A DNA stretch of 56,370 nt. Origin: an uncultured cyanobacterium (GTDB lineage Bacteria > Cyanobacteriota > Cyanobacteriia > PCC-6307 > Cyanobiaceae). Below are positions 1 to 56,370 of the stretch, piece by piece. A program made the position numbers and the translations under genes. The notes below the pieces were generated by a model. That model saw only the letters and a program-made list of their open reading frames with translations, was not told the origin of the DNA and made no database searches. Within the stretch, counting starts at the first letter, position 1, and each line of letters starts with the position of its first letter. The stretch spans positions 1 through 56,370 of the forward strand of contig CAIJRN010000078.1 of NCBI GenBank assembly GCA_903823115.1, in the 5' to 3' direction.

Positions 1-303
1 GTGGGCGATGGCGAGGACACCGAACTGCTGGATCTGCTGGCCGGCGATGGCGTGCTGCCGTCGGAGGTGGTGGATGGCGAATGCCTCAAGGGGGATCTGC
101 GGGCCTTGCTGGAGCAGCTGCCGGAGCTGCAGGGGAAGGTGTTGAAGATGCGCTACGGCATCAACGGCGAGGAGCCGATGAGCCTCACCGGCATCGGCCG
201 CATCCTGGGCATCAGCCGCGATCGGGTGCGCAACCTCGAGCGCGATGGCCTGGCCGGCCTGCGCCGCGTCAGTGATGCCGTTGAGGCCTATGTGGTCGTT
301 TGA
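1..303 (+). CDS. RNA polymerase sigma factor, C-terminal part (sigma-70 family, group 2-like)
   Basis: The visible 100 residues are the C-terminal end of a primary-like sigma factor; the 5' part lies outside the window. Residues about 36-93 form sigma region 4: a linker with LPELQGKVLKMRYGI, then a helix-turn-helix with MSLTGIGRILGISRDRVRNL, which reads the -35 promoter element. The arrangement matches RpoD/SigA-type and group 2 sigma factors rather than ECF sigmas, since the spacing and the RVRNLE recognition helix are typical of the RpoD clade. Cyanobacteria carry several such alternative sigmas, and region 4 alone does not say which one this is. The GTG at base 1 is only the window edge, not the true start. 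The TGA stop at 301-303 is also the first three bases of the tandem repeat array that follows. Confidence 0.88.
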   Translation: MGDGEDTELLDLLAGDGVLPSEVVDGECLKGDLRALLEQLPELQGKVLKMRYGINGEEPMSLTGIGRILGISRDRVRNLERDGLAGLRRVSDAVEAYVVV

Positions 304-653
304 CGGTTCACAGTCTGATGGGGCACGCCTCGGCCTGGCGGCACGTCGGCTTAGCCGCATCAGGCTGTGAACCTCGCCTGGGGGTCGTCTGACGGTTCGC
401 AGCCTGATGGGGCACACCTCGGCCTGGCGGCACGTCGGCTTAGCCGCATCAGGCTGTGAACCTGGCCTGGGGGTCGTCTGACGGTTCACAGCCTGATGGG
501 GCACGCCTCGGCCTGGCGGCACGTCGGCTTAGCCGCATCAGGCTGTGAACCTGGCCTGGGGGTCGTCTGACGGTTCGCAGCCTGATGGGGCACGCCTCGG
601 CCTGGCGGCACGTCGGCTTAGCCGCATCAGGCTGTGAACCTGGCCTGGGGTCG
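301..653. repeat. Tandem array of four 89-bp units, each with a 16-bp inverted repeat
   Basis: Four nearly identical units start at 301, 390, 479 and 568, an exact 89-bp period; the last diverges near 651. Each contains GGTTCACAGCCTGATG (305-320 in unit 1, which reads GTCTG) facing CATCAGGCTGTGAACC (358-373), separated by 37 bases that hold a smaller CGGC-TTA-GCCG hairpin. Differences between units fall so that pairing survives as G-U: units 2 and 4 have GGTTCGCAG against an unchanged CTGTGAACC arm, and unit 1 has a T opposite G. The first unit begins in the sigma factor stop codon. The array could act as a chain of RNA hairpins (mRNA 3' stabilisation or termination) or be a selfish intergenic repeat. 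There are no spacers, so it is not CRISPR. Confidence 0.9.
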
Positions 654-960
654 AGAGCTTTGTGGCTTGAGGGTGTTGGCTGTTGGAGTGGGGTGGCCTG
701 GAGTTTGCGACTGGGGGTCGGGGTGGGTCACTGCGCCTGGGGGTGACGAGCCTGGCTGTTTCCGTGATGGGCTGATGGCTTCGGGCAGCGAGGACCTCGC
801 CTGGGTGGGGTTGATACCTTCGCTGCGGGAGTCATTGCCGGTCTGAGGGGCAGGCCTGGGGGCGAGAATTTCTGTATTCAGCTCAGTTGGCTGCTGGCAT
901 CAGGTAGCGACCCTCGCCTTGGGTGGGCTTCGTCCCAGCGGGCGCTGGATTCACCTGGAG
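654..960. other. Gene-free G-rich spacer with decayed copies of the 89-bp repeat
   Basis: No convincing gene is seen here. The sequence is rich in GGGG and TGG runs. Two stretches resemble the distal part of the 89-bp unit: around 778-810 (CTTCGGGCAGCGAGGACCTCG) and around 894-930 (GGCATCAGGTAGCGACCCTC). Both keep the order 'CATCAGG-like, gnGA-CCTCGCC, TGGG' of the intact units but have lost a clear pairing partner. They look like older eroded copies that extend the array toward the next gene. Short open frames here have no recognisable protein content. Confidence 0.4.
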
Positions 961-993
961 GCGGGATAGCCTCTCGAGAAGGAGCGTGTGGGT

Positions 994-1767
994 ATGGGTG
1001 GCTTGATGACTCCGGCGGGGCAAGGTGCTGAGATGGAGGTGCTCAGCCTTTTCCCTCGCTATTTGCTCAAGGGCAGCCTGAGCGAGGCTTTGCTGGCCGA
1101 TCTGCAGAACCTGGCCCGCCAGGTGGCGGCCAACCCCGAGGCCAGTCCGAATGCGGCGGCCAAGTTGGCCGGCCAGCTGTTTCAGCAGCGGGAACTGCGG
1201 CCGGATCAACCGGCGGTGCTTGAGCTCTGCCGCGACGTGATCCTGCCGGGATGTGAGCGCTGGATCCGCCATGTGATCGACAAGCAGCCCCCCCAGGGCC
1301 GGGGCCCCTGGGTGCCGGGTCGTTATGGCCTGCAGATGATCGATCTCTGGCTCAATGTGCAGCGCCAGGGTGATTACAACCCCACCCACACCCATGGCGG
1401 CAGTTTTTCGGGTGTGCTGTTTCTGCAGGTGCCGCCTCAGATCAACGCCGAGAGTTTTGATGGCCAGCTCTGTTTCCACGGGCCGGAGGAATGGCATATC
1501 CAGAGCTTCCGCACCGGTATGGCCGAGTACGTGTTGCCCGTGCCCGGTGATTTTTATGTGTTCCCGGCCTGGCAGCCCCATTCGGTGGCGCCGTTCCGCG
1601 GTGCGGGGGAGCGCTGGTCGATCGCCTTCAACGTGGTGGCCGTCCCCCAGGCTCCCCGGCCTGCGCCCCCCGGCCCCCAGCTGCCCGAGCCGGCACGGCC
1701 GGCGGTGGCTCCGTCGGCGGTGAATGTGTCGCTGTCTTCGGTGCGGCCCAGGCCTGGGGGATTCTGA
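994..1767 (+). CDS. Putative 2OG-Fe(II) oxygenase (TIGR02466-like)
   Basis: A protein of about 257 residues with the double-stranded beta-helix signature of the TIGR02466/PF13759 putative 2-oxoglutarate- and Fe(II)-dependent oxygenases. The metal-site strand NPTHTHGGSFSGVLFLQVP lies near residues 130-148. The distal histidine and the 2OG-binding arginine side are seen in WQPHSVAPFRG and ERWSIAFNV near 192-215. The family is common in cyanobacteria and their phages; the substrate is unknown. ATG 994 is chosen over GTG 988 because AAGGAG at 979-984 lies 9 bases upstream of it and only 3 from the GTG. The last 45 residues are Pro/Ala-rich and probably disordered. The gene stands alone on this strand between the repeat region and mutY. 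Confidence 0.75.
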   Translation: MGGLMTPAGQGAEMEVLSLFPRYLLKGSLSEALLADLQNLARQVAANPEASPNAAAKLAGQLFQQRELRPDQPAVLELCRDVILPGCERWIRHVIDKQPPQGRGPWVPGRYGLQMIDLWLNVQRQGDYNPTHTHGGSFSGVLFLQVPPQINAESFDGQLCFHGPEEWHIQSFRTGMAEYVLPVPGDFYVFPAWQPHSVAPFRGAGERWSIAFNVVAVPQAPRPAPPGPQLPEPARPAVAPSAVNVSLSSVRPRPGGF

Positions 1768-2073
1768 GCCTGGCGAGGATGGGTTCGGCGGGGCGTCAGG
1801 CAGCCGCCTCAGCGGTGGCGCCGCTGCTTGAGCCCCATCGATGGCTGTGTGGAGGCTGGATCAGCTCAGCCTGGTGGCAGCCGAAGCCGGCTGGCCTGGG
1901 AACTAGCGCTGGAGGCCTTCACCGCCTTCGCTGTTCAGTTCCGCTTCGACGCTGTATCTGAACCCATGGCGCTGGATTGCCCGTCCTTGGAGCTGATCCG
2001 TTGACGGCATCACAACGGCGGTTGCCGGTTCAAGGGCTCGCCATCCCCTGTTCAGTGGCCTCTGGACTGGGCT
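1768..2073. other. Intergenic region without recognised features
   Basis: About 300 bases between the oxygenase and mutY. I see no credible gene, RNA gene, terminator or repeat. Composition resembles the flanking genes, so a decayed coding remnant is possible but cannot be named. Confidence 0.4.
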
Positions 2074-3327
2074 TTGCCCGGCAGAGTGGATCCCAGGTGG
2101 ACGGGGGCAACGATTCGGGAGTCGTTCGATGAGGTGACCCCAGAGCTGCGCCAGCAGCTGCTGGCCTGGTGGGAGCTCCATGGCCGCCATGGCATTCCCT
2201 GGAAACTGTTGCCCGATGGACGCAGGCCGGAGCCGGGCGAGGTGCTGGATCCCTACCCCGTGCTGGTGGCCGAGGTGATGTTGCAGCAGACCCAGCTCCA
2301 GGTGGTGCTGCCCTACTGGCAGCGCTGGATGGCGGCCTTGCCCAGCCTGGAGGCCCTGGCCGCCGCCGCTGAGCACGACGTGCTGATGCTGTGGCAGGGC
2401 CTTGGCTACTACTCCCGGGCCCGGCGCCTGCATCAGGCTGCGGGGCAGTTGCTTGCTGTCCATACCGAGAGCCGGAAGCCGAATCCGAACCGGCGCCTGA
2501 GCCAGAACCCTGGCCTTTCGGAGGCTCCAGGCCCCTATGACCCTGAGCTGTGGCCCCGCAGCCTGGAGGCCTGGCAGGCCTTGCCGGGCCTGGGCCGCAG
2601 CACCGCTGCCAGCATTGTGTCTTCTGCTTTCGATCAGCCGGAGGCGATCCTCGATGGCAATGTCAAACGGGTGCTGGCGCGCTTGATCGCCAGCCCGCGG
2701 CCACCGGCGCGACAGCTGGCCCGGTTCTGGCAACTGAGCGAGCTGGTGCTCGATCCGCGGCGGCCCCGAGCGTTCAACCAGGCTCTGATGGATCTGGGCG
2801 CCAGCGTCTGTACCCCCCGTTCTCCTTCCTGCGGCACCTGCCCCTGGCAGGGCCACTGCGCTGCCTACGCTGCCGGCGATCCCGCCCGTTTCCCCGTGAA
2901 GGACGCCCCCCGCACCGTGCCGTATCAGGTGATCGGGGTGGGGGTGGTGCTCGATGGCGCCGGCCGGGTGCTGATCGATCAGCGCCTCAATGAGGGGCTG
3001 CTGGGGGGGCTGTGGGAATTCCCCGGCGGCAAGCAGGAGGAAGGGGAGGCGATCGCAGCCACGATCAGGCGCGAGTTGGACGAGGAGCTGGCGATCGCGG
3101 TGGCGGTGGGCGAGGAGCTGGTCGTGATCGAGCACGCCTACAGCCACAAGCGTTTGCGTTTTGTGGTCCATCTCTGCACCTGGCTCTCGGGTGAGCCCCA
3201 GCCCCTGGCCTCCCAGCAGGTGCGCTGGGTGCTGCCGGTCGAGCTGGCCGATTACCCCTTTCCTGCTGCCAATGCCCGCATCATTGCGGCGCTTTTGGAG
3301 CATCTGGCGGCGGCAGGGGCGGCCTGA
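2074..3327 (+). CDS. mutY: A/G-specific adenine glycosylase MutY with C-terminal Nudix-like domain
   Basis: MutY removes adenine mispaired with 8-oxoguanine in base excision repair. The catalytic Glu sits in EVMLQQTQ (E67). The helix-hairpin-helix LPGLGRSTAAS is at about 170-180, the catalytic Asp is D194 (ILDGNVKR), and the 4Fe-4S loop has C246, C253, C256 and C262 (C-x6-C-x2-C-x5-C). The C-terminal domain (about 285-400), normally an 8-oxoG recognition fold derived from MutT, keeps almost the full Nudix box at 319-341: G-x5-E-x7-REL-x-EE. There is a lineage-type insert at 130-157. The start is uncertain: TTG 2074 gives 417 residues, while GTG 2134-2136 would give about 397 and still keep every motif. 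The 3' end overlaps the convergent tsaE by 47 bases. Confidence 0.93.
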   Translation: MPGRVDPRWTGATIRESFDEVTPELRQQLLAWWELHGRHGIPWKLLPDGRRPEPGEVLDPYPVLVAEVMLQQTQLQVVLPYWQRWMAALPSLEALAAAAEHDVLMLWQGLGYYSRARRLHQAAGQLLAVHTESRKPNPNRRLSQNPGLSEAPGPYDPELWPRSLEAWQALPGLGRSTAASIVSSAFDQPEAILDGNVKRVLARLIASPRPPARQLARFWQLSELVLDPRRPRAFNQALMDLGASVCTPRSPSCGTCPWQGHCAAYAAGDPARFPVKDAPRTVPYQVIGVGVVLDGAGRVLIDQRLNEGLLGGLWEFPGGKQEEGEAIAATIRRELDEELAIAVAVGEELVVIEHAYSHKRLRFVVHLCTWLSGEPQPLASQQVRWVLPVELADYPFPAANARIIAALLEHLAAAGAA

Positions 3328-3814
3328 TCCGGGCGCGGCGGCCCAGCTCCGGATCGCTGGCGCAGGTCAGTTCCAGTTCCACTTGCCAGGCCCCTTCGGG
3401 TACGGAGCTGAGGCGGCCGGGCCATTCCACCGCCAGGACGGCGCCGAGGGCCTGGGCCTCTTCTTCCTCCTGCAGCAGCAGCTCATCGGCGGCGGCGCTC
3501 TGCTCCAGCCGGTAGAGATCGAGATGCACCAGGGCCGTTGGCGTGCCGTCGGCGAGGCGGCCTTCGTAGTGCTGGGCCAGGGCAAAGGTGGGGCTGGTGA
3601 TCGGCTCGTCGATGCCCAGCCCTGCGGCCAGCCCCTGCACCAGGCAGGTTTTGCCGGCGCCCAGATCGCCGCTCAGCAGCAGCAGGGGCACGGCCTCCGG
3701 CAGCCGATCAGAGGTCCGCTGGGCCAGGAGTGCGCTGGCCAGTTCCCGGCCCAGGGCGGCGGTGGCCTCTGGGTCGCTGAGCTGGCGCAGCCGTTGCGCA
3801 TCTTCTGTCGTCAT
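3281..3814 (-). CDS. tsaE: tRNA threonylcarbamoyladenosine biosynthesis ATPase TsaE
   Basis: TsaE is the ATPase partner of TsaB/TsaD in making the t6A37 modification of ANN-decoding tRNAs. Walker A is GDLGAGKT at residues 49-56. It is followed by the family motifs ITSPTFAL and HLDLYRLE and by AVEWPGRL near the C terminus. The start is set at ATG 3814 (MTTEDAQRL), giving 177 residues. The frame stays open further upstream, but that extension runs into the ahcY leader and lacks family similarity. The gene is convergent with mutY and divergent from ahcY, so 3815-3917 must hold both promoters. Confidence 0.92.
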
Positions 3815-3917
3815 CCTTGTAGATTCGTTGCCAAGCGAGCCCGAAGCCTCGGCGTCTCCGCAGAACTTCCCGTCCACATCAATCCCATTCGTCCTCCCAG
3901 TCGGGAGTGTCCGCACC

Positions 3918-5360
3918 ATGGTGGCAGCACCTTCCAGCCCTGCGGTTGAGTTCGCCGGTCTTCAGTCCACGTCGACCTATGTGATCGCCGATATCTCCCT
4001 GGCCGATTTCGGCCGTAAGGAAATGGCCATCGCCGAAACGGAGATGCCCGGCCTGATGGCCCTGCGGGCCAAGCACGGCGCCGAGCAGCCCCTCAAGGGC
4101 GCCCGCGTCGCCGGCTCCCTGCACATGACGATCCAGACCGCCGTTCTGATCGAAACCCTGGTGGCCCTCGGCGCCGAAGTGCGCTGGGCCAGCTGCAACA
4201 TCTTCTCCACCCAGGATCACGCCGCTGCCGCCATCGCCGCCGCCGGTGTGCCCGTGTTTGCCTACAAAGGTGAAACCCTGGATGAGTACTGGGCCTTCAC
4301 CCATCGCATCCTCGAGTGGGGCGATGGCGGCACGCCCAACATGATCCTCGACGATGGCGGCGATGCCACCGGTCTGGTGATTCTTGGTACCAAGGCCGAA
4401 CAGGATCCCTCGGTGCTGGATCACCCCGGTAGCGAGGAGGAGATCGCCCTGTTCAAGTCGATCCGCGCCAAGCTGGCTGTTCAGCCCGGCTTCTATTCCC
4501 GCATTCACGCCAACATCCAGGGTGTGACGGAGGAAACCACCACTGGTGTGGCCCGGCTGTATCAGCTGCAGAACAGCGGCGAGCTGCCTTTCCCTGCCAT
4601 CAACGTCAACGATTCGGTCACCAAGAGCAAGTTCGACAATCTCTACGGCTGCCGCGAATCGCTGGTGGACAGCATCAAGCGGGCCACCGATGTGATGGTG
4701 GCCGGCAAGGTGGCCCTGGTGATGGGCTATGGCGATGTCGGCAAGGGTTCTGCCCAGTCGTTGCGGGGGCTCGGCGCCACCGTGATGATCGCTGAGATCG
4801 ATCCGATCTGCGCTCTGCAGGCGGCGATGGAGGGCTACCGCGTCGTGCGTCTTGATGACGTCGTCGGCGATGTGGACATCTTCGTGACCGCCACCGGCAA
4901 CTTCCAGGTGATCCGCCAGGAGCATCTGCTGCAGATGAAGAATCAGGCGATCGTCTGCAACATCGGTCATTTCGACAACGAGATCGATGTGGCCTCGCTC
5001 AAGCAGTACGCCTGGGAAAATATCAAGCCCCAGGTGGATCATGTGATCCTGCCCAGTGGCAACCGCATCATCCTGCTGGCCGAAGGCCGGTTGGTCAATC
5101 TCGGCTGCGGCACTGGCCACCCCAGCTTCGTGATGAGCAACTCCTTCACCAATCAGGTGCTGGCCCAGATCGAGCTTTACACCAAGGGCGACCAGTACGG
5201 CAAGCAGGTGTATGTGCTGCCCAAGCACCTCGATGAGGCAGTGGCTCGTCTTCACCTCGAGAAGATCGGCGCCAAGCTCACCGAGCTCAGCGCTGAGCAG
5301 GCGGCCTACATCAATGTGCCGGTGGAAGGCCCCTACAAGCTCGAGCATTACCGCTACTGA
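3918..5360 (+). CDS. ahcY: Adenosylhomocysteinase
   Basis: S-adenosyl-L-homocysteine hydrolase (480 residues) splits SAH into adenosine and homocysteine, clearing the product inhibitor of SAM-dependent methylations. The N-terminal substrate domain has [15 protein letters not shown] (67-81) and [14 protein letters not shown] (94-107). The central NAD domain has [10 protein letters not shown] at 270-279, and the protein ends in the conserved KLEHYRY tail. The frame is open upstream, but the family start is ATG 3918 (MVAAPSS). The internal insert with [15 protein letters not shown] fits the longer bacterial/cyanobacterial form. It is followed by a strong terminator at 5405-5446, so it appears to be a single transcription unit. 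Confidence 0.97.
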
Positions 5361-5404
5361 GCCCGGCTGACGCAGCGGCGGCCGCCGTTGTCAGACGCTG
5401 CTTT

Positions 5405-5446
5405 CCCCGGCATGGGCCTACCGCCCGTGCCGGGGATTTTCTGTTT
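5405..5446 (+). terminator. Rho-independent terminator after ahcY
   Basis: CCCCGGCATGGGC (5405-5417) pairs with GCCCGTGCCGGGG (5423-5435) across a 5-base loop. Pairing is complete apart from one U-G wobble. The T-rich tail ATTTTCTGTTT follows at once. It lies 45 bases beyond the ahcY stop. Confidence 0.85.
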
Positions 5447-5943
5447 CGGGGTGGGGATGTTCCGGGTTGTGAATGGCGGGGTGTGCCAAGGGCGGGTCCT
5501 GTCGCCGGCCCGTGGCCACTGACTGGTCTTGGGGCTGGGTGAATTCTGGTGCGGTGGTTTTCTGTAGACCATCGGCCGTCATCTCCGGGACATCAGTCTC
5601 AGAGGGGACACTGGTCCGGGTCCATGGGTTAATCGGAGCTTTCCTGAGGAACTTCTCTGAGGAGCTTCCCGAAAACTGACGCCCGAATACGGTCGGCCCA
5701 GCACTTGAGTGAGGTCTTGGTTAATTTTTTGGCATCGTTGCGGGGTTGACCAGGGCCTCCATGAGATCGCCTCCATCCAGTTCGGGTCGAGTGATGTTTC
5801 GGATGTTGGCTATAGGCGTGCTGCGGTTGTGCCATTCGGGCTAACGTTGCCAGAGAATCTGGCGGTGATCGTGATTCCAGGCGCAGGCTGTGGGGTTCGA
5901 TCAGCTTCCGGGCTGATGCCGTAGGCGGCCGGGGCTTGAGGCG
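5447..5943. other. Gene-free region of about 500 bp upstream of the GT4 gene
   Basis: No open frame here resembles a known protein on either strand. The middle (about 5550-5900) is more AT-rich than its neighbours and contains near-repeats such as CTGAGGAACTTCTCTGAGGAGCTTCC (5643-5668). It may hold the promoter of the glycosyltransferase gene and eroded foreign DNA, but nothing can be named. Confidence 0.35.
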
Positions 5944-7602
5944 ATGACGGCTTGTATTTACTTTCACCCTGACGGTTACACCACCACGGGTCGCCAGATC
6001 ATGGGGCGTCATGCGGCGGGTGAGTCATTCCTGCGCGGATTGCTGCAGGGAACGCGCGGCCAGGATCTCTGGATTCAGGTGGACGAGCCCGGGCATGTCG
6101 CTGCCTTCCAGGCGATTGCGGCGGGCCTGGGTCGCACGGAGCCCCTGCATGCGATCGATCATCGTCGCCTGGCGGATCTATCCAATCCCGGCCTGGTCTT
6201 TCATCCGGGTCCGGGCATCGGTAAGGAAGCCTTCAAGCGCTCCAGCGTCGGTCATCGGGCCTGGAGTCTTTGCGGCATCACCCACACCATCTGCTCGGAG
6301 CGGGTGATGGATTCGATTGTGGCCTTGCCCACCGCACCCCTGCACCCCTGGGATGCGCTGATCTGCACCAGTCAGGCGGTGCTCGGCAGCGTTCAGACGC
6401 TGTTGGCAGCCCAGCAGGCCTATCTCCAGGAGCGGCTCGGCAGCATCCGCATGCCGCTCCCCCAGTTGCCGGTGATTCCGCTGGGTCTGCATACCGGCGA
6501 TTTCGACGCCTCCGAGGCCACGCGCCAGACGGCGCGGCAGGAGCTTGGTGCCGAAGCCGAGACCCTGGTGGTGATGTTCATGGGCCGCCTGGCCTTCCAC
6601 GCCAAGGCCCATCCCCTGGCGATGTATCAGGCCCTGGAACGTGCAGCCCAGGAGGCCGGGGTCAAGGTGATGCTGCTCGAATGCGGCTGGCATGCCAACG
6701 ATCAGATCCGCTACGCCTACAGCCAGGCCGCAGCGCAGGCCTGTCCCTCCGTCACGGTGCTCCAGCTCGATGGGCGCGATCCGCTGCAGCGCCGTCGCGC
6801 CTGGGCCAGTGCGGATGTTTTTTGCTCCCTGTCCGACAACATCCAGGAGACCTTCGGCATCACCCCGATCGAGGCGATGGCAGCCGGGCTGCCGGTGGTG
6901 GTGAGTGACTGGGATGGCTACAGGGACAGCGTGCGCGATGGCATCGATGGCTTTCGCATTCCCACCCTGATGGCTCCGGCGGGGCTGGGCACGGATCTGG
7001 CCAGACGCCATGCCCTCGGCGTGGATACCTACGACTTCTATTGCGGTTACAGCTGCTCCTTCGTCGCGGTGGATGTGGAGGCCACAACCCAGGCCCTGAT
7101 CCGTCTGTTCCGCTCGCCGGATCTGCGCCGAACCATGGGGCAGGCTGGCCGTCGCCGGGCGCGGGACTGCTTCGACTGGAGGGTGATCATTCCTCGCTAT
7201 CAGGAGCTGTGGGCGGAACTCTCCGCCATCCGTCGGGCCAGCCCGGAGCTGCCCGCAGCCGCCCGGAGCTGGCCGGCGCGGCTGGATCCATTCGAGGCCT
7301 TCGCCGGCTACCCCAGCCAGAGCCTTGCTCCCGAGACCCGTTTAGCCCTGGCCGGGCCCGATCTTGCGGCGGCTCAGGCCCGCCTGGAACAACTCACGGC
7401 ACTGAGCATGGTGAACTACGCCCTGCCGCTGCTGCCGGAGGCCGATGAGCTGGCGGAGGTGCTGCGGGCCGCCAGCCAGGGCGCCCAGCCGGCAAGAGAG
7501 CTGCTCCGGGGGATTCCCGAGAACCGCCGCGCTCTGGTGTTCCGCGCGCTGGTCTGGCTGATCAAGCTGGATGTGCTGCGCCTGGTGGCCAACGGCGCCT
7601 GA
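5944..7602 (+). CDS. Glycosyltransferase family 4 protein
   Basis: A 552-residue cytoplasmic GT-B-fold retaining glycosyltransferase. The GT4 donor-binding signature is clear: VMFMGRLAFHAKAHPLAMYQ near residue 206, then LSDNIQETFGITPIEAMAAG at about 294-313 with the E-x7-E type pair, and VVVSDWDGYRDSVRDGIDGF after it. The N-terminal acceptor domain includes PALVFHPGPG-like and CGITHTICSE segments. A C-terminal extension of about 120 residues is helical and not assigned. It is isolated from other glycan genes, so the acceptor cannot be inferred from context. ATG 5944 follows a weak TTGAGG. Similar long GT4 proteins are common in Synechococcus and mostly uncharacterised. Confidence 0.85.
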   Translation: MTACIYFHPDGYTTTGRQIMGRHAAGESFLRGLLQGTRGQDLWIQVDEPGHVAAFQAIAAGLGRTEPLHAIDHRRLADLSNPGLVFHPGPGIGKEAFKRSSVGHRAWSLCGITHTICSERVMDSIVALPTAPLHPWDALICTSQAVLGSVQTLLAAQQAYLQERLGSIRMPLPQLPVIPLGLHTGDFDASEATRQTARQELGAEAETLVVMFMGRLAFHAKAHPLAMYQALERAAQEAGVKVMLLECGWHANDQIRYAYSQAAAQACPSVTVLQLDGRDPLQRRRAWASADVFCSLSDNIQETFGITPIEAMAAGLPVVVSDWDGYRDSVRDGIDGFRIPTLMAPAGLGTDLARRHALGVDTYDFYCGYSCSFVAVDVEATTQALIRLFRSPDLRRTMGQAGRRRARDCFDWRVIIPRYQELWAELSAIRRASPELPAAARSWPARLDPFEAFAGYPSQSLAPETRLALAGPDLAAAQARLEQLTALSMVNYALPLLPEADELAEVLRAASQGAQPARELLRGIPENRRALVFRALVWLIKLDVLRLVANGA

Positions 7603-7663
7603 GGGCCGGGCAGGAACACTCCTACGCTCACGGCCTGGACGATCTCCCTATTGCCGGCCCGCC

Positions 7664-8305
7664 ATGTCGATGCTCAGCTCGCTCAACACCCTCGTGGAGG
7701 GCCTAGTGGAGCAGTGGGGTTACCTGGGCATCTTCGGCGCCATGGTGCTGGAGAACGTGATCCCGCCGATTCCTTCCGAGCTGATCATGCCTCTGGCGGG
7801 CTTCTACGTGGGCCAGGGCAAGCTCAATGTGGTGCTGGTGGTGCTGGCCGGCCTGCTGGGCACGGTGGTGGGGGCCTTGCCCTGGTATGGGGTGGGGCGG
7901 CTGGTCAATGAGGAGCGGCTGCAGCAGTGGGTGAGCCGCCATGGGCGCTGGCTGGGGGTGTCCACCGACGAGCTCGCCAACTCCCGCCGGTGGTTTCAGC
8001 GCCACGGCGCCGCGGTGGTGTTCTGGGGCCGCCTGATTCCCGCCATCCGCACCCTGATCTCGGTGCCTGCGGGCATTGAGCTGATGCCCTTCGGTTCGTT
8101 CCTGTTCTGGACCACCGCCGGCAGTCTGATCTGGACCGCGGCGCTCACGGGTGCCGGCTGGGCCCTGGGCAGCAACTGGAGCCGGGTGCTGGCTGCGGTC
8201 AAGCCCGTGGAAGGACTCGTCAACAAGTTGCTGCTGCTGCTGATCCTGGCGTTTGTGGCCTGGCTGGGCCTGCGGATCTGGAAGCGCCGGCAGTCCGCGG
8301 ATTAG
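7664..8305 (+). CDS. DedA family inner-membrane protein
   Basis: A 213-residue polytopic membrane protein of the DedA/SNARE-associated (VTT) family, implicated in undecaprenyl-phosphate or phospholipid flipping and envelope homeostasis. Family motifs are GAMVLENVIPPIPSELIMPLAG near residues 25-46, the membrane-reentrant GALPWYGVGR segment, and FWGRLIPAIRTLISVPAG near 126-143 with the conserved Arg pair. A last transmembrane helix (LLLLLILAFVAWLGLRIW) precedes a basic tail. ATG 7664 is the family start; the frame is open upstream only as overlap with the preceding gene. It ends facing ssb. Confidence 0.93.
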   Translation: MSMLSSLNTLVEGLVEQWGYLGIFGAMVLENVIPPIPSELIMPLAGFYVGQGKLNVVLVVLAGLLGTVVGALPWYGVGRLVNEERLQQWVSRHGRWLGVSTDELANSRRWFQRHGAAVVFWGRLIPAIRTLISVPAGIELMPFGSFLFWTTAGSLIWTAALTGAGWALGSNWSRVLAAVKPVEGLVNKLLLLLILAFVAWLGLRIWKRRQSAD

Positions 8306-8401
8306 GCGGCTTCGTCCCGGGCACTTCGGTGTGCTCCCCGCTCTGGCCCCGCGATGACAGCGACGGCACGGGTCGCAGGCGATCGCTGAGCGGTGCACAG
8401 C

Positions 8402-8426
8402 AAAAAGGCGCCCCCGGGAGGGCGCC
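8402..8426 (-). terminator. Rho-independent terminator of ssb
   Basis: Read on the minus strand, GGCGCCC (8426-8420) pairs with GGGCGCC (8413-8407) across a 6-base loop and is followed by TTTTT (8406-8402). It lies about 80 bases beyond the ssb stop and may also serve dedA in the other direction through the same stem. Confidence 0.85.
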
Positions 8427-8506
8427 TCGACTGGCTTCGTGCCACTTGATAACCCGGCCGGGCGAGTGGCACAAGCCCCTGGCGGCAGGCTCGCCTGTCT
8501 CTGGGC

Positions 8507-8911
8507 TCAGAACGGCACGTCCTCTTCGCTGGGCTCGCCGCCCCCATAGCTGCCGCCGCCGCCGCCGCCGGAGAAGCCGCCGCTGCTGTCACCGTCGCGC
8601 TTGCTGCCCAGCAGTTCGAGGCGATCGACGCGGATCACGGGCTTGGAGCGCTCCTCGCCGCTGTTGCGATCGGTCCAGCGATCGAGCTTGAAGGAGCCGA
8701 TGATGCCGACCAGGGAGCCCTTGCGGACATAGTCGGCGGCCACCTGGGCCTGCTTGCCCCAGATCTCGAGGTTGAACCAGTCGGGTTCGTCGCCCGAGCT
8801 GCGGCGGTTCACCGCCAGGGTGAGGTTGGCCACCATGCTGCCGGATTCGAAGTAGCGGACCTCGGGATCGCGGCCGGCCCGGCCGACGAGGGTGATGGAG
8901 TTGACGCCCAT
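8507..8911 (-). CDS. ssb: Single-stranded DNA-binding protein
   Basis: SSB coats single-stranded DNA during replication and repair and recruits partners through its acidic tail. The 134-residue protein has an OB fold at about 1-105 (VNSITLVGRAGRDPEVRYF, FNLEIWGKQAQVAADYVRKG, LVGIIGSFKLDRW). A short Gly/Ser linker follows, and the C-terminal tip is EEDVPF, the protein-interaction tail. It is shorter than E. coli SSB (178) but matches cyanobacterial forms. The start is MGVNS at 8911; the upstream open frame is non-family sequence. A terminator lies just downstream on the same strand. Confidence 0.95.
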   Translation of the reverse strand: MGVNSITLVGRAGRDPEVRYFESGSMVANLTLAVNRRSSGDEPDWFNLEIWGKQAQVAADYVRKGSLVGIIGSFKLDRWTDRNSGEERSKPVIRVDRLELLGSKRDGDSSGGFSGGGGGGSYGGGEPSEEDVPF

Positions 8912-9081
8912 GGGGGATTGGTCTGAAACGGATGGATCAATGATGCGGCACCCGGTCAGAGCGCCACAGTTGAGCAGTTCCACCCTGTGTCGCGGTTGTC
9001 ACATCCCCCGGCTGGTTTCTCGCTGCGTCGGCCGGATCGACCCCACCTAGGATCCCCAGACCTTGCCGGCCGAATCTCCCC

Positions 9082-10128
9082 GTGTTCTTTCGTCGCTTCC
9101 AGTTTTCGCGTGATATCGGCATTGATCTGGGAACGGCCAACACCCTGATGTACATCTCCGGCAAGGGCATCGTGCTGCAGGAGCCCTCGGTGGTCGCCAT
9201 CGATCTGGAGAAGGGCACGCCCATGGCCGTCGGCGACGAAGCCAAGCTGATGCTCGGTCGCACCCCCGGCAACATCCGCGCCGTGCGTCCCCTGCGGGAC
9301 GGGGTGATCGCCGATTTCGATGCCGCTGAGCTGATGATCAAGAGCTTCATCCAGAAGGGCAACGAGGGCCGGGGCGTGATCGCTCCGCGCCTTGTGGTGG
9401 GCATCCCCAGCGGTGTCACCGGGGTGGAGCGCCGGGCTGTCTACCAGGCCGGTCTGGCCGGGGCCCGTCAGGTTCATCTGATCGATGAGCCCGTCGCCGC
9501 GGCGATCGGTGCCGGACTGCCGGTCACCGAGCCCGTGGGCACGATGATCGTCGACATCGGCGGTGGCACCACCGAAGTGGCTGTGCTCAGCCTCGGTGGC
9601 ACCGTGCTCAGCGAATCGGTGCGGGTGGCGGGTGATGAGCTCAGCGAGGCGATCACCGTCTATCTGAAGAAGGTTCACAACCTGGTGGTGGGTGAGCGAA
9701 CCGCCGAGGACATCAAGATCCGCATCGGCTCCGCTTTCCCCGACGACGCCCACGACGAGACCTCCATGGACGTGCGCGGCCTGCACCTGCTCTCCGGCCT
9801 GCCGCGCACGATCAACATCCGCGCCGGCGATATCCGCGAAGCCATGGCCGAGCCCCTCAATGTCATCGTCGAGGCGGTCAAGCGCACCCTGGAGCGCACG
9901 CCGCCTGAGCTGGCCGCCGACATCGTTGATCGCGGCATCATGCTGGCCGGTGGTGGCGCCCTGGTGCGGGGTATCTGCGACCTGATCAGCCACGAGACCG
10001 GCATCCTCACCCACGTGGCCGAGGATCCACTGCTCTGTGTGGTCAATGGCTGCGGCATGGTCCTTGAGGACTTTGCCCGCCTGCAACGGGTGCTCGACAC
10101 GCCCGACTTCGCCCGGCCGGTGTCCTGA
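9082..10128 (+). CDS. mreB: Rod shape-determining protein MreB
   Basis: Bacterial actin homologue (348 residues) that forms membrane-bound filaments guiding lateral wall synthesis. The phosphate-1 loop is DIGIDLGTANTLMY (11-24), phosphate-2 is VDIGGGTTEVAVLS near 153-166, and the adenosine motif LAGGGALVRG is near residue 290. The amphipathic N terminus MFFRRFQFSRD fits membrane attachment. The start is GTG 9082. The gene heads the mreB-mreC-mreD-lipoprotein cluster, 5 bases before mreC, so the four are almost certainly cotranscribed. Confidence 0.97.
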   Translation: MFFRRFQFSRDIGIDLGTANTLMYISGKGIVLQEPSVVAIDLEKGTPMAVGDEAKLMLGRTPGNIRAVRPLRDGVIADFDAAELMIKSFIQKGNEGRGVIAPRLVVGIPSGVTGVERRAVYQAGLAGARQVHLIDEPVAAAIGAGLPVTEPVGTMIVDIGGGTTEVAVLSLGGTVLSESVRVAGDELSEAITVYLKKVHNLVVGERTAEDIKIRIGSAFPDDAHDETSMDVRGLHLLSGLPRTINIRAGDIREAMAEPLNVIVEAVKRTLERTPPELAADIVDRGIMLAGGGALVRGICDLISHETGILTHVAEDPLLCVVNGCGMVLEDFARLQRVLDTPDFARPVS

Positions 10129-10133
10129 TCCCG

Positions 10134-10874
10134 ATGGCGCCGGTCCGCCTGCCGCGTGTCGGTGTCCTGCTGCCGTTGCTGCGGGTCTGGCCCTGGTTGC
10201 TGGTGCTGCTGGCCCTGGTGGCCGTGCGGCTGAGCAAGGGTGCCCTGCTCAGCGATGCCTATGGCCTGGTCAGCCGTCCCTTCTGGCCCGGTTCGGCCCA
10301 GCAGGAGTGGATCAGCGCCGCCCAGCGCCTCGGCGATCGTGCCCGGCTGGAGCAACTGGAGCGGGAAAATCGGCGGCTGCGGGGGCTGCTGGACCTGCCG
10401 ACCGTCCAGGGCCGCCGCCTGCAGGCGGCCGTGATCTCGCGCGAACCTGGCGGTTGGTGGCAGCAGCTGCTGCTCGGCAAGGGCAGCCTGCAGGGGGTGG
10501 GGGTCGGCAATGCCATCGTGGCTCCAGGCGGCCTGATCGGTCTGGTGGCCTCCACCACCCCCACCACCAGCACCGTGCGTCTGCTCAGTGATCCAGGCAG
10601 TCGCGTCGGCGTCTGGGTGGGGCGCAGCCGCCAGCAGGGGCTGCTCAGCGGCATCGGCACCGCCCGGCCGCTGTTGCGCTTTCTGGAAAAGGATCCCGAT
10701 GCCCGCCCCGGGGATGTGATCTTCACCTCTCCCGCCAGCACCCTGGTGCCACCGAATCTGCCGGTGGGGGTGATCCAGCGGATCCATGCCGACGCCGATC
10801 CCGCCCCGGAAGCCCTGGTGCAGCTCAGTGCCCCGGCGGATGCGGTGGACTGGGTGCAGGTGCTGCTGCCCTGA
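10134..10874 (+). CDS. mreC: Rod shape-determining protein MreC
   Basis: MreC (246 residues) spans the inner membrane once and links MreB to the periplasmic wall machinery. There is one N-terminal transmembrane helix (about 17-30). A short coiled coil follows (RARLEQLERENRRLRGLLDL, about 66-85), then the MreC beta-barrel domains: VISREPGGWWQQLLLGKGS, and later GDVIFTSPASTLVPPNLPVG. The length is close to the cyanobacterial norm. Its TGA shares an A with the mreD start (TGATG), which indicates translational coupling. Confidence 0.94.
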   Translation: MAPVRLPRVGVLLPLLRVWPWLLVLLALVAVRLSKGALLSDAYGLVSRPFWPGSAQQEWISAAQRLGDRARLEQLERENRRLRGLLDLPTVQGRRLQAAVISREPGGWWQQLLLGKGSLQGVGVGNAIVAPGGLIGLVASTTPTTSTVRLLSDPGSRVGVWVGRSRQQGLLSGIGTARPLLRFLEKDPDARPGDVIFTSPASTLVPPNLPVGVIQRIHADADPAPEALVQLSAPADAVDWVQVLLP

Positions 10875-11500
10875 TGGCCCTGCTCTCCCGTCAGCCCTGG
10901 TTGGTGGCCACGGGCCTGCTGGTGCCCCTGCTCACCCTGGCGTCGCCCGGCTGGTTGAAACTCGATGCTGTGCCGCCGGCCTGGTCCGTGCTCTGGCTGT
11001 TGCCCTGGGCCCTGAGTGAGGGGCGCCTCGCGGGTGCTGCGGCCGGGCTGGGTCTGGGCTTGCTGCTCGATGGGCTCCATCCCGGTTCCGTCAGCCTGGT
11101 GCCCGGTCTGCTGCTGCTGGGCTGGTGGTGGGGGCGGATGGGTCGTCAGGCGCCCCTGATCCAGCGCAGTTTCAGCCTCGGACTGCTGGCTCTGGTGGGC
11201 ACCGCCCTGCTCAATGTCAGCCTGATGCTGCAGTGGCTGTTCCTGTCCTGGCGTGGGGTTGCCTCGCTGCAGGGGAGCGTGGCGGCGCTGGCCGGTGGTG
11301 CCGAGGCCCTGCACCAGGCCGGCCCCCAGCCAGCCCTGCTGGCGATGCCGCTCTGGCGCTGGGAGGATCTCTCTCTGGTCGGCGTTCAGATCCTGCTGGC
11401 CCAGACGCTGCTGACCGCTTTGCTGGCTCCCATGCTCTGTTCGCTGCAGTTGATCTTCTGGCGCCAGGTCGGGGCGGGTTGGCGAGGGCTGTCGGCATGA
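10874..11500 (+). CDS. mreD: Rod shape-determining protein MreD
   Basis: Small polytopic inner-membrane protein (208 residues) assigned as MreD from position directly after mreC and its topology: five to six hydrophobic helices, including LVATGLLVPLLTLA, a glycine/leucine-rich segment with GLGLGLLLDGLHPG near 58-75, and LGLLALVGTALLNVSLML. Sequence conservation is low in this family, so synteny carries weight. It overlaps the next gene by ATGA at 11497-11500. Confidence 0.88.
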   Translation: MALLSRQPWLVATGLLVPLLTLASPGWLKLDAVPPAWSVLWLLPWALSEGRLAGAAAGLGLGLLLDGLHPGSVSLVPGLLLLGWWWGRMGRQAPLIQRSFSLGLLALVGTALLNVSLMLQWLFLSWRGVASLQGSVAALAGGAEALHQAGPQPALLAMPLWRWEDLSLVGVQILLAQTLLTALLAPMLCSLQLIFWRQVGAGWRGLSA

Positions 11501-12870
11501 GCTGGTTGCCGCGCCCATTCGATCTGCGCGACTCCGGCCGCCGCTGTTCAGGCCGTTCCGGATTCGGGCGTCGCCGGCTGCTGGCCCTGCTGCCGGGCCT
11601 GGCCCTCGCCCTCGGCCTGGCCGCCTGCGGCGGTCGCTCCCCCCACAACGGCGCCCAGGAGCGCCAGATCAGTGTCTGGACGCTGGATCTGGCGCCGCGC
11701 TTCAACCCCTTCATGCAACGGGTGATCGACGATTGGCAGCGGCTCCATCCCGGCTACACGGTGCGTTGGACGGACGTGCCCTGGAGTTCGGTGGAGCGCA
11801 AGTTGCTGGCCGCCGTGTTTGCGCGCACGGCCCCGGATCTGGTCAACCTCAACCCTCCCTTCGCCGCCAATCTGGCCAGCAAGGGGGGGTTGCGCGACCT
11901 GAGTGAACTCCTGCCTGCCGGGGCCCAGGCCAGCTATCTGCCGCGCATCTGGCAGGCCGGCCGCCAGGGCTCGCTGCAATTCGCCATTCCCTGGTATCTC
12001 ACCACCCGGGTGACGATGGCCAACCGGGACTTGCTGCGCCGGGCCGGCTACAGCGCGCCGCCGCGCCGCTGGCAGGAGGTGCCCGCCTACGCCGAGGCGG
12101 TCAAGCGCCGCACCGGTCGCTATGCCCTGTTCGTCACCGTGGTTCCGGACGATTCGGCCGAATTGCTGGAGTCGATGGTGCAGATGGGGGTGCAGCTGCT
12201 CGATGGCCGCCAGCGGGCGGCGTTCGACACACCCGCGGGTCGCCGCGCCTTTGCCTTCTGGAGCGATCTCTATCGCCGCGGCCTGCTGCCCCGGGAGGTG
12301 GTGAGCCAGGGCTATCGCCGGGCGATCGAGCTCTATCAGGCGGGCGATCTGGCCCAGGTGGCCACCGGCCCCGATTTCCTGCGCAATCTCCAGACCAATG
12401 CCCCCGGCATCGCCGCTCACACCCGTGCCTGGCCTGCCCTCACCGGTGTCGGCCCTGAAAGCAACGTCGCCGTGATGAATCTGGTGGTGCCCCGCCAGAG
12501 CGCCAAGGCCGCGGCGGCCGTGGATTTCGCCCTGTTTCTCACCGATGCCCGCAACCAGCTGGCCTTCGCCGAGGAGGCCCGGGTGCTGCCGTCGTCGCGC
12601 CAGGCCCTGCAACAGCTCGAGCAGGGGCTGCGGCAAGGCACCGGTGCCAGCCGTGCCAACGATGCCCTGGTGCAGGAGGCCCGCAGCCTGTCAGCGAAAA
12701 CCCTGGCGGACGCCCGGGTGCTGGTGCCAGCCACGCCGGGGGTGAAGCGGCTCCAGGCGATTCTCTACACCCAGCTCCAGAGGGCCATGCTCGGCAACAT
12801 CGACAGCGATCAGGCGCTGGCGGAAGCGGCCCGCCAATGGAATCGCTACGCCGAGGCCCGCTGGCCTTGA
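11497..12870 (+). CDS. ABC transporter sugar-binding lipoprotein (family 1 solute-binding protein)
   Basis: A 457-residue extracellular solute-binding protein. It starts with a basic region, a hydrophobic stretch and the lipobox LAAC with Cys44, so it is probably anchored to the outer face of the inner membrane. The mature part has the SBP family 1 pattern: ISVWTLDLAPRF near 58, WQRLHPGYTVRW, AARTAPDLVNL-type and later GDLAQVATGPDFL and FALFLTDARNQLAFAEEA. Such proteins bind oligosaccharides or glycosides; in cyanobacteria relatives serve glucosylglycerol or trehalose uptake. No permease or ATPase gene adjoins it. Its overlap with mreD suggests cotranscription with mreBCD. Confidence 0.85.
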   Translation: MSWLPRPFDLRDSGRRCSGRSGFGRRRLLALLPGLALALGLAACGGRSPHNGAQERQISVWTLDLAPRFNPFMQRVIDDWQRLHPGYTVRWTDVPWSSVERKLLAAVFARTAPDLVNLNPPFAANLASKGGLRDLSELLPAGAQASYLPRIWQAGRQGSLQFAIPWYLTTRVTMANRDLLRRAGYSAPPRRWQEVPAYAEAVKRRTGRYALFVTVVPDDSAELLESMVQMGVQLLDGRQRAAFDTPAGRRAFAFWSDLYRRGLLPREVVSQGYRRAIELYQAGDLAQVATGPDFLRNLQTNAPGIAAHTRAWPALTGVGPESNVAVMNLVVPRQSAKAAAAVDFALFLTDARNQLAFAEEARVLPSSRQALQQLEQGLRQGTGASRANDALVQEARSLSAKTLADARVLVPATPGVKRLQAILYTQLQRAMLGNIDSDQALAEAARQWNRYAEARWP

Positions 12871-12999
12871 GTTCCTTACCAGCGACCAGCCGATTCGTCA
12901 GCTTGCGAAGAAATCCTTAAATCTGCCCAGATCGACCGCGCCGGAGGCGATTCAGGGGCTGACCGGGCGTCGGCTCAGGCGGTATGGTTGCGATTCTTC

Positions 13000-13017
13000 A
13001 CCCGGCTGGATCCGGGT
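13000..13017. promoter_or_regulatory. Small inverted repeat in the leader of the response regulator gene
   Basis: ACCCGG (13000-13005) and CCGGGT (13012-13017) flank CTGGAT, 24 bases before the ATG at 13041. A TATGGT hexamer at about 12983 could be a -10 element. The symmetric site could be an operator or a leader hairpin; the role is speculative. Confidence 0.3.
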
Positions 13018-13040
13018 CGTGTTCATCGGAATTGGTCTCG

Positions 13041-13883
13041 ATGCCCCTGGAGGAACTGCCTCAAACGTCCGAGTCTTCGGACCCCAGTCTTTTTCAGGGA
13101 CTCCCTGCAGATCCCGGCCCCTCCTCCTCAGCTCCCGATCCCCGGGCCACCCTTTTGGTGGTCGACGACGAGCCCGCGGTCCGTCGGGTGCTGGTGATGC
13201 GCCTGCAGATGGCGGGCTACCGGGTGCTCTGCGCTGAAGATGGCGAGGAGGCCCTGACCCTGTTCCACAAGGAGCAGCCCGATCTGGTGGTGCTCGACGT
13301 GATGATGCCGAAGCTCGATGGCTTCGAGGTCTGCCGCCGGCTGCGGGCTGAATCCTGCGTGCCGATCATCTTTCTCTCGGCTCTCGATGCCATCGCCGAG
13401 CGGGTCGCCGGCCTGGATCTCGGCGCCGATGACTACCTGCCCAAACCGTTCAGCCCCAAGGAACTCGAAGCCCGCATCGCCACGATCCTGCGGCGGGTGG
13501 GCCGCGGCTCCGGCGCGGCTGAGCCCCTGGAGCCGGCCTCCGGCACGGGGGTGCTGCGGGTGGGGGATCTGGTGGTGGACACCAATCGCCGTCAGGTGAA
13601 CCGCGATGGCCAGCGCATCGCCCTCACCTACACGGAATTCAGCCTGCTGGAGCTGCTGTTCCGCGAGCCGGGGCGGGTGGTGCCGCGGGCAGAGATTCTC
13701 GAGCAGCTCTGGGGTTATCCGCCGCGCCGTGCCGCCGATCTGCGGGTGGTGGACGTCTATGTGGCCCGCCTGCGCGGCAAGCTCGAACCCGACCCGCGCA
13801 ACCCGGAGTTGATCCTCACCGTGCGGGGCACCGGTTACGCCTCCCAGCGCCTCGGGGATGCGGCACTGGCGGTGGCTGGCTGA
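13041..13883 (+). CDS. OmpR/PhoB-family response regulator, RpaB/Ycf27-like
   Basis: A 280-residue two-component regulator. After a Pro/Ser-rich 35-residue N-terminal extension comes a receiver domain with D42/D43, the phosphoacceptor D86 (VVLDVMMPKLDGF), the FLSAL Ser switch and K135 (DDYLPKPFSPKELE). The C-terminal winged helix runs from about 190 (VDTNRRQVNRDGQ, EFSLLELLF, WGYPPRRAADLRVVDVYVARLR) to the end. The PKPFSPKELEARI segment and the DNA-binding wing are of the RpaB/Ycf27 type rather than S. elongatus RpaA. It departs from canonical RpaB in the linker and in ADLRVVDVY, so it may be a picocyanobacterial paralogue. No histidine kinase gene adjoins it. The start is ATG 13041. Confidence 0.87.
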   Translation: MPLEELPQTSESSDPSLFQGLPADPGPSSSAPDPRATLLVVDDEPAVRRVLVMRLQMAGYRVLCAEDGEEALTLFHKEQPDLVVLDVMMPKLDGFEVCRRLRAESCVPIIFLSALDAIAERVAGLDLGADDYLPKPFSPKELEARIATILRRVGRGSGAAEPLEPASGTGVLRVGDLVVDTNRRQVNRDGQRIALTYTEFSLLELLFREPGRVVPRAEILEQLWGYPPRRAADLRVVDVYVARLRGKLEPDPRNPELILTVRGTGYASQRLGDAALAVAG

Positions 13884-13964
13884 GCCTGGCGGCGACTTGC
13901 GGCCTGCAGGGCCCTGGCCATCGTTCCTGCAGGATGGCTAGGAACGTTCGCTTCCCCGCCTCCC

Positions 13965-15473
13965 TTGTCGGATCTGCGCGAGACCCGTCTGGACAAGGCC
14001 CGGGCCCTGGAGGCTCTCGGCCATCCCCCCTATGCGCTGAGCTTCGCTCCCAGCCATCGCACGGCCCAGTTGCAGGAGGCCCATGCCGATCTGGCCAAGG
14101 GGGAGGAGCGGTCCGAGGCCGTGGCGGTGGCCGGACGGCTGATGACCCGGCGGGTGATGGGCAAGCTCGCCTTCTTCACCCTGGCCGATGAAACCGGCAC
14201 GATCCAGCTCTACATCGACAAGGCCAGCCTTGAGGCGGCCCATCCCCACAACCCCGAGGTGTTCAGCCAGATCACCACGCTCACCGATGCCGGTGACTGG
14301 ATCGGCGTGCAGGGCACCCTGAAGCGCACCGATCGGGGTGAGCTGTCGGTGAAGGTGGGCGACTGGCGAATGCTGAGCAAATCGCTCCAGCCCCTGCCCG
14401 ACAAGTGGCATGGCCTGGCGGATGTGGAGAAGCGCTACCGCCAGCGCTATCTCGATCTGATCGTCTCGCCCCAGACGCGCGAAACCTTCCGCCGCCGCGC
14501 CTTGCTGGTGAGCACCATGCGCCGCTGGCTGGACGACCGGGATTTCCTCGAGATCGAGACGCCGGTGCTGCAGAGCCAGGCCGGTGGCGCCGATGCCCGC
14601 CCCTTTGCCACCCATCACAACGCCCTCGATCTGCCGCTGACGCTGCGCATCGCCACCGAACTGCATCTCAAACGGCTGGTGGTGGGCGGTTTCGAGCGGG
14701 TCTACGAGCTGGGGCGCATCTTCCGCAATGAAGGGGTGAGCACTCGCCACAACCCCGAATTCACCTCGGTGGAGATCTACCAGGCCTACGCCGACTATCA
14801 CGACATGATGGTCCTGACCGAGGACCTGATCGCCACCTGCTGCCAGGTGGTCTGCGGCAGCACGGTGATCGAGTACCAGGGCACCAGCATCGATCTCACG
14901 CCCCCATGGACCCGCGCCACCATGCATGAGCTGGTGCAGCGGGCCACCGGTCTCGACTTCAACGCCTACACCACGCGCTCGGAGGCGGCCGCGGCGATGG
15001 AGGCGGTCGATCTGGCGGTGCCCGAGGCGGCTGACAGCGTCGGCCGGCTGCTGGTGGAGGCTTTCGAGCAACGGGTCGAGACCTCGCTGATCCAGCCCAC
15101 CTTCGTGCTCGATTATCCGGTCGAGAACTCGCCCCTGGCCCGTACCCATCGCAGCAAGCCCGGCCTGGTGGAGCGCTTCGAGCTGTTCATCGTCGGCCGT
15201 GAAACCGCCAACGCCTTCAGCGAGCTGATCGATCCGGTGGATCAGCGTCGCCGCCTGGAGGCCCAGCAGGAGCGCCGCCGTGCCGGTGATCCCGAGGCCC
15301 AGACCGTGGATGAGGATTTCCTCCATGCCCTCGAGGTGGGCATGCCCCCCACCGGCGGCCTGGGCATCGGCATTGATCGCCTGGTGATGCTGCTGACGGA
15401 CAGCCCCTCGATCCGCGATGTGATCGCCTTCCCGCTGCTCCGTCCCGAGGTGGGATCCGACGCAATGGGATAA
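13965..15473 (+). CDS. lysS: Lysyl-tRNA synthetase, class II
   Basis: Charges tRNA-Lys (502 residues). The N-terminal OB-fold anticodon-binding domain (about 45-150) includes [18 protein letters not shown]. Class II motif 2 is seen in [18 protein letters not shown] and motif 3 in [16 protein letters not shown] near the C terminus; [20 protein letters not shown] carries further LysRS-type residues. The start is read as TTG 13965 ([12 protein letters not shown]), the only one that fits the family N terminus; no stronger start lies nearby. It is followed after 42 bases by a small conserved gene on the same strand. Confidence 0.96.
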
Positions 15474-15515
15474 TGGTTCCCAGTAGACAATCTCCCCGAT
15501 CGGGGCACCCCTGAC

Positions 15516-15779
15516 ATGAGTGGCGAGCGCGTCGGTTTTCGCTTCCAACACGCTGATGCCGTGGTGAAGCGCAACCCCCAGGGGCGTTCGCGCCGTGGCT
15601 GGGTGATGGAGCCAGTGGAGCAGACCACCAGCCGGGGCACCAAGATGCCCGCCTACCGCATCCGCTGGCGCGATAGCGAACGTCCTGAGATTGTGCTTCA
15701 GCACATGCTGATCGCCGATCCCGACCCCACCCCGCCGCCGGAAGGGGTGAGCCTGGTGCCGCCGCTTCCCAAGAAGTAA
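15516..15779 (+). CDS. Small conserved hypothetical protein
   Basis: An 87-residue basic protein whose function I do not recognise. It starts MSGERVGFRFQHADAVVKRN, has a middle RRGWVMEPVEQTTSRGTKMP and a beta-rich YRIRWRDSERPEIVLQHML, and ends in a Pro-rich LVPPLPKK tail. There is no signal peptide or membrane segment. Codon use matches its neighbours, and the gene lies 42 bases after lysS in the same direction, which together support it as real. The sequence suggests a small SH3-like beta-barrel, but that is a guess. Confidence 0.65.
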   Translation: MSGERVGFRFQHADAVVKRNPQGRSRRGWVMEPVEQTTSRGTKMPAYRIRWRDSERPEIVLQHMLIADPDPTPPPEGVSLVPPLPKK

Positions 15780-15900
15780 TCCCACGCAGGGGTTGGCCGG
15801 CGCTGCCAAAGCCTGTCCCTTTCGGATTCCCGACTGTTCCGGCTGGATTTCCCCCTTCCAGCATCGGAGCACTGAGGTTCCTGTCGCTGGTTTCGCGGGC

Positions 15901-16344
15901 TCAGTCCCAGCCCCTGAGCCGGTAGTTCAGCAGGCCCAGGGGCTCCTTGAGTCTGGTGGTGCTGGTCGCCAGGGCATCGGCATCGGGCAGCAGGCTCAGG
16001 AGCAGGCTCGCGGCTGTCGGGCGGCCATAGAGCTCCCTGGCGGGAAGCTGGTAGTCGCAGGCCACAGGAATGATGCGCAGCGGCGTCAGCCGCTCGAAGG
16101 TGGCGAGGGCGCGTGGCAGATGGGTGGCGCTGGTGACCAGCAGCAACGAGTTCCAGCCCCGTTGCCGGGCCAGTCGGGCGATGGCTGTGGCCTCTTCGGC
16201 GGTGTTGCGCGGCGTGTCGCTGCGCAGGATGAGGGCCGCCGGCACCCCCAGCCAGAGGGCCAGTCGCGTGGCTGAAGCGGCTTCGCTCGGCAGTGTCTGG
16301 TCGGGCAGGGTCTCGTTGGCCAGGCTCTCGTCGGGCAGCGGCGT
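15901..16344 (-). pseudogene. YdcF/ElyC (DUF218)-like protein, N-terminally truncated
   Basis: The C-terminal half of a DUF218 family protein (envelope-related, SanA/ElyC/YdcF group) is clear: SLANETLPDQTLPSEAASAT-type linker, LALWLGVPAALILRSDTPRN with the T-x2-EA motif (TAEEATAI), then LLLVTSATHLPRAL and RIIPVACDY. The usual N-terminal part with a membrane helix and VVLGGG-type motif is absent. Upstream in frame there is an immediate TAG (16345-16347), only about 75 bases from the preceding gene. The first possible start in frame is GTG at 16245, which leaves 114 residues. It is either a decayed remnant or a shortened gene at the end of the egt operon. The surviving half is well preserved. 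Confidence 0.55.
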
Positions 16345-16420
16345 CTAGGCAGTGGCTCCACCTGGTCTTTTCTGGCTCGAGGGTTGCAGGCAACGGCCTC
16401 CGTGGCAGGCGAGATCCTGC

Positions 16421-16954
16421 TCAGCGCCGCATCCGGCGCCTGAGCTCCTCCAGCTCCTGTTGGGCTTCGAAGGCGGCCCAGTCGCCCTCGAGGTTGGCGG
16501 GTTGCGCGGCAGCGGCCTCCGGGCTGGCGCCGTTGGTCCGGCCTGGCTCCTGGGCGGCGCCGGGATCCGCGGCGCGGCGGCGGCTTAGTTCGGTCAGCTC
16601 CCATTCCAGCGCCGTGAACTGTTGGCCCAGTTCCGCCAGGCCCTGCCAGAGCAGGCGTCCCCGTTCCATCAGGCCGGCGATATGGGTTTCGGCCCGGTTG
16701 GCCAGATCGGTGGCAGCGGCGGTCCGGGCCCGCTGCACCCGTTCCTGCCATTGGCGAATCTCCACGGCCAGCTGCAGCAGCTCCTGGCGCTGCTGCTCGG
16801 CCTGTTGCTGCAGCTGCAGTCGGTTGCGGCGCAGTTGGCTCAGCCGGTCCAGGCGCTCCTGCTCGGCGAGCAGGGCCTCCTGGGCCGGGCTGGAGCGCAG
16901 GAAGGCCTCGAGTTGGTTCTCCAGCCGGCTTTCCAGGTCGTCCAGCCAGCTCAT
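16421..16954 (-). CDS. Hercynine metabolism protein (TIGR04376-like)
   Basis: A 177-residue, mostly helical protein with a long coiled coil (about 15-125: EERLDRLSQLRRNRLQLQQ-type, Gln/Glu/Arg-rich) and an Ala/Pro-rich segment before a final helix ending RRMRR. In picocyanobacteria a protein of this kind is encoded next to egtB/egtD and has been named only by that association; its biochemical role is unknown. It overlaps the preceding small gene by 4 bases, so it is translated from the same mRNA as egtB-egtD. No signal peptide is seen, so a cytoplasmic accessory or scaffold role is possible. Confidence 0.72.
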   Translation of the reverse strand: MSWLDDLESRLENQLEAFLRSSPAQEALLAEQERLDRLSQLRRNRLQLQQQAEQQRQELLQLAVEIRQWQERVQRARTAAATDLANRAETHIAGLMERGRLLWQGLAELGQQFTALEWELTELSRRRAADPGAAQEPGRTNGASPEAAAAQPANLEGDWAAFEAQQELEELRRRMRR

Positions 16955-17238
16955 GGCTCGCTGGGGGCTTCTGGGGAGGCGGCCGCGCCTGGCGTCGTTT
17001 CGGCGTCAGGGGCCCAGCCAGGGGCCCTGGTGATCAGGGGTGCTTCGATTTCCTGTTGCAACGGGGTGATCGCCGCCTCGCGGGAGCGCAGCAGCAGCTG
17101 GGTGAGTCGGGCGATGGCGCCCTCGCCGAGATCCTGGTCGCCGATGCGATCAAAGGCCTGGCGGTAGAGCTGTTCGAGTTCCTCGATCAGGCCTTCGCGC
17201 ACCTGGCGCATCGCCTGGCGTTGCTCTTCCCGGCTCAT
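16951..17238 (-). CDS. Hercynine metabolism small protein (TIGR04375-like)
   Basis: A 95-residue helical protein starting MSREEQRQAMRQVREGLIEE, with a Pro/Ala/Glu-rich disordered tail from about residue 70. It sits between egtD and the coiled-coil protein, overlapping each by 4 bases (ATGA type). Its position and size match the small protein that accompanies ergothioneine genes in picocyanobacteria. No catalytic motif is visible, so it may be a subunit or stability factor for the neighbouring enzymes. The function is unproven. Confidence 0.72.
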   Translation of the reverse strand: MSREEQRQAMRQVREGLIEELEQLYRQAFDRIGDQDLGEGAIARLTQLLLRSREAAITPLQQEIEAPLITRAPGWAPDAETTPGAAASPEAPSEP

Positions 17239-18266
17239 CGGTCGCTGTGCTGTTGGCCTGAGTCTGGCTCCAGATCGGCCTCCGAACTCCGACCATCGTC
17301 TGGTTCAAGCAGATGCAGGCTCAGGTCGCCCTGGGCATCGCTCCAGCGCTGCAGGCTGCGCCAGCCCGCCCGTTGCGCCAGCTGGCCGAAGGCGTCCGGG
17401 GTGTATTTGACGCTGTATTCGGTGATCAGCGCTTCGCCGGCCGCGAAGGTCCAGCGTTGCCCCGCCAGGGTCACGGTCTGGGGTTTGCGGCTGATCAGGG
17501 CCATGGCGATACGGCTGGATTCCGCCTGCCACCAGGCGTGGTAGCGGAAGGCCTCAAGGCGGAAATCGCCCTCCAGATCCCGGTTCAGCCGGTTCAGCAG
17601 ATTGAGGGCGAAGGCGGCCGAGTAACCGGCTTGATCGTTGTAGGCAGCCTCCAGCCGCTCCACCGCCTTGGGTTGATCGATGCCGATCAGCAGGCGGCTG
17701 TCCGGCCCCAGCAGCTTCCGGAACTGCCGCAGCAGGGTCACGGCTTCCTCGGGGCTGAAGTTGCCGATCGAGCTGCCCGGATAGAAGCCCAGCCGCCGCT
17801 GCTCCAGCCAGGGGTGGGCGGGGAGTCGCTCGAGCTGGCTGTAGTCGCAGCCGATGCCCAGCACCGGCGTTGTCGGGTGGCGTTGCTGCAGCGCCCGGCA
17901 GGCCTGGAGCAGGTGGGCGGCGCTGATGTCCAGGGCCACGTAGGCGTCCGGTTGCAGGGCCTCCAGCAGGGGGCTCACCTTCCTGGCGCTGCCGGCTCCG
18001 AACTCCACCAGCACGCCGGGCCCCAGGGCCTGGGCCAGCTCCGGCGCCCGCTGCTCCAACAGGGCCGTTTCGGTGCGGGTGAGGCCGTACTCGGGCTGCC
18101 GGCAGATGGCGTCGAACAGGCGCGAGCCCTCGTCGTCGTAGAGGAGCCAGGCCGGCAGCTGGCGGGGTTGGCGCTCCATGCCGCTCACCACCAGGCGACG
18201 CATGTCGGCGGCGGGCGGATGCAGATCGATCAGCTGCGGCGCTGCGAGGGCGAGGGGGCCAGCCAT
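17235..18266 (-). CDS. egtD: L-histidine N(alpha)-methyltransferase EgtD
   Basis: EgtD trimethylates the alpha-amino group of histidine with SAM to give hercynine, the first step of ergothioneine synthesis. The 343-residue protein shows the family substrate region LLYDDEGSRLFDAICRQPEY (41-60), the SAM loop VEFGAGSARKV (87-97), and LGFYPGSSIGNFSP. The start is MAGPLALAA at 18266, whose ATG overlaps the egtB stop (TGATG). The frame is open upstream but that is egtB antiphase sequence. SAH made here is the substrate of AhcY, encoded elsewhere in this window. Confidence 0.95.
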   Translation of the reverse strand: MAGPLALAAPQLIDLHPPAADMRRLVVSGMERQPRQLPAWLLYDDEGSRLFDAICRQPEYGLTRTETALLEQRAPELAQALGPGVLVEFGAGSARKVSPLLEALQPDAYVALDISAAHLLQACRALQQRHPTTPVLGIGCDYSQLERLPAHPWLEQRRLGFYPGSSIGNFSPEEAVTLLRQFRKLLGPDSRLLIGIDQPKAVERLEAAYNDQAGYSAAFALNLLNRLNRDLEGDFRLEAFRYHAWWQAESSRIAMALISRKPQTVTLAGQRWTFAAGEALITEYSVKYTPDAFGQLAQRAGWRSLQRWSDAQGDLSLHLLEPDDGRSSEADLEPDSGQQHSDR

Positions 18267-19576
18267 CAGCGGGCCAGCCGCAGGCCTGCCGCCATCCAGC
18301 GACTCGCCGGCGGGAAGAAGTTGCGGTAGGTGAGCCGGGCGTGGCCGGCGGGGGTGAGATAGGCGCTGCCGCGCAGCACGAATTGGGAGGACATGAACTT
18401 GCCGTTGTATTCGCCGACGGCGCCGCTGGCGGGGCTGAAGCCCGGATAGGGACGGTAGGGGCTGGAGGTCCACTGCCATAGGCCGGCGAAGGCCTGGAAC
18501 AGCGGCTCGCTGCGATTGGCATGTTCCCATTCGGCTTCACTCGGCAGCCTGGCGCCGGCCCAGCGGGCGAAGGCATCGGCCTCGAACCAGCTCAGATGGC
18601 GCACCGGCGCCTCGGGTCGGCGCGGCTGCAGACCGGCCAGGGTGAATTCCCCGGCGCCACGCCAGTAGCGGGGCGCCTGCCAGAGCCGTTGCTGCACCGT
18701 GGCCCAGCCCTCACTCATCCACAGCTCCGGCCGCTGGTAGCCGCCGTCGGCGATGAAGGCCTCCATGTCGTTGTTGCGGACCAGCGCCGTGGCGATCTCG
18801 AAGCGCTCCAGCCACTGGCGATGGCGCGGTGCCTCGTTGTCGAAGTGGAAGGCGGGATCGCCTTCGCCATGGCCGATCTCCACCAGGCCCCCCTCAAAGG
18901 ACTGCCAGTCCCCTCCGGTCGCACCAGCGCCCGATCGCTGCTGGCACGCCGCCCCATAGATCGCCTCAGGCCCCTCGGCCCCGCTGAGATAGGCGGGCTC
19001 AAGCGGGTTGCGGCTGAAGCCGTCGAGCAGATCCATCAAAAGCAGTTCCTGGTGCTGCTGCTCGTGCTGGAGGCCTAGTTCCAGCAGCGCCAGCAGCGGT
19101 TGGGCCAGCCCCGGGGGCTGCCGTTCGAGCTGGCTCAGCAGCTCCTCCAGTCCCTGATCGATCCGCTGGCGCCAGGCCAGCACCGCCTCGATCGGCGGGC
19201 GGGTCAGCAGGCCGCGCTGGGGCCGCGGATGGCGGGCGCCGACGGCGTCGTAGTACGAGTTGAACAGATAGCCCCAGCGCTGGTCGGCGCCCTGCCAATC
19301 CGCCAGGTGAGGCGCCAGCAGAAAGGTCTCGAAGAACCAGGTGGTGTGGCCGAGATGCCATTTGGGCGGACTGGCGTCGGCCATGCCCTGCAGGCAGAGA
19401 TCCTCCGGCTGCAGGGGTTCGATCAGGGCGACGCTGTGCTGGCGCACCTGCCGCAACCGCTGCCTCAGGCTGGCGATCAGGGTTGCGGGGCCGTCCTGAC
19501 CAGCGGCAGCGGCGCCTTGGCGCGAGTCGGCTTCAGCGGCGACGAAGTCGGTGCCGGCATCGGTCTGCAAGCCCAT
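18266..19576 (-). CDS. egtB: Ergothioneine biosynthesis protein EgtB (hercynine oxygenase)
   Basis: EgtB is a non-haem iron enzyme that joins a thiol donor to hercynine by oxidative C-S bond formation. In this 436-residue protein the N-terminal DinB-like domain supplies the iron ligands: H77 in KWHLGHTTW and H171/H175 in HEQQHQE. The C-terminal FGE-sulfatase/C-type lectin domain is seen in VRHLSWFEADAFARWAGARL, LPSEAEWEHA, and LRGSAYLTPAGHARLTYRNF. ATG 19576 follows AGAGAGGG by 6 bases; a longer start at 19630 has no such site. No egtA or egtC is nearby, so cysteine itself may be the sulfur donor, as reported for some EgtB types (inference). Confidence 0.94.
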   Translation of the reverse strand: MGLQTDAGTDFVAAEADSRQGAAAAGQDGPATLIASLRQRLRQVRQHSVALIEPLQPEDLCLQGMADASPPKWHLGHTTWFFETFLLAPHLADWQGADQRWGYLFNSYYDAVGARHPRPQRGLLTRPPIEAVLAWRQRIDQGLEELLSQLERQPPGLAQPLLALLELGLQHEQQHQELLLMDLLDGFSRNPLEPAYLSGAEGPEAIYGAACQQRSGAGATGGDWQSFEGGLVEIGHGEGDPAFHFDNEAPRHRQWLERFEIATALVRNNDMEAFIADGGYQRPELWMSEGWATVQQRLWQAPRYWRGAGEFTLAGLQPRRPEAPVRHLSWFEADAFARWAGARLPSEAEWEHANRSEPLFQAFAGLWQWTSSPYRPYPGFSPASGAVGEYNGKFMSSQFVLRGSAYLTPAGHARLTYRNFFPPASRWMAAGLRLAR

Positions 19577-19656
19577 GACGATGCCCTCTCTGGGGTCGAC
19601 CTTAGGGATGTTCTCTACGATCCGACCCACACACGTCGATTCGGCAGGCGGGCTCC

Positions 19657-20658
19657 ATGGGCGGCATCAGCGAGGGGTTCAGCGATGCCGTGGGTCAGAC
19701 GCCGTTGATCCGGCTGCGGGCCCTCAGTGAGCTCACAGGCTGCGAGATCCTCGGCAAGGCCGAGTTCATGAATCCGGGCGGTTCGGTCAAGGATCGGGCC
19801 GCCCTCGGCATCCTGATGGAGGCGGAGGCCTCCGGCGAGCTGCGGCCCGGTGGCACGGTTGTCGAGGGCACCGCCGGCAACACCGGCATCGGCCTGGCCC
19901 ACCTCTGCAATGCCCGCGGCTATCGCGCCCTGATCGTCATCCCCGAGACCCAGTCGGCGGAGAAGATCGGCCTGCTGCGCAGCCTGGGGGCCGAGGTGCG
20001 CACGGTGCCGGCCGTTCCCTATGCCGATCCCAACAACTACGTGCGCCTTTCCGGCCGCATCGCCGCCGAGATCCCAGGGGCGCTCTGGGCCAACCAGTTC
20101 GACAACCTCGCCAATCGCCGGGCCCACTACAACAGCACCGCCCCCGAAATCTGGGAGCAGTGCGACGGTCGCATCGATGCCTGGGTGGCGGCCACCGGCA
20201 CCGGCGGCACCTATGCCGGTGTGGCTCTGTTCCTGAAGGAGCGCCGCGAGTCGGTGCGCTGCGTTCTGGCCGATCCCCACGGCAGCGCCCTCTACAGCTG
20301 GGCCACCGGCGGCGATCTGCGTGCCGAGGGCAACTCGATCACCGAAGGCATCGGCAACAGCAGGGTCACCGCCAATCTTGCCGATGCCCCCATCGACGAC
20401 GCCGTCCGCATTGACGACCAGGAGGCACTGGGCACCATTTATCAGATGTTGTGGAAGGAGGGCCTGTTCATGGGGGGCTCGGTGGGAATCAATGTGGCCG
20501 CGGCGGTCGAGACGGCCCGCCGCCTCGGGCCGGGCCATCGCATCGTCACGGTGCTGTGCGATGGCGGCGATCGCTATCGATCCCGCCTCTACGACCGGGA
20601 CTGGCTCGCCGGCCGCGGCCTGCAGCAACCCCAGCGCCTGCCGCTGGTGGGCGGCTGA
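19657..20658 (+). CDS. PLP-dependent cysteine synthase family protein
   Basis: A 333-residue fold-type II PLP enzyme related to O-acetylserine sulfhydrylase (CysK/CysM). The PLP lysine is K45 in NPGGSVKDRAA. The substrate loop reads VEGTAGNTGIGLA, with T in place of the usual TSGNTG serine. The phosphate loop is seen in AATGTGGTYAGV. The C terminus has MGGSVGINVAAAVE and VTVLCDGGDRYRSRLYD. The TAGNTG variant places it in a CysK-like subgroup found in cyanobacteria and actinobacteria, so the exact product (cysteine or another beta-substituted alanine) is open. It is divergent from the egt operon and coupled to the next kinase gene by TGATG. Confidence 0.87.
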   Translation: MGGISEGFSDAVGQTPLIRLRALSELTGCEILGKAEFMNPGGSVKDRAALGILMEAEASGELRPGGTVVEGTAGNTGIGLAHLCNARGYRALIVIPETQSAEKIGLLRSLGAEVRTVPAVPYADPNNYVRLSGRIAAEIPGALWANQFDNLANRRAHYNSTAPEIWEQCDGRIDAWVAATGTGGTYAGVALFLKERRESVRCVLADPHGSALYSWATGGDLRAEGNSITEGIGNSRVTANLADAPIDDAVRIDDQEALGTIYQMLWKEGLFMGGSVGINVAAAVETARRLGPGHRIVTVLCDGGDRYRSRLYDRDWLAGRGLQQPQRLPLVGG

Positions 20659-22904
20659 TGACCTCGTCCTTGCCTGCATCGGGCCAGTTGATCGGCTCTC
20701 GCTATCGGCTGGAGCGCCAGCTGAGTGCGCCGGCGGGTGATCCGGCGGTTGTGCTGGCTCAGGGCGAGCTCTGGCAGGCCCGCGATCAGCTGGCGGCCGA
20801 GGCGCCGGTGGCCCTGCGGCGGCTGGGGGTTGAAGCGGACCAGGCCCGGGCCCGGGAGCTCTGGAGCCGGCTGCAGGGTGTGCTGCATCCCCAGGTGCCC
20901 CGCTTCGGGGCGGTGATTCAGGAGCAGGGACAGCTCTGGCTGGTGCGCGAATGGCAGAGCGGCCGCACCTACGGCCAGCTGCTGGAGGCCCGGCGCGAAC
21001 GCCAGATGGTGTTCGGGGCCGGTGAGGTGCTGTTGCTGCTGCGTCAGTTGCTGCCGGTGCTGGCGGCCCTGCACAGCCAGGAGCTGTTGCATGGCGATCT
21101 CAGCCCCGACAACCTGCTGCGGCGCGACAGTGACGGCCTGCCGGTGCTGCTGGATTTCGGCCTGGTGCGGGGGCTGGCCCCTCGGGGGCTGGCGGCCGCT
21201 GGCGCCGGCGATAGCGCCGCCGCTGGCGCCACGCCGGGCTATGCCCCCCCCGAACTGCTGAGGGGAGAGCCGGCCCAGCCCTGGATGGATCTCCATGCCC
21301 TGGGGGTGGTGGCGCTGGTGCTGTTGTCAGGGGATCCCCCAGGCACCCTGCTGGATCCGGTCAGCCTGGCCTGGCGCTGGCCGGCGGCTCTGGAGCCGGA
21401 GCCCGCCCTGCTGGCCCAGTTGCAGCGCCTGCTGGAGCGGGATCCCGCCCGCCGTTTCGCCTCGGCCGGCCAGGCGCTGGTGGCCTTCCAGGCCCTGGAG
21501 ATGCCGGACAGCACCGGCCCGGTGGCCCGGGCCGATCGCACCGTGGCTCTGGTGCCCCAGGCCACGGCTCCAGCCCCCCCCATGCCCCCTGCCTCTGTCC
21601 CAGAGCCGGCGGTCGCCGAGCAATCCGCAGCCGCAGCCCCGCCTGAAGATCGGGCGGTGTCAGCTCCCCAGGAGCCCGGCGTCGAGTCGGCTGCCGGCCC
21701 GGCGATCGCCAAGGCGGAGCCGGAATTGCCAGTGCCGCCGAAATCAGCAGCGCAGCAGTCAGCACCGGCGGCGGTGTTGCCGCCAGCTCCCCTGGCCCGT
21801 CCCCTGCCCTCCCAGGCGCGCCGCCGCGATGAGGAGCGTGAAGAGGCGGTGGAGGGGGGCTTCTGGCCGGTGCTGATCGCCCTGGTGATCTCGGCTGTGG
21901 TGGGCACCTCCCTGGGCTGGTGGTGGTTGGGCCGCGACAGACCACCGGCTCCCCGCAGCGAGCAGCCCAGCGAGCAGGCCAGTTCGTTGCCGCCGGCTGA
22001 GGTGGATCAGCGCCAGCAACTGCTCGATCGGTTGCGGGCGATTCAGGTCGATCGCAGCTGGTTCCTGCAGCTGGTGGATGCCAGCCTGCTGGCCCAGTAC
22101 CCCGAACGGCGTGGTCGGCTGCCCAACGACAGCCTCGAGGATGCGCCGCTGCGCAAGGTCTGGAATGACCAGGCCCAGGACTGGCTGTCTCGGGTGGAGC
22201 AGCTGCCCCTGGCCGTGCGCCGCCGGCTGGGCAGCTTCAGCCAGGGGGACTGGCAGGAACGCCAGCAGACCCTGCTGCGCCAGGGTCTCAGCTCCGAGGT
22301 GTTGCTGCACCTGGTTTCCGCCAGTGCCCAGAACCTGCTGCCGGGGCGCTCCGGCCAGGACATTCCCGAGGAGCCCTACCGCCAGCTCTGGTATGCCGCC
22401 GCCGAGCAGGTGCTGGAGAACGTCAGGATCGATCCGATCGAGGCGGCTTCGGGCACCACCCAGGTGCTGTCCGCCGACGTGCCCGCCAGCGGCGCCCGCC
22501 TGTTCGCCATCCGCCTGCCTGCGGCCCATGGCCTGGCCCTGGGGGTCAATGGCACGCCCCTGCTGCAGATGAGCGTCTATGGGGCCGATGGCACCCTGCT
22601 GGAGCCGAAGGGCCCCCTGCGGGTGGTCACGCTCGGCTCCCAGAAGGCCTCGCCCGTGCAGCTGTTGGTCACCAATGAAGGGGTGGCCCCGGCGATGATC
22701 CGCCTGTCGCTGCGGGCCGATCCGCCGCCAGCCCCGGCCACGCCGGCGCCCACCACCCCCCCCGCCAGCGGTGAGACCAGCCCCGGGACGGAGTCGACAC
22801 CGGGCGGCCAGGCTGCCCCGGCCCCGGAAGCGGCTCCCAGCAGCGGCTCCCAGACGCCGCCGACGGAGTCTCCGCCGACACCACCACCCACCCCTTCGCC
22901 CTAG
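20658..22904 (+). CDS. Membrane-anchored atypical serine/threonine protein kinase
   Basis: A 748-residue Hanks-type kinase-like protein. The kinase domain (about 10-285) keeps the catalytic Asp (HGDLSPDNLL, D147, N152), the DFG motif (LDFGLV, D166) and an APPELL activation segment. The beta-3 Lys that normally binds ATP is Arg (APVALRRL, R54), the Gly-rich loop is eroded, and HRD is HGD. A Pro/Ala-rich linker (about 295-395) leads to one transmembrane helix (about 402-424, FWPVLIALVISAVVGTSLGW). An outer domain and a final Pro/Thr/Ser-rich tail follow. It could be a weakly active kinase or a pseudokinase sensor. The ATG overlaps the stop of the cysteine-synthase-like gene. Confidence 0.82.
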   Translation: MTSSLPASGQLIGSRYRLERQLSAPAGDPAVVLAQGELWQARDQLAAEAPVALRRLGVEADQARARELWSRLQGVLHPQVPRFGAVIQEQGQLWLVREWQSGRTYGQLLEARRERQMVFGAGEVLLLLRQLLPVLAALHSQELLHGDLSPDNLLRRDSDGLPVLLDFGLVRGLAPRGLAAAGAGDSAAAGATPGYAPPELLRGEPAQPWMDLHALGVVALVLLSGDPPGTLLDPVSLAWRWPAALEPEPALLAQLQRLLERDPARRFASAGQALVAFQALEMPDSTGPVARADRTVALVPQATAPAPPMPPASVPEPAVAEQSAAAAPPEDRAVSAPQEPGVESAAGPAIAKAEPELPVPPKSAAQQSAPAAVLPPAPLARPLPSQARRRDEEREEAVEGGFWPVLIALVISAVVGTSLGWWWLGRDRPPAPRSEQPSEQASSLPPAEVDQRQQLLDRLRAIQVDRSWFLQLVDASLLAQYPERRGRLPNDSLEDAPLRKVWNDQAQDWLSRVEQLPLAVRRRLGSFSQGDWQERQQTLLRQGLSSEVLLHLVSASAQNLLPGRSGQDIPEEPYRQLWYAAAEQVLENVRIDPIEAASGTTQVLSADVPASGARLFAIRLPAAHGLALGVNGTPLLQMSVYGADGTLLEPKGPLRVVTLGSQKASPVQLLVTNEGVAPAMIRLSLRADPPPAPATPAPTTPPASGETSPGTESTPGGQAAPAPEAAPSSGSQTPPTESPPTPPPTPSP

Positions 22905-22942
22905 GCGTTGGTCGCACCAAGCGTCCGGCAAGCGGATTTGGA

Positions 22943-22969
22943 GCAGGCAGGGAATCGAACCTGGCCTGC
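22943..22969. other. Hairpin with T-loop-like heptaloop between convergent genes
   Basis: On the minus strand GCAGGC, a CA/CT internal mismatch, GG, the loop TTCGATT, CC and GCCTGC form an imperfect stem-loop. It lies between the convergent kinase gene and smpB. The GGTTCGATTCC core looks like a tRNA or tmRNA T-arm, followed by CTGCTCCA, but no other cloverleaf part is found. No T-run follows on either strand, so termination is unproven. It may be a bidirectional terminator or a tRNA-derived remnant. Confidence 0.4.
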
Positions 22970-23072
22970 CGGGTTGTTCGAGGCGTTTGTGCTGCGATCA
23001 GCCTGGGCGTGGCCAAGGGGCGTGTTGGCTGTTCTGGCCCGAAACGGGTGCGGAGGGCTGTTCAGCGAACCC

Positions 23073-23570
23073 CTAAAGCCTGGCGATGGCGGCGCGGGCC
23101 TCCTTGGCTTCGGTCTTGCGCTTCTCCTCGTGGCGTTTGTCGTGCAGCTTGCGGCCCTTGCCCAGGCCCAGGGTCACCTTGAGCCAGGAGCCCTTGAGAT
23201 GGAGATTGAGCGGGATCAGGGTGAGGCCTTTCTGCTCGAGGGCGATGCGCAGCTTGTCGATCTCGCGGCGATGGGCCAGCAGTTTGCGCACCCGCAGGGG
23301 CTCGTGGTTGAAGAAGCGGCCGGCGTGGCTGTGCGGTGAGATGTGGACGTTGTGCAGCTGCAGCTCGCCCTTGCGGATCAGGCAGAAGCCATCGCGCAGG
23401 TTGCACTGGCCGGCGCGGATCGACTTCACCTCCGTACCGAGCAGCTCAATGCCGCACTCCAGGCTTTCGAGGATCTCGTATTGATGGCGGGCGAAGCGGT
23501 TGTCCGCCATCAGCTTGTGGGCGGGATCCTGTGCTTTGGTGCCGCCCTTCCTGCCGGGGCCCTTGGCCAT
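23073..23570 (-). CDS. smpB: SsrA-binding protein SmpB
   Basis: SmpB binds tmRNA and delivers it to stalled ribosomes in trans-translation. The 165-residue protein has the OB-like core: [46 protein letters not shown], and [13 protein letters not shown]. The basic C-terminal tail ([16 protein letters not shown]) enters the mRNA channel. ATG 23570 is preceded by a strong GGAGG site. A Gly/Lys-rich N-terminal extension is ordinary for cyanobacteria. It is divergent from ruvB, with only about 60 bases between their starts. No tmRNA gene was identified in the window. Confidence 0.96.
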
Positions 23571-23632
23571 CGCCTCCTTCCGGGTCTGCGGACTGCTCCC
23601 CGACCCTAGGCAGGGGCCGGTACCCTCCACCC

Positions 23633-24769
23633 ATGGCGATCATTTCTTCAGGAGCTGTCACGCCACCGGAGGGACGCCGGCGGCCAGCGGCCGCCCCCGG
23701 GGCAGCGGCCGCCGCTGGCGGGAGGGGCATGGCAGCCACTGAGTCCAGGCTCCTGGATCCAACGGCCGTCGCCGAAGAGCAGCTGCAGGAGGGGCACGGC
23801 GAGACGCCCGGCCGTGAAGATTCCCTGCGCCCCCGCCGCCTCGCCGATTACATCGGCCAGAGCGAACTCAAGCAGGTGCTCGGCATCGCCGTGGCGGCCA
23901 CTCGCAGCCGCGGCGAAGCCCTCGACCACGTCCTCCTGCATGGTCCGCCGGGTCTGGGCAAGACCACCATGGCCCTGGTGCTGGCCCAGGAGCTGGGCGT
24001 GCGCTGCCGCATCACCAGTGCCCCGGCCCTGGAGCGCCCCCGCGACATCATCGGCCTGCTGGTGAACCTCCAGGCCCACGAGGTGCTGTTCATCGACGAG
24101 ATCCATCGGCTCAACCGGGTGGCCGAGGAGTTGCTCTACCCGGCGATGGAGGACTATCGCCTGGATCTCACCGTCGGCAAGGGGACCACAGCCCGCACTC
24201 GCAGCCTGCCGATCGCGCCCTTCACCCTGGTGGGCGCCACCACCCGGGCCGGGGCGCTCAGTTCGCCGCTGCGGGATCGCTTCGGTCTGATTCAACGGCT
24301 GGAGTTCTATGAGCTGGAGGATCTGCAGGCAATTGTGGTGCGGGCCGCCGGCCTGCTGCGCTTGCAGCTGGAGGTCGACGCCGCCCTGGAGGTGGCGCGC
24401 CGCTGCCGGGGCACTCCCCGCATCGCCAACCGCCTGTTGCGGCGGGTGCGGGATGTGGCGTCGGTGCAGGGCCATGAGCACATCGGTGTCGAGCTGGTGC
24501 AGGAGGCCCTGAGCCTGCATCGGGTCGATGACCGCGGGCTTGATGCCAGCGACCGGCGTCTGCTCACCTTGATGCTGGAGGGCTATGGCGGCGGGCCCGT
24601 CGGGCTCGAAACCCTGGCGGCAGGCCTGGGGGAAGACCCCACCACCCTTGAAACCGTGATCGAGCCGTTTCTGCTGCAGCAGGGCTTGCTGCAGCGCACC
24701 CCCCGGGGCCGGCTGGTCACCGCCGCCGGTCGTGCCCATCTCGGCTGGCCTGTCCAGCAGGCGGCATGA
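23633..24769 (+). CDS. ruvB: Holliday junction branch migration helicase RuvB
   Basis: AAA+ motor of the RuvABC resolvasome (378 residues). An Ala/Gly-rich N-terminal extension of about 60 residues precedes the core. Walker A is GPPGLGKT (104-111), Walker B is FIDEIHRL (about 152-159), sensor 1 is LVGATTRAG, and the arginine-finger region is SPLRDRFG. The C-terminal winged helix includes [17 protein letters not shown] and [10 protein letters not shown]. The first ATG 23633 is used; ATG 23729 (MAATESRLL) would also retain the whole core. The gene end overlaps the TPR gene start by ATGA. Confidence 0.96.
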
Positions 24770-25671
24770 ACGCACCAGATCGCAAGGGGGATCGGCGCAC
24801 CTGGCTGGCTGGGGGACTTGCCCTGGCCCTGGCCCTGGCGGTGGGCTGGCTGGTGCTGGCCCCTGCCGCCGCCCTGGCCCAGGCCATGGCGGCTCAGCCG
24901 GGGCTGGCCCTGGCGAACCTGCACCAGCCTGCGGTTCTGGTGGTGTCCTCCCCGTCTGCCAGCGAGCTGTCCCTGCCGCGTCTGTTTGATCAGGCCCTGA
25001 CAGCCAGCCGCGACGGCCGTTTCGGTGACGCCTTGCCGCTCTGGGATCAGGTGCTGCAACGGGCCCCTGAGGACGCCTCAGCCTGGAGCAACCGCGGCAA
25101 TGTGCTGCTCGCCCTGGGGGATCCAGAGGCGGCCATTGCCGCCCAGGACCGGGCCATGCAGCTCGATCCCGCCAATGCCGATCCCCATCTCAATCGCGGC
25201 ACCGCCGAGGAGGCCCTTGGTCGTTGGGATGCTGCCGCCGCTGACTACCACTGGGTGCTGGAGAGGGATCCGGCCGATGCTTCGGCGCTTTACAACCTCG
25301 GCAATGTGGCGGGTTCCCTCGGCGACTGGGCCGCTGCCCGTGACTGCTTCAGCCAGGCCGCCCTGGCCCGGCCCGGTTTCGCCATGGCTCGCTCCAGTGC
25401 GGCCCTGGCCGCCTTCCAGCAGGGAGACCTGCCGGAGGCCGAGCGGGAGCTGCGCAATCTGATCCGCCGCTATCCGCTGTTCGCCGATGCCCGGGCCGGT
25501 CTGACGGCCCTGCTCTGGAGCAAGGGGGCCCGGGGTGAAGCCGAGAGCCACTGGGCCGCCGCCTCCGGCCTCGATCCCCGCTATCGCCAGGGAGAATGGC
25601 TGCAGCAGATACGGCGTTGGCCCCCCGTGCCGATTCAGGCTCTCGACCAGTTCCTGCGCCTGGCCTCCTGA
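24766..25671 (+). CDS. Secreted or membrane-anchored TPR repeat protein
   Basis: A 301-residue protein with a basic N terminus, a hydrophobic segment (about 14-34) and an AAALAQA signal-peptidase-like site. At least four tetratricopeptide repeats follow from about residue 65 to 235. The consensus W-G-Y-P pattern is visible in [40 protein letters not shown] and [23 protein letters not shown] arrays mediate protein contacts; relatives in cyanobacteria act in photosystem assembly, but nothing here fixes a partner. It is cotranscribed with ruvB and probably with the amidohydrolase 20 bases downstream. Confidence 0.83.
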
Positions 25672-25690
25672 AGCCTTCCCGAGTCTGTCC

Positions 25691-26923
25691 ATGAACCTGC
25701 CCCACGCTTGCGATCCCCACCCCACCCCGCCCCAGCCAGCGCTGCTGTGGCAGGAGCTGGGCCTGGATCAGGCCCTGGAGCGGGCCCTGCCGGAGCTGTT
25801 GCTGCTGCGGCGCCATCTGCATCGCCATCCCGAGCTCAGTGGCCACGAGCAGCAGACCGCCGCCCTGGTGGCCGGCGAACTGCGCCGCCATGGTTGGCAG
25901 GTCCGCGAAGCCGTCGGGCGCACGGGGGTGTTGGCGGAGCTGGGGCCCGTGGATGGCCCGCTGGTGGCCCTGCGCTGCGACATGGATGCCCTGCCGATCG
26001 AGGAGCGCACGGGGCTGGATTACGCCTCCAGCCGCCAGGGCCTGATGCATGCCTGCGGCCATGACATCCACACCACCGTGGGATTGGGGGTGGCCCAGCT
26101 GCTGGCCTCCGTGCAAGAGCGGCTCTCGGCCCGGGTGCGGCTGATCTTTCAGCCGGCGGAGGAAACGGCCGAAGGGGCGGCCTGGATGAAGGCCGACGGC
26201 GCCATGGAGGGCGTGCAGGCCCTGTTCGGGGTGCATGTATTCCCGAGTCTGGCGGTGGGCACGATCGGGGTGCGCAGCGGCAGTTTCACGGCGGCGGCCG
26301 GCGAGCTGGTGGTCGAGGTGCTCGGCGAGGGGGGGCATGGCGCCCGGCCCCACCAGAGCACCGATGCGATCTGGATCGCCGCCCGGGTGGTGAGCGGGCT
26401 GCAGGAGGCGATCAGCCGCCGCCTCGATGCCCTGCACCCGGTGGTGGTCAGTTTCGGGCGGATCGAGGGGGGCAAGGCCTTCAATGTGATCGCCGACCAT
26501 GTGCGCCTGCTCGGCACCGTGCGCTGCCTCGATCTGGACCTCTACGCCCAGCTGCCGGCCTGGATCGAGGAAACGGTGCTGGCCCTCTGCCGGGGTCACG
26601 GCGGTGAGGCCCGGGTGCACTACCGCACCATTTCGCCGCCCGTTCACAACGATCCGACGCTCACTGCCCTGGTGGCCGATGCCGCCGTTGAGCTGCTGGG
26701 CCGCAGCCAGGTGCAATGGCTGGAGCAGCCTTCGCTGGGGGCGGAGGATTTCGCCGCCTTGCTGGAGGGCAGCCGGGGCACGATGTTCCGCCTCGGGGTG
26801 GCTGGCCCCCAGGGCTGCACGCCGCTGCACAGCAACACCTTCAACCCGGATGAGGGCTGCCTGGCGGTGGGGGTGCAGGTGCTCACCCTCAGCCTGCTGC
26901 GCTGGATGGAGCACCCGGTGTGA
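25691..26923 (+). CDS. M20 family amidohydrolase (N-acyl-L-amino acid / IAA-amino acid hydrolase type)
   Basis: A 410-residue binuclear metalloenzyme that hydrolyses N-acyl amino acids or related amides. Metal-site motifs are ALRCDMDALPI (94-104), MHACGHDIHTT (119-129) with C122 and H124, and FQPAEETAEGA near 154-164 with the Glu-Glu pair. GGHGARPH near 217 is the dimerisation-domain His, and GAEDFA near the end is the last metal site. The M20D layout matches HipO/IAA hydrolases; the natural substrate is not known. The start is ATG 25691. Its TGA overlaps a GTG start of the following small gene. Confidence 0.9.
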   Translation: MNLPHACDPHPTPPQPALLWQELGLDQALERALPELLLLRRHLHRHPELSGHEQQTAALVAGELRRHGWQVREAVGRTGVLAELGPVDGPLVALRCDMDALPIEERTGLDYASSRQGLMHACGHDIHTTVGLGVAQLLASVQERLSARVRLIFQPAEETAEGAAWMKADGAMEGVQALFGVHVFPSLAVGTIGVRSGSFTAAAGELVVEVLGEGGHGARPHQSTDAIWIAARVVSGLQEAISRRLDALHPVVVSFGRIEGGKAFNVIADHVRLLGTVRCLDLDLYAQLPAWIEETVLALCRGHGGEARVHYRTISPPVHNDPTLTALVADAAVELLGRSQVQWLEQPSLGAEDFAALLEGSRGTMFRLGVAGPQGCTPLHSNTFNPDEGCLAVGVQVLTLSLLRWMEHPV

Positions 26924-27198
26924 TCAAAGCAGCTGAGACCCAGGTCGAGGTCGCCATGGCCCAGGGCATGAGCCCCGCGTCCCGCCGGCGGGCCCTGCTG
27001 GCCCTGTCCTCGCCGCTGTTGATCCTGCTGGCCCTGGTGGCCCTGTTGCACAGGCCCGCCAGTGAGCGGGTGCAGGCCCTGCCCGCCCTCGGCATCGGCA
27101 TCGGCCTGCTCAGCACGAGCTGGGTGCGCCGCCGCCGCCGCCGCCGCGAGCTGTTGCGCGCCCTGCGCGACGATGGACACACTGCCGAGAGCGGCTGA
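26920..27198 (+). CDS. Small two-helix membrane protein (DUF3188-like)
   Basis: A 92-residue protein with two hydrophobic helices (about 26-43, ALLALSSPLLILLALVALL; and about 52-66, LPALGIGIGLLSTSW). They are joined by a short polar loop and followed by a strongly basic RRRRRRRELLRALR tail on the cytoplasmic side. Its form agrees with the DUF3188 family known mainly from picocyanobacteria, with no known function. GTG 26920 overlaps the preceding stop; ATG 26956 (MAQGMSPASRRRAL) is an equally plausible start that loses 12 residues. Confidence 0.7.
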   Translation: MIKAAETQVEVAMAQGMSPASRRRALLALSSPLLILLALVALLHRPASERVQALPALGIGIGLLSTSWVRRRRRRRELLRALRDDGHTAESG

Positions 27199-27210
27199 AG
27201 GTCGCAGCCG

Positions 27211-27816
27211 ATGGAATCCTCCGCCCCCGCCCCCGATCTCGCTGCCCTGCGGGAGGCGATCGCCTCCGGCGATCCCAGCCGGGCGATGCCGGCCCTGGTG
27301 GGCCTGCGTTCGCTGGCGGAGGAGCAGGCCACACCGCTGCTGTTGCTGGGGCTGGAGCAGACGACCTTCATGATTCGTTCGATTGCGGCGGCGGGGTTGG
27401 GGATCAAGCGCAGCGAGGCCGGTTGGCTGGCGCTGGAGACCCTGCTGGCGGGCGATGAGGACGCCAATGTGCGGGCCGAGGCCGCCAATGCCCTCGCCAG
27501 CTATGGAGTGGAGCGCTCCTGGCCGTTGCTGCGTGCCGCTTTCGAGCGGGATGGTCAGTGGCTGGTGCGTTGCAGCATCCTCTCCGCTCTGGCCGAGCAG
27601 CCCGCGATTGCGTTGTCCTGGCTGCTGGAGCTGGCCCAGCTGGCGATCGCCGATGGCGATGGCACGGTGCGGGTGGGTGGTGCCGAAGTGCTGGGTCGGC
27701 TGGTGCGCGAGGGCGATGGGCCTGCGGCGAACCAGGCGCGCCAGTTGTTGCAGGGGTTGCAGGCTGATGGCGATCACCGGGTGGTGGCCGCGGCGCTCGA
27801 TGGGCTGCAGGGCTGA
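27211..27816 (+). CDS. HEAT-repeat protein, possibly phycobilin lyase-like
   Basis: A 201-residue all-helical protein of consecutive HEAT/PBS-lyase-type repeats: AMPALVGLRSLAEEQATPLL, FMIRSIAAAGLGIKRSEAGW, DANVRAEAANALASYGVERS, and QWLVRCSILSALAEQ. The pattern resembles CpcE/CpcF/IaiH/NblB relatives, which attach or remove phycobilins or act as assembly scaffolds. Related genes are conserved in picocyanobacteria. The sequence alone cannot show bilin binding. It lies 12 bases after the small membrane protein gene in the same run. Confidence 0.8.
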   Translation: MESSAPAPDLAALREAIASGDPSRAMPALVGLRSLAEEQATPLLLLGLEQTTFMIRSIAAAGLGIKRSEAGWLALETLLAGDEDANVRAEAANALASYGVERSWPLLRAAFERDGQWLVRCSILSALAEQPAIALSWLLELAQLAIADGDGTVRVGGAEVLGRLVREGDGPAANQARQLLQGLQADGDHRVVAAALDGLQG

Positions 27817-27856
27817 GGCGGCCCCGAAAACGCCTGTGTTGTTTCGTTCTTGCTAG

Positions 27857-29428
<1,572 letters not shown>

Positions 29429-29447
29429 ACCTGAGGCTTGGATATCT

Positions 29448-29479
29448 GGATGCTGCAGGGCAGGCTGCCGGGTGCATCC
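29448..29479 (+). terminator. Possible hairpin terminator after thiC
   Basis: GGATGC (29448-29453) pairs with GCATCC (29474-29479), with an inner GGCAG-GCTGCC stem. It begins 20 bases past the thiC stop, but the following bases (CCGCTGTTTCCGTTG) are only moderately T-rich, so termination is not certain. Confidence 0.4.
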
Positions 29480-29550
29480 CCGCTGTTTCCGTTGTATCCT
29501 GACCTTGCTTACAAGGCTTCCTGAAGGTCTGTTTTGTTGGACTTGCCCGT

Positions 29551-32163
29551 ATGTTGACACGGTTAATTGAAGACTTGAGGGCTGAGCTGGTCCGCCCTCT
29601 GAATTGCGCAATCATCGGTGCGGGCCTTTCACTTACAGACTTTATTGGATGTCCTGCTGAGCAGATCAATCAGATTAATATTGATTCCCCTGCTTGGGAT
29701 GAGATCTGCGATCCACAAGATCTTGAGATCTATCCCACTGGCTGGGCTGATCTGATCATTGTCGATGTCGCTGTTTTCGCTGACAGCCAGCGTGATCGTC
29801 TGTGGAGCGAGATGGTCCGCATCGCCGCGGGCCAAGGGTTGATGCTGGCTCTGCTGCCCGAGTCGCGGGAGCTTTCGATGATCCACTCCAGTTTGGAGAT
29901 GGTTCAGGGAGCTCTTGCTCCTTATGTCCAGTCCTATGGCACAGAGCCATGGTCAGAGGGACAGCACAGTGTGCACTGGGCGCTGCGTAATACGCGCAAT
30001 ATCAATTCGGTAGCGTTATTGCCAAATGAACGAGATCTGTATGCCAAGGGACCGAATGATCTGATTGATCAGACATCCGATCCTCATCATTCATTGAAGC
30101 AATCTTCCCTCGTGGAGCCGTTGCCTGAGGCAGATGCTGGCCAGTCAGTGAAGGGATTGGCCAGTACGGATCCAGTGCCACTCAATGCTGATGTCGATGA
30201 GCAAGAAGCTTCGATTTGCAGACTCCAGCAGCAACTGGATCAGAGAACGGAGGCTTGTCGCCTGGCTGAAGTGGAGCTCGATAGTCTGCAGCATCGCTAT
30301 ACAGCGCTGCGAGCGGCTCTGGCTGTGGCTGATCGTTCAGAGAATCAGGACGAGACCCTCGATGAAGCTCTCGCACAGACAGGGCTGATTGAGCAGGCCT
30401 TTGTGCACGACCAGTCCTTGGCGCCGTCTGCTGAGCCGGCGATTTTGGCTGAAGTGGATGCTGGTCCAGTCGATAAGGCCGCTCACAGCACACAGCCCCT
30501 TCCTCTGAATGCTTTGGTCACTGAGCTTGAGGCCTCGATCGGTCGTCTCCAAGCGCAACTCAATGAGAGAACGGAGGCCAGTCGCTTAGGTGAAGTCGAG
30601 CTCCAAGGCCTGCGGCATCGCCACACAGAGCTATGGGAGGAGTTGGTCGTCGGTGGTCGCCCAGAGAAGCAAGGCACCATCAGCGAGGAAGACGTTGCAC
30701 AGATCGCTGCGCTGCGTCAGGAGCTGTCAGAGATGACAGCCAGTTACGTTGAAATGCGAGATACCGTTTGCGCTCTGACCACGTCCCGTTTCTGGCGTGT
30801 CACCTGGCTTCCCCGCCGATTGCTTGATCGCCTCAGGGCTTGCCTGCCTTCTGCCAAGGCGGTGGAACGGCCAATACCGGCAGACCATGCCCAGATCACA
30901 CCACAACCAGCCATCAGTTTCGCTGGCTCTGAGCCAAGCGGTCATCAGCCCATCGCTGTTCACGAAGATTCTCTCACCTGGAAGACGTTGTGGACAGGTA
31001 GTTTCCTGAATGCCCAGGACAATGCCACTGCGATTTCAAAGTACCGCCTGGATCGTATTCTTTTTGTAGACTGGCGCTTGCCGGAGCCTGACCAAGATTC
31101 CGGTTCTTGCCGCATTTTTGCCATCCTTGAAATGGCAGTTTTGTTAGGTTATCGAGTTGATTTTATCAGCGATGCGGACAACCAAGAGGAAAGATATCAC
31201 GACCTTCTTCTGAGCTTGGGCATTCATGTCATCACTGGTAGGACCAGAGCCTTGCGCCATCTCCAGCGTTTTGGCTCCCATTATCGTAAATGTTTTGTTT
31301 CTCGGCCTGAACCGGCATCGTTTTATTTTCCTCTGATCCGTTGCTTCTGCCCAGAGGCTGAGTTGATCTACGACACCGTTGACCTCCACTATTCTCGCTT
31401 CTATCGTGGCTCTCAGCTGAGCAGCCACGATGAGGGCATGCGGCTGGAGCTGCTGAATTTGCATTATCAATATAAATCCGCTGAGTTTTTTCTTGCCAAG
31501 TCAGCTGACCGCGTTGTTGTTGTCACCGAGAGCGAAAAGAGTGAGCTCTCCGATGTCGTGCCTCCAGAGTCTATCGTCGTGTTGCCAAACGTACATCCTG
31601 TGCCAGATTTTCGCTCTCTGCCAGCATTGGAAGCGAGACAGGATATTCTCTTTGTTGGTGGATTTGATCATGCGCCTAACGTCGATGCCGTGCTGTATTT
31701 TTGTGAGCATATCCTCCCCCTGGTCGTCGCGGAATTGCCCGATGTTGTTTTCCATGTTGTTGGCAGTAACATGCCTGAGCATATCCTCAATCTAAGAAGC
31801 TCTCATATTAATCCGGTTGGTTATGTCGCTGATCTAAGGGAAGTGTTTGATCGTGTTCGTGTTTTTGTTGCACCGTTGCGCTATGGCGCTGGCTTAAAGG
31901 GCAAAGTCGGTCAAAGCATGAGTTTTGGCGTTCCAGTGGTGGGAACAAGCATTGCTTTTGAGGGTTTCTCCCTCGTTGATCATCAGGAGGGTATCATTGC
32001 AAATGATCCCAATAGCTTTGCTCAATCCGTGGTGAAGCTCTTTGTAGACTCTGACTTGTGGTTGAGTATATCAACCCAAGCTTGGCAGGTCATCGAGCAA
32101 CGCTTCTCAACCCAGGCTGTGCGTCAGTGTGTTCAGTCTTTACTCCAGACATCTTCAATCTGA
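29551..32163 (+). CDS. Large glycosyltransferase with duplicated coiled segment (GT4 C-terminal domain)
   Basis: An 870-residue protein in three parts. Residues about 1-150 form an N-terminal alpha/beta domain (WADLIIVDVAVFADSQRDRLW) of unclear function. Residues about 186-400 are two tandem copies, 108 residues apart, of a Gln/Glu/Arg-rich coiled segment (LQQQLDQRTEACRLAEVEL, LQAQLNERTEASRLGEVEL). The C-terminal 380 residues are a GT-B transferase: IYDTVDLHYSRFYRG, VVVVTESEKSELSDV, ILFVGGFDHAPNVDAVLYF, FVAPLRYGAGLKGKVGQSM. The ALTTSRFWRVTWLPRRL segment near 410 is typical of transferases in multidomain surface-glycan proteins. Base composition drops sharply compared with thiC, marking the island start. 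It is coupled to the next gene by TGATG. Confidence 0.83.
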   Translation: MLTRLIEDLRAELVRPLNCAIIGAGLSLTDFIGCPAEQINQINIDSPAWDEICDPQDLEIYPTGWADLIIVDVAVFADSQRDRLWSEMVRIAAGQGLMLALLPESRELSMIHSSLEMVQGALAPYVQSYGTEPWSEGQHSVHWALRNTRNINSVALLPNERDLYAKGPNDLIDQTSDPHHSLKQSSLVEPLPEADAGQSVKGLASTDPVPLNADVDEQEASICRLQQQLDQRTEACRLAEVELDSLQHRYTALRAALAVADRSENQDETLDEALAQTGLIEQAFVHDQSLAPSAEPAILAEVDAGPVDKAAHSTQPLPLNALVTELEASIGRLQAQLNERTEASRLGEVELQGLRHRHTELWEELVVGGRPEKQGTISEEDVAQIAALRQELSEMTASYVEMRDTVCALTTSRFWRVTWLPRRLLDRLRACLPSAKAVERPIPADHAQITPQPAISFAGSEPSGHQPIAVHEDSLTWKTLWTGSFLNAQDNATAISKYRLDRILFVDWRLPEPDQDSGSCRIFAILEMAVLLGYRVDFISDADNQEERYHDLLLSLGIHVITGRTRALRHLQRFGSHYRKCFVSRPEPASFYFPLIRCFCPEAELIYDTVDLHYSRFYRGSQLSSHDEGMRLELLNLHYQYKSAEFFLAKSADRVVVVTESEKSELSDVVPPESIVVLPNVHPVPDFRSLPALEARQDILFVGGFDHAPNVDAVLYFCEHILPLVVAELPDVVFHVVGSNMPEHILNLRSSHINPVGYVADLREVFDRVRVFVAPLRYGAGLKGKVGQSMSFGVPVVGTSIAFEGFSLVDHQEGIIANDPNSFAQSVVKLFVDSDLWLSISTQAWQVIEQRFSTQAVRQCVQSLLQTSSI

Positions 32164-32900
32164 TGACGGAAATTAGCCCCAAGCCGAAGCTACTTGTAAT
32201 TGGTGTTTACCTTGCTGACAAGCCTAACTTGGCTCTTTCGGTGACTCAGTCTATCAAAAGTTCCTCGGCATGGTCTGTGGATTGCCGTTGGGCGAGTATT
32301 GGTTGCACCGAAGCAAGCTCAGATATGCGAGATGTGACAAGCCTGGCAATCTCTCGGCCGACAGCAAAAACAGTGATCCTTAATCGGCTGCTGAGTGATA
32401 TTAGCCTTTCAGATTATGAGTATGTCATGATTGTTGATGATGATATCGCGCTTCCCAGTGACTTTGTCGATCATTATCTTCGCATTGTAGCCGAGCGCGG
32501 TTTTGCCCTGTCTCAACCAGCGCGTACTCATAATAGCTACATTGATCATTATTTTGTGGCGCAGTTGATGGGTGTCGAATCACGTCAAACAAACTTTGTT
32601 GAAATTGGCCCTCTTTTTGTTGTGCATCAATCTGCGTATTCGTTGATTTTGCCGTTAGACGAGCGGCCGCCTATGGGCTGGGGCCTTGATTTTGTCTGGC
32701 CCGTGTTGATCGAGCGTCAAGGTTTGAGTATGGGAATCGTCGATTCTTGCCCCGTTGAGCATTGCTTTCGCAAGCCTGTCGCTTATTATGACTATGCTGA
32801 AGCTGATGCAGGAATGAAGAAGTTCTTCTCTGAGAATGAGCATTTAAGTTATGAGGATACTTTCCGTATCTTTAAGTCTTATCCAATGCTGGCAACTTGA
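32163..32900 (+). CDS. Putative glycosyltransferase (DUF707-like)
   Basis: A 245-residue predicted cytoplasmic protein. A GT-A-like metal motif is present in EYVMIVDDDIALPSDF (D92-D94). A second conserved-looking block NFVEIGPLFVVHQSA and then MGWGLDFVWPVL (about 178-189) recall the DUF707 family, in which a G-W-G-L-D element closes the active site. Function is inferred from these motifs and from lying in a run of four transferases. The start ATG overlaps the stop of the upstream transferase. The DNA is AT-rich relative to the genome backbone. Confidence 0.62.
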   Translation: MTEISPKPKLLVIGVYLADKPNLALSVTQSIKSSSAWSVDCRWASIGCTEASSDMRDVTSLAISRPTAKTVILNRLLSDISLSDYEYVMIVDDDIALPSDFVDHYLRIVAERGFALSQPARTHNSYIDHYFVAQLMGVESRQTNFVEIGPLFVVHQSAYSLILPLDERPPMGWGLDFVWPVLIERQGLSMGIVDSCPVEHCFRKPVAYYDYAEADAGMKKFFSENEHLSYEDTFRIFKSYPMLAT

Positions 32901-32905
32901 TTGCG

Positions 32906-33913
32906 ATGACAAACTCTATCTCTGCCCCAAAAATTTCTGCAGTTGTCACGACTTACAATCGTGCCCACCTCCTAAAGAAGACTCTTATTAGCCTGGCTGG
33001 TCAAACTTTGGCGGATGAGGAGTATGAGGTTGTTGTGATCGACGATGGCTCGTCTGATAATACGAGCCAGATTGTGGCTGATCTGCAGGCTTTGGTTCAT
33101 GTCAATTATGTCTATCAGCCAAACTCTGGCCTTGCCTCGGCCAAAAATCATGGTCTTTTTTACAGTAAAAGTCCGATTGTTTTGTTCTTGGACGATGATG
33201 ATGTAGCCGACCCTGCCCTGCTTGAGCAGCATCTCCTGGCCCATAAAACTTTTCCGGATCCCAACTATGCCGTCTTAGGGCATACGAATCTTGCGGCCAA
33301 TCTTCGCGAAGATCCGCTGATGCAATTTGTCACCGGCGAAGGGGGCCACCTCTTTTCATACGAATATATTTCAGCTGCCCCACGGTTGGATTATTCCTAT
33401 TTTTGGGGAGGGCGTACGTCTTGCAAGCGAAAATATCTGCTTTCTCATGGTGTATTTAACCCCATATTCAAGTTTGGGTTTGAGGATATTGAGCTGGGTT
33501 TCAGGCTCAGATTGCATGGGTTGCATGTTGTCTATTGGCCGAAGGCGGTGAATACGATGATCCGCCATATATCCCTGCAGAGATTTTTGCAACGCTGTTT
33601 TCGTCAGGGTGAGTCGGGTTATCGCTTTATCTCTCTTTACCCTGAGGAACAAGAGCTCGCCGCTGGGTTGTCATTGGTTGATGCTGAGGCAGAGTGGCGC
33701 AAGCTGAGTTCTAATCATCCTGCTGTGATCCAGGCAGCCTTCCACTTGGATAGCATGGTCAGAATCCTGCAGCCTAATCAACTGCAAGATAGTGCCTACT
33801 ATCGAAATCTCCTCCATTTTGCTTATTCACGGGCATTCAGGGCGGAAACGATTCGTGGCTATATGGAGGCCCGAGATTCTTCACGGTTGCCATTAGCCGC
33901 CTCTCCTGTATGA
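32906..33913 (+). CDS. Glycosyltransferase family 2 protein
   Basis: A GT-A-fold inverting transferase of 335 residues. The nucleotide-binding start is ISAVVTTYNRAHLLKKTLIS. It is followed by YEVVVIDDGSSDNT, the metal-binding DDDD stretch in IVLFLDDDDVADPALL near 99-114, and FGFEDIELGFRLRLHG, with the catalytic ED motif near 195-198. ATG 32906 is preferred to TTG 32897. It overlaps the next GT2 gene by 4 bases. The acceptor is presumably a growing lipid-linked surface glycan; this is inferred from context. Confidence 0.88.
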   Translation: MTNSISAPKISAVVTTYNRAHLLKKTLISLAGQTLADEEYEVVVIDDGSSDNTSQIVADLQALVHVNYVYQPNSGLASAKNHGLFYSKSPIVLFLDDDDVADPALLEQHLLAHKTFPDPNYAVLGHTNLAANLREDPLMQFVTGEGGHLFSYEYISAAPRLDYSYFWGGRTSCKRKYLLSHGVFNPIFKFGFEDIELGFRLRLHGLHVVYWPKAVNTMIRHISLQRFLQRCFRQGESGYRFISLYPEEQELAAGLSLVDAEAEWRKLSSNHPAVIQAAFHLDSMVRILQPNQLQDSAYYRNLLHFAYSRAFRAETIRGYMEARDSSRLPLAASPV

Positions 33914-34815
33914 CGATTGAGGAGAATGTGGCTCTCGGCGGGCCCCCTTGGAGGCTTAGGGCCAATCAGGCCTATCAAGCTTTGCAGAATGTAGATGTAT
34001 CTGTCGTCATTACGCTATATAATTATGCAGGCTATATTGAGGAATGTTTTGAGAGCCTTGTGGCTTCAATTCAATTTGATGTTTCGATCTCTGTTGAGGT
34101 TGTCATCATTGATGACGCTTCGACCGATGATGGGGCTCTCGTCCTCTTGGCGTCCAGCCTCGCTCATCGGCAGATCCCGTTGCTACTTGTAAAGAGTCGT
34201 CATAATGCTGGCCTCAGTCACGCTCGCAATCTTGGTTTGAGATTGTCGCGAGGTTCTGCTGCTTTCATTCTGGATGCTGACAATACAGTGAAGCCTCCAT
34301 GTATCTCGCGTTTGTATCGCTGTCTTCGCGAGACAGGCGCCAATGCAGCTTACGGCCAAATTGAAAAGATTTCCGCTTTAGACGGGAGCATTGTTGGATT
34401 GGTGTCAAACCAGGCTTTTGATCTGGCTCGACTCTTGGCTGGCAACTATATAGATGCTATGGCCATGTTTTCTGTGGCGACGCTTTTTGAGGTGGGGCTC
34501 TATGACGTTGGCATGATTCATGGATGGGAGGATTATGATATTTGGTTGGCGTTTGGTTTTGCCGGAATGCAAGTTGAGCATGTCGATGAGGTTCTTGCTT
34601 GCTATCGTGTCCATGCTGATTCCATGTTGAATCGCCTGAATGAGCACGTTCCGAAGGTTGGTCGTTATCTCTATCTTAAGTATCAGCAACTGTTGCCTCA
34701 GCCTGCTGCCGATTCGTTGCTTTTCGGCGTTCCAGTAGCTCTGCTGCTTCAACCGGAGGTTTGTGTGCTTTCGCTGGATCCGGCTCCCTTGCCTGATGTT
34801 GGGACAGAGTCATGA
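33910..34815 (+). CDS. Glycosyltransferase family 2 protein
   Basis: A second GT2 enzyme (301 residues). Key parts are VSVVITLYNYAGYIEECFES near residues 30-49, VEVVIIDDASTDDGALVL, the donor/metal motif FILDADNTVKPP (about 118-129; D-A-D), and MIHGWEDYDIWLAF with the catalytic ED near 215. A C-terminal helix-rich part has no membrane segment. It follows the first GT2 gene with an ATGA overlap, so the four transferases 29551-34815 form one operon. Confidence 0.88.
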   Translation: MTIEENVALGGPPWRLRANQAYQALQNVDVSVVITLYNYAGYIEECFESLVASIQFDVSISVEVVIIDDASTDDGALVLLASSLAHRQIPLLLVKSRHNAGLSHARNLGLRLSRGSAAFILDADNTVKPPCISRLYRCLRETGANAAYGQIEKISALDGSIVGLVSNQAFDLARLLAGNYIDAMAMFSVATLFEVGLYDVGMIHGWEDYDIWLAFGFAGMQVEHVDEVLACYRVHADSMLNRLNEHVPKVGRYLYLKYQQLLPQPAADSLLFGVPVALLLQPEVCVLSLDPAPLPDVGTES

Positions 34816-34832
34816 CTGGTGAGACCCCTTTG

Positions 34833-34858
34833 TTGTCAAGCTCCCATCCACCTAGTAT
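34833..34858 (+). promoter_or_regulatory. Candidate promoter for the lipoprotein gene
   Basis: TTGTCA (34833-34838) and TAGTAT (34853-34858) resemble -35 and -10 hexamers, 25 bases before the ATG at 34883. The 14-base spacing is shorter than usual, so the -10 element carries most of the weight. Confidence 0.3.
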
Positions 34859-34882
34859 GGGTTGAGGACCTTCATCGTTCCC

Positions 34883-35266
34883 ATGGCTTCATCAAGAGCA
34901 GTCTCCATCGCCCTCGTCTCTCTTGCGGGCTCCCTGTTGATCGGCTGCCAGTCTCAGGCTCCGTCTCAGTCAAGCAAGATGCTCATCAAGTCAGTGGGCC
35001 CAGAGGGGATCAAGGCGGGCGTCAAGTTCAATGTTCAACCTGATGGAAGTAGTGCAATTTGGCTCGCTACTGAGGGTGTGCCGGCAACAGCCATTCCAGT
35101 TTTGTCAGGTGTTGAACTGCCTGCAGTCAACGTTCGAGACCAAGGCAAGCTCGTGACCGCTACCGTGCCGGCCAAGCTGACGCAAGTTGCTGGCAAATAC
35201 CCTATGTTTTTGATTGACAAGAAGTCTGGCACGAAATCCAACCAGATTAATTTTGTTGTCAAGTGA
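34883..35266 (+). CDS. Small lipoprotein of unknown function
   Basis: A 127-residue predicted lipoprotein. The signal is short (MASSRAVSIALVSLAGSLLIGC), with the lipobox LIGC and Cys at residue 22. The mature part looks like one beta-sandwich domain: SVGPEGIKAGVKFNVQPDG, PAVNVRDQGKLVTATVPAKL, and the end NQINFVVK. This shape resembles IPT/TIG or other Ig-like domains, which often serve adhesion or envelope assembly. I do not recognise a named family. ATG 34883 is chosen because TTG 34862 would place polar residues before the signal. It is separated from the transferase operon by 67 bases. Confidence 0.68.
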   Translation: MASSRAVSIALVSLAGSLLIGCQSQAPSQSSKMLIKSVGPEGIKAGVKFNVQPDGSSAIWLATEGVPATAIPVLSGVELPAVNVRDQGKLVTATVPAKLTQVAGKYPMFLIDKKSGTKSNQINFVVK

Positions 35267-36105
35267 TTGAGCGCGCTTGAGTAGGCAATTGTCCTTGATG
35301 CCTGGTGGCCGGGCAATGTTTTCTGCCACAGTTTGTGGTTGTGTGCATTGATCAGGCTCCAGGCTTTTGGAATGTTAAAACGGGGCGGCCCACCTTTGTG
35401 ATTCTTCTTTTTTAAAGAAACGCAGGGTTGATGGCCTGCCAGGGCAAAGTCCCGCGGCGGCTGCTGCTGCTGAGATATCCCTCTCGTTGCCTTGGGTGTA
35501 TTTTTGTATTGTACCGAGCAATTCTCTCAATGGACGGCTGCAGATATTCGCTGTTATATGTATTCGATTTGATTTGATAGCTGCATGCCTAAGGTGTTTG
35601 AGCTGCGATTTGGCAATGCCGGTAAGCGGGCTTCCGGTCTCTAGGTAACGCTGTTAATAGACTTCGAGATAATTGACTATTCGATGTCTATTTTATGGCA
35701 TTAACATCGAATATTGACGCTTGTGCGGTCGTTTTATTTTGATAAAATGGCGGATAGGGATCTGTTGGGCGTAAAGTCGTCCTATCGGTTTCTATGATTA
35801 TTTGTTTTAGAAATCTCCATTTTGTTCGCTTCTCGCCTATTTGTGTAAGGTGGCCGCTGCTTCAATGGGGTTTGCGTCAGCCTTCTTGGTGGGAACTGGC
35901 CATTTGCTTTTGTCACGGATCAGTTGTCCGAATGACGGCTAAGTTGATTTTTGAATGTGAGGGGTGATTGTCGCCGGCGGTTGGTTCGAGGTGGAGGTCA
36001 TTTGCTGCATTGGTAACGGTCTTCGTGGGTCTATGGTTGCTAAAGTGTCTTGCGTTCATCTGTCTAGGCTTGTAGCTAGTTTGCCTTCCTGCATATGCTC
36101 TCACC
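35267..36105. other. AT-rich gene-free region of about 840 bp inside the island
   Basis: No recognisable gene on either strand. The stretch is among the most AT-rich in the window, especially 35480-35830, with runs such as TTTTTTAAAGAAA. It probably contains the promoter for the rfb operon that begins at 36106 and may be the scar of recombination between two island modules. The only ordered element seen is the inverted repeat at 35678-35713. Confidence 0.45.
35678..35713. repeat. Perfect 10-bp inverted repeat in the AT-rich spacer
   Basis: TATTCGATGT (35678-35687) is matched exactly by ACATCGAATA (35704-35713) across 16 bases (CTATTTTATGGCATTA). It could be an operator for a dimeric regulator, an RNA hairpin or a recombination-related site. 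No T-run follows to make it a terminator. Confidence 0.55.
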
Positions 36106-36885
36106 ATGAAAGCTGTGATTCTCGCCGGTGGTCTAGGAACGCGCATCAGCGAGGAAACCCATTTGCGTCCGAAGCCGATGGTGGAGGTTGGCGGTATGCC
36201 GATTCTGTGGCATATACTTAAGACGTATTCGCATCATGGCATCAATGACTTTGTCGTCTGCTGTGGCTACAAGGGTTATATAATTAAGGAGTATTTTGCT
36301 AACTATTTTCTTCACAATAGCGACGTCACTTTTGATATGGTCGCCAACCAGATGCAAGTGCATGAGCGCAATGCTGAGCCCTGGAGGGTCACTCTGGTGG
36401 ATACGGGTGAGAACACCATGACAGGTGGTCGGCTGAAGCGGGTCGCTAAGTATCTCGATTCTGAAACGTTCTGTTTGACCTATGGTGACGGGGTGGCTGA
36501 CTTGGACATCACTGCTGTGATTGACTTTCACCGCAGCCACGGACGTCTGGCGACGGTCACGGCCGTACAGCCTCCTGGTCGCTACGGAAGTTTGCGCCTG
36601 GGTGTCGGCGGTGAAGCTGTTGAGGGCTTTGAGGAGAAGCCACCGGGCGAAGGGAACGGCAACTGGATCAACGCCGGCTTTTTTGTGCTCGAACCGGCCG
36701 TACTCGATCTTGTGGCCGGTGACGACACCACCTGGGAGTTTGAGCCCTTGAAGCAACTGGCCCGGCAAGGTCAACTCATGGCCTGGCGGCATCGCGGTTT
36801 CTGGCGAGCGATGGATACGCTGCGCGATCGCACCCAGTTGCAGGAACTCTGGTCCAGCGGAGCGGCGCCCTGGAGAGTCTGGTGA
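36106..36885 (+). CDS. rfbF: Glucose-1-phosphate cytidylyltransferase
   Basis: RfbF makes CDP-glucose from CTP and glucose-1-phosphate, the entry to CDP-3,6-dideoxyhexoses. The 259-residue protein has the nucleotidyltransferase signature AVILAGGLGTRISEETHLRP at the N terminus with KPMVEVGG. The RfbF-specific motifs are ILWHILKTYSHHGINDFVVC, CGYKGYIIKEYF, LTYGDGVADLD, GNWINAGFFVLEP and WRAMDTLRDR. The length matches the family. It starts a GC-richer block and is coupled to rfbG (GTG 36882 overlaps the stop). Confidence 0.96.
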   Translation: MKAVILAGGLGTRISEETHLRPKPMVEVGGMPILWHILKTYSHHGINDFVVCCGYKGYIIKEYFANYFLHNSDVTFDMVANQMQVHERNAEPWRVTLVDTGENTMTGGRLKRVAKYLDSETFCLTYGDGVADLDITAVIDFHRSHGRLATVTAVQPPGRYGSLRLGVGGEAVEGFEEKPPGEGNGNWINAGFFVLEPAVLDLVAGDDTTWEFEPLKQLARQGQLMAWRHRGFWRAMDTLRDRTQLQELWSSGAAPWRVW

Positions 36886-37994
36886 CCATGACTGACGCCG
36901 CCCCTGACCGCTCCTTCTGGCAAGGCCGAAGGGTCTTGTTAACGGGACACACAGGCTTCAAGGGCAGTTGGCTGGCGCTCTGGCTGATGCGTCTTGGGGC
37001 TGAGGTGGTCGGGGTCTCTCTCGATCCGCCCACGACGCCATCCCTGTGCGAGCAGCTGGGATTGGGCACTTCCGCCAGCCTGGATCCTCGGTCGATGGGG
37101 CAACTGGATGATCGACGTCTGGATCTGCTTGATCAGGCGGCCCTGGAGCGACTGGTCCGTCGGTTTCGCCCCCAGGTTGTGCTGCATCTTGCTGCCCAGT
37201 CGCTGGTGCGGGCCGGTTATCGCCAGCCTCTGGCCACCTGGAGCACCAATGTCATCGGCACGCTGCACCTTCTGGAGGCCCTTCGGCAGGCTCAGCAACC
37301 CTGTGTGGTCGTGGCGGTGACCACCGATAAGGTCTACGCCAACAGCGAGGGGGGAGTGCCGTTCCGGGAGGACGACCCCCTGGGCGGCCATGACCCCTAC
37401 AGCGCCAGCAAGGCGGCGATGGAGTTGGCTGTGGCCAGCTGGCGGCAGAGCTTCTGCGGCAATGAACCCCACCAGAATCCGGGATTGCGCCTGGTCACCG
37501 CTCGGGCGGGCAATGTAATTGGTGGTGGTGACTGGGGGCAGGAGCGGATCGTGCCTGATCTGATCCGGGCCCTGAAACGGGGAGAGGCGATTTCCGTACG
37601 CAATCCAGGCGCCGTTCGTCCCTGGCAGCACGTTCTCGATTGTCTGTCGGGTTATCTGCTGCTGGCGGAACGTGTCAGCCAGGATCCGCCGCAGGGCAGC
37701 AGTTTCAACTTCGGTCCGGCGCAGTCCGAAGAGCACAGCGTGGCGGCGTTGGTGCAGGAACTGCTGTCGCATTGGCCCGGGAGCTGGCAGTACTGTCCGG
37801 ATCCCCAGGCGGTACGCGAGAGCCACCATCTCGCCCTGGATGCGAGCCTGGCCCGTCAGCAATTGGACTGGCATTCGCGCTGGGGCTTCGCAGAGGCGGT
37901 GGCCCATACGGCCAGCTGGTATAGGCGCCAGCATGAAGGTGCGTCGGCCTTGGCCCTATGCCTCGAACAGATCGCCTGTTATGAAGAAGGCTGA
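36882..37994 (+). CDS. rfbG: CDP-glucose 4,6-dehydratase
   Basis: RfbG converts CDP-glucose to CDP-4-keto-6-deoxyglucose. It is an extended SDR of 370 residues. The NAD loop VLLTGHTGFKGSWLALWL is near the N terminus, followed by VVLHLAAQSLVRAGY and the active-site pair in DPYSASKAAMELAV (YxxxK). Family-specific motifs are AGNVIGGGDWGQERIVPDLI and RPWQHVLDCLSGYLLL. GTG 36882 has GGAG 6 bases upstream; ATG 36888 is a close alternative. Its 3' end overlaps rfbH by 14 bases. Confidence 0.96.
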   Translation: MTMTDAAPDRSFWQGRRVLLTGHTGFKGSWLALWLMRLGAEVVGVSLDPPTTPSLCEQLGLGTSASLDPRSMGQLDDRRLDLLDQAALERLVRRFRPQVVLHLAAQSLVRAGYRQPLATWSTNVIGTLHLLEALRQAQQPCVVVAVTTDKVYANSEGGVPFREDDPLGGHDPYSASKAAMELAVASWRQSFCGNEPHQNPGLRLVTARAGNVIGGGDWGQERIVPDLIRALKRGEAISVRNPGAVRPWQHVLDCLSGYLLLAERVSQDPPQGSSFNFGPAQSEEHSVAALVQELLSHWPGSWQYCPDPQAVRESHHLALDASLARQQLDWHSRWGFAEAVAHTASWYRRQHEGASALALCLEQIACYEEG

Positions 37995-39561
37995 TAGTGT
38001 CAAACCAGGGCATTCTCCGGTGAATCAATCGGTGGCTAACCAGCGGGAAGAGGCCGAGTCAGAGCAGTTGCGCACGGAGATTCTCCAGCTCAGCCGCCGT
38101 TATGCCGCATTGGTGCATCGCCAGCATCGGCCGGCCGATGACCCATTGCGGCAGCCCTGGAGCGGAGGGCCCATTCCTTATGCGGCACGGGTGTTCACGG
38201 AAGACGAGGTTGAGGCAGCGGTGTCCGCCACCCTCGATTTCTGGCTCACCCTCGGTGCGGAAGGGGAGGCCTTTGAACAGGAACTGGCGGCCTTCCTGGG
38301 GGTGCGCTCCAGTCTGCTGGTGAATTCCGGCTCTTCAGCCAACCTGATCGCCCTGAGCACGCTCGCCTCGCCGTTGATCGAGCCGGAAAGGCGTCTGCGG
38401 CCCGGTGACGAGGTGATCACCTGTGCGGCCGGTTTCCCCACCACGGTGGCACCGATCCTGCAAAACGGTTGTGTGCCGGTCTTTGTCGATGCCGATCCGG
38501 TTACGGCCAATCTCAAGGTGGATCAGCTGGAGCAGGCCTATAGCCCCGGCAAGACGAAGGCCGTGATGGTGGCCCATGCTCTCGGCAATCCGTTCGACAT
38601 CGCCGCGGTGCTGGCCTTCTGCCGCCGTCATGGACTCTGGTTGATCGAAGACAACTGTGATGCGCTCGGATCCAGCTATTCCATGCCACGGGCCATGGCG
38701 GTAGGGCTGGGAATTCGTGAGAACAGCCCTGGGCTCGATGAAGGGCCGGATCGGGTGGTGCGCTACACGGGCACTTGGGGAGATCTGAGCACCCAGAGTT
38801 TCTATCCCGCCCATCACATCACCACCGGCGAAGGTGGGGCGGTGAACGTCGTCTCCGGTGATGGACGCCTGCGCCGTATCGCCGAAAGCCTGCGGGACTG
38901 GGGGCGCGACTGCTGGTGTCCGAGCGGCAAGGACAACAGCTGTGGCAAGCGCTACGGCTGGCAACTGGGGGAGCTACCCGCTGGCTATGACCACAAATAT
39001 ATTTATTCACACTTCGGTTACAATCTCAAGCCTTTGGATCTACAGGCAGCGATCGGCAGGGTGCAACTGCGGCGGTTGAAGGGGTTTGGGGAGGCGCGTA
39101 GGCGCAATTGGGACACCCTTCGCCGGGGCCTTGCTGCTCACGATGACGTGCTTGATTTCAGCCTGCCCACCCATGCCACCGCCTGGGATCCGGAGCAGGG
39201 CTTTTCCTGGGATGTCACGGGCTGCCGGACCGAGTGCTCCTGGTTTGGCTTCAAGATTGCCGTCAAGCCTGGGGCCCCCTTCAGCCGCACCGATCTTGTC
39301 CGTGAGCTGGACCGCCATCAGATCGGCAATCGCATGCTGTTTGGCGGTAACCTCCTCCGCCAGCCTGCCTTTGTGCAGCTGCGGCAGGATCGGCCGGAAG
39401 CGCTGCGGATCGTGGGGCAGATGGTGGGGACTGATGAGATCATGAACAGCACGCTGTTTCTTGGTACCTATCCGGGCTTGACCCAGGACATGATTAATGC
39501 CGAAATCAAGGTTATTCTCCATTGCACAAGCAACGCCAAGCAGATGTCAACTGCCGTTTAA
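37981..39561 (+). CDS. rfbH: CDP-6-deoxy-D-xylo-4-hexulose-3-dehydrase (RfbH/AscC, E1)
   Basis: RfbH removes the C3 hydroxyl using PMP and a 2Fe-2S cluster, giving the 3,6-dideoxy intermediate. It has an aspartate-aminotransferase fold, but the usual PLP lysine is His, as expected: SFYPAHHITTGEGGA (H278). Cluster cysteines are seen in RDCWCPSGKDNSCGKRYGW (C311, C313, C321), and the PMP-binding Asp in WLIEDNCDALG. The protein is 526 residues against about 437 in Salmonella. The extra length is an N-terminal tail and an insert at about 235-262 (MAVGLGIRENSPGLDEGPDR). The reductase partner (RfbI/AscD, E3) is not in the window. A later GTG (38020) is possible as the start. Confidence 0.95.
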   Translation: MKKADSVKPGHSPVNQSVANQREEAESEQLRTEILQLSRRYAALVHRQHRPADDPLRQPWSGGPIPYAARVFTEDEVEAAVSATLDFWLTLGAEGEAFEQELAAFLGVRSSLLVNSGSSANLIALSTLASPLIEPERRLRPGDEVITCAAGFPTTVAPILQNGCVPVFVDADPVTANLKVDQLEQAYSPGKTKAVMVAHALGNPFDIAAVLAFCRRHGLWLIEDNCDALGSSYSMPRAMAVGLGIRENSPGLDEGPDRVVRYTGTWGDLSTQSFYPAHHITTGEGGAVNVVSGDGRLRRIAESLRDWGRDCWCPSGKDNSCGKRYGWQLGELPAGYDHKYIYSHFGYNLKPLDLQAAIGRVQLRRLKGFGEARRRNWDTLRRGLAAHDDVLDFSLPTHATAWDPEQGFSWDVTGCRTECSWFGFKIAVKPGAPFSRTDLVRELDRHQIGNRMLFGGNLLRQPAFVQLRQDRPEALRIVGQMVGTDEIMNSTLFLGTYPGLTQDMINAEIKVILHCTSNAKQMSTAV

Positions 39562-39613
39562 CCTCTTTCGTCATCCCTCATTCAGATGCCCCAACACTCC
39601 TAGGCTTTAGCGA

Positions 39614-41437
39614 ATGCGAGTTGCTGACTACATTGCCAACCGTCTTGCTGAGGCAGGTCTTTCGGAAGTGTTTATGGTTACTGGAGGTGCAGCGATGCAT
39701 CTCAATGATGCCTTTGGCAGAGAGAAGCGACTGCATGTTCGCCCGTTGCACCACGAGCAGAGTTGTGCCATGGCTGCGGATGCCTATGCCCGCGTCAGCC
39801 GTAAGCCAGCCATTGTCAATGTGACGGCGGGACCGGGAGGTATCAATGCTCTCAATGGAGTCTTTGGCGCCTACGTCGACTCCATTCCGATGCTGATTAT
39901 TTCGGGTCAAGCCAAAAGAGAAACCCTCGTTTCATCGTATGCGGATTCGGGCTTGCGCCAACTCGGGGACCAGGAGGTCGATATCATTTCCATGGTCAAG
40001 AAGATCACCAAACATGCAATACTGCTGACTGACCCTAACGAGATCAGAGAACAGCTCGAATTAGCTCTTTTCCTGACAACAGATGGTCGTCATGGACCCT
40101 GCTGGCTCGACATCCCCATTGACGTGCAGGCCAGCGAAATCGAACCGGCTGCGCTCCGCCCATTCCGGCTAGTAATTTCTCCGATCGATGATACTACGAT
40201 CGTCAAGAGTCAAGTCTCTTGCCTGATTGAAAGGCTCCAACAGTCCCATCGTCCGCTTCTTTACGCCGGCAGTGGTATCCGCTCATCTGGTTGCGAGGAA
40301 CGCTTGTTGAGGTTTGCCGAGATTTATGGGCTTCCCATTGTCACGGCTTGGAATAACAACGATTTAATCTGGGATACGCATCCTCTCTATGCCGGTAGGC
40401 CCGGAACAGTCGGCAACCGTGCTGGTAACTTTGCTGTCCAGTGTTGTGACCTACTTCTGGTCCTGGGTTGTCGCCTCAATATCCGACTTGTTTCCTACAA
40501 TTGGAAGGTTTTTGCCGATCGTGCCTGGATCTGCCATGTGGACATTGATCAGCACGAACTCGACAAGCCAACCCTCAATCAAGACCTCAAGATCCAGGCA
40601 GACTTAAATTTTTTCTTTGATCATCTTGAGCCACTCGCCAGCAGCCAACTCAAGCCACAACTAGCGACCAAAACCTGGGCCCAGTGGTCCGCGTGGACCA
40701 AGGATATGCTCGATCGCTTTCCAGTGATTGACTGCGAAAAGATTTTATCAGTGAGCCCAAATTCACCTGTAAACCCCTATCATTTTATCAAAAGTTTCTT
40801 CGCCCACCTCGCTGAAGGGGAGATCATCACCTTCGCCGATGGCACCGCTTGCGTAGCGGGCTTCCAAGCTGCTGAAATCAAGAAGGGGCAGCGACTTTTC
40901 CATAACTCTGGTTGCGCCTCAATGGGTTTTGATCTACCGGCCGCAATCGGCGCACACTACGCAAGCAGACGTCGGGTATTTTGTGTTGCGGGCGACGGAT
41001 CCTTGATGATGAATATCCAAGAGCTTGCCATTGTGGCCGGCAATAACTTGCCGATCATTCTCTTCATTCTTGACAATCGCGGATACCACTCTATCCGTCA
41101 GACGCAAGCTAACTTTTTTCCAGGCAATCCTGTTGGCTGTGGTGAAGAAAGTGCCCTTCCCTTCCCAGATTTTGAAAGCGTGGGCACTGGTTTCGGGATT
41201 CCAAGTCTGACCTTAAGGACCAACCGGGAGGTGAGCGAAAGAATCCCAGAAATCGTGAGCAGCAGTGGCCCGCTGATCGTGGTCGTAAAGCTTGATTTGA
41301 CATGTGAGTTTTCTCCGAAGGTCACAAGTAAACGCCTCGAAGATGGAACCATGGTGACGGCCAGACTAGAAGACATGAGTCCTTTTTTGCCACGTGATGA
41401 ATTCGAAGAGATCATGTCATCCGCCTCGGCAATATGA
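39614..41437 (+). CDS. ThDP-dependent enzyme of the acetolactate synthase superfamily
   Basis: A 607-residue thiamine-diphosphate enzyme with PYR, central and PP domains. The catalytic Glu is E48 (LHHEQSCAMAADAYAR), and the ThDP/Mg motif runs from G460-D-G to N488 (GDGSLMMNIQEL ... LDNRG). The RQLGDQEVDIISMVKKITKH segment is typical of the forms found in surface-polysaccharide clusters rather than of the anabolic IlvB, and no small ilvN-like subunit is present. Possible roles are acyloin-type addition of a two-carbon unit from pyruvate to a keto sugar, as YerE does in yersiniose synthesis, or C-C cleavage as in IolD. It heads the AT-rich six-gene block and is coupled to the SDR by ATGA. Confidence 0.87.
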   Translation: MRVADYIANRLAEAGLSEVFMVTGGAAMHLNDAFGREKRLHVRPLHHEQSCAMAADAYARVSRKPAIVNVTAGPGGINALNGVFGAYVDSIPMLIISGQAKRETLVSSYADSGLRQLGDQEVDIISMVKKITKHAILLTDPNEIREQLELALFLTTDGRHGPCWLDIPIDVQASEIEPAALRPFRLVISPIDDTTIVKSQVSCLIERLQQSHRPLLYAGSGIRSSGCEERLLRFAEIYGLPIVTAWNNNDLIWDTHPLYAGRPGTVGNRAGNFAVQCCDLLLVLGCRLNIRLVSYNWKVFADRAWICHVDIDQHELDKPTLNQDLKIQADLNFFFDHLEPLASSQLKPQLATKTWAQWSAWTKDMLDRFPVIDCEKILSVSPNSPVNPYHFIKSFFAHLAEGEIITFADGTACVAGFQAAEIKKGQRLFHNSGCASMGFDLPAAIGAHYASRRRVFCVAGDGSLMMNIQELAIVAGNNLPIILFILDNRGYHSIRQTQANFFPGNPVGCGEESALPFPDFESVGTGFGIPSLTLRTNREVSERIPEIVSSSGPLIVVVKLDLTCEFSPKVTSKRLEDGTMVTARLEDMSPFLPRDEFEEIMSSASAI

Positions 41438-42120
41438 CTGCCAACAAAATCCTCATCATCGGCTCTGGCAGCGACATGTTGCAGCCACTGATCAAGCAGT
41501 GTCCCTCACATCAGCTGGAATTGCTCGGGCTGGGGCGTTCAGATTGGGATCTCAAGGATCTCCAGCCAAAGCCCGAGCTGCTTGACTCGATTTGTGCCTT
41601 CAAGCCGACTCATCTGATCTTCGCTGCTGGGCAGAATATTCTGACCGATATTCATGCTTATCCTGATGACGTGATGGCAGCAATCCAAAACCACATGACC
41701 GTTAACTGCTTCTCATTTGTCTCTATAGTTCTCGCCTTAATGAACAGGCTTGCCACGCCACTGCGTACTGTGCATGCACTTTCATCTCTCTATGGAATCT
41801 ATGGGCGTCGAGGTAGGATCCCCTACAGTCTCTCCAAACATGCGCTCGAAGGTGCAATCAAGTGCTTAGCAATTGAATTTCCTCAAACACAGTTCATCGG
41901 CTACAGGCCTGGTTTTTTCGACACTAAACTCACCGGTCAAAACATTCCCGACTCAGCGAGGCACCTCCTAGAATCCCGTGTACCACTGCATCGATTTGGC
42001 CAAATGGAAGAGCTTTCCTCGATAATCCTTGCCAATATCCTAAACCCTGTTCCTTACTTCACCGGTATTTGCCTAACTGTTGATGGGGCCATGACGGCTG
42101 GGGGTATTTTCGATCAATGA
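41434..42120 (+). CDS. Short-chain dehydrogenase/reductase
   Basis: A classical SDR of 228 residues. The N-terminal strand and Gly-rich loop are LIIGSGSDMLQPL, an unusual GSGSDML rather than TGxxxGxG. The rest is typical: FAAGQNI, VHALSSLYGIYGRRG with the catalytic Ser, and YSLSKHALEGAIKC (YxxxK). The end GICLTVDGAMTAGGIFDQ matches SDRs that reduce keto groups. In this block it could reduce the product of the ThDP enzyme, as YerF does after YerE, or act on a cyclitol ketone. It is translationally coupled on both sides. Confidence 0.85.
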   Translation: MTANKILIIGSGSDMLQPLIKQCPSHQLELLGLGRSDWDLKDLQPKPELLDSICAFKPTHLIFAAGQNILTDIHAYPDDVMAAIQNHMTVNCFSFVSIVLALMNRLATPLRTVHALSSLYGIYGRRGRIPYSLSKHALEGAIKCLAIEFPQTQFIGYRPGFFDTKLTGQNIPDSARHLLESRVPLHRFGQMEELSSIILANILNPVPYFTGICLTVDGAMTAGGIFDQ

Positions 42121-43298
42121 CCACCATTGCACCCACCGCCTTCGAGGCCAACACATTCACCATCAATGGATCGGTTCTCAGCTGGTCGCAACTCGAGCCA
42201 CCTTTCAGTGTCTCTTCCTTTCCGCACCCGTATTCTGTCAGCATTATTGAAGCCATCGCTGATTATCAACAAATCATAGCCACGGCTGACTTTGTCATCA
42301 TCGATCAAAATATTGCGCACATTTACGGAATCGGCGAGCGGCGAGCAGGGACCACTTTTCTTGTCATCCCTAGCGAGGAAAATAAAACTCTCGATACAGT
42401 ATCTGCCATCATTGATCAGATGATCGACTTGGAAATATCCAAAGGCTCAAAAGTGGTTGCCATTGGCGGGGGGATCGTCCAAGACCTCAGTGCCTGTGCT
42501 TGTGCGCTCTTCCGAAGGGGTCAGCCATTCACCTACATGCCAACGACAACACTCGGCCAGCTAGACTCCTGCGTTGGTGCAAAGTGCGCTGTAAATACAG
42601 CAAAGGCAAAGAATATACTTGGTTTGTTCAGTGCGCCAAGCGAGGTTTTTATTCCCATCTTTCTGATTAAGACAATGCCACTCTTGGATCACCGAGCTGG
42701 CCTTGCCGAAATGCTCAGGCTTTGCTTGACGGCTTCCATTTCCGCCGTCCAGATCTATAGCAACCTGCTTCCAAGTATCGCCCAGCCATCGACACTAGAT
42801 CTCTCTGCCTATGCAGAGGCTGTCTCAGTTTCTCTATCCATCAAGAAGTCAGTTGTTGATTTTGATGAGTATGAAAGAGACGTTCGTCGCTCCATGAACT
42901 ATGGCCATACATTTGGCCATGCTATTGAAAAGCTCTCAAATTATCAGGTTCCCCACGGTCTTGGTGTTTTGCTCGGAATGCATATTGCCAATGTCTATTC
43001 AACTGCGATCGGCGTCATGGCGCCCTCATGCTTGGCCGAACTCACCATAATCTTTCAAAAGACGGCCCTTGAAATTCGTTTGCCTTTCTTCCAGGCTAGT
43101 GACTTAGTTCCCGAAAAGATTATTTCACAGTTTCGCTATGATAAAAAGGGAGATGGCGCAAGCGTTCCTTTGATACTTATTGAAAGGCCGGGAATGATGA
43201 TCTTCCGCCAATACTTGTTTTCCCAGTCTCACGAGGTCCTGTCCCAGTCTATAAGATTGGGCATTGATGAGTTTTCTGCATGGATCAATCAGCCGTAA
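42117..43298 (+). CDS. Sugar-phosphate cyclase, 3-dehydroquinate synthase-like
   Basis: A 393-residue member of the DHQS/EEVS/DOIS superfamily, which uses NAD and a divalent metal to close a phosphorylated keto sugar into a six-membered carbocycle. The NAD loop is VVAIGGGIVQDLS (113-125). Metal ligands are E198 (RAGLAEML), H264 (NYGHTFGHAIE) and H280 (VPHGLG). K156 and K166 lie in GAKCAVNTAKAKNILG. It differs from true AroB at key positions: EVIKYG becomes EMLRLC (R201), GGKTGVN becomes GAKCAVN, and HGEAV becomes HGLGV. These changes argue for a substrate other than DAHP. The housekeeping aroB is presumably elsewhere. ATGA overlap with the SDR. Confidence 0.88.
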   Translation: MTTIAPTAFEANTFTINGSVLSWSQLEPPFSVSSFPHPYSVSIIEAIADYQQIIATADFVIIDQNIAHIYGIGERRAGTTFLVIPSEENKTLDTVSAIIDQMIDLEISKGSKVVAIGGGIVQDLSACACALFRRGQPFTYMPTTTLGQLDSCVGAKCAVNTAKAKNILGLFSAPSEVFIPIFLIKTMPLLDHRAGLAEMLRLCLTASISAVQIYSNLLPSIAQPSTLDLSAYAEAVSVSLSIKKSVVDFDEYERDVRRSMNYGHTFGHAIEKLSNYQVPHGLGVLLGMHIANVYSTAIGVMAPSCLAELTIIFQKTALEIRLPFFQASDLVPEKIISQFRYDKKGDGASVPLILIERPGMMIFRQYLFSQSHEVLSQSIRLGIDEFSAWINQP

Positions 43299-44590
43299 TC
43301 CGTTTGTTTATTGATTGGGGATTCACGCGTCTGAAGCTGTGGATTTGCGATGGAGAAGGCACCCTTCTCTGCGAGCAGAGTACATATACGGCCACATTGG
43401 CTAAGCGCCCTGCCTTTTATGACAGCAGAGATTTAGATCAAGTCTGTATGATTATCGGTAGAGCTCTTCATTCTTGTCTGCCCGCCAAGATCATTCATGT
43501 ATACACAAGTAGTCAGATGCATGCCTTGGCTGGCTCCCTGAATGGTCATTCGGATTTCGTATCAACTTGGAATGATCTGCCAATACAACCCGCCACCGCG
43601 GATTCTGTTCTTGTAAAGGATGGAATACCAGTCCTCAACTCAATGCCCGTCAACAAGGTCATCCATGACGATCAGGCTCTGCTGCTGAGTTCTTCCTCTT
43701 GCTCTAGGAGCCAAGAAAGTCTTAACGCAATCACATCTCTTTCATCCCCGATTGGCTTGCTGTTGCACCGCATCTTCCAGGTCCCAGTTCCCTGTTCACG
43801 CTCTTGGTGGCAGTCTACGTGTTTGCCAAGCGACTATCTGGCCCTGGGGAGCCTTGATCAAACCTGTTATCTCAGCGAATCTCCACTTTATATTCAACCG
43901 AGCTATGCTCGCAGGTTACTTGGCATCGATAGTTTGATTGTCATCTATCCTGAAGTCGGCGATCTGCAGGCCTTGACCTACTCAAGTGTCCGCCAGTGCC
44001 AAGTGATGCTGAATCTGGGTACTGGATCCCAAGTGATTTTGCCTTCATTGTCAGTATCTGAGGCGATGCCTTATTTTCGCTATTACATTCACGCACTGCC
44101 AGCCATTCCAACCCTATCGCATGTTCCTTGTGGGCGCCTGCTGGCTGACTACGTCACAGCTAAAAATATTTCCTTTTCCATATTGCGTCAAGCCATGGAC
44201 GAGTTAACGCCAGCCCATCTTGTTTCCAATTGTCAGAGAATAAGTAAGACTTTGCTTTGCTTCTCAGGGTTTTCATTCCATGATTGCAATTATCACCAGC
44301 ATCCGACAACGACGCTTAGCGAGCTTGCCAGCCTAAACCCTGATGTTTTCTTGTCTCTTTGGGTGTTCCAGTACTATCGCATCATTGATCATTTTCTATT
44401 GCCGCTTCTCGGTACGACGGACTTTGTAACGATTAATATTGTCGGTGACCTTGGTGGCTTAGCCGATAGCTTTTCTGCCTTGCTCTTTGCCCTCCTGCCG
44501 CCCCAATTTCAGCTGTGCAGGCTAGCAGCCCTAACTTTGCCCTGCTCTCTGCTGCAATTTCATGTTGACAGTGCTCCTGCCGCTTGCTGA
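43280..44590 (+). CDS. FGGY-like carbohydrate kinase
   Basis: A 436-residue ASKHA-fold kinase. The phosphate-1 loop LFIDWGFTRLKLWICDGEG is at residues 9-27, the second phosphate loop VMLNLGTGSQV at about 247-257, and a C-terminal adenosine element VTINIVGDLGGLADSF near 395-410. This layout fits the FGGY family (gluconate, ribulose, sedoheptulose kinases), but the sequence is divergent and Ser/Cys/Leu-rich. The substrate is unknown; a ketose or ulosonate feeding the adjacent cyclase is the contextual guess. Its start overlaps the cyclase gene by 19 bases. Confidence 0.7.
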   Translation: MDQSAVIRLFIDWGFTRLKLWICDGEGTLLCEQSTYTATLAKRPAFYDSRDLDQVCMIIGRALHSCLPAKIIHVYTSSQMHALAGSLNGHSDFVSTWNDLPIQPATADSVLVKDGIPVLNSMPVNKVIHDDQALLLSSSSCSRSQESLNAITSLSSPIGLLLHRIFQVPVPCSRSWWQSTCLPSDYLALGSLDQTCYLSESPLYIQPSYARRLLGIDSLIVIYPEVGDLQALTYSSVRQCQVMLNLGTGSQVILPSLSVSEAMPYFRYYIHALPAIPTLSHVPCGRLLADYVTAKNISFSILRQAMDELTPAHLVSNCQRISKTLLCFSGFSFHDCNYHQHPTTTLSELASLNPDVFLSLWVFQYYRIIDHFLLPLLGTTDFVTINIVGDLGGLADSFSALLFALLPPQFQLCRLAALTLPCSLLQFHVDSAPAAC

Positions 44591-44656
44591 TTGATCTATG
44601 TAGAGCTGGCCTATACAGCATTTCCTGATAGAATCTACCCAAAGTTTAAGGCAACC

Positions 44657-45769
44657 ATGGCCTCACTCATTTCCCAGGCTGATCGCCTCGTTTTCGAGAA
44701 TCTTTTTGTTCTTGAGCTCGCCAATAACCACTGGGGGAATTTGGATAGAGGTCTTAAGATCATACGCGACTTCGCCACGGTTGCTCGTGTAAATTCTGTT
44801 CGAGTTGCGATTAAGCTTCAGTTCCGAGATGTCGACTCTTTTGTGCATCCTGAATTCAAGGGTACGGACGAAATGCGTTATATCAAAAAGACGGAAGCAG
44901 CCAAGCTTAACCTTGAAGAGTTTAAGGATATGATAAATGAAATTATTAAATGTGGCTGTATTCCTATGGCTACGCCCTTCGACGAGCAGTCTGTGGATCT
45001 TTGCTATAGTTTTGATTTGCCCATTGTCAAGGTGGCGAGTTCTGATATCGCCACATGGCCTCTTCTTGAGAGGATTGCCAAGCTACGCAAACCGGTAATC
45101 ATTTCAACGGGTGGCGCGAAGGATAAGGTGATAGATGATTGTGTGAAGTTCTTTGAAAACCGTAGCATACCACTGGCTATTAACCATTGCGTGTCTCTGT
45201 ACCCTTCGGAGGACTCCGAGCTTGAACTCAATCAGATCGACTATCTCAGGGCTCGTTACCCTGGCCATGTGATCGGCTTTTCGACCCATGAGAAGACCGA
45301 CTGGGTCAATTCAATGCTGATTAGTTATGCCAAAGGCGCCCGCTCCTGGGAGCGTCATGTTGACATTGACATGGATGGCATTCCCGTCTCGCCTTACTGC
45401 TCACTGCCCTATCAGATTGATCAATGGTTCAAGGCTTTCCAGAAGGCTGCAGAAATGTGCGGCGGCTCTGCAGACTCAAGGCGCAATGTCACCGAAAGGG
45501 AGCGGCGCTATCTCGATGAACTTGTTCGCGGAGTATATGCTCGTAAAAATCTTGAACCTGGCTATGTCTTTTCCTCCGACATATTCGATGACGACTTCTA
45601 CCTTGCGGTTCCTCTTCGTAAAGGTCAGCTCTCCTGTCGTGAGGTGGTCAACGGTAAGCGTCTTACTTGTGCAATCGCCGCTGACGAAAAACTCACAATC
45701 GACCATGTCGATGGACCGTACCGCGAGAATGAAGCCCTCCGGCAAACAATCTTGGACCGTGGGTTCTAA
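44657..45769 (+). CDS. NeuB-family PEP-condensing synthase with C-terminal SAF domain
   Basis: A TIM-barrel synthase of 370 residues related to N-acetylneuraminate/legionaminate synthases, which join PEP to an aldose to give a 3-deoxy-2-keto acid. Motifs: VLELANNHWGNLDRGLKII (18-36), IKLQF, IPMATPFDE (102-110), KVASSDIATWPLLE, VIISTGG and INHCVSLYPS. The metal-site His residues appear kept: H211 (GFSTHEKTDW) and H234 (WERHVDID). The NeuB acceptor loop EKHF...PGPDH is ERHV...IPVSPY here, so the acceptor is probably not ManNAc. A SAF/antifreeze-like domain (ARKNLEPGYVFSSDIF) fills the C terminus. ATG 44657 follows AAGG; TTG 44591 is the longer alternative. Confidence 0.87.
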   Translation: MASLISQADRLVFENLFVLELANNHWGNLDRGLKIIRDFATVARVNSVRVAIKLQFRDVDSFVHPEFKGTDEMRYIKKTEAAKLNLEEFKDMINEIIKCGCIPMATPFDEQSVDLCYSFDLPIVKVASSDIATWPLLERIAKLRKPVIISTGGAKDKVIDDCVKFFENRSIPLAINHCVSLYPSEDSELELNQIDYLRARYPGHVIGFSTHEKTDWVNSMLISYAKGARSWERHVDIDMDGIPVSPYCSLPYQIDQWFKAFQKAAEMCGGSADSRRNVTERERRYLDELVRGVYARKNLEPGYVFSSDIFDDDFYLAVPLRKGQLSCREVVNGKRLTCAIAADEKLTIDHVDGPYRENEALRQTILDRGF

Positions 45770-45775
45770 TCCCTA

Positions 45776-46411
45776 ATGCGGACTGTTGTCTGTTTTGATC
45801 TGGACGGTACTCTTTTTGACAGCTCTGCTGGAATCTATGCCTCGCTGCAACAAGCCTGTCTTCAGCAGGGTGTGACACCGCCAGAGTATGAAGCTCTCGT
45901 CTCCTGTATCGGTCCACCGCTGCGCGACTATCTGCCTTTCCTTCTGAACGTATCTGAGAAGGAATGCCAGAGCATCCTGGCTGCCTTCCGAACCCACCAC
46001 GACACCGAGGGCTACCTAGCCTATCGACTTTATCCCGATGTCGAACCAGTTCTGGCTCAACTAGCAGATACCGGCCACCCTCTCTATGCCGCCACCAACA
46101 AGCCGTTTGCCGTCTCCTGTGCAGCGTTGCGACACTTTGGTCTGCTGGAGAGATTCCTGAATGTCTATTGTCCCGATGGTTCCTCTCTTGCATCCGGCCT
46201 TCAAGATCACAATAAGCGTACGGTCCTCACGCAAATCAAACTCTCCTTCGATCCTGCTGAGGTCGTCTATGTGGGTGATACTGCATCAGACCAAGACGCT
46301 GCAACGCAGGCCAATGTCGGGTTCATCCACGCAGGCTATGGCTATGGCTGCGGGATTCAGGCGGAACGGCGTATTGACAACCTGAGTGGTCTGTTGGCTC
46401 TGATCCGCTGA
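45776..46411 (+). CDS. HAD-superfamily phosphatase (Gph/PGP-like)
   Basis: A 211-residue haloacid-dehalogenase hydrolase. Motif I FDLDGTLFDSS (7-17) contains the nucleophile D8 and the acid/base D10. An alpha-helical cap follows. Motif II is ATNKP, and motif IV is VVYVGDTASDQDAATQANV. This subclass removes phosphate from small sugar phosphates. As the last gene of the ThDP-SDR-cyclase-kinase-NeuB block, 6 bases downstream of the synthase, it may dephosphorylate the pathway product. Its TGA overlaps the start of the next gene (TGATG). Confidence 0.9.
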   Translation: MRTVVCFDLDGTLFDSSAGIYASLQQACLQQGVTPPEYEALVSCIGPPLRDYLPFLLNVSEKECQSILAAFRTHHDTEGYLAYRLYPDVEPVLAQLADTGHPLYAATNKPFAVSCAALRHFGLLERFLNVYCPDGSSLASGLQDHNKRTVLTQIKLSFDPAEVVYVGDTASDQDAATQANVGFIHAGYGYGCGIQAERRIDNLSGLLALIR

Positions 46412-47361
46412 TGGACGATCTCTGCTGTGGGCAAGGCCTTTTGGTCGTCACCGGTGCCACGGGCTGGTTCGGCCGCACGGCCTTGCACGAACTGCAGCGA
46501 TTGCTGGGCCCGGAGACCTTCTCGCGCCGGGTGCGCGCCTTTGCCAATCGCTCCAGCACCATCGCTTCCACCGGCTTCGTCGATGGAGTGGTGCGGGCAA
46601 TTCCCATCGCTCCCTTGGCTGAGCTACCCGAGATCGCTTCACTCGAACCAATCGAAGCCCTGCTGCACACGGCCTTCCTCACGCGGGAACATGTCGAGCG
46701 GGTGGGCGTGGAGGCGTACATCAATGTCAATCGCGGCATCACCGGCCTGGTCTGTCGTTCGCTGGAGTCTTCCCTTTCTGCCCGTGCCGTCGTGATCTCC
46801 TCTGGTGCGGCTGCGGCCCTGGATGCTGTTGCCTGCCTTGAGGAGTACTTGCACTCCGATCCCTACGGTGTTCTCAAGTCGGAGGAAGAGCGCCGGCTCA
46901 GCGCGATTGCAGACACTCTGGTGCTCCGTGCCTATGCGGTATCGGGGCGCTTCATGCGTGATCCCGAGCAGTTCGCCCTCGGTGATTTCCTGCTCCGTGC
47001 TTTGGAAGGGCTACCGATCGTGATCAAGGCGCCGATGCCGGTAATCCGTGGCTACGGCCATGCTGGCAACATGGTCAACCTTGCCTTTCGCTGGCTGTGG
47101 AGTGATCGGCTTCCCCCTACCCATCCCATCGCTGCGGTGAGCCATGAGGTGGAACTCCTGGAGCTGGCCAGTCTGATTTCTTCTCTCTACGATTTGCCGC
47201 CGACCGCAACTGACATCGATCCCAGCCTTTCCCCGAATCGCTACAGCGCTGATCCATCTACCTATCTAAATATGCTGCATTTGCTGGGGATCGTGCCCCG
47301 ATCCGTGGAGGAGCAGATCTTCGATACTGTCTGCGGCCTGCAGGTCTCACAGGTCTCGTGA
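46411..47361 (+). CDS. NAD(P)-dependent epimerase/reductase (extended SDR)
   Basis: A 316-residue extended SDR. The cofactor loop is VVTGATGWFGRTALHEL (12-28), with VVISSGAAAALDAV carrying the Ser and SDPYGVLKSEEERR the Tyr152-x3-Lys156 pair. The later part (VIRGYGHAGNMVNLAFRWL, AVSHEVELLELASLI) resembles 4-ketohexose reductases and epimerases. It is a candidate for the reduction of a CDP-4-keto-dideoxyhexose. GC content rises again at this gene compared with the preceding block. It converges with gtrA and overlaps its end by 15 bases. Confidence 0.82.
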   Translation: MDDLCCGQGLLVVTGATGWFGRTALHELQRLLGPETFSRRVRAFANRSSTIASTGFVDGVVRAIPIAPLAELPEIASLEPIEALLHTAFLTREHVERVGVEAYINVNRGITGLVCRSLESSLSARAVVISSGAAAALDAVACLEEYLHSDPYGVLKSEEERRLSAIADTLVLRAYAVSGRFMRDPEQFALGDFLLRALEGLPIVIKAPMPVIRGYGHAGNMVNLAFRWLWSDRLPPTHPIAAVSHEVELLELASLISSLYDLPPTATDIDPSLSPNRYSADPSTYLNMLHLLGIVPRSVEEQIFDTVCGLQVSQVS

Positions 47362-47796
47362 CACAAACCGTCGCTTAGGATCCTGGCGGGAAAACCGTGG
47401 CTGCTTGTACACGAAGCGACTCCAGAGGAACCCTATACTCACTGACAACAGCGTTCCGATCAGGGTGAGTGTGGTGCGTCCTACCACATTCCTGAATAAA
47501 GCCACTACCACGATACTGGTGAGGGTAGTGGGGATCGCCGCCACGATGTAGCGCGGCACAGAAACATGAAATCCATGACCACGAGGAAAGACAAGATGCC
47601 GGAATGAAAGGTATCTTAGAATATGGCAACTCACCTCCGCGATTGCTAGGGCCAGGAAGGGCCCGAGCGGATAGGCGAGCCAGAAGAGGCAGGGACCGAG
47701 AACCGTGAAAACTACGCCGGAGAGGAAAAAATGGACGAAGTCGCTTTGCCGAGTCACGGAGAGTTTCTGGATGACTTTTAATGAGCCCTGATTCAC
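47347..47796 (-). CDS. GtrA family membrane protein
   Basis: A 149-residue protein with four predicted transmembrane helices (FLSGVVFTVLGPCLFWLAY, LALAIAEVSCHILRYL, VAAIPTTLTSIVVVALF, LTLIGTLLSVSIGFLWSRF). The family motif of a basic residue-rich end (FVYKQPRF) is present. GtrA proteins are proposed to flip undecaprenyl-phosphate-linked sugars made by GtrB-like transferases, two of which are encoded nearby. The start is GTG 47796, which overlaps the stop of the upstream membrane transferase (GTGA). The open frame upstream of it is not family-like. Confidence 0.82.
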   Translation of the reverse strand: MNQGSLKVIQKLSVTRQSDFVHFFLSGVVFTVLGPCLFWLAYPLGPFLALAIAEVSCHILRYLSFRHLVFPRGHGFHVSVPRYIVAAIPTTLTSIVVVALFRNVVGRTTLTLIGTLLSVSIGFLWSRFVYKQPRFSRQDPKRRFVSRDL

Positions 47797-49259
47797 GAGC
47801 CGCTGATCCTGCCGTTGCGGATCTCTCCGGGCAAGGACTGCTCCTCCCGGCTCAGCAGGAAGAGTACAGGGAACACCATTAACAGCACCGAGGCGATCAG
47901 CGAAGCCAGAAGCCGATCGCCCGTAAGCCCGTAGCGGTTCAAGAGCAGACCAAAGCACAAGGTGATCGAAACAGCTGTTGGACTCCAGCGCCATGGAGAT
48001 AGTGCTCCGGTGTTTGATGGGGCCTTGGCTCCGGAGAAGTCTTCAGCTGCAGGGTGGAGATTATATGAATGGTCAGTGCTCTGGTAGAACACAAGAAAGG
48101 GCAGAAGAAGATACACAGCCTTGTATTCATTGGCGTTGTAGGGGAAGACCAGGAGGCAGAAACAAATCGCGGTAAGCATCACCACTGGATCCGCTTGCCG
48201 GAGGCGAAAGGTCTTGAAGAGAACGGCTACACTAACTGCTAGGGAAACCAATGGGTAGATCCTGATGAAACCCAGCATGGCAGAGGCGGGAGCCCCCAGC
48301 TTTAGCAGGTCCATCTTGATCGCAACGTACGGCGAGCTGAAGAACTGATCGCCCACTCCGCCCACTATGTAATTCACCATGAATAGCTGCTGCCAGTGAC
48401 GATAGTCAGAGATCCCCTGTGCAAGATCGCCTTGGTAAAGCCAGAGCAGGCTGATCAACGACAGCAGCAGCACAAATGCGAAGCTGCAGAGAGATAGACG
48501 CAGCAGACGTTCCACCCGTTGACGCCGGGAGCCAGACGCCGGGGCCACCGCTGACAGACAGACGAACAGAAACGTATAGGGCTTGATGGCAGCCGCCACC
48601 GCGAGAATCAGGCTGCTGCGCACAAGGCTTTGGGATCCACCGAGGGACGAATGGTCGCTACCAGGACTCAACTGGCGGACCGCGAACCAGCTGATCAGAG
48701 CGAACGTGACCAGCTCTAGATTGCCGCGGTCAAAAGCGAACAGGAACGGATAGCTCACAAGCACAATGATCAGCAGCTGCAGAGGAGCTTTTCCGGAAGG
48801 CTGAGGATGCAGAGCAAATCGGAGCCTTTCGACATTCCTGCAGACTGCCAGAAGAACGATGGCCGTTACCCCGATCCATGCCAACTTGGCGAGTTCCACA
48901 TCGCTCGCTGAACTCACCAGGAGAGTGGCCAGAGGCCTCAACAGGGCATAGGTGAATGGGGGATAGACTGGCATCGCAACCTGTCCCTGCAGTCCGTAGG
49001 GGAGGCTGAGTCCAGCTGAACGCAGGGTGTTCACCCAGTCCATGAAGCGATCATCCTTCAGAAATAGGACGTCCGCTGAACCACCCACCAGAGCGGGCAC
49101 CTGGGTTGAGATCGAATCCCAGAACAGATAACCGTAAAGGGCAATGACATTGATGGCGATGAAGAGCTGAAAGAATGAGGCAGACTGCAGCTTTCGCTGA
49201 CTTTCTGGCCAGCCCTGCCCATCGCCTTCGGTTCCCGTCGTTAGGTTGCCCATGGACAT
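47793..49259 (-). CDS. Polytopic glycosyltransferase, GT87/DUF2029-like
   Basis: A 488-residue membrane protein with about ten hydrophobic helices. The first large periplasmic loop holds DDRFMDWVNTLRSAG and MPVYPPFTYALL, and FAFDRGNLELVTFALISWF near residue 177 is the DRGN motif of GT87 polyprenyl-phosphate-dependent mannosyltransferases. SAVAAAIKPY-type sequence (VAAAIKPYTFLF) follows, as in the family. It likely adds a sugar from a lipid-phosphate donor on the outer face of the membrane, fitting the adjacent GtrA flippase-like protein. It is divergent from the GtrB-like gene, with 189 bases between their starts. Confidence 0.83.
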   Translation of the reverse strand: MSMGNLTTGTEGDGQGWPESQRKLQSASFFQLFIAINVIALYGYLFWDSISTQVPALVGGSADVLFLKDDRFMDWVNTLRSAGLSLPYGLQGQVAMPVYPPFTYALLRPLATLLVSSASDVELAKLAWIGVTAIVLLAVCRNVERLRFALHPQPSGKAPLQLLIIVLVSYPFLFAFDRGNLELVTFALISWFAVRQLSPGSDHSSLGGSQSLVRSSLILAVAAAIKPYTFLFVCLSAVAPASGSRRQRVERLLRLSLCSFAFVLLLSLISLLWLYQGDLAQGISDYRHWQQLFMVNYIVGGVGDQFFSSPYVAIKMDLLKLGAPASAMLGFIRIYPLVSLAVSVAVLFKTFRLRQADPVVMLTAICFCLLVFPYNANEYKAVYLLLPFLVFYQSTDHSYNLHPAAEDFSGAKAPSNTGALSPWRWSPTAVSITLCFGLLLNRYGLTGDRLLASLIASVLLMVFPVLFLLSREEQSLPGEIRNGRISGS

Positions 49260-49448
49260 GCCTGATCGCCGCGATGAACTCCAACTCTAGTAACGACTCG
49301 GCTAACGAACAGATCCGGAACAGAAATCCGCTGTACATCAACGAGGCCCAGTGCGTCGCGACTTTGTCAGCGAAGACCGGGAACGCCCGCCCCAATCACC
49401 GCACCCAACCGCATCGATGATCACTAACGCTGCTATAGTCTGAAGGCA

Positions 49449-50435
49449 ATGGCGGACGTGCTGGTGCCCAATCACATAGCAATCTGCATACCTTGCTATA
49501 ATGAAATTGCAAATATTGGCGCTCTTTACACGCGCCTGGCTGCTGTCCTGGAGCGCTTTCCGGATGACCGTTTCTCGATTGTATTCGCCGACAACAATTC
49601 AACTGATGGTACACCGGCGATCATCGAGGGGCTGATGCAGCACGATTCGCGGGTTGGCATGATCGAGAACGTCAATAACTTCGGCTTCGTCCGCTCATCA
49701 GCCAACGCCCTGCTGGCCCCCGATGCCGATGCCAATTTATTCCTGATGTCCGACCTTCAGGATCCGCCTGAGCTGATCCCTGAGCTCATAGTGCGCTGGC
49801 GCCAGGGTCGCAGTCAGGTCGTCTTTGCTGTGCGCCGTTCAAGCAGGGAGAATGCCCTGCTTTTCATCTGCAAAAAGATCTATTACGCCCTGCTTTCAAT
49901 TCTCTCGGATTATCCGATGGTCCGTGACACGACCGGCTTCGGTATCTATGATCGAAGCGTCATCCTTGCCCTGCGCCAGTGCAGTGATTCCTATCCGTTC
50001 GTCAAGGGTCTGGTGTGTGCCATTGGTTTCGCCTGGGAAACCGTTTCCTACACCAGTGGCAACCGCGCAGGCGGCCGCAGCCATGCATCGTTCGGCTTTC
50101 TGATCGACTTTGGCATCCTCGGGATTGTCACCCTATCGCGCAAGCCTATGCGCATCATCACCTACGCCGGCATCGGGCTCGGGGCGTTTGCCCTGTTCCT
50201 CTCAGCTGTCGTGCTGATCAGCAAGCTGCTCTTTTGGTCGATGTTCCAGTTCGGCTTGGCAATGTTGGCTGTGTCCGGGCTGTTCTTTCTTGGAATTGCC
50301 CTGACGGCCCTAGGGATTATCGGCGAATATGTCGGCTTTCTCAATCAACGCTCTTTGCGATTGCCTCTAGTAGTGGAAAAACGTCGTCTTAATGTGCCGC
50401 AGGTGGCAACCAGCAGCTGGCCGGACCGGAGGTAA
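49449..50435 (+). CDS. GtrB-like polyprenyl-phosphate glycosyltransferase (GT2)
   Basis: A 328-residue GT2 enzyme that transfers a sugar from NDP-sugar to undecaprenyl phosphate. The catalytic domain shows IAICIPCYNEIANIGALYTR, IVFADNNSTDGTPAIIE, LFLMSDLQDPPELIPEL and VFAVRRSSREN. Two C-terminal transmembrane helices (about 236-258 and 268-298) anchor it. It is a natural partner of GtrA and GT87 encoded divergently. A TATAGT hexamer at 49434-49439 could be a -10 element but leaves almost no leader. Confidence 0.9.
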   Translation: MADVLVPNHIAICIPCYNEIANIGALYTRLAAVLERFPDDRFSIVFADNNSTDGTPAIIEGLMQHDSRVGMIENVNNFGFVRSSANALLAPDADANLFLMSDLQDPPELIPELIVRWRQGRSQVVFAVRRSSRENALLFICKKIYYALLSILSDYPMVRDTTGFGIYDRSVILALRQCSDSYPFVKGLVCAIGFAWETVSYTSGNRAGGRSHASFGFLIDFGILGIVTLSRKPMRIITYAGIGLGAFALFLSAVVLISKLLFWSMFQFGLAMLAVSGLFFLGIALTALGIIGEYVGFLNQRSLRLPLVVEKRRLNVPQVATSSWPDRR

Positions 50436-50488
50436 CGTATGGGGCCATCATCTTTCCGATCGATAGCTGAGGTCGGGTCCCCGGGCCG

Positions 50489-51316
50489 ATGACCATGAAG
50501 CTGTTGGTCCTTGGTGCCGGTGGCTATATCGGTCGTAACCTGATTCCGGTTCTTGCTCAGCATGCCGACTTTTCGGTGACGGCCGTCACCTCCCAGCCCA
50601 TTGCCCCCGGAAGCCCCGGCGTGGCAACGGTCTGCACCAGTCTTGAGGACTTGCCATTTCGCCTTGCTGGCGACCACGATTTAGTGCTGAATCTGGCTTC
50701 AGCAGGGGTGGCCCACAAGGACGAGGATGACCTGCGTGTTCTCTCCGATAACCTGGCGATCGCCCATCATGTCTGCCGTTTCGCCGAGTGCACGCGCCGT
50801 CGCCTACTCGTCCATTTCGGCTCCGATACGGAGCAATCCAGTCTTTCCGCCTACCTGCCCAGCGCCGAAGGCATGAGCCTGCCGGCTTCGCTGGTTCAGC
50901 AACCGACGAGCCTTTATTCCCTGTCCAAAACGATGCAATCAACTCTGATTCGCTATTTTACGGCGAAATCACAGTTTCGCGCGCACGTAGTTATGACGCC
51001 CAATGTCTACGGCGGTCTCGACCAACCCTATTCGTTGATGGGCGCCATGCGCAGCGCCATCGTGGCGGGGCAACCGTTCACGGTCCAGACCCCGGCCATC
51101 GTCAAACGATTCGTGCACATCAGCGCTTTCAGCAGCTACGTCGTGGGCGTGCTGCAGGATCTTTCCAGTCGCTTCGATCACAGCGAAGCGACCCCACGGT
51201 TTGCGGTCAGCAGCATGGACTTCGTCCCCAGAACGACAGTCGGAGCTTTCGCCAGGCACCAATGGCTCCTGCTGGGCGGCGCCGCTTCGGAACTCAGGGG
51301 CTTCCAGGCGGATTGA
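50489..51316 (+). CDS. NAD-dependent epimerase/reductase, candidate CDP-paratose synthase (RfbS-like)
   Basis: A 275-residue extended SDR. GAGGYIGRN (9-17) binds the dinucleotide, VLNLASAGVAHKDED follows, and YSLSK (143-147) is the catalytic YxxxK. Later segments MTPNVYGGLDQPYSLM and KRFVHISAFSSYVVGVL correspond to substrate and cofactor contacts in RfbS/RfbJ-type reductases. It lies directly before a CDP-paratose 2-epimerase gene, the position held by RfbS in tyvelose clusters. Similarity is modest and the 46411-47361 protein is a competing candidate. Confidence 0.75.
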   Translation: MTMKLLVLGAGGYIGRNLIPVLAQHADFSVTAVTSQPIAPGSPGVATVCTSLEDLPFRLAGDHDLVLNLASAGVAHKDEDDLRVLSDNLAIAHHVCRFAECTRRRLLVHFGSDTEQSSLSAYLPSAEGMSLPASLVQQPTSLYSLSKTMQSTLIRYFTAKSQFRAHVVMTPNVYGGLDQPYSLMGAMRSAIVAGQPFTVQTPAIVKRFVHISAFSSYVVGVLQDLSSRFDHSEATPRFAVSSMDFVPRTTVGAFARHQWLLLGGAASELRGFQAD

Positions 51317-51399
51317 GCCTGCCATCCCTCCTTTCTGGCTGGGCGAAACAGGGGCCCTACGCTTTCGTCTCCTGCTTTCCGCCGGCTCTGCTGCTCTCC

Positions 51400-52461
51400 A
51401 TGAATGTTCTGATCACAGGCGGATGTGGCTTTTTGGGCTCGAATCTGGCGGCTTCCTTTCAGGATCAGGGAGCCGATGTCGTCGTGCTTGATGCGCTGTT
51501 CCGGCATGGATCCAGCCTCAATCTGCGCTGGCTTCAGCAACGCCGCCCCGCATCCGCGCCTCTGACCTTCGTTCAGGTCGATCTCGCCGATCCCGACGCC
51601 GTACAGGCGGTGTTCCGGCGCCATGGTCCGTTTGATTTCATTGCCCACGTCGGTGGCCAGGCGGCGATGACGACGTCCCTGCAGGATCCGCACCGCGATC
51701 TGCTGACCAATGTCGTCGGCACTTTTCACGTGCTCGAAGCTGCCCGCAGCCTTTCGCCGCAGGCCTTCCTTGCTTACAGCAGCACGAACAAGGTCTACGG
51801 TGATTTGGAGTGGCTGCGCTACGAGGAGACGGACACCCGCTACAGCTTGCCGGATCACCCGGACGGACTGCTGGAGACCCTTCCGCTCGACTTCTCGACG
51901 CCCTACGGCTGCTCCAAGGGAGCCGCCGATCAATACGTCCGCGACTGGTGCCGGGTCTATGGCCTGAAGACGGTGGTCTTCCGCCATTCCTCGATCTACG
52001 GCGGCCGCCAGTACCCTAGCTTCGATCAGGGTTGGATCGGCTGGTTCTGTCGGCAGGCCCTGGAACAGCAGCGGGCCCACCGGCGCGGTGCCACGCCGCC
52101 GCCGTTCACGATCGCCGGCAGTGGCAAGCAGGTACGTGACGTGCTGCATGCCGATGACCTGGTCGCCCTGTACAGGGCGGCCTATGACCGACGCGATCAG
52201 GTGGCTGGTGAGATCTTCAACATCGGCGGAGGGAGCGCCAACGCCCTCAGCTTGTTGGAGCTGCTGATGCTGCTCGCTGAGCTCCTCTCCATTCCTCCGC
52301 TGCAGTTCGAGCACACACCTCGCCGGGCAAGCGACCAGGATTGCTTCATCGCTGATATCAGCAAGGCTCAGAGGCTGCTGGACTGGGCGCCCCAGATCAA
52401 TTGCCGGCAAGGGGTGATAGCGATGCTCGATTGGATCAGCTCCCAATCCCCCTCTCTCTGA
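51400..52461 (+). CDS. rfbE: CDP-paratose 2-epimerase (tyvelose epimerase)
   Basis: RfbE/Tyv turns CDP-paratose into CDP-tyvelose by NAD-dependent C2 epimerisation. The 353-residue protein is close to the Salmonella/Yersinia enzyme along its length: NVLITGGCGFLGSNLAASF, AHVGGQAAMTTSLQDP, AYSSTNKVYGDLEWL, FSTPYGCSKGAADQYV with the YxxxK pair, VFRHSSIYGGRQYPSFDQGW, and GKQVRDVLHADDLVALY. ATG 51400 matches the family start. With rfbFGH upstream it points strongly to a CDP-dideoxyhexose branch for the surface polymer. It is the last gene of the dideoxyhexose set before the IS remnant. Confidence 0.94.
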   Translation: MNVLITGGCGFLGSNLAASFQDQGADVVVLDALFRHGSSLNLRWLQQRRPASAPLTFVQVDLADPDAVQAVFRRHGPFDFIAHVGGQAAMTTSLQDPHRDLLTNVVGTFHVLEAARSLSPQAFLAYSSTNKVYGDLEWLRYEETDTRYSLPDHPDGLLETLPLDFSTPYGCSKGAADQYVRDWCRVYGLKTVVFRHSSIYGGRQYPSFDQGWIGWFCRQALEQQRAHRRGATPPPFTIAGSGKQVRDVLHADDLVALYRAAYDRRDQVAGEIFNIGGGSANALSLLELLMLLAELLSIPPLQFEHTPRRASDQDCFIADISKAQRLLDWAPQINCRQGVIAMLDWISSQSPSL

Positions 52462-52824
52462 TCGCCCCATCCGCAATGGCAGAAGCCCCTTGGAACCCGG
52501 CCAGTAGGTAACTCACCTTCACGTCGCTGGTAGCCCGCGTCCCTTTTCGTGGTGTATTGCCGAGCCCGGAATGCGCTGATTGTAGGGCGAACAGAGTGGA
52601 ATGACGGGCTGCCATTTCTGAGGCGCAGAATCACCTCGTATCTTCGCGATGATTCTGGACGTTTGGCTTGTCAAGTCTCTTGTCCGCTCGCGGATGTGTT
52701 GTTGGCAGGAGGGGTCTGTACAGCGCTGGAGTGGCAGCACCCCCCCCCCCGGCCGGCGATCGAGGCCGCTGCGCTCTGTTGGGGCGCTGCAGCCTCGACC
52801 ACCTGGAGCCTGAGTTTGGCATCA
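52462..52824. other. Intergenic region with possible IS terminus and an 11-base C tract
   Basis: No gene is recognised. On the minus strand the sequence beyond the transposase stop runs to CGGACAAGAGACTTGACAAG (about 52663-52684), which resembles a transposon end but has no located partner. A run of 11 C lies at 52740-52750. The rest appears to be spacer. Confidence 0.35.
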
Positions 52825-53225
52825 CTCATGCGTGGGCGCACTGCAGGGCCTGCAGATTCTCCAGATCCGGCCGCCGGATGTTCTCGGCAGAGAACATCCG
52901 GCGGCCCTCCAGCGGCCAGTGCTTGTCATGCTCCAGCTACACCGTCCTCACCAAGCGGGTCATGGCAGCGTCGTTGGGGAAGACGCCGACGACGCGGGTG
53001 CGGCGTTTGATCTCCTCGTTCACCCACTCCAGGACGTTGTGGGCGAAGTGGACATGCGAACCGATGCCAGGCGCAACCCTTCGGCTGGCGCCGGATTGCC
53101 TTGGTCATGCCCACGTGGGCGTCGGAGATCACCAACTTCACGCCAGACAGGCTGCGCTCCTTGATTTACGCAATGAAATCGGCCCAGAAGTCCTCGGCGA
53201 TATGAACCTTGGCATAGAACGAAGG
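52825..53225 (-). pseudogene. IS256/Mutator-family transposase, degraded C-terminal half
   Basis: Read on the minus strand, pieces of an IS256-type DDE transposase follow in order but in different frames: FYAKVHIAEDFWADFIA then a stop, SGVKLVISDAHVGMTKAIRR with the second catalytic Asp region (ISDAH), CAWHR, then after a frameshift VHFAHNVLEWVNEEIKRRTR and VVGVFPNDAAMTRLV, a stop, and HWPLEGRRMFSAENIRRPD. The N-terminal half and the left end are missing. The remnant sits at the edge of the glycan island, so it may mark past insertion or rearrangement. Confidence 0.82.
52869..52906. repeat. Perfect 17-bp inverted repeat with 4-base loop
   Basis: GGCCGCCGGATGTTCTC (52869-52885) and GAGAACATCCGGCGGCC (52890-52906) are exact reverse complements separated by GGCA. 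The element lies within the 3' end of the transposase remnant, where it encodes GRRMFSAENIRRP on the minus strand. It would form a very stable RNA or cruciform hairpin. Confidence 0.85.
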
Positions 53226-53233
53226 CTAACACC

Positions 53234-53688
53234 GTGAATCTCGAATCTTCTCTAATCAGGGCTTGGCAAGAATCTCTCATCGCTTTTCTTCGAGCTTTTC
53301 TTTCGGTGAAGGATCGTGGGCTTGTGATTGCTGCTCTTGGTGGTGGTGCTGGGCAGTTTTTCCTCTTCAGCTGTACCGAGAGCCTTATCTTGTCGAGGCT
53401 AGCGCCCATGCTCCTTTTGCGGGTGTGGCCCTGGTGGCAGATCTGGCCGAAATTCCCAGTGATCTTGACGTGCTGATCTATGCTTATTCGCTTGAACAGC
53501 TTTCAGCGCCTGTACCATTCCCCAGGTTTCAGGTCGACTCGCTATGCATCCTGTCCGGCTGCCTGATTTATCCCGAAACACCATTGAAGTACTATAGAAT
53601 TGAAGGAAGTACCGGGTCTCGGCTGTATTCACGCCCTGCCGCTTCTTGTCTCGTGCTGGACCTGCGTTTATCGATGCGAAGTGCCTGA
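53234..53688 (+). pseudogene. Unrecognised ORF interrupted by a frameshift
   Basis: From GTG 53234 a frame reads VIAALGGGAGQF and then loses sense near the five T at 53357-53361. The next frame continues with protein-like sequence: LQLYREPYLVEASAHAPFAG, VALVADLAEIPSDLDVLIYA, PRFQVDSLCILSGCLIYPET. A one-base shift in the T run would join them into one protein of about 150 residues. I do not recognise the family. It is AT-rich like parts of the island and lies between the IS remnant and a transferase, so it is probably a broken cargo gene. A sequencing error in the T run is the alternative. Confidence 0.4.
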
Positions 53689-53930
53689 GTGTGCTTGCCA
53701 AGGGCGTGTCTGGGTAGGTTCTTTTTGTCGTTGATTGTCAAGATGTATGAATGCATCAATTCCTTCGCGTCTGAATCGCTGCAGGCCTCCATTCGGCCTT
53801 TGGGTTTGGGGCTGATCACTCAAAGCCAGGAGCGCGGATCATCTCTTTCAACCCACCAGAGTGTGATCAGGGCGTTGTCATGAAAAGTGCGGGTCTTGGC
53901 AGAATGGATCGCTGATTCTGCCCTAGGGTA

Positions 53931-54914
53931 TCAATCCTTCGATAGGTCTTGATGCAGTTGCCGAAACCGTACCTTTGTCCGAAACCCACCCATTCGCAGT
54001 GCCTCAATCTGGCGGGACAGCACCGCAAACATCAGCATTTGCACGGCGAAGCTGAGCAGAACGAGCCCCATGACCGTGGGGATGCCCCCGCCGTACCCAC
54101 TGGTTCCGCGTAGGAAATTCGCCAGCAGCAGTACACCCACCAATACTGCCAGCAGCAGGCCGCCGCTGCCGATCAGCAGGGCGATACGGCTTGCGGCTGC
54201 GTCACCGGAGACAAGGCTCCGCATGGCCTCCGGCCAGTACCCCCAGCTGCGGTAGGAGGAAGCCCCTCGCTGTCGATCGGCCTGCCTGTAGTCCATCATC
54301 AGCGGCGACTGGCTGGCGTTGGCGAGGCACTGTCGGCAGTTCAGATCAGTCTGGCTCCAGTACCGCAGCGCTTCACCCAGCACCTCTCGCCGGTAACAGC
54401 CGAAGCCGTGGAATCCACTTGGAACCATTCTCAATCGAGAGGAATAGCCGAGGATTCGGTAGTAGATTTTCCGGGCTAATTGGAGGAGAGGGCCGCCGGC
54501 TGAACGCTTTTTCACCGCCAACACCGCATCCACCTCAGGCTGTTGCAGTAGGGTTCGCACCATCGTTGCGGCGACCTCTGGCGGATCCTGCAGGTCAGAG
54601 CAGAGCAGCACGATCAGATCACAGCCCGCAGCCTGCTCCAGGGCGTTGACGGACGAGGCTTCGGGTCCGTAGTTGGCCCGGTTTGCCAGGGGGTGAACGT
54701 CGTGGTCCCGCCGGCTCAGCCCTTCCAGCACCGTCAGGCTGGAATCAGTGCTGCCATTGTCTGCGACCACAAAGCGAAACTGCAATTCCAGGCGATCGGC
54801 AAACTCCTGTTGCAACTCAGCATGCACCGCGCGGCAGCGCCGATGCAGTTCCTCCAGGTTCTCCGCCTCGTTGAAGGCGCTGCTGACGAAGGCCAGCGTC
54901 AGCGTCTCGGACAT
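53931..54914 (-). CDS. GtrB-like polyprenyl-phosphate glycosyltransferase (GT2)
   Basis: A second GtrB-type enzyme, 327 residues. Motifs are LAFVSSAFNEAENLEELHRR (8-27), FVVADNGSTDSSLTVLE, VLLCSDLQDPPEVAATMV and LAVKKRSAGG. Amphipathic ARKIYYRILGYSS and two C-terminal helices (LIGSGGLLLAVLVGVLLLA, VMGLVLLSFAVQMLMFAVL) follow. It differs from the 49449 protein in the acceptor region (MVPSGFHGFGCYRREVL). It probably charges undecaprenyl phosphate with another sugar. It is the last island gene, transcribed in the same direction as tkt but separated from it by a terminator. Confidence 0.9.
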   Translation of the reverse strand: MSETLTLAFVSSAFNEAENLEELHRRCRAVHAELQQEFADRLELQFRFVVADNGSTDSSLTVLEGLSRRDHDVHPLANRANYGPEASSVNALEQAAGCDLIVLLCSDLQDPPEVAATMVRTLLQQPEVDAVLAVKKRSAGGPLLQLARKIYYRILGYSSRLRMVPSGFHGFGCYRREVLGEALRYWSQTDLNCRQCLANASQSPLMMDYRQADRQRGASSYRSWGYWPEAMRSLVSGDAAASRIALLIGSGGLLLAVLVGVLLLANFLRGTSGYGGGIPTVMGLVLLSFAVQMLMFAVLSRQIEALRMGGFRTKVRFRQLHQDLSKD

Positions 54915-54961
54915 CGCGCTCGGCTGGAACTGCTGATTGTTACTGATCGTCGCACGTCCAT

Positions 54962-55002
54962 AAAAAATCGTCTGCGGGGAATCGAAATCCCCTGCAGACG
55001 AT
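54962..55002 (-). terminator. Rho-independent terminator of tkt
   Basis: On the minus strand CGTCTGCAGGGG and CCCCGCAGACG pair with one bulged A around an ATTTCGATT loop, followed by ATTTTTTA. It starts about 25 bases past the tkt stop and separates tkt from the GT2 gene. Confidence 0.9.
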
Positions 55003-55025
55003 GGAAAAGCCTTGACGTTTGCGGC

Positions 55026-56369
55026 TCACCCCAGCCCTTTCGCCGTCGCTACCACGTTCTCCACCGTGAAGCCGAACTTCTCCAGGCACAGGGGGCCTGG
55101 GGCGGAGGCGCCGAAGCGATCGATCGAGATGGTGGCGCCGTCGAAGCCGGAGTACTTGTGCCAGCCGAAGGAACCGGAGGCTTCGACCACGACGCGCTTG
55201 CGCACGCTGCTCGGCAGGACGGATTCGCGGTAGGCGGCTTCCTGTTCTTCGAACAGCTCCACGCAGGGCATCGAGACCACGCGCACGTTGTGTCCTTCGC
55301 CGCGCAGTTGGGCGGCGGCCTTGACGCAGAGGTCAAGCTCGGTGCCGGTGCCGATCAGGATCAGATCGGGGGTTCCATTGGAATCCTCGAGGATGTAGCC
55401 ACCCTTGGCGACATGGGCGGCGGCGGAGCCGGCCTGGTTCACCATCGCCTGGCGGCTGAGGGCCAGCACGGTGGGCCGCTTGCGATTGGCCACGGCCACC
55501 TGGTAGGCGCCGACGGTTTCATTGCCGTCGCCGGGGCGCATCACCAGCAGGTTGGGGATGGCGCGCAGGTTGGCCAGGGTTTCCACCGGCTGGTGGGTGG
55601 GGCCGTCTTCACCCAGGCCGATCGAATCATGGGTGAGCACATAGATCACACCCAGCTCGCTCAGGGCCGAGAGCCGCATGGCGCCGATCATGTAGCCGGC
55701 GAACACCAGGAAGGTGCCGCCGTAGGGGATCAGGCCGCTGCCGTGGTAAGCGATGCCGTTGAGAATCGCCGCCATGGCGTGCTCGCGCACGCCGAAGTGC
55801 AGGTAGCGGTTGGCTTCTGCACCCTTCTGGAAGCTCGCTTCACCCTTGATGTCGGTGAGGTTGGAGTGGGTGAGGTCGGCGGAGCCGCCGATCAGCTCGG
55901 GCAGGCTGGGGCCGAAGGCATTGAGGGCGTTGTAGGAGTGCTGGCGGGTGGCCAGGCCCTTGTCTTCGGGTGTGAAGCTGGGCAGGTTGGCATCCCAGCC
56001 CTGGGGCAGCTCGCCGCGCAGCAGGCGTTCGAATTCGGCGGCCTCGCTCGGGTACTGGCTGCGGTAGTCGGCCAGGGTGGCGTCCCAGGCGGCTTCGGCG
56101 GCGGCGCCGCGCCCGATCGCCTGACGCCAGTGGTCGTAGGACTCCTGAGGCACTTCGAAGGCGCCGTAGCTCCAGTCGAGGGCCTTGCGGGTTAGTTCAG
56201 CCTCATCGGCACCCAGGGCGGCGCCGTGAACGCCGGCGGTGTTGGCCTTGTTGGGGGAGCCGTAGCCGATCGTGGTGGTGACCTTGATCAGGCTGGGCCT
56301 GTCGGTGACGGCCTTGGCCGCTTCGATCGCCTCGGTGATCGCGGCCACATCGGTGTTGCCATCGGCCAC
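55026..56369 (-). CDS. tkt: Transketolase, C-terminal two-thirds (partial)
   Basis: Transketolase transfers two-carbon ketol units in the Calvin cycle and pentose phosphate pathway, using ThDP. The 447 visible residues begin inside the first domain (GNTDVAAITEAIEAAK, KVTTTIGYGSPNKA, GVHGAALG); the 5' end is outside the window. The PYR domain has LIGGSADLTHSN, RYLHFGVREHAMAA with the catalytic Glu, and HDSIGLGEDGPTHQPVE. The C-terminal domain ends FGFTVENVVATAKGLG. The frame is intact. As a backbone gene it marks the right border of the glycan island. Confidence 0.97.
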   Translation of the reverse strand: MADGNTDVAAITEAIEAAKAVTDRPSLIKVTTTIGYGSPNKANTAGVHGAALGADEAELTRKALDWSYGAFEVPQESYDHWRQAIGRGAAAEAAWDATLADYRSQYPSEAAEFERLLRGELPQGWDANLPSFTPEDKGLATRQHSYNALNAFGPSLPELIGGSADLTHSNLTDIKGEASFQKGAEANRYLHFGVREHAMAAILNGIAYHGSGLIPYGGTFLVFAGYMIGAMRLSALSELGVIYVLTHDSIGLGEDGPTHQPVETLANLRAIPNLLVMRPGDGNETVGAYQVAVANRKRPTVLALSRQAMVNQAGSAAAHVAKGGYILEDSNGTPDLILIGTGTELDLCVKAAAQLRGEGHNVRVVSMPCVELFEEQEAAYRESVLPSSVRKRVVVEASGSFGWHKYSGFDGATISIDRFGASAPGPLCLEKFGFTVENVVATAKGLG

Positions 56370-56370
56370 A

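Follow-up and report, generated by a model that had tools for sequence, protein, structure and literature searches.

A ten-gene cyanobacterial run with an optional kinase-cyclase-SDR cassette as a candidate operon for a long-chain branched surface sugar

A run of ten genes in the window (the whole 56,370-nucleotide stretch of cyanobacterial DNA analysed here) is best read as a surface-sugar operon. I propose, with a probability of roughly 0.4, that it makes a long-chain, C4-branched 3,6-dideoxyhexose for a surface glycan. It may be, though this too is tentative, that a DHQS-fold enzyme has moved from aromatic biosynthesis to glycan assembly. Aided by a kinase and a reductase of its own, this enzyme would rebuild a ulosonic acid made by a NeuB-like synthase, either by phosphate loss without a ring, which would be a new end-deoxygenation, or by formation of a carbocycle, before a YerE-like ThDP enzyme joins the product to a CDP-keto-sugar; most of this line would be phage-borne.

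A first-pass annotation had described six of the genes, which are genes 4 to 9 of the run. All six ORFs were confirmed at their coordinates, as was the tight packing with gaps below 70 bases; neighbours overlap by 4, 4, and 19 bases or are separated by 66 bases (from the kinase to the ATG at 44657, the largest gap) and 6 bases. The six genes themselves stand, while the rfbF, rfbG, and rfbH genes upstream and an epimerase-type SDR gene downstream had been missed. The ten genes are as follows.

36106..36885, + strand: rfbF, glucose-1-phosphate cytidylyltransferase (TIGR02623, 452.6 bits, cut-off 300.25)
36882..37994, + strand: rfbG, CDP-glucose 4,6-dehydratase (TIGR02622, 449.9 bits, cut-off 278.45)
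37981..39561, + strand: rfbH, CDP-4-keto-6-deoxyglucose 3-dehydrase (NF011936, 618 bits, cut-off 423)
39614..41437, + strand: YerE-like ThDP enzyme, proposed C-C branching step (Pfam TPP N/M/C; HHEQ and GDG motifs)
41434..42120, + strand: cassette SDR, classical (adh_short_C2, 41.3 bits; YSLSK motif)
42117..43298, + strand: cassette DHQS-type sugar-phosphate cyclase/phospholyase (TIGR04425, 261.7 bits, under the cut-off of 400)
43280..44590, + strand: cassette FGGY-type kinase, divergent (relatives, invariant motifs, and model; adjoins the cyclase)
44657..45769, + strand: NeuB/SpsE-like PEP-condensing synthase (Pfam NeuB, 128 bits, cut-off 22.1)
45776..46411, + strand: HAD phosphatase (HAD_2, 79.7 bits)
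46411..47361, + strand: epimerase-type SDR that may reduce the ketone after coupling (Epimerase, 25.9 bits)

The start of rfbH is uncertain, the ATG at 37981 being one candidate; the protein contains the His motif SFYPAHH. The NeuB-like ORF spans 44591-45769 and likely starts at the ATG at 44657. The epimerase-type SDR gene overlaps the HAD gene by one base, and its relatives adjoin HAD in four other loci (L008-L011). The families that had been read from motifs were mostly right. The ThDP, SDR, DHQ_synthase, NeuB, and HAD proteins score above Pfam cut-offs, and the kinase could be placed by other means (below).

RfbF, RfbG, and RfbH, assigned to their families by the NCBIfam cut-offs, are predicted to supply CDP-4-keto-3,6-dideoxyhexose. 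Their reaction is established, and this sugar nucleotide is the acceptor of YerE-type branching enzymes. With these acceptor genes directly upstream, a YerE-like branching role on the CDP-keto-sugar is the best reading of the ThDP enzyme. Its best solved match is 8rph (353.9 bits; the next 252.8), which is JanthE (PMC12188165), and it scores 308.1 bits of 738 and 300.2 of 538.35 against the acetolactate synthase equivalogs, below both cut-offs. Passages of PMC12247030 describe a CDG motif in JanthE and known YerE-like enzymes whose 2-keto-acid donors are long and hydroxylated. The CDP-4-keto-3,6-dideoxyhexose genes and the YerE-like ThDP gene are shared with the C4-branched pathways of yersiniose, erwiniose, and caryophyllose (YerE, ErwE, MMAR_2332, JanthE). 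Unlike in those pathways, a NeuB-like synthase and a kinase-cyclase-SDR cassette are the proposed source of the donor here. NeuB is not mentioned in the main text of either PMC12247030 or PMC12188165, nor is dehydroquinate in that of PMC12247030. A term look-up in three M. marinum LOS papers returned no dehydroquinate, and no aldolase in PMC5706390 and PMC13354803. No paper on this gene set was found in the open-licence library that was searched.

The NeuB-like protein has Pfam NeuB in common with the NeuB, PseI, and SpsE synthases but lies far under the equivalog cut-offs, with 107.6 bits against the sialic-acid synthase equivalog (cut-off 399.65). Among solved proteins, its family profile matches best 3g8r (277.4 bits), named by its depositors a probable spore coat polysaccharide biosynthesis protein E, while NeuB 1xuu scores 93 bits. 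These scores speak against an ordinary sialic-acid synthase, in line with the first-pass annotation.

Is the gene set conserved elsewhere? I compared the neighbourhoods of 142 loci with a NeuB-like gene, 90 bacterial and 52 viral. A ThDP gene is present in 133 of them (82/90 bacterial, 51/52 viral), and the two genes are linked across phyla and viral contigs. The cyclase and the kinase follow an all-or-none pattern: each occurs in 35 loci, both occur in the same 35, and they are adjacent in every one (35/35), while the SDR adjoins the cyclase in 33. Thus, the NeuB-like and ThDP genes form the core, and the cyclase and kinase come as an optional pair, missing from 107 of the 142 loci, some of which end at a contig edge. 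The pair was found in three bacterial phyla and in 27 of the 52 viral contigs, two of the viral contigs carrying phage hallmark genes. These counts bear out the co-occurrence that had been suggested for the set, and chance assembly was rejected on account of them and of the invariable cyclase-kinase adjacency. The HAD gene is outside the cassette, with profile matches in 43/90 bacterial loci and 0/52 viral loci; a different HAD-like gene of about 100 residues precedes NeuB in 14 viral loci. Among viral loci flanked by 6 kb at both ends, acceptor-side and reductase genes occur regardless of the cassette: a dehydratase is present in 18/21 loci with the cassette and 14/16 without it, and a reductase, only weakly RmlD-like (30-34 bits, cut-off 224), in 20/21 and 14/16. 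The NeuB-like query had no plasmid match at 1e-40, and one viral NeuB-like protein had none among 50,697 phage records at 1e-30; cyclase matches among the phage records reach about 28-38% identity and no higher. The family of an Afipia locus has matches in 2 of 198 genomes, one of them the Afipia centre itself.

The distribution of the cassette was overlaid on trees of 134 NeuB-like and 121 ThDP sequences, kept from 143 loci (window included) after identical and short rows were dropped. The main viral clade (L117-L158) holds 42 loci and 32 rows common to both trees, 18 with the cassette and 14 without it. In this clade, the cassette tracks the ThDP tree rather than the NeuB tree: its presence needs 1 change on the former (shuffled mean 10.7, 0/500 shuffles as low) and 8 on the latter (shuffled mean 10.8, 30/500 as low). 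When the full set of 134 NeuB rows is taken, cassette presence is also clustered (22 changes against a shuffled mean of 28.9, 0/500 as low), so that independence from NeuB is clear only within the main viral clade and in the bacteria. The bacterial ThDP proteins cluster by cassette weakly (5 changes; 9/500 and 3/500 as low in two analyses). The coupling of the ThDP and cassette histories can stem from linkage, since the genes are neighbours in most viral loci. In a descriptive scan of ThDP positions, the best viral position (JanthE V121) fails to separate the bacterial proteins. Chain position 428 nearly separates the latter, with H3, T3, and L1 in those with the cassette and S61, W6, H1, T1, G1, and one gap in those without it.

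The cassette cyclases form one clade with a support of 1.0 that excludes all 32 references, so the window cyclase falls outside AroB, as had been suspected; it scores 224.6 bits against the AroB NCBIfam model (cut-off 305). Three of the 33 tree rows are the same gene (of genome G407; two of them partial), and residue counts refer to 31 distinct cyclases. Taking a list of 15 AroB-type active-site positions, with the A. nidulans numbering and the roles that I assume for them, 14 are kept in the window cyclase and in all 31. The exception is K197, which is R in 10 (window included) and K in 21. K250, E260, R264, N268, and H275 are invariant in the 31 and in 26 AroB-type references. R264, which corresponds to R257 of the cyclase and is presumably the residue that holds the carboxylate, is altered together with N268 in two DOIS and four other, cyanobacterial, cyclase-family references, two of which match best the chains 5tpr and 4p53, which I take to be DDGS and EEVS. 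DOIS, EEVS, and DDGS thus belong to the same sugar-phosphate cyclase superfamily but have R264 and N268 replaced, whereas both are kept in 31/31 cassette cyclases. With the AroB-type residues kept, R264 and N268 included, the substrate should be DAHP-like, which lends support to the earlier idea that a PEP synthase, a kinase, and a cyclase repeat the logic of DAHP; a carbocyclic product is possible. The active-site residues are against an S7P or glucose-6-phosphate cyclase. Ordinary AroB was likewise rejected: the cassette cyclases share its family and a near-complete active site but are a separate clade, and contig C83 of the genome carries another DHQ_synthase gene, presumably that of its AroB. 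The best NCBIfam model for the cassette cyclases scored singly is TIGR04425, an AroB-related putative sugar phosphate phospholyase (cyclizing), which matches 9/9 aligned cassette cyclases. The scores of the window (261.7 bits), L005 (300.5), L022 (291.7), and L153 (291.2) are all below its cut-off of 400. Since this related model is already in NCBI, the cyclase idea has a partial precedent.

No Pfam or NCBIfam family matches the window kinase, and phmmer found no PDB match for it at E 1. Its assignment to FGGY rests on the FGGY_N matches of 7/9 aligned cassette kinases, on 23 invariant columns in their alignment with GDxQ and TGSQ among them, and on the PDB matches of its predicted model. The model is of modest confidence (pLDDT 65, pTM 0.70). 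The best 50 of its 115 PDB matches (E <=0.001) are all FGGY-kind sugar or glycerol kinases, with TM-scores of 0.40-0.49 on the query and a best E of 8e-9. Of 385 other genomes of the phylum, one had a kinase match at E 1e-3, a rarity due to fast divergence.

In the favoured route, the NeuB-like enzyme would condense PEP with an aldehyde into a 3-deoxy-2-ulosonic acid, which the cassette would rebuild with the carboxylate still present. The kinase would phosphorylate the far end, the DHQS-type enzyme would carry out oxidation, phosphate elimination, and reduction, and the cassette SDR would reduce the resulting ketone. The ThDP enzyme would then decarboxylate the cassette product and add it to C4 of the CDP-sugar, and the extended SDR would reduce the ketone after coupling. 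The outcome of the DHQS-type step is the weakest point. Since a 2-keto acid has to remain for the ThDP enzyme, a chain left open and ending in CH3 is favoured, which would lead to a caryophyllose-type C12 sugar. The near-complete AroB-like site speaks for a ring and against the open chain. The final stage of the DHQS reaction is considered spontaneous, and I know of no DHQS-fold enzyme that halts before ring closure.

The ring may instead be made first. The phosphorylated NeuB-like product would be cyclised to a dehydroquinate-like acid, reduced by the SDR, and attached to the sugar in some other way, while the ThDP enzyme uses another donor or takes the ring ketone as its acceptor. Ring closure by DHQS is established chemistry, passages of PMC12247030 have YerE-like enzymes accepting cyclic ketones, and both the AroB-like site and the SDR next to the cyclase suit this order. 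Yet a dehydroquinate-like acid offers the ThDP enzyme no 2-keto acid, although the cassette matches the history of that enzyme exactly in the main viral clade, and viral loci have the acceptor-side genes as often when the cassette is absent as when it is present; I regard this order as possible but unlikely. Less likely still is that coupling precedes the cassette. The ThDP enzyme would first link the NeuB-like product and the CDP-sugar, after which the kinase would phosphorylate the end of the chain and the cyclase would form a cyclohexane at the coupled ketone, so that the sugar bears a carbocyclic branch. By chemical reasoning the coupled chain would be patterned like C2-C7 of DAHP, and the gene order NeuB-ThDP-SDR-cyclase-kinase, seen in 24/27 viral cassette loci and in L065, agrees with it. 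However, R264 and K250 are kept though the carboxylate would be lost, and the extra reductase persists in 20 of the 21 cassette-bearing viral loci though ring closure would use up the presumed ketone.

The self-contained six-gene route to a new carbocyclic sugar, HAD included, that the first-pass annotation had proposed is very improbable. All six genes are contiguous in the window, L008, and L009, but most NeuB-like and ThDP pairs lack the cassette, no viral locus has the HAD profile, and rfbF, rfbG, and rfbH precede the block. I give slightly less credit still to a juxtaposition of two ordinary pathways, one in which rfbF/G/H and the ThDP enzyme make a yersiniose-like sugar and one that leads to an unrelated NeuB product. 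Each family has known members of such kinds, but the NeuB-like and ThDP genes travel jointly across phyla and viral contigs and the cassette covaries with the latter. A cassette-made acceptor replacing the CDP-sugar was rejected, as RfbH-like genes are present in viral loci both with and without the cassette.

For the origin of the long chain in higher branched sugars, such as caryophyllose and the Rhodopseudomonas O-antigen sugar, the portions of the literature examined offer no named answer. In the favoured route, the source of the donor 2-keto acid would be the NeuB-like synthase, an optional cassette would alter the donor, and the long-chain question would be reducible to four small enzymes. 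Relatives with and without the cassette but with closely related NeuB-like enzymes provide a natural experiment. Cyanobium Morenito 9A2 has a ThDP enzyme without the cassette. The occurrence of the same cassette in distant bacteria and viral contigs indicates that it is probably a real route to unusual surface sugars, and the viral copies suggest that phages carry their own route to such sugars.

The six ORFs for a ThDP enzyme, an SDR, a DHQS-type cyclase, an FGGY-type kinase, a NeuB-like synthase and an HAD protein lie where the first-pass annotation placed them and are packed as it described, as an ORF reading of the window confirmed. The block is contiguous, but it is not the complete unit that it was taken for: it occupies the fourth to ninth places in a run of ten genes with the order rfbF, rfbG, rfbH, ThDP, SDR, cyclase, kinase, NeuB-like, HAD and second SDR. 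Since glycosyltransferase genes flank the run on both sides, this is a surface-glycan region.

29551-32163, glycosyltransferase upstream of the run
32897-34815, glycosyltransferase upstream of the run
36106-36885, rfbF, above the NCBIfam cut-off
36882-37994, rfbG, above the NCBIfam cut-off
end at 39561, rfbH, above the NCBIfam cut-off
end at 47361, second SDR, last gene of the run
49449-50435, glycosyltransferase downstream of the run

The product of RfbF, RfbG and RfbH is CDP-3,6-dideoxy-4-keto-glucose, described as the acceptor that YerE uses (PMC12247030). The genome measures 3.42 Mb, and the window is its contig 78. The closest named relatives of its NeuB-like protein belong to Prochlorococcus and Cyanobium, so the source is probably a cyanobacterium of Prochlorococcaceae type. 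A thiamine biosynthesis gene, thiC (27947-29428), lies near this ThDP-dependent pathway, probably by coincidence.

How common is the SDR-cyclase-kinase set, hereafter the cassette? When the species-genome collection was scanned once with the NeuB-like pair, 249 relatives were obtained, the best 80 of which (57-77% identity) come from Cyanobacteria, Proteobacteria, Bacteroidota, Planctomycetota, Verrucomicrobiota, Acidobacteriota, Myxococcota, Chloroflexota and others. A kinase search gave one weak match among 385 other phylum genomes, pointing to genome G407 of a distant lineage, where rfbF, an SDR gene, a dehydrogenase-like gene (by eye), rfbH, the NeuB-like gene (57% identical to the window protein), SDR, cyclase, kinase and ThDP genes stand in a row. 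Among these 81 loci (the best 80 of 249 plus G407), ThDP was found in 74, rfbH in 51, rfbF in 48 and HAD in 36, while single-sequence searches found the cyclase in eight and the kinase in seven; absences are upper bounds because many loci end at contig ends. The eighth kinase, in locus L023, was recovered by eye and with a profile. In the window and these eight loci, which represent Cyanobacteriota (G407 included), Pseudomonadota and Planctomycetota, the cassette is contiguous and its order identical. Locus L057 at first showed no ThDP gene within 10 kb, and one was found about 10 kb upstream of the NeuB-like gene, beside an extended SDR; thus, all nine have a ThDP gene. The cassette is rare: a cyclase profile at 1e-85 matched only 2 of 398 Pseudomonadota genomes, one being the centre genome.

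Some bacterial loci have further features. An Afipia MAG (L023:773-10593) has rfbF, rfbG and the cassette, and rfbH was not found in this stretch, which would leave a 3-OH. Rhodopseudomonas palustris is described as having a C4-branched sugar with a 3-O-methyl group (PMC9912281). An extended SDR of about 350 residues (e.g., L046:2601-3680 and L210:2352-3380), a candidate YerF-like reductase, occurs in 48 of 82 bacterial loci lacking the cassette and in 4 of 8 having it (L005, L023, L055 and L065), as well as in L210. Loci L103-L106 (genomes G046, G068, G106 and G203) carry a second NeuB subfamily that scores near 310 bits with the profile; as its open frames run to 510-543 residues, it may be fused to a further domain.

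A scan of IMG/VR revealed 52 contigs with a NeuB-like gene (L107-L158; e.g., L154:9992-15374, L145:9296-14700 and L137:7247-16131). By profile search, ThDP was found in 51, RfbH-like in 47, and SDR, cyclase and kinase in 27 each, while rfbF was not found in the 52. This count includes near-identical or identical contigs (L136-L138, L145-L147, L130/L131 and L141/L143). Of the 27 contigs with the cassette, 24 show the order NeuB-ThDP-SDR-cyclase-kinase, where neighbouring genes mostly overlap or lie a few bases apart. RfbH of L153 and L112 scores above the family cut-off; most viral copies have the His motif, and in about a dozen lower-scoring relatives a search for it gave no hit. Neighbouring genes include a 4,6-dehydratase-like one (in L153, 292.9 bits to dTDP-glucose 4,6-dehydratase; cut-off 365) and an extended SDR that is only weakly RmlD-like (30-34 bits; cut-off 224). 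A HAD-like ORF of 97-107 residues directly precedes NeuB in 14 of the 52 loci, seven with and seven without the cassette (L122:9691-9999; also L130, L148 and L152); the one scanned weakly resembles the capsule phosphatase EcbF/BcbF (26.2 bits; cut-off 162). Phage hallmark genes were seen in L154 (major head protein) and in L145 (UvsX and a DnaB-like helicase). Genes for a clamp loader, ribonucleotide reductase or PhoH in L130, L142, L150, L152 and L122 fit T4-like phages, though they are not proof alone. Three other L154 proteins and single ones of L131 and L132 had no PHROG match, and a viral NeuB-like protein had no match at 1e-30 among 50,697 isolated-phage records. L107-L116, closer in look to the bacterial loci, may be prophage or host DNA.

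In the 142 loci (90 bacterial and 52 viral, window not counted), the cyclase and the kinase each occur in 35, always together and always adjacent; SDR and cyclase are adjacent in 33 of the 35 (exceptions, L117 and L119). Cyclase and kinase are therefore either both present or both absent in these loci. The window-type HAD was found by profile in 0 of the 52 viral loci.

In a FastTree analysis with 26 AroB-type sequences, two DOIS and four other relatives, the cassette cyclases formed one clade (support 1.0) without any reference inside. At 14 of 15 positions (A. nidulans numbering), the residue of AroB is conserved in all 31 cassette cyclases (each gene counted once): R130, D146, K152, N162, E194, K250, E260, R264, N268, H271, H275, H287, D355 and K356. 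The fifteenth, position 197, carries K in 21 of them and R in the other 10, including the window cyclase. In contrast, residue 264 is G/A in the two DOIS and S, D or C in the four other relatives, and residue 268 is E in the former and A or D in the latter. R264 presumably holds the carboxylate. As the AroB-type residues are kept, the substrate would be a DAHP-like phosphorylated 3-deoxy-2-ulosonate, as the NeuB-like enzyme and the kinase would supply. Of the four other relatives, L192 and L193 best match 5tpr (DDGS) and then 4p53 (EEVS), and L191 best matches AroB chains. A phospholyase related to AroB but outside it was already suspected, as NCBI family TIGR04425 shows; four singly scored cassette cyclases fall under the cut-off of this family.

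Two clade members lie outside the pathway; thus, the cyclase clade is wider than this system. One (L211:9941-11047; 393.6 bits) is a second such gene in the Coxiellaceae MAG of L055, where it might serve as AroB; its neighbour is cysteine desulfurase-like by eye. The other is in an SDR-cyclase pair (L212:9143-10940; cyclase, 304.8 bits) with GDP-sugar-type genes nearby (by eye), from the second of the two matching Pseudomonadota genomes. A NeuB-like gene was not found there, and the contig stops soon after the cyclase.

The window ThDP enzyme scores far under the listed NCBIfam cut-offs for acetolactate synthase. Among solved proteins it matches 8rph best (353.9 bits; runner-up, 252.8), the YerE-like enzyme JanthE, whose CDG motif (PMC12188165) is visible in the alignment. 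The window enzyme has GDG. The related ErwE is reported to prefer functionalised donors longer than C4 and to join a hydroxy 2-keto acid to CDP-4-keto-3,6-dideoxyglucose (PMC12247030).

The NeuB-like product may thus be made first and then be reworked by the kinase, cyclase and SDR; the ThDP enzyme would couple it to C4 of the CDP-sugar, and reduction would follow. Readings in which the cyclase forms a ring have real weight because its active site is so AroB-like. However, ring closure on C2 would remove the 2-keto acid that the ThDP enzyme needs. If the cyclase instead went no further than phosphate elimination, reduction by the SDR would leave a 3-deoxy ulosonate ending in CH3. The chain of caryophyllose has such a CH3 end, and CH2 at its second carbon. 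Joining a C7 acid of this kind to a 3,6-dideoxyhexose would build the caryophyllose skeleton; this C12 sugar bears a hydroxylated chain of six carbons at C4 (PMC7821131). The fit is suggestive, not a test.

Which partner does the cassette follow? Changes of the cassette label were counted on trees against 500 shuffles. In the viral clade L117-L158 (32 rows shared by the two trees, of which 18 have the cassette and 14 do not), there was one change on the ThDP tree (shuffled mean 10.7, minimum 5) and eight on the NeuB tree (mean 10.8; 30/500 as low). In bacteria (78 rows, seven with the cassette), there were five on ThDP (3/500) and six on NeuB (95/500), and in a fuller bacterial tree, five (9/500) and nine (500/500), respectively. 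Over the whole set, the label is clustered on NeuB too (134 rows; 22 changes, mean 28.9, 0/500), but far less than on ThDP (121 rows; 10 changes, mean 26.2, 0/500). Among the cyanobacteria, the NeuB-like proteins of the window and of Cyanobium Morenito 9A2, a genome without the cassette, are sisters, while the two ThDP enzymes fall on deep branches opposite each other. ThDP positions separating the two viral groups include JanthE V121, described as a docking position (PMC12188165; chain number one higher), and chain positions 428, 430 and 432, which directly precede the M-G-F/Y motif; position 428 nearly splits the bacterial groups as well. Viral loci that have the cassette and those that lack it carry acceptor-side genes and the extra reductase equally often. 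Linkage of neighbouring genes could be behind part of the tree pattern. Since the ThDP tree follows the cassette more closely than the NeuB tree does, the cassette seems to make more difference to what reaches the ThDP enzyme than to what reaches the NeuB-like enzyme.
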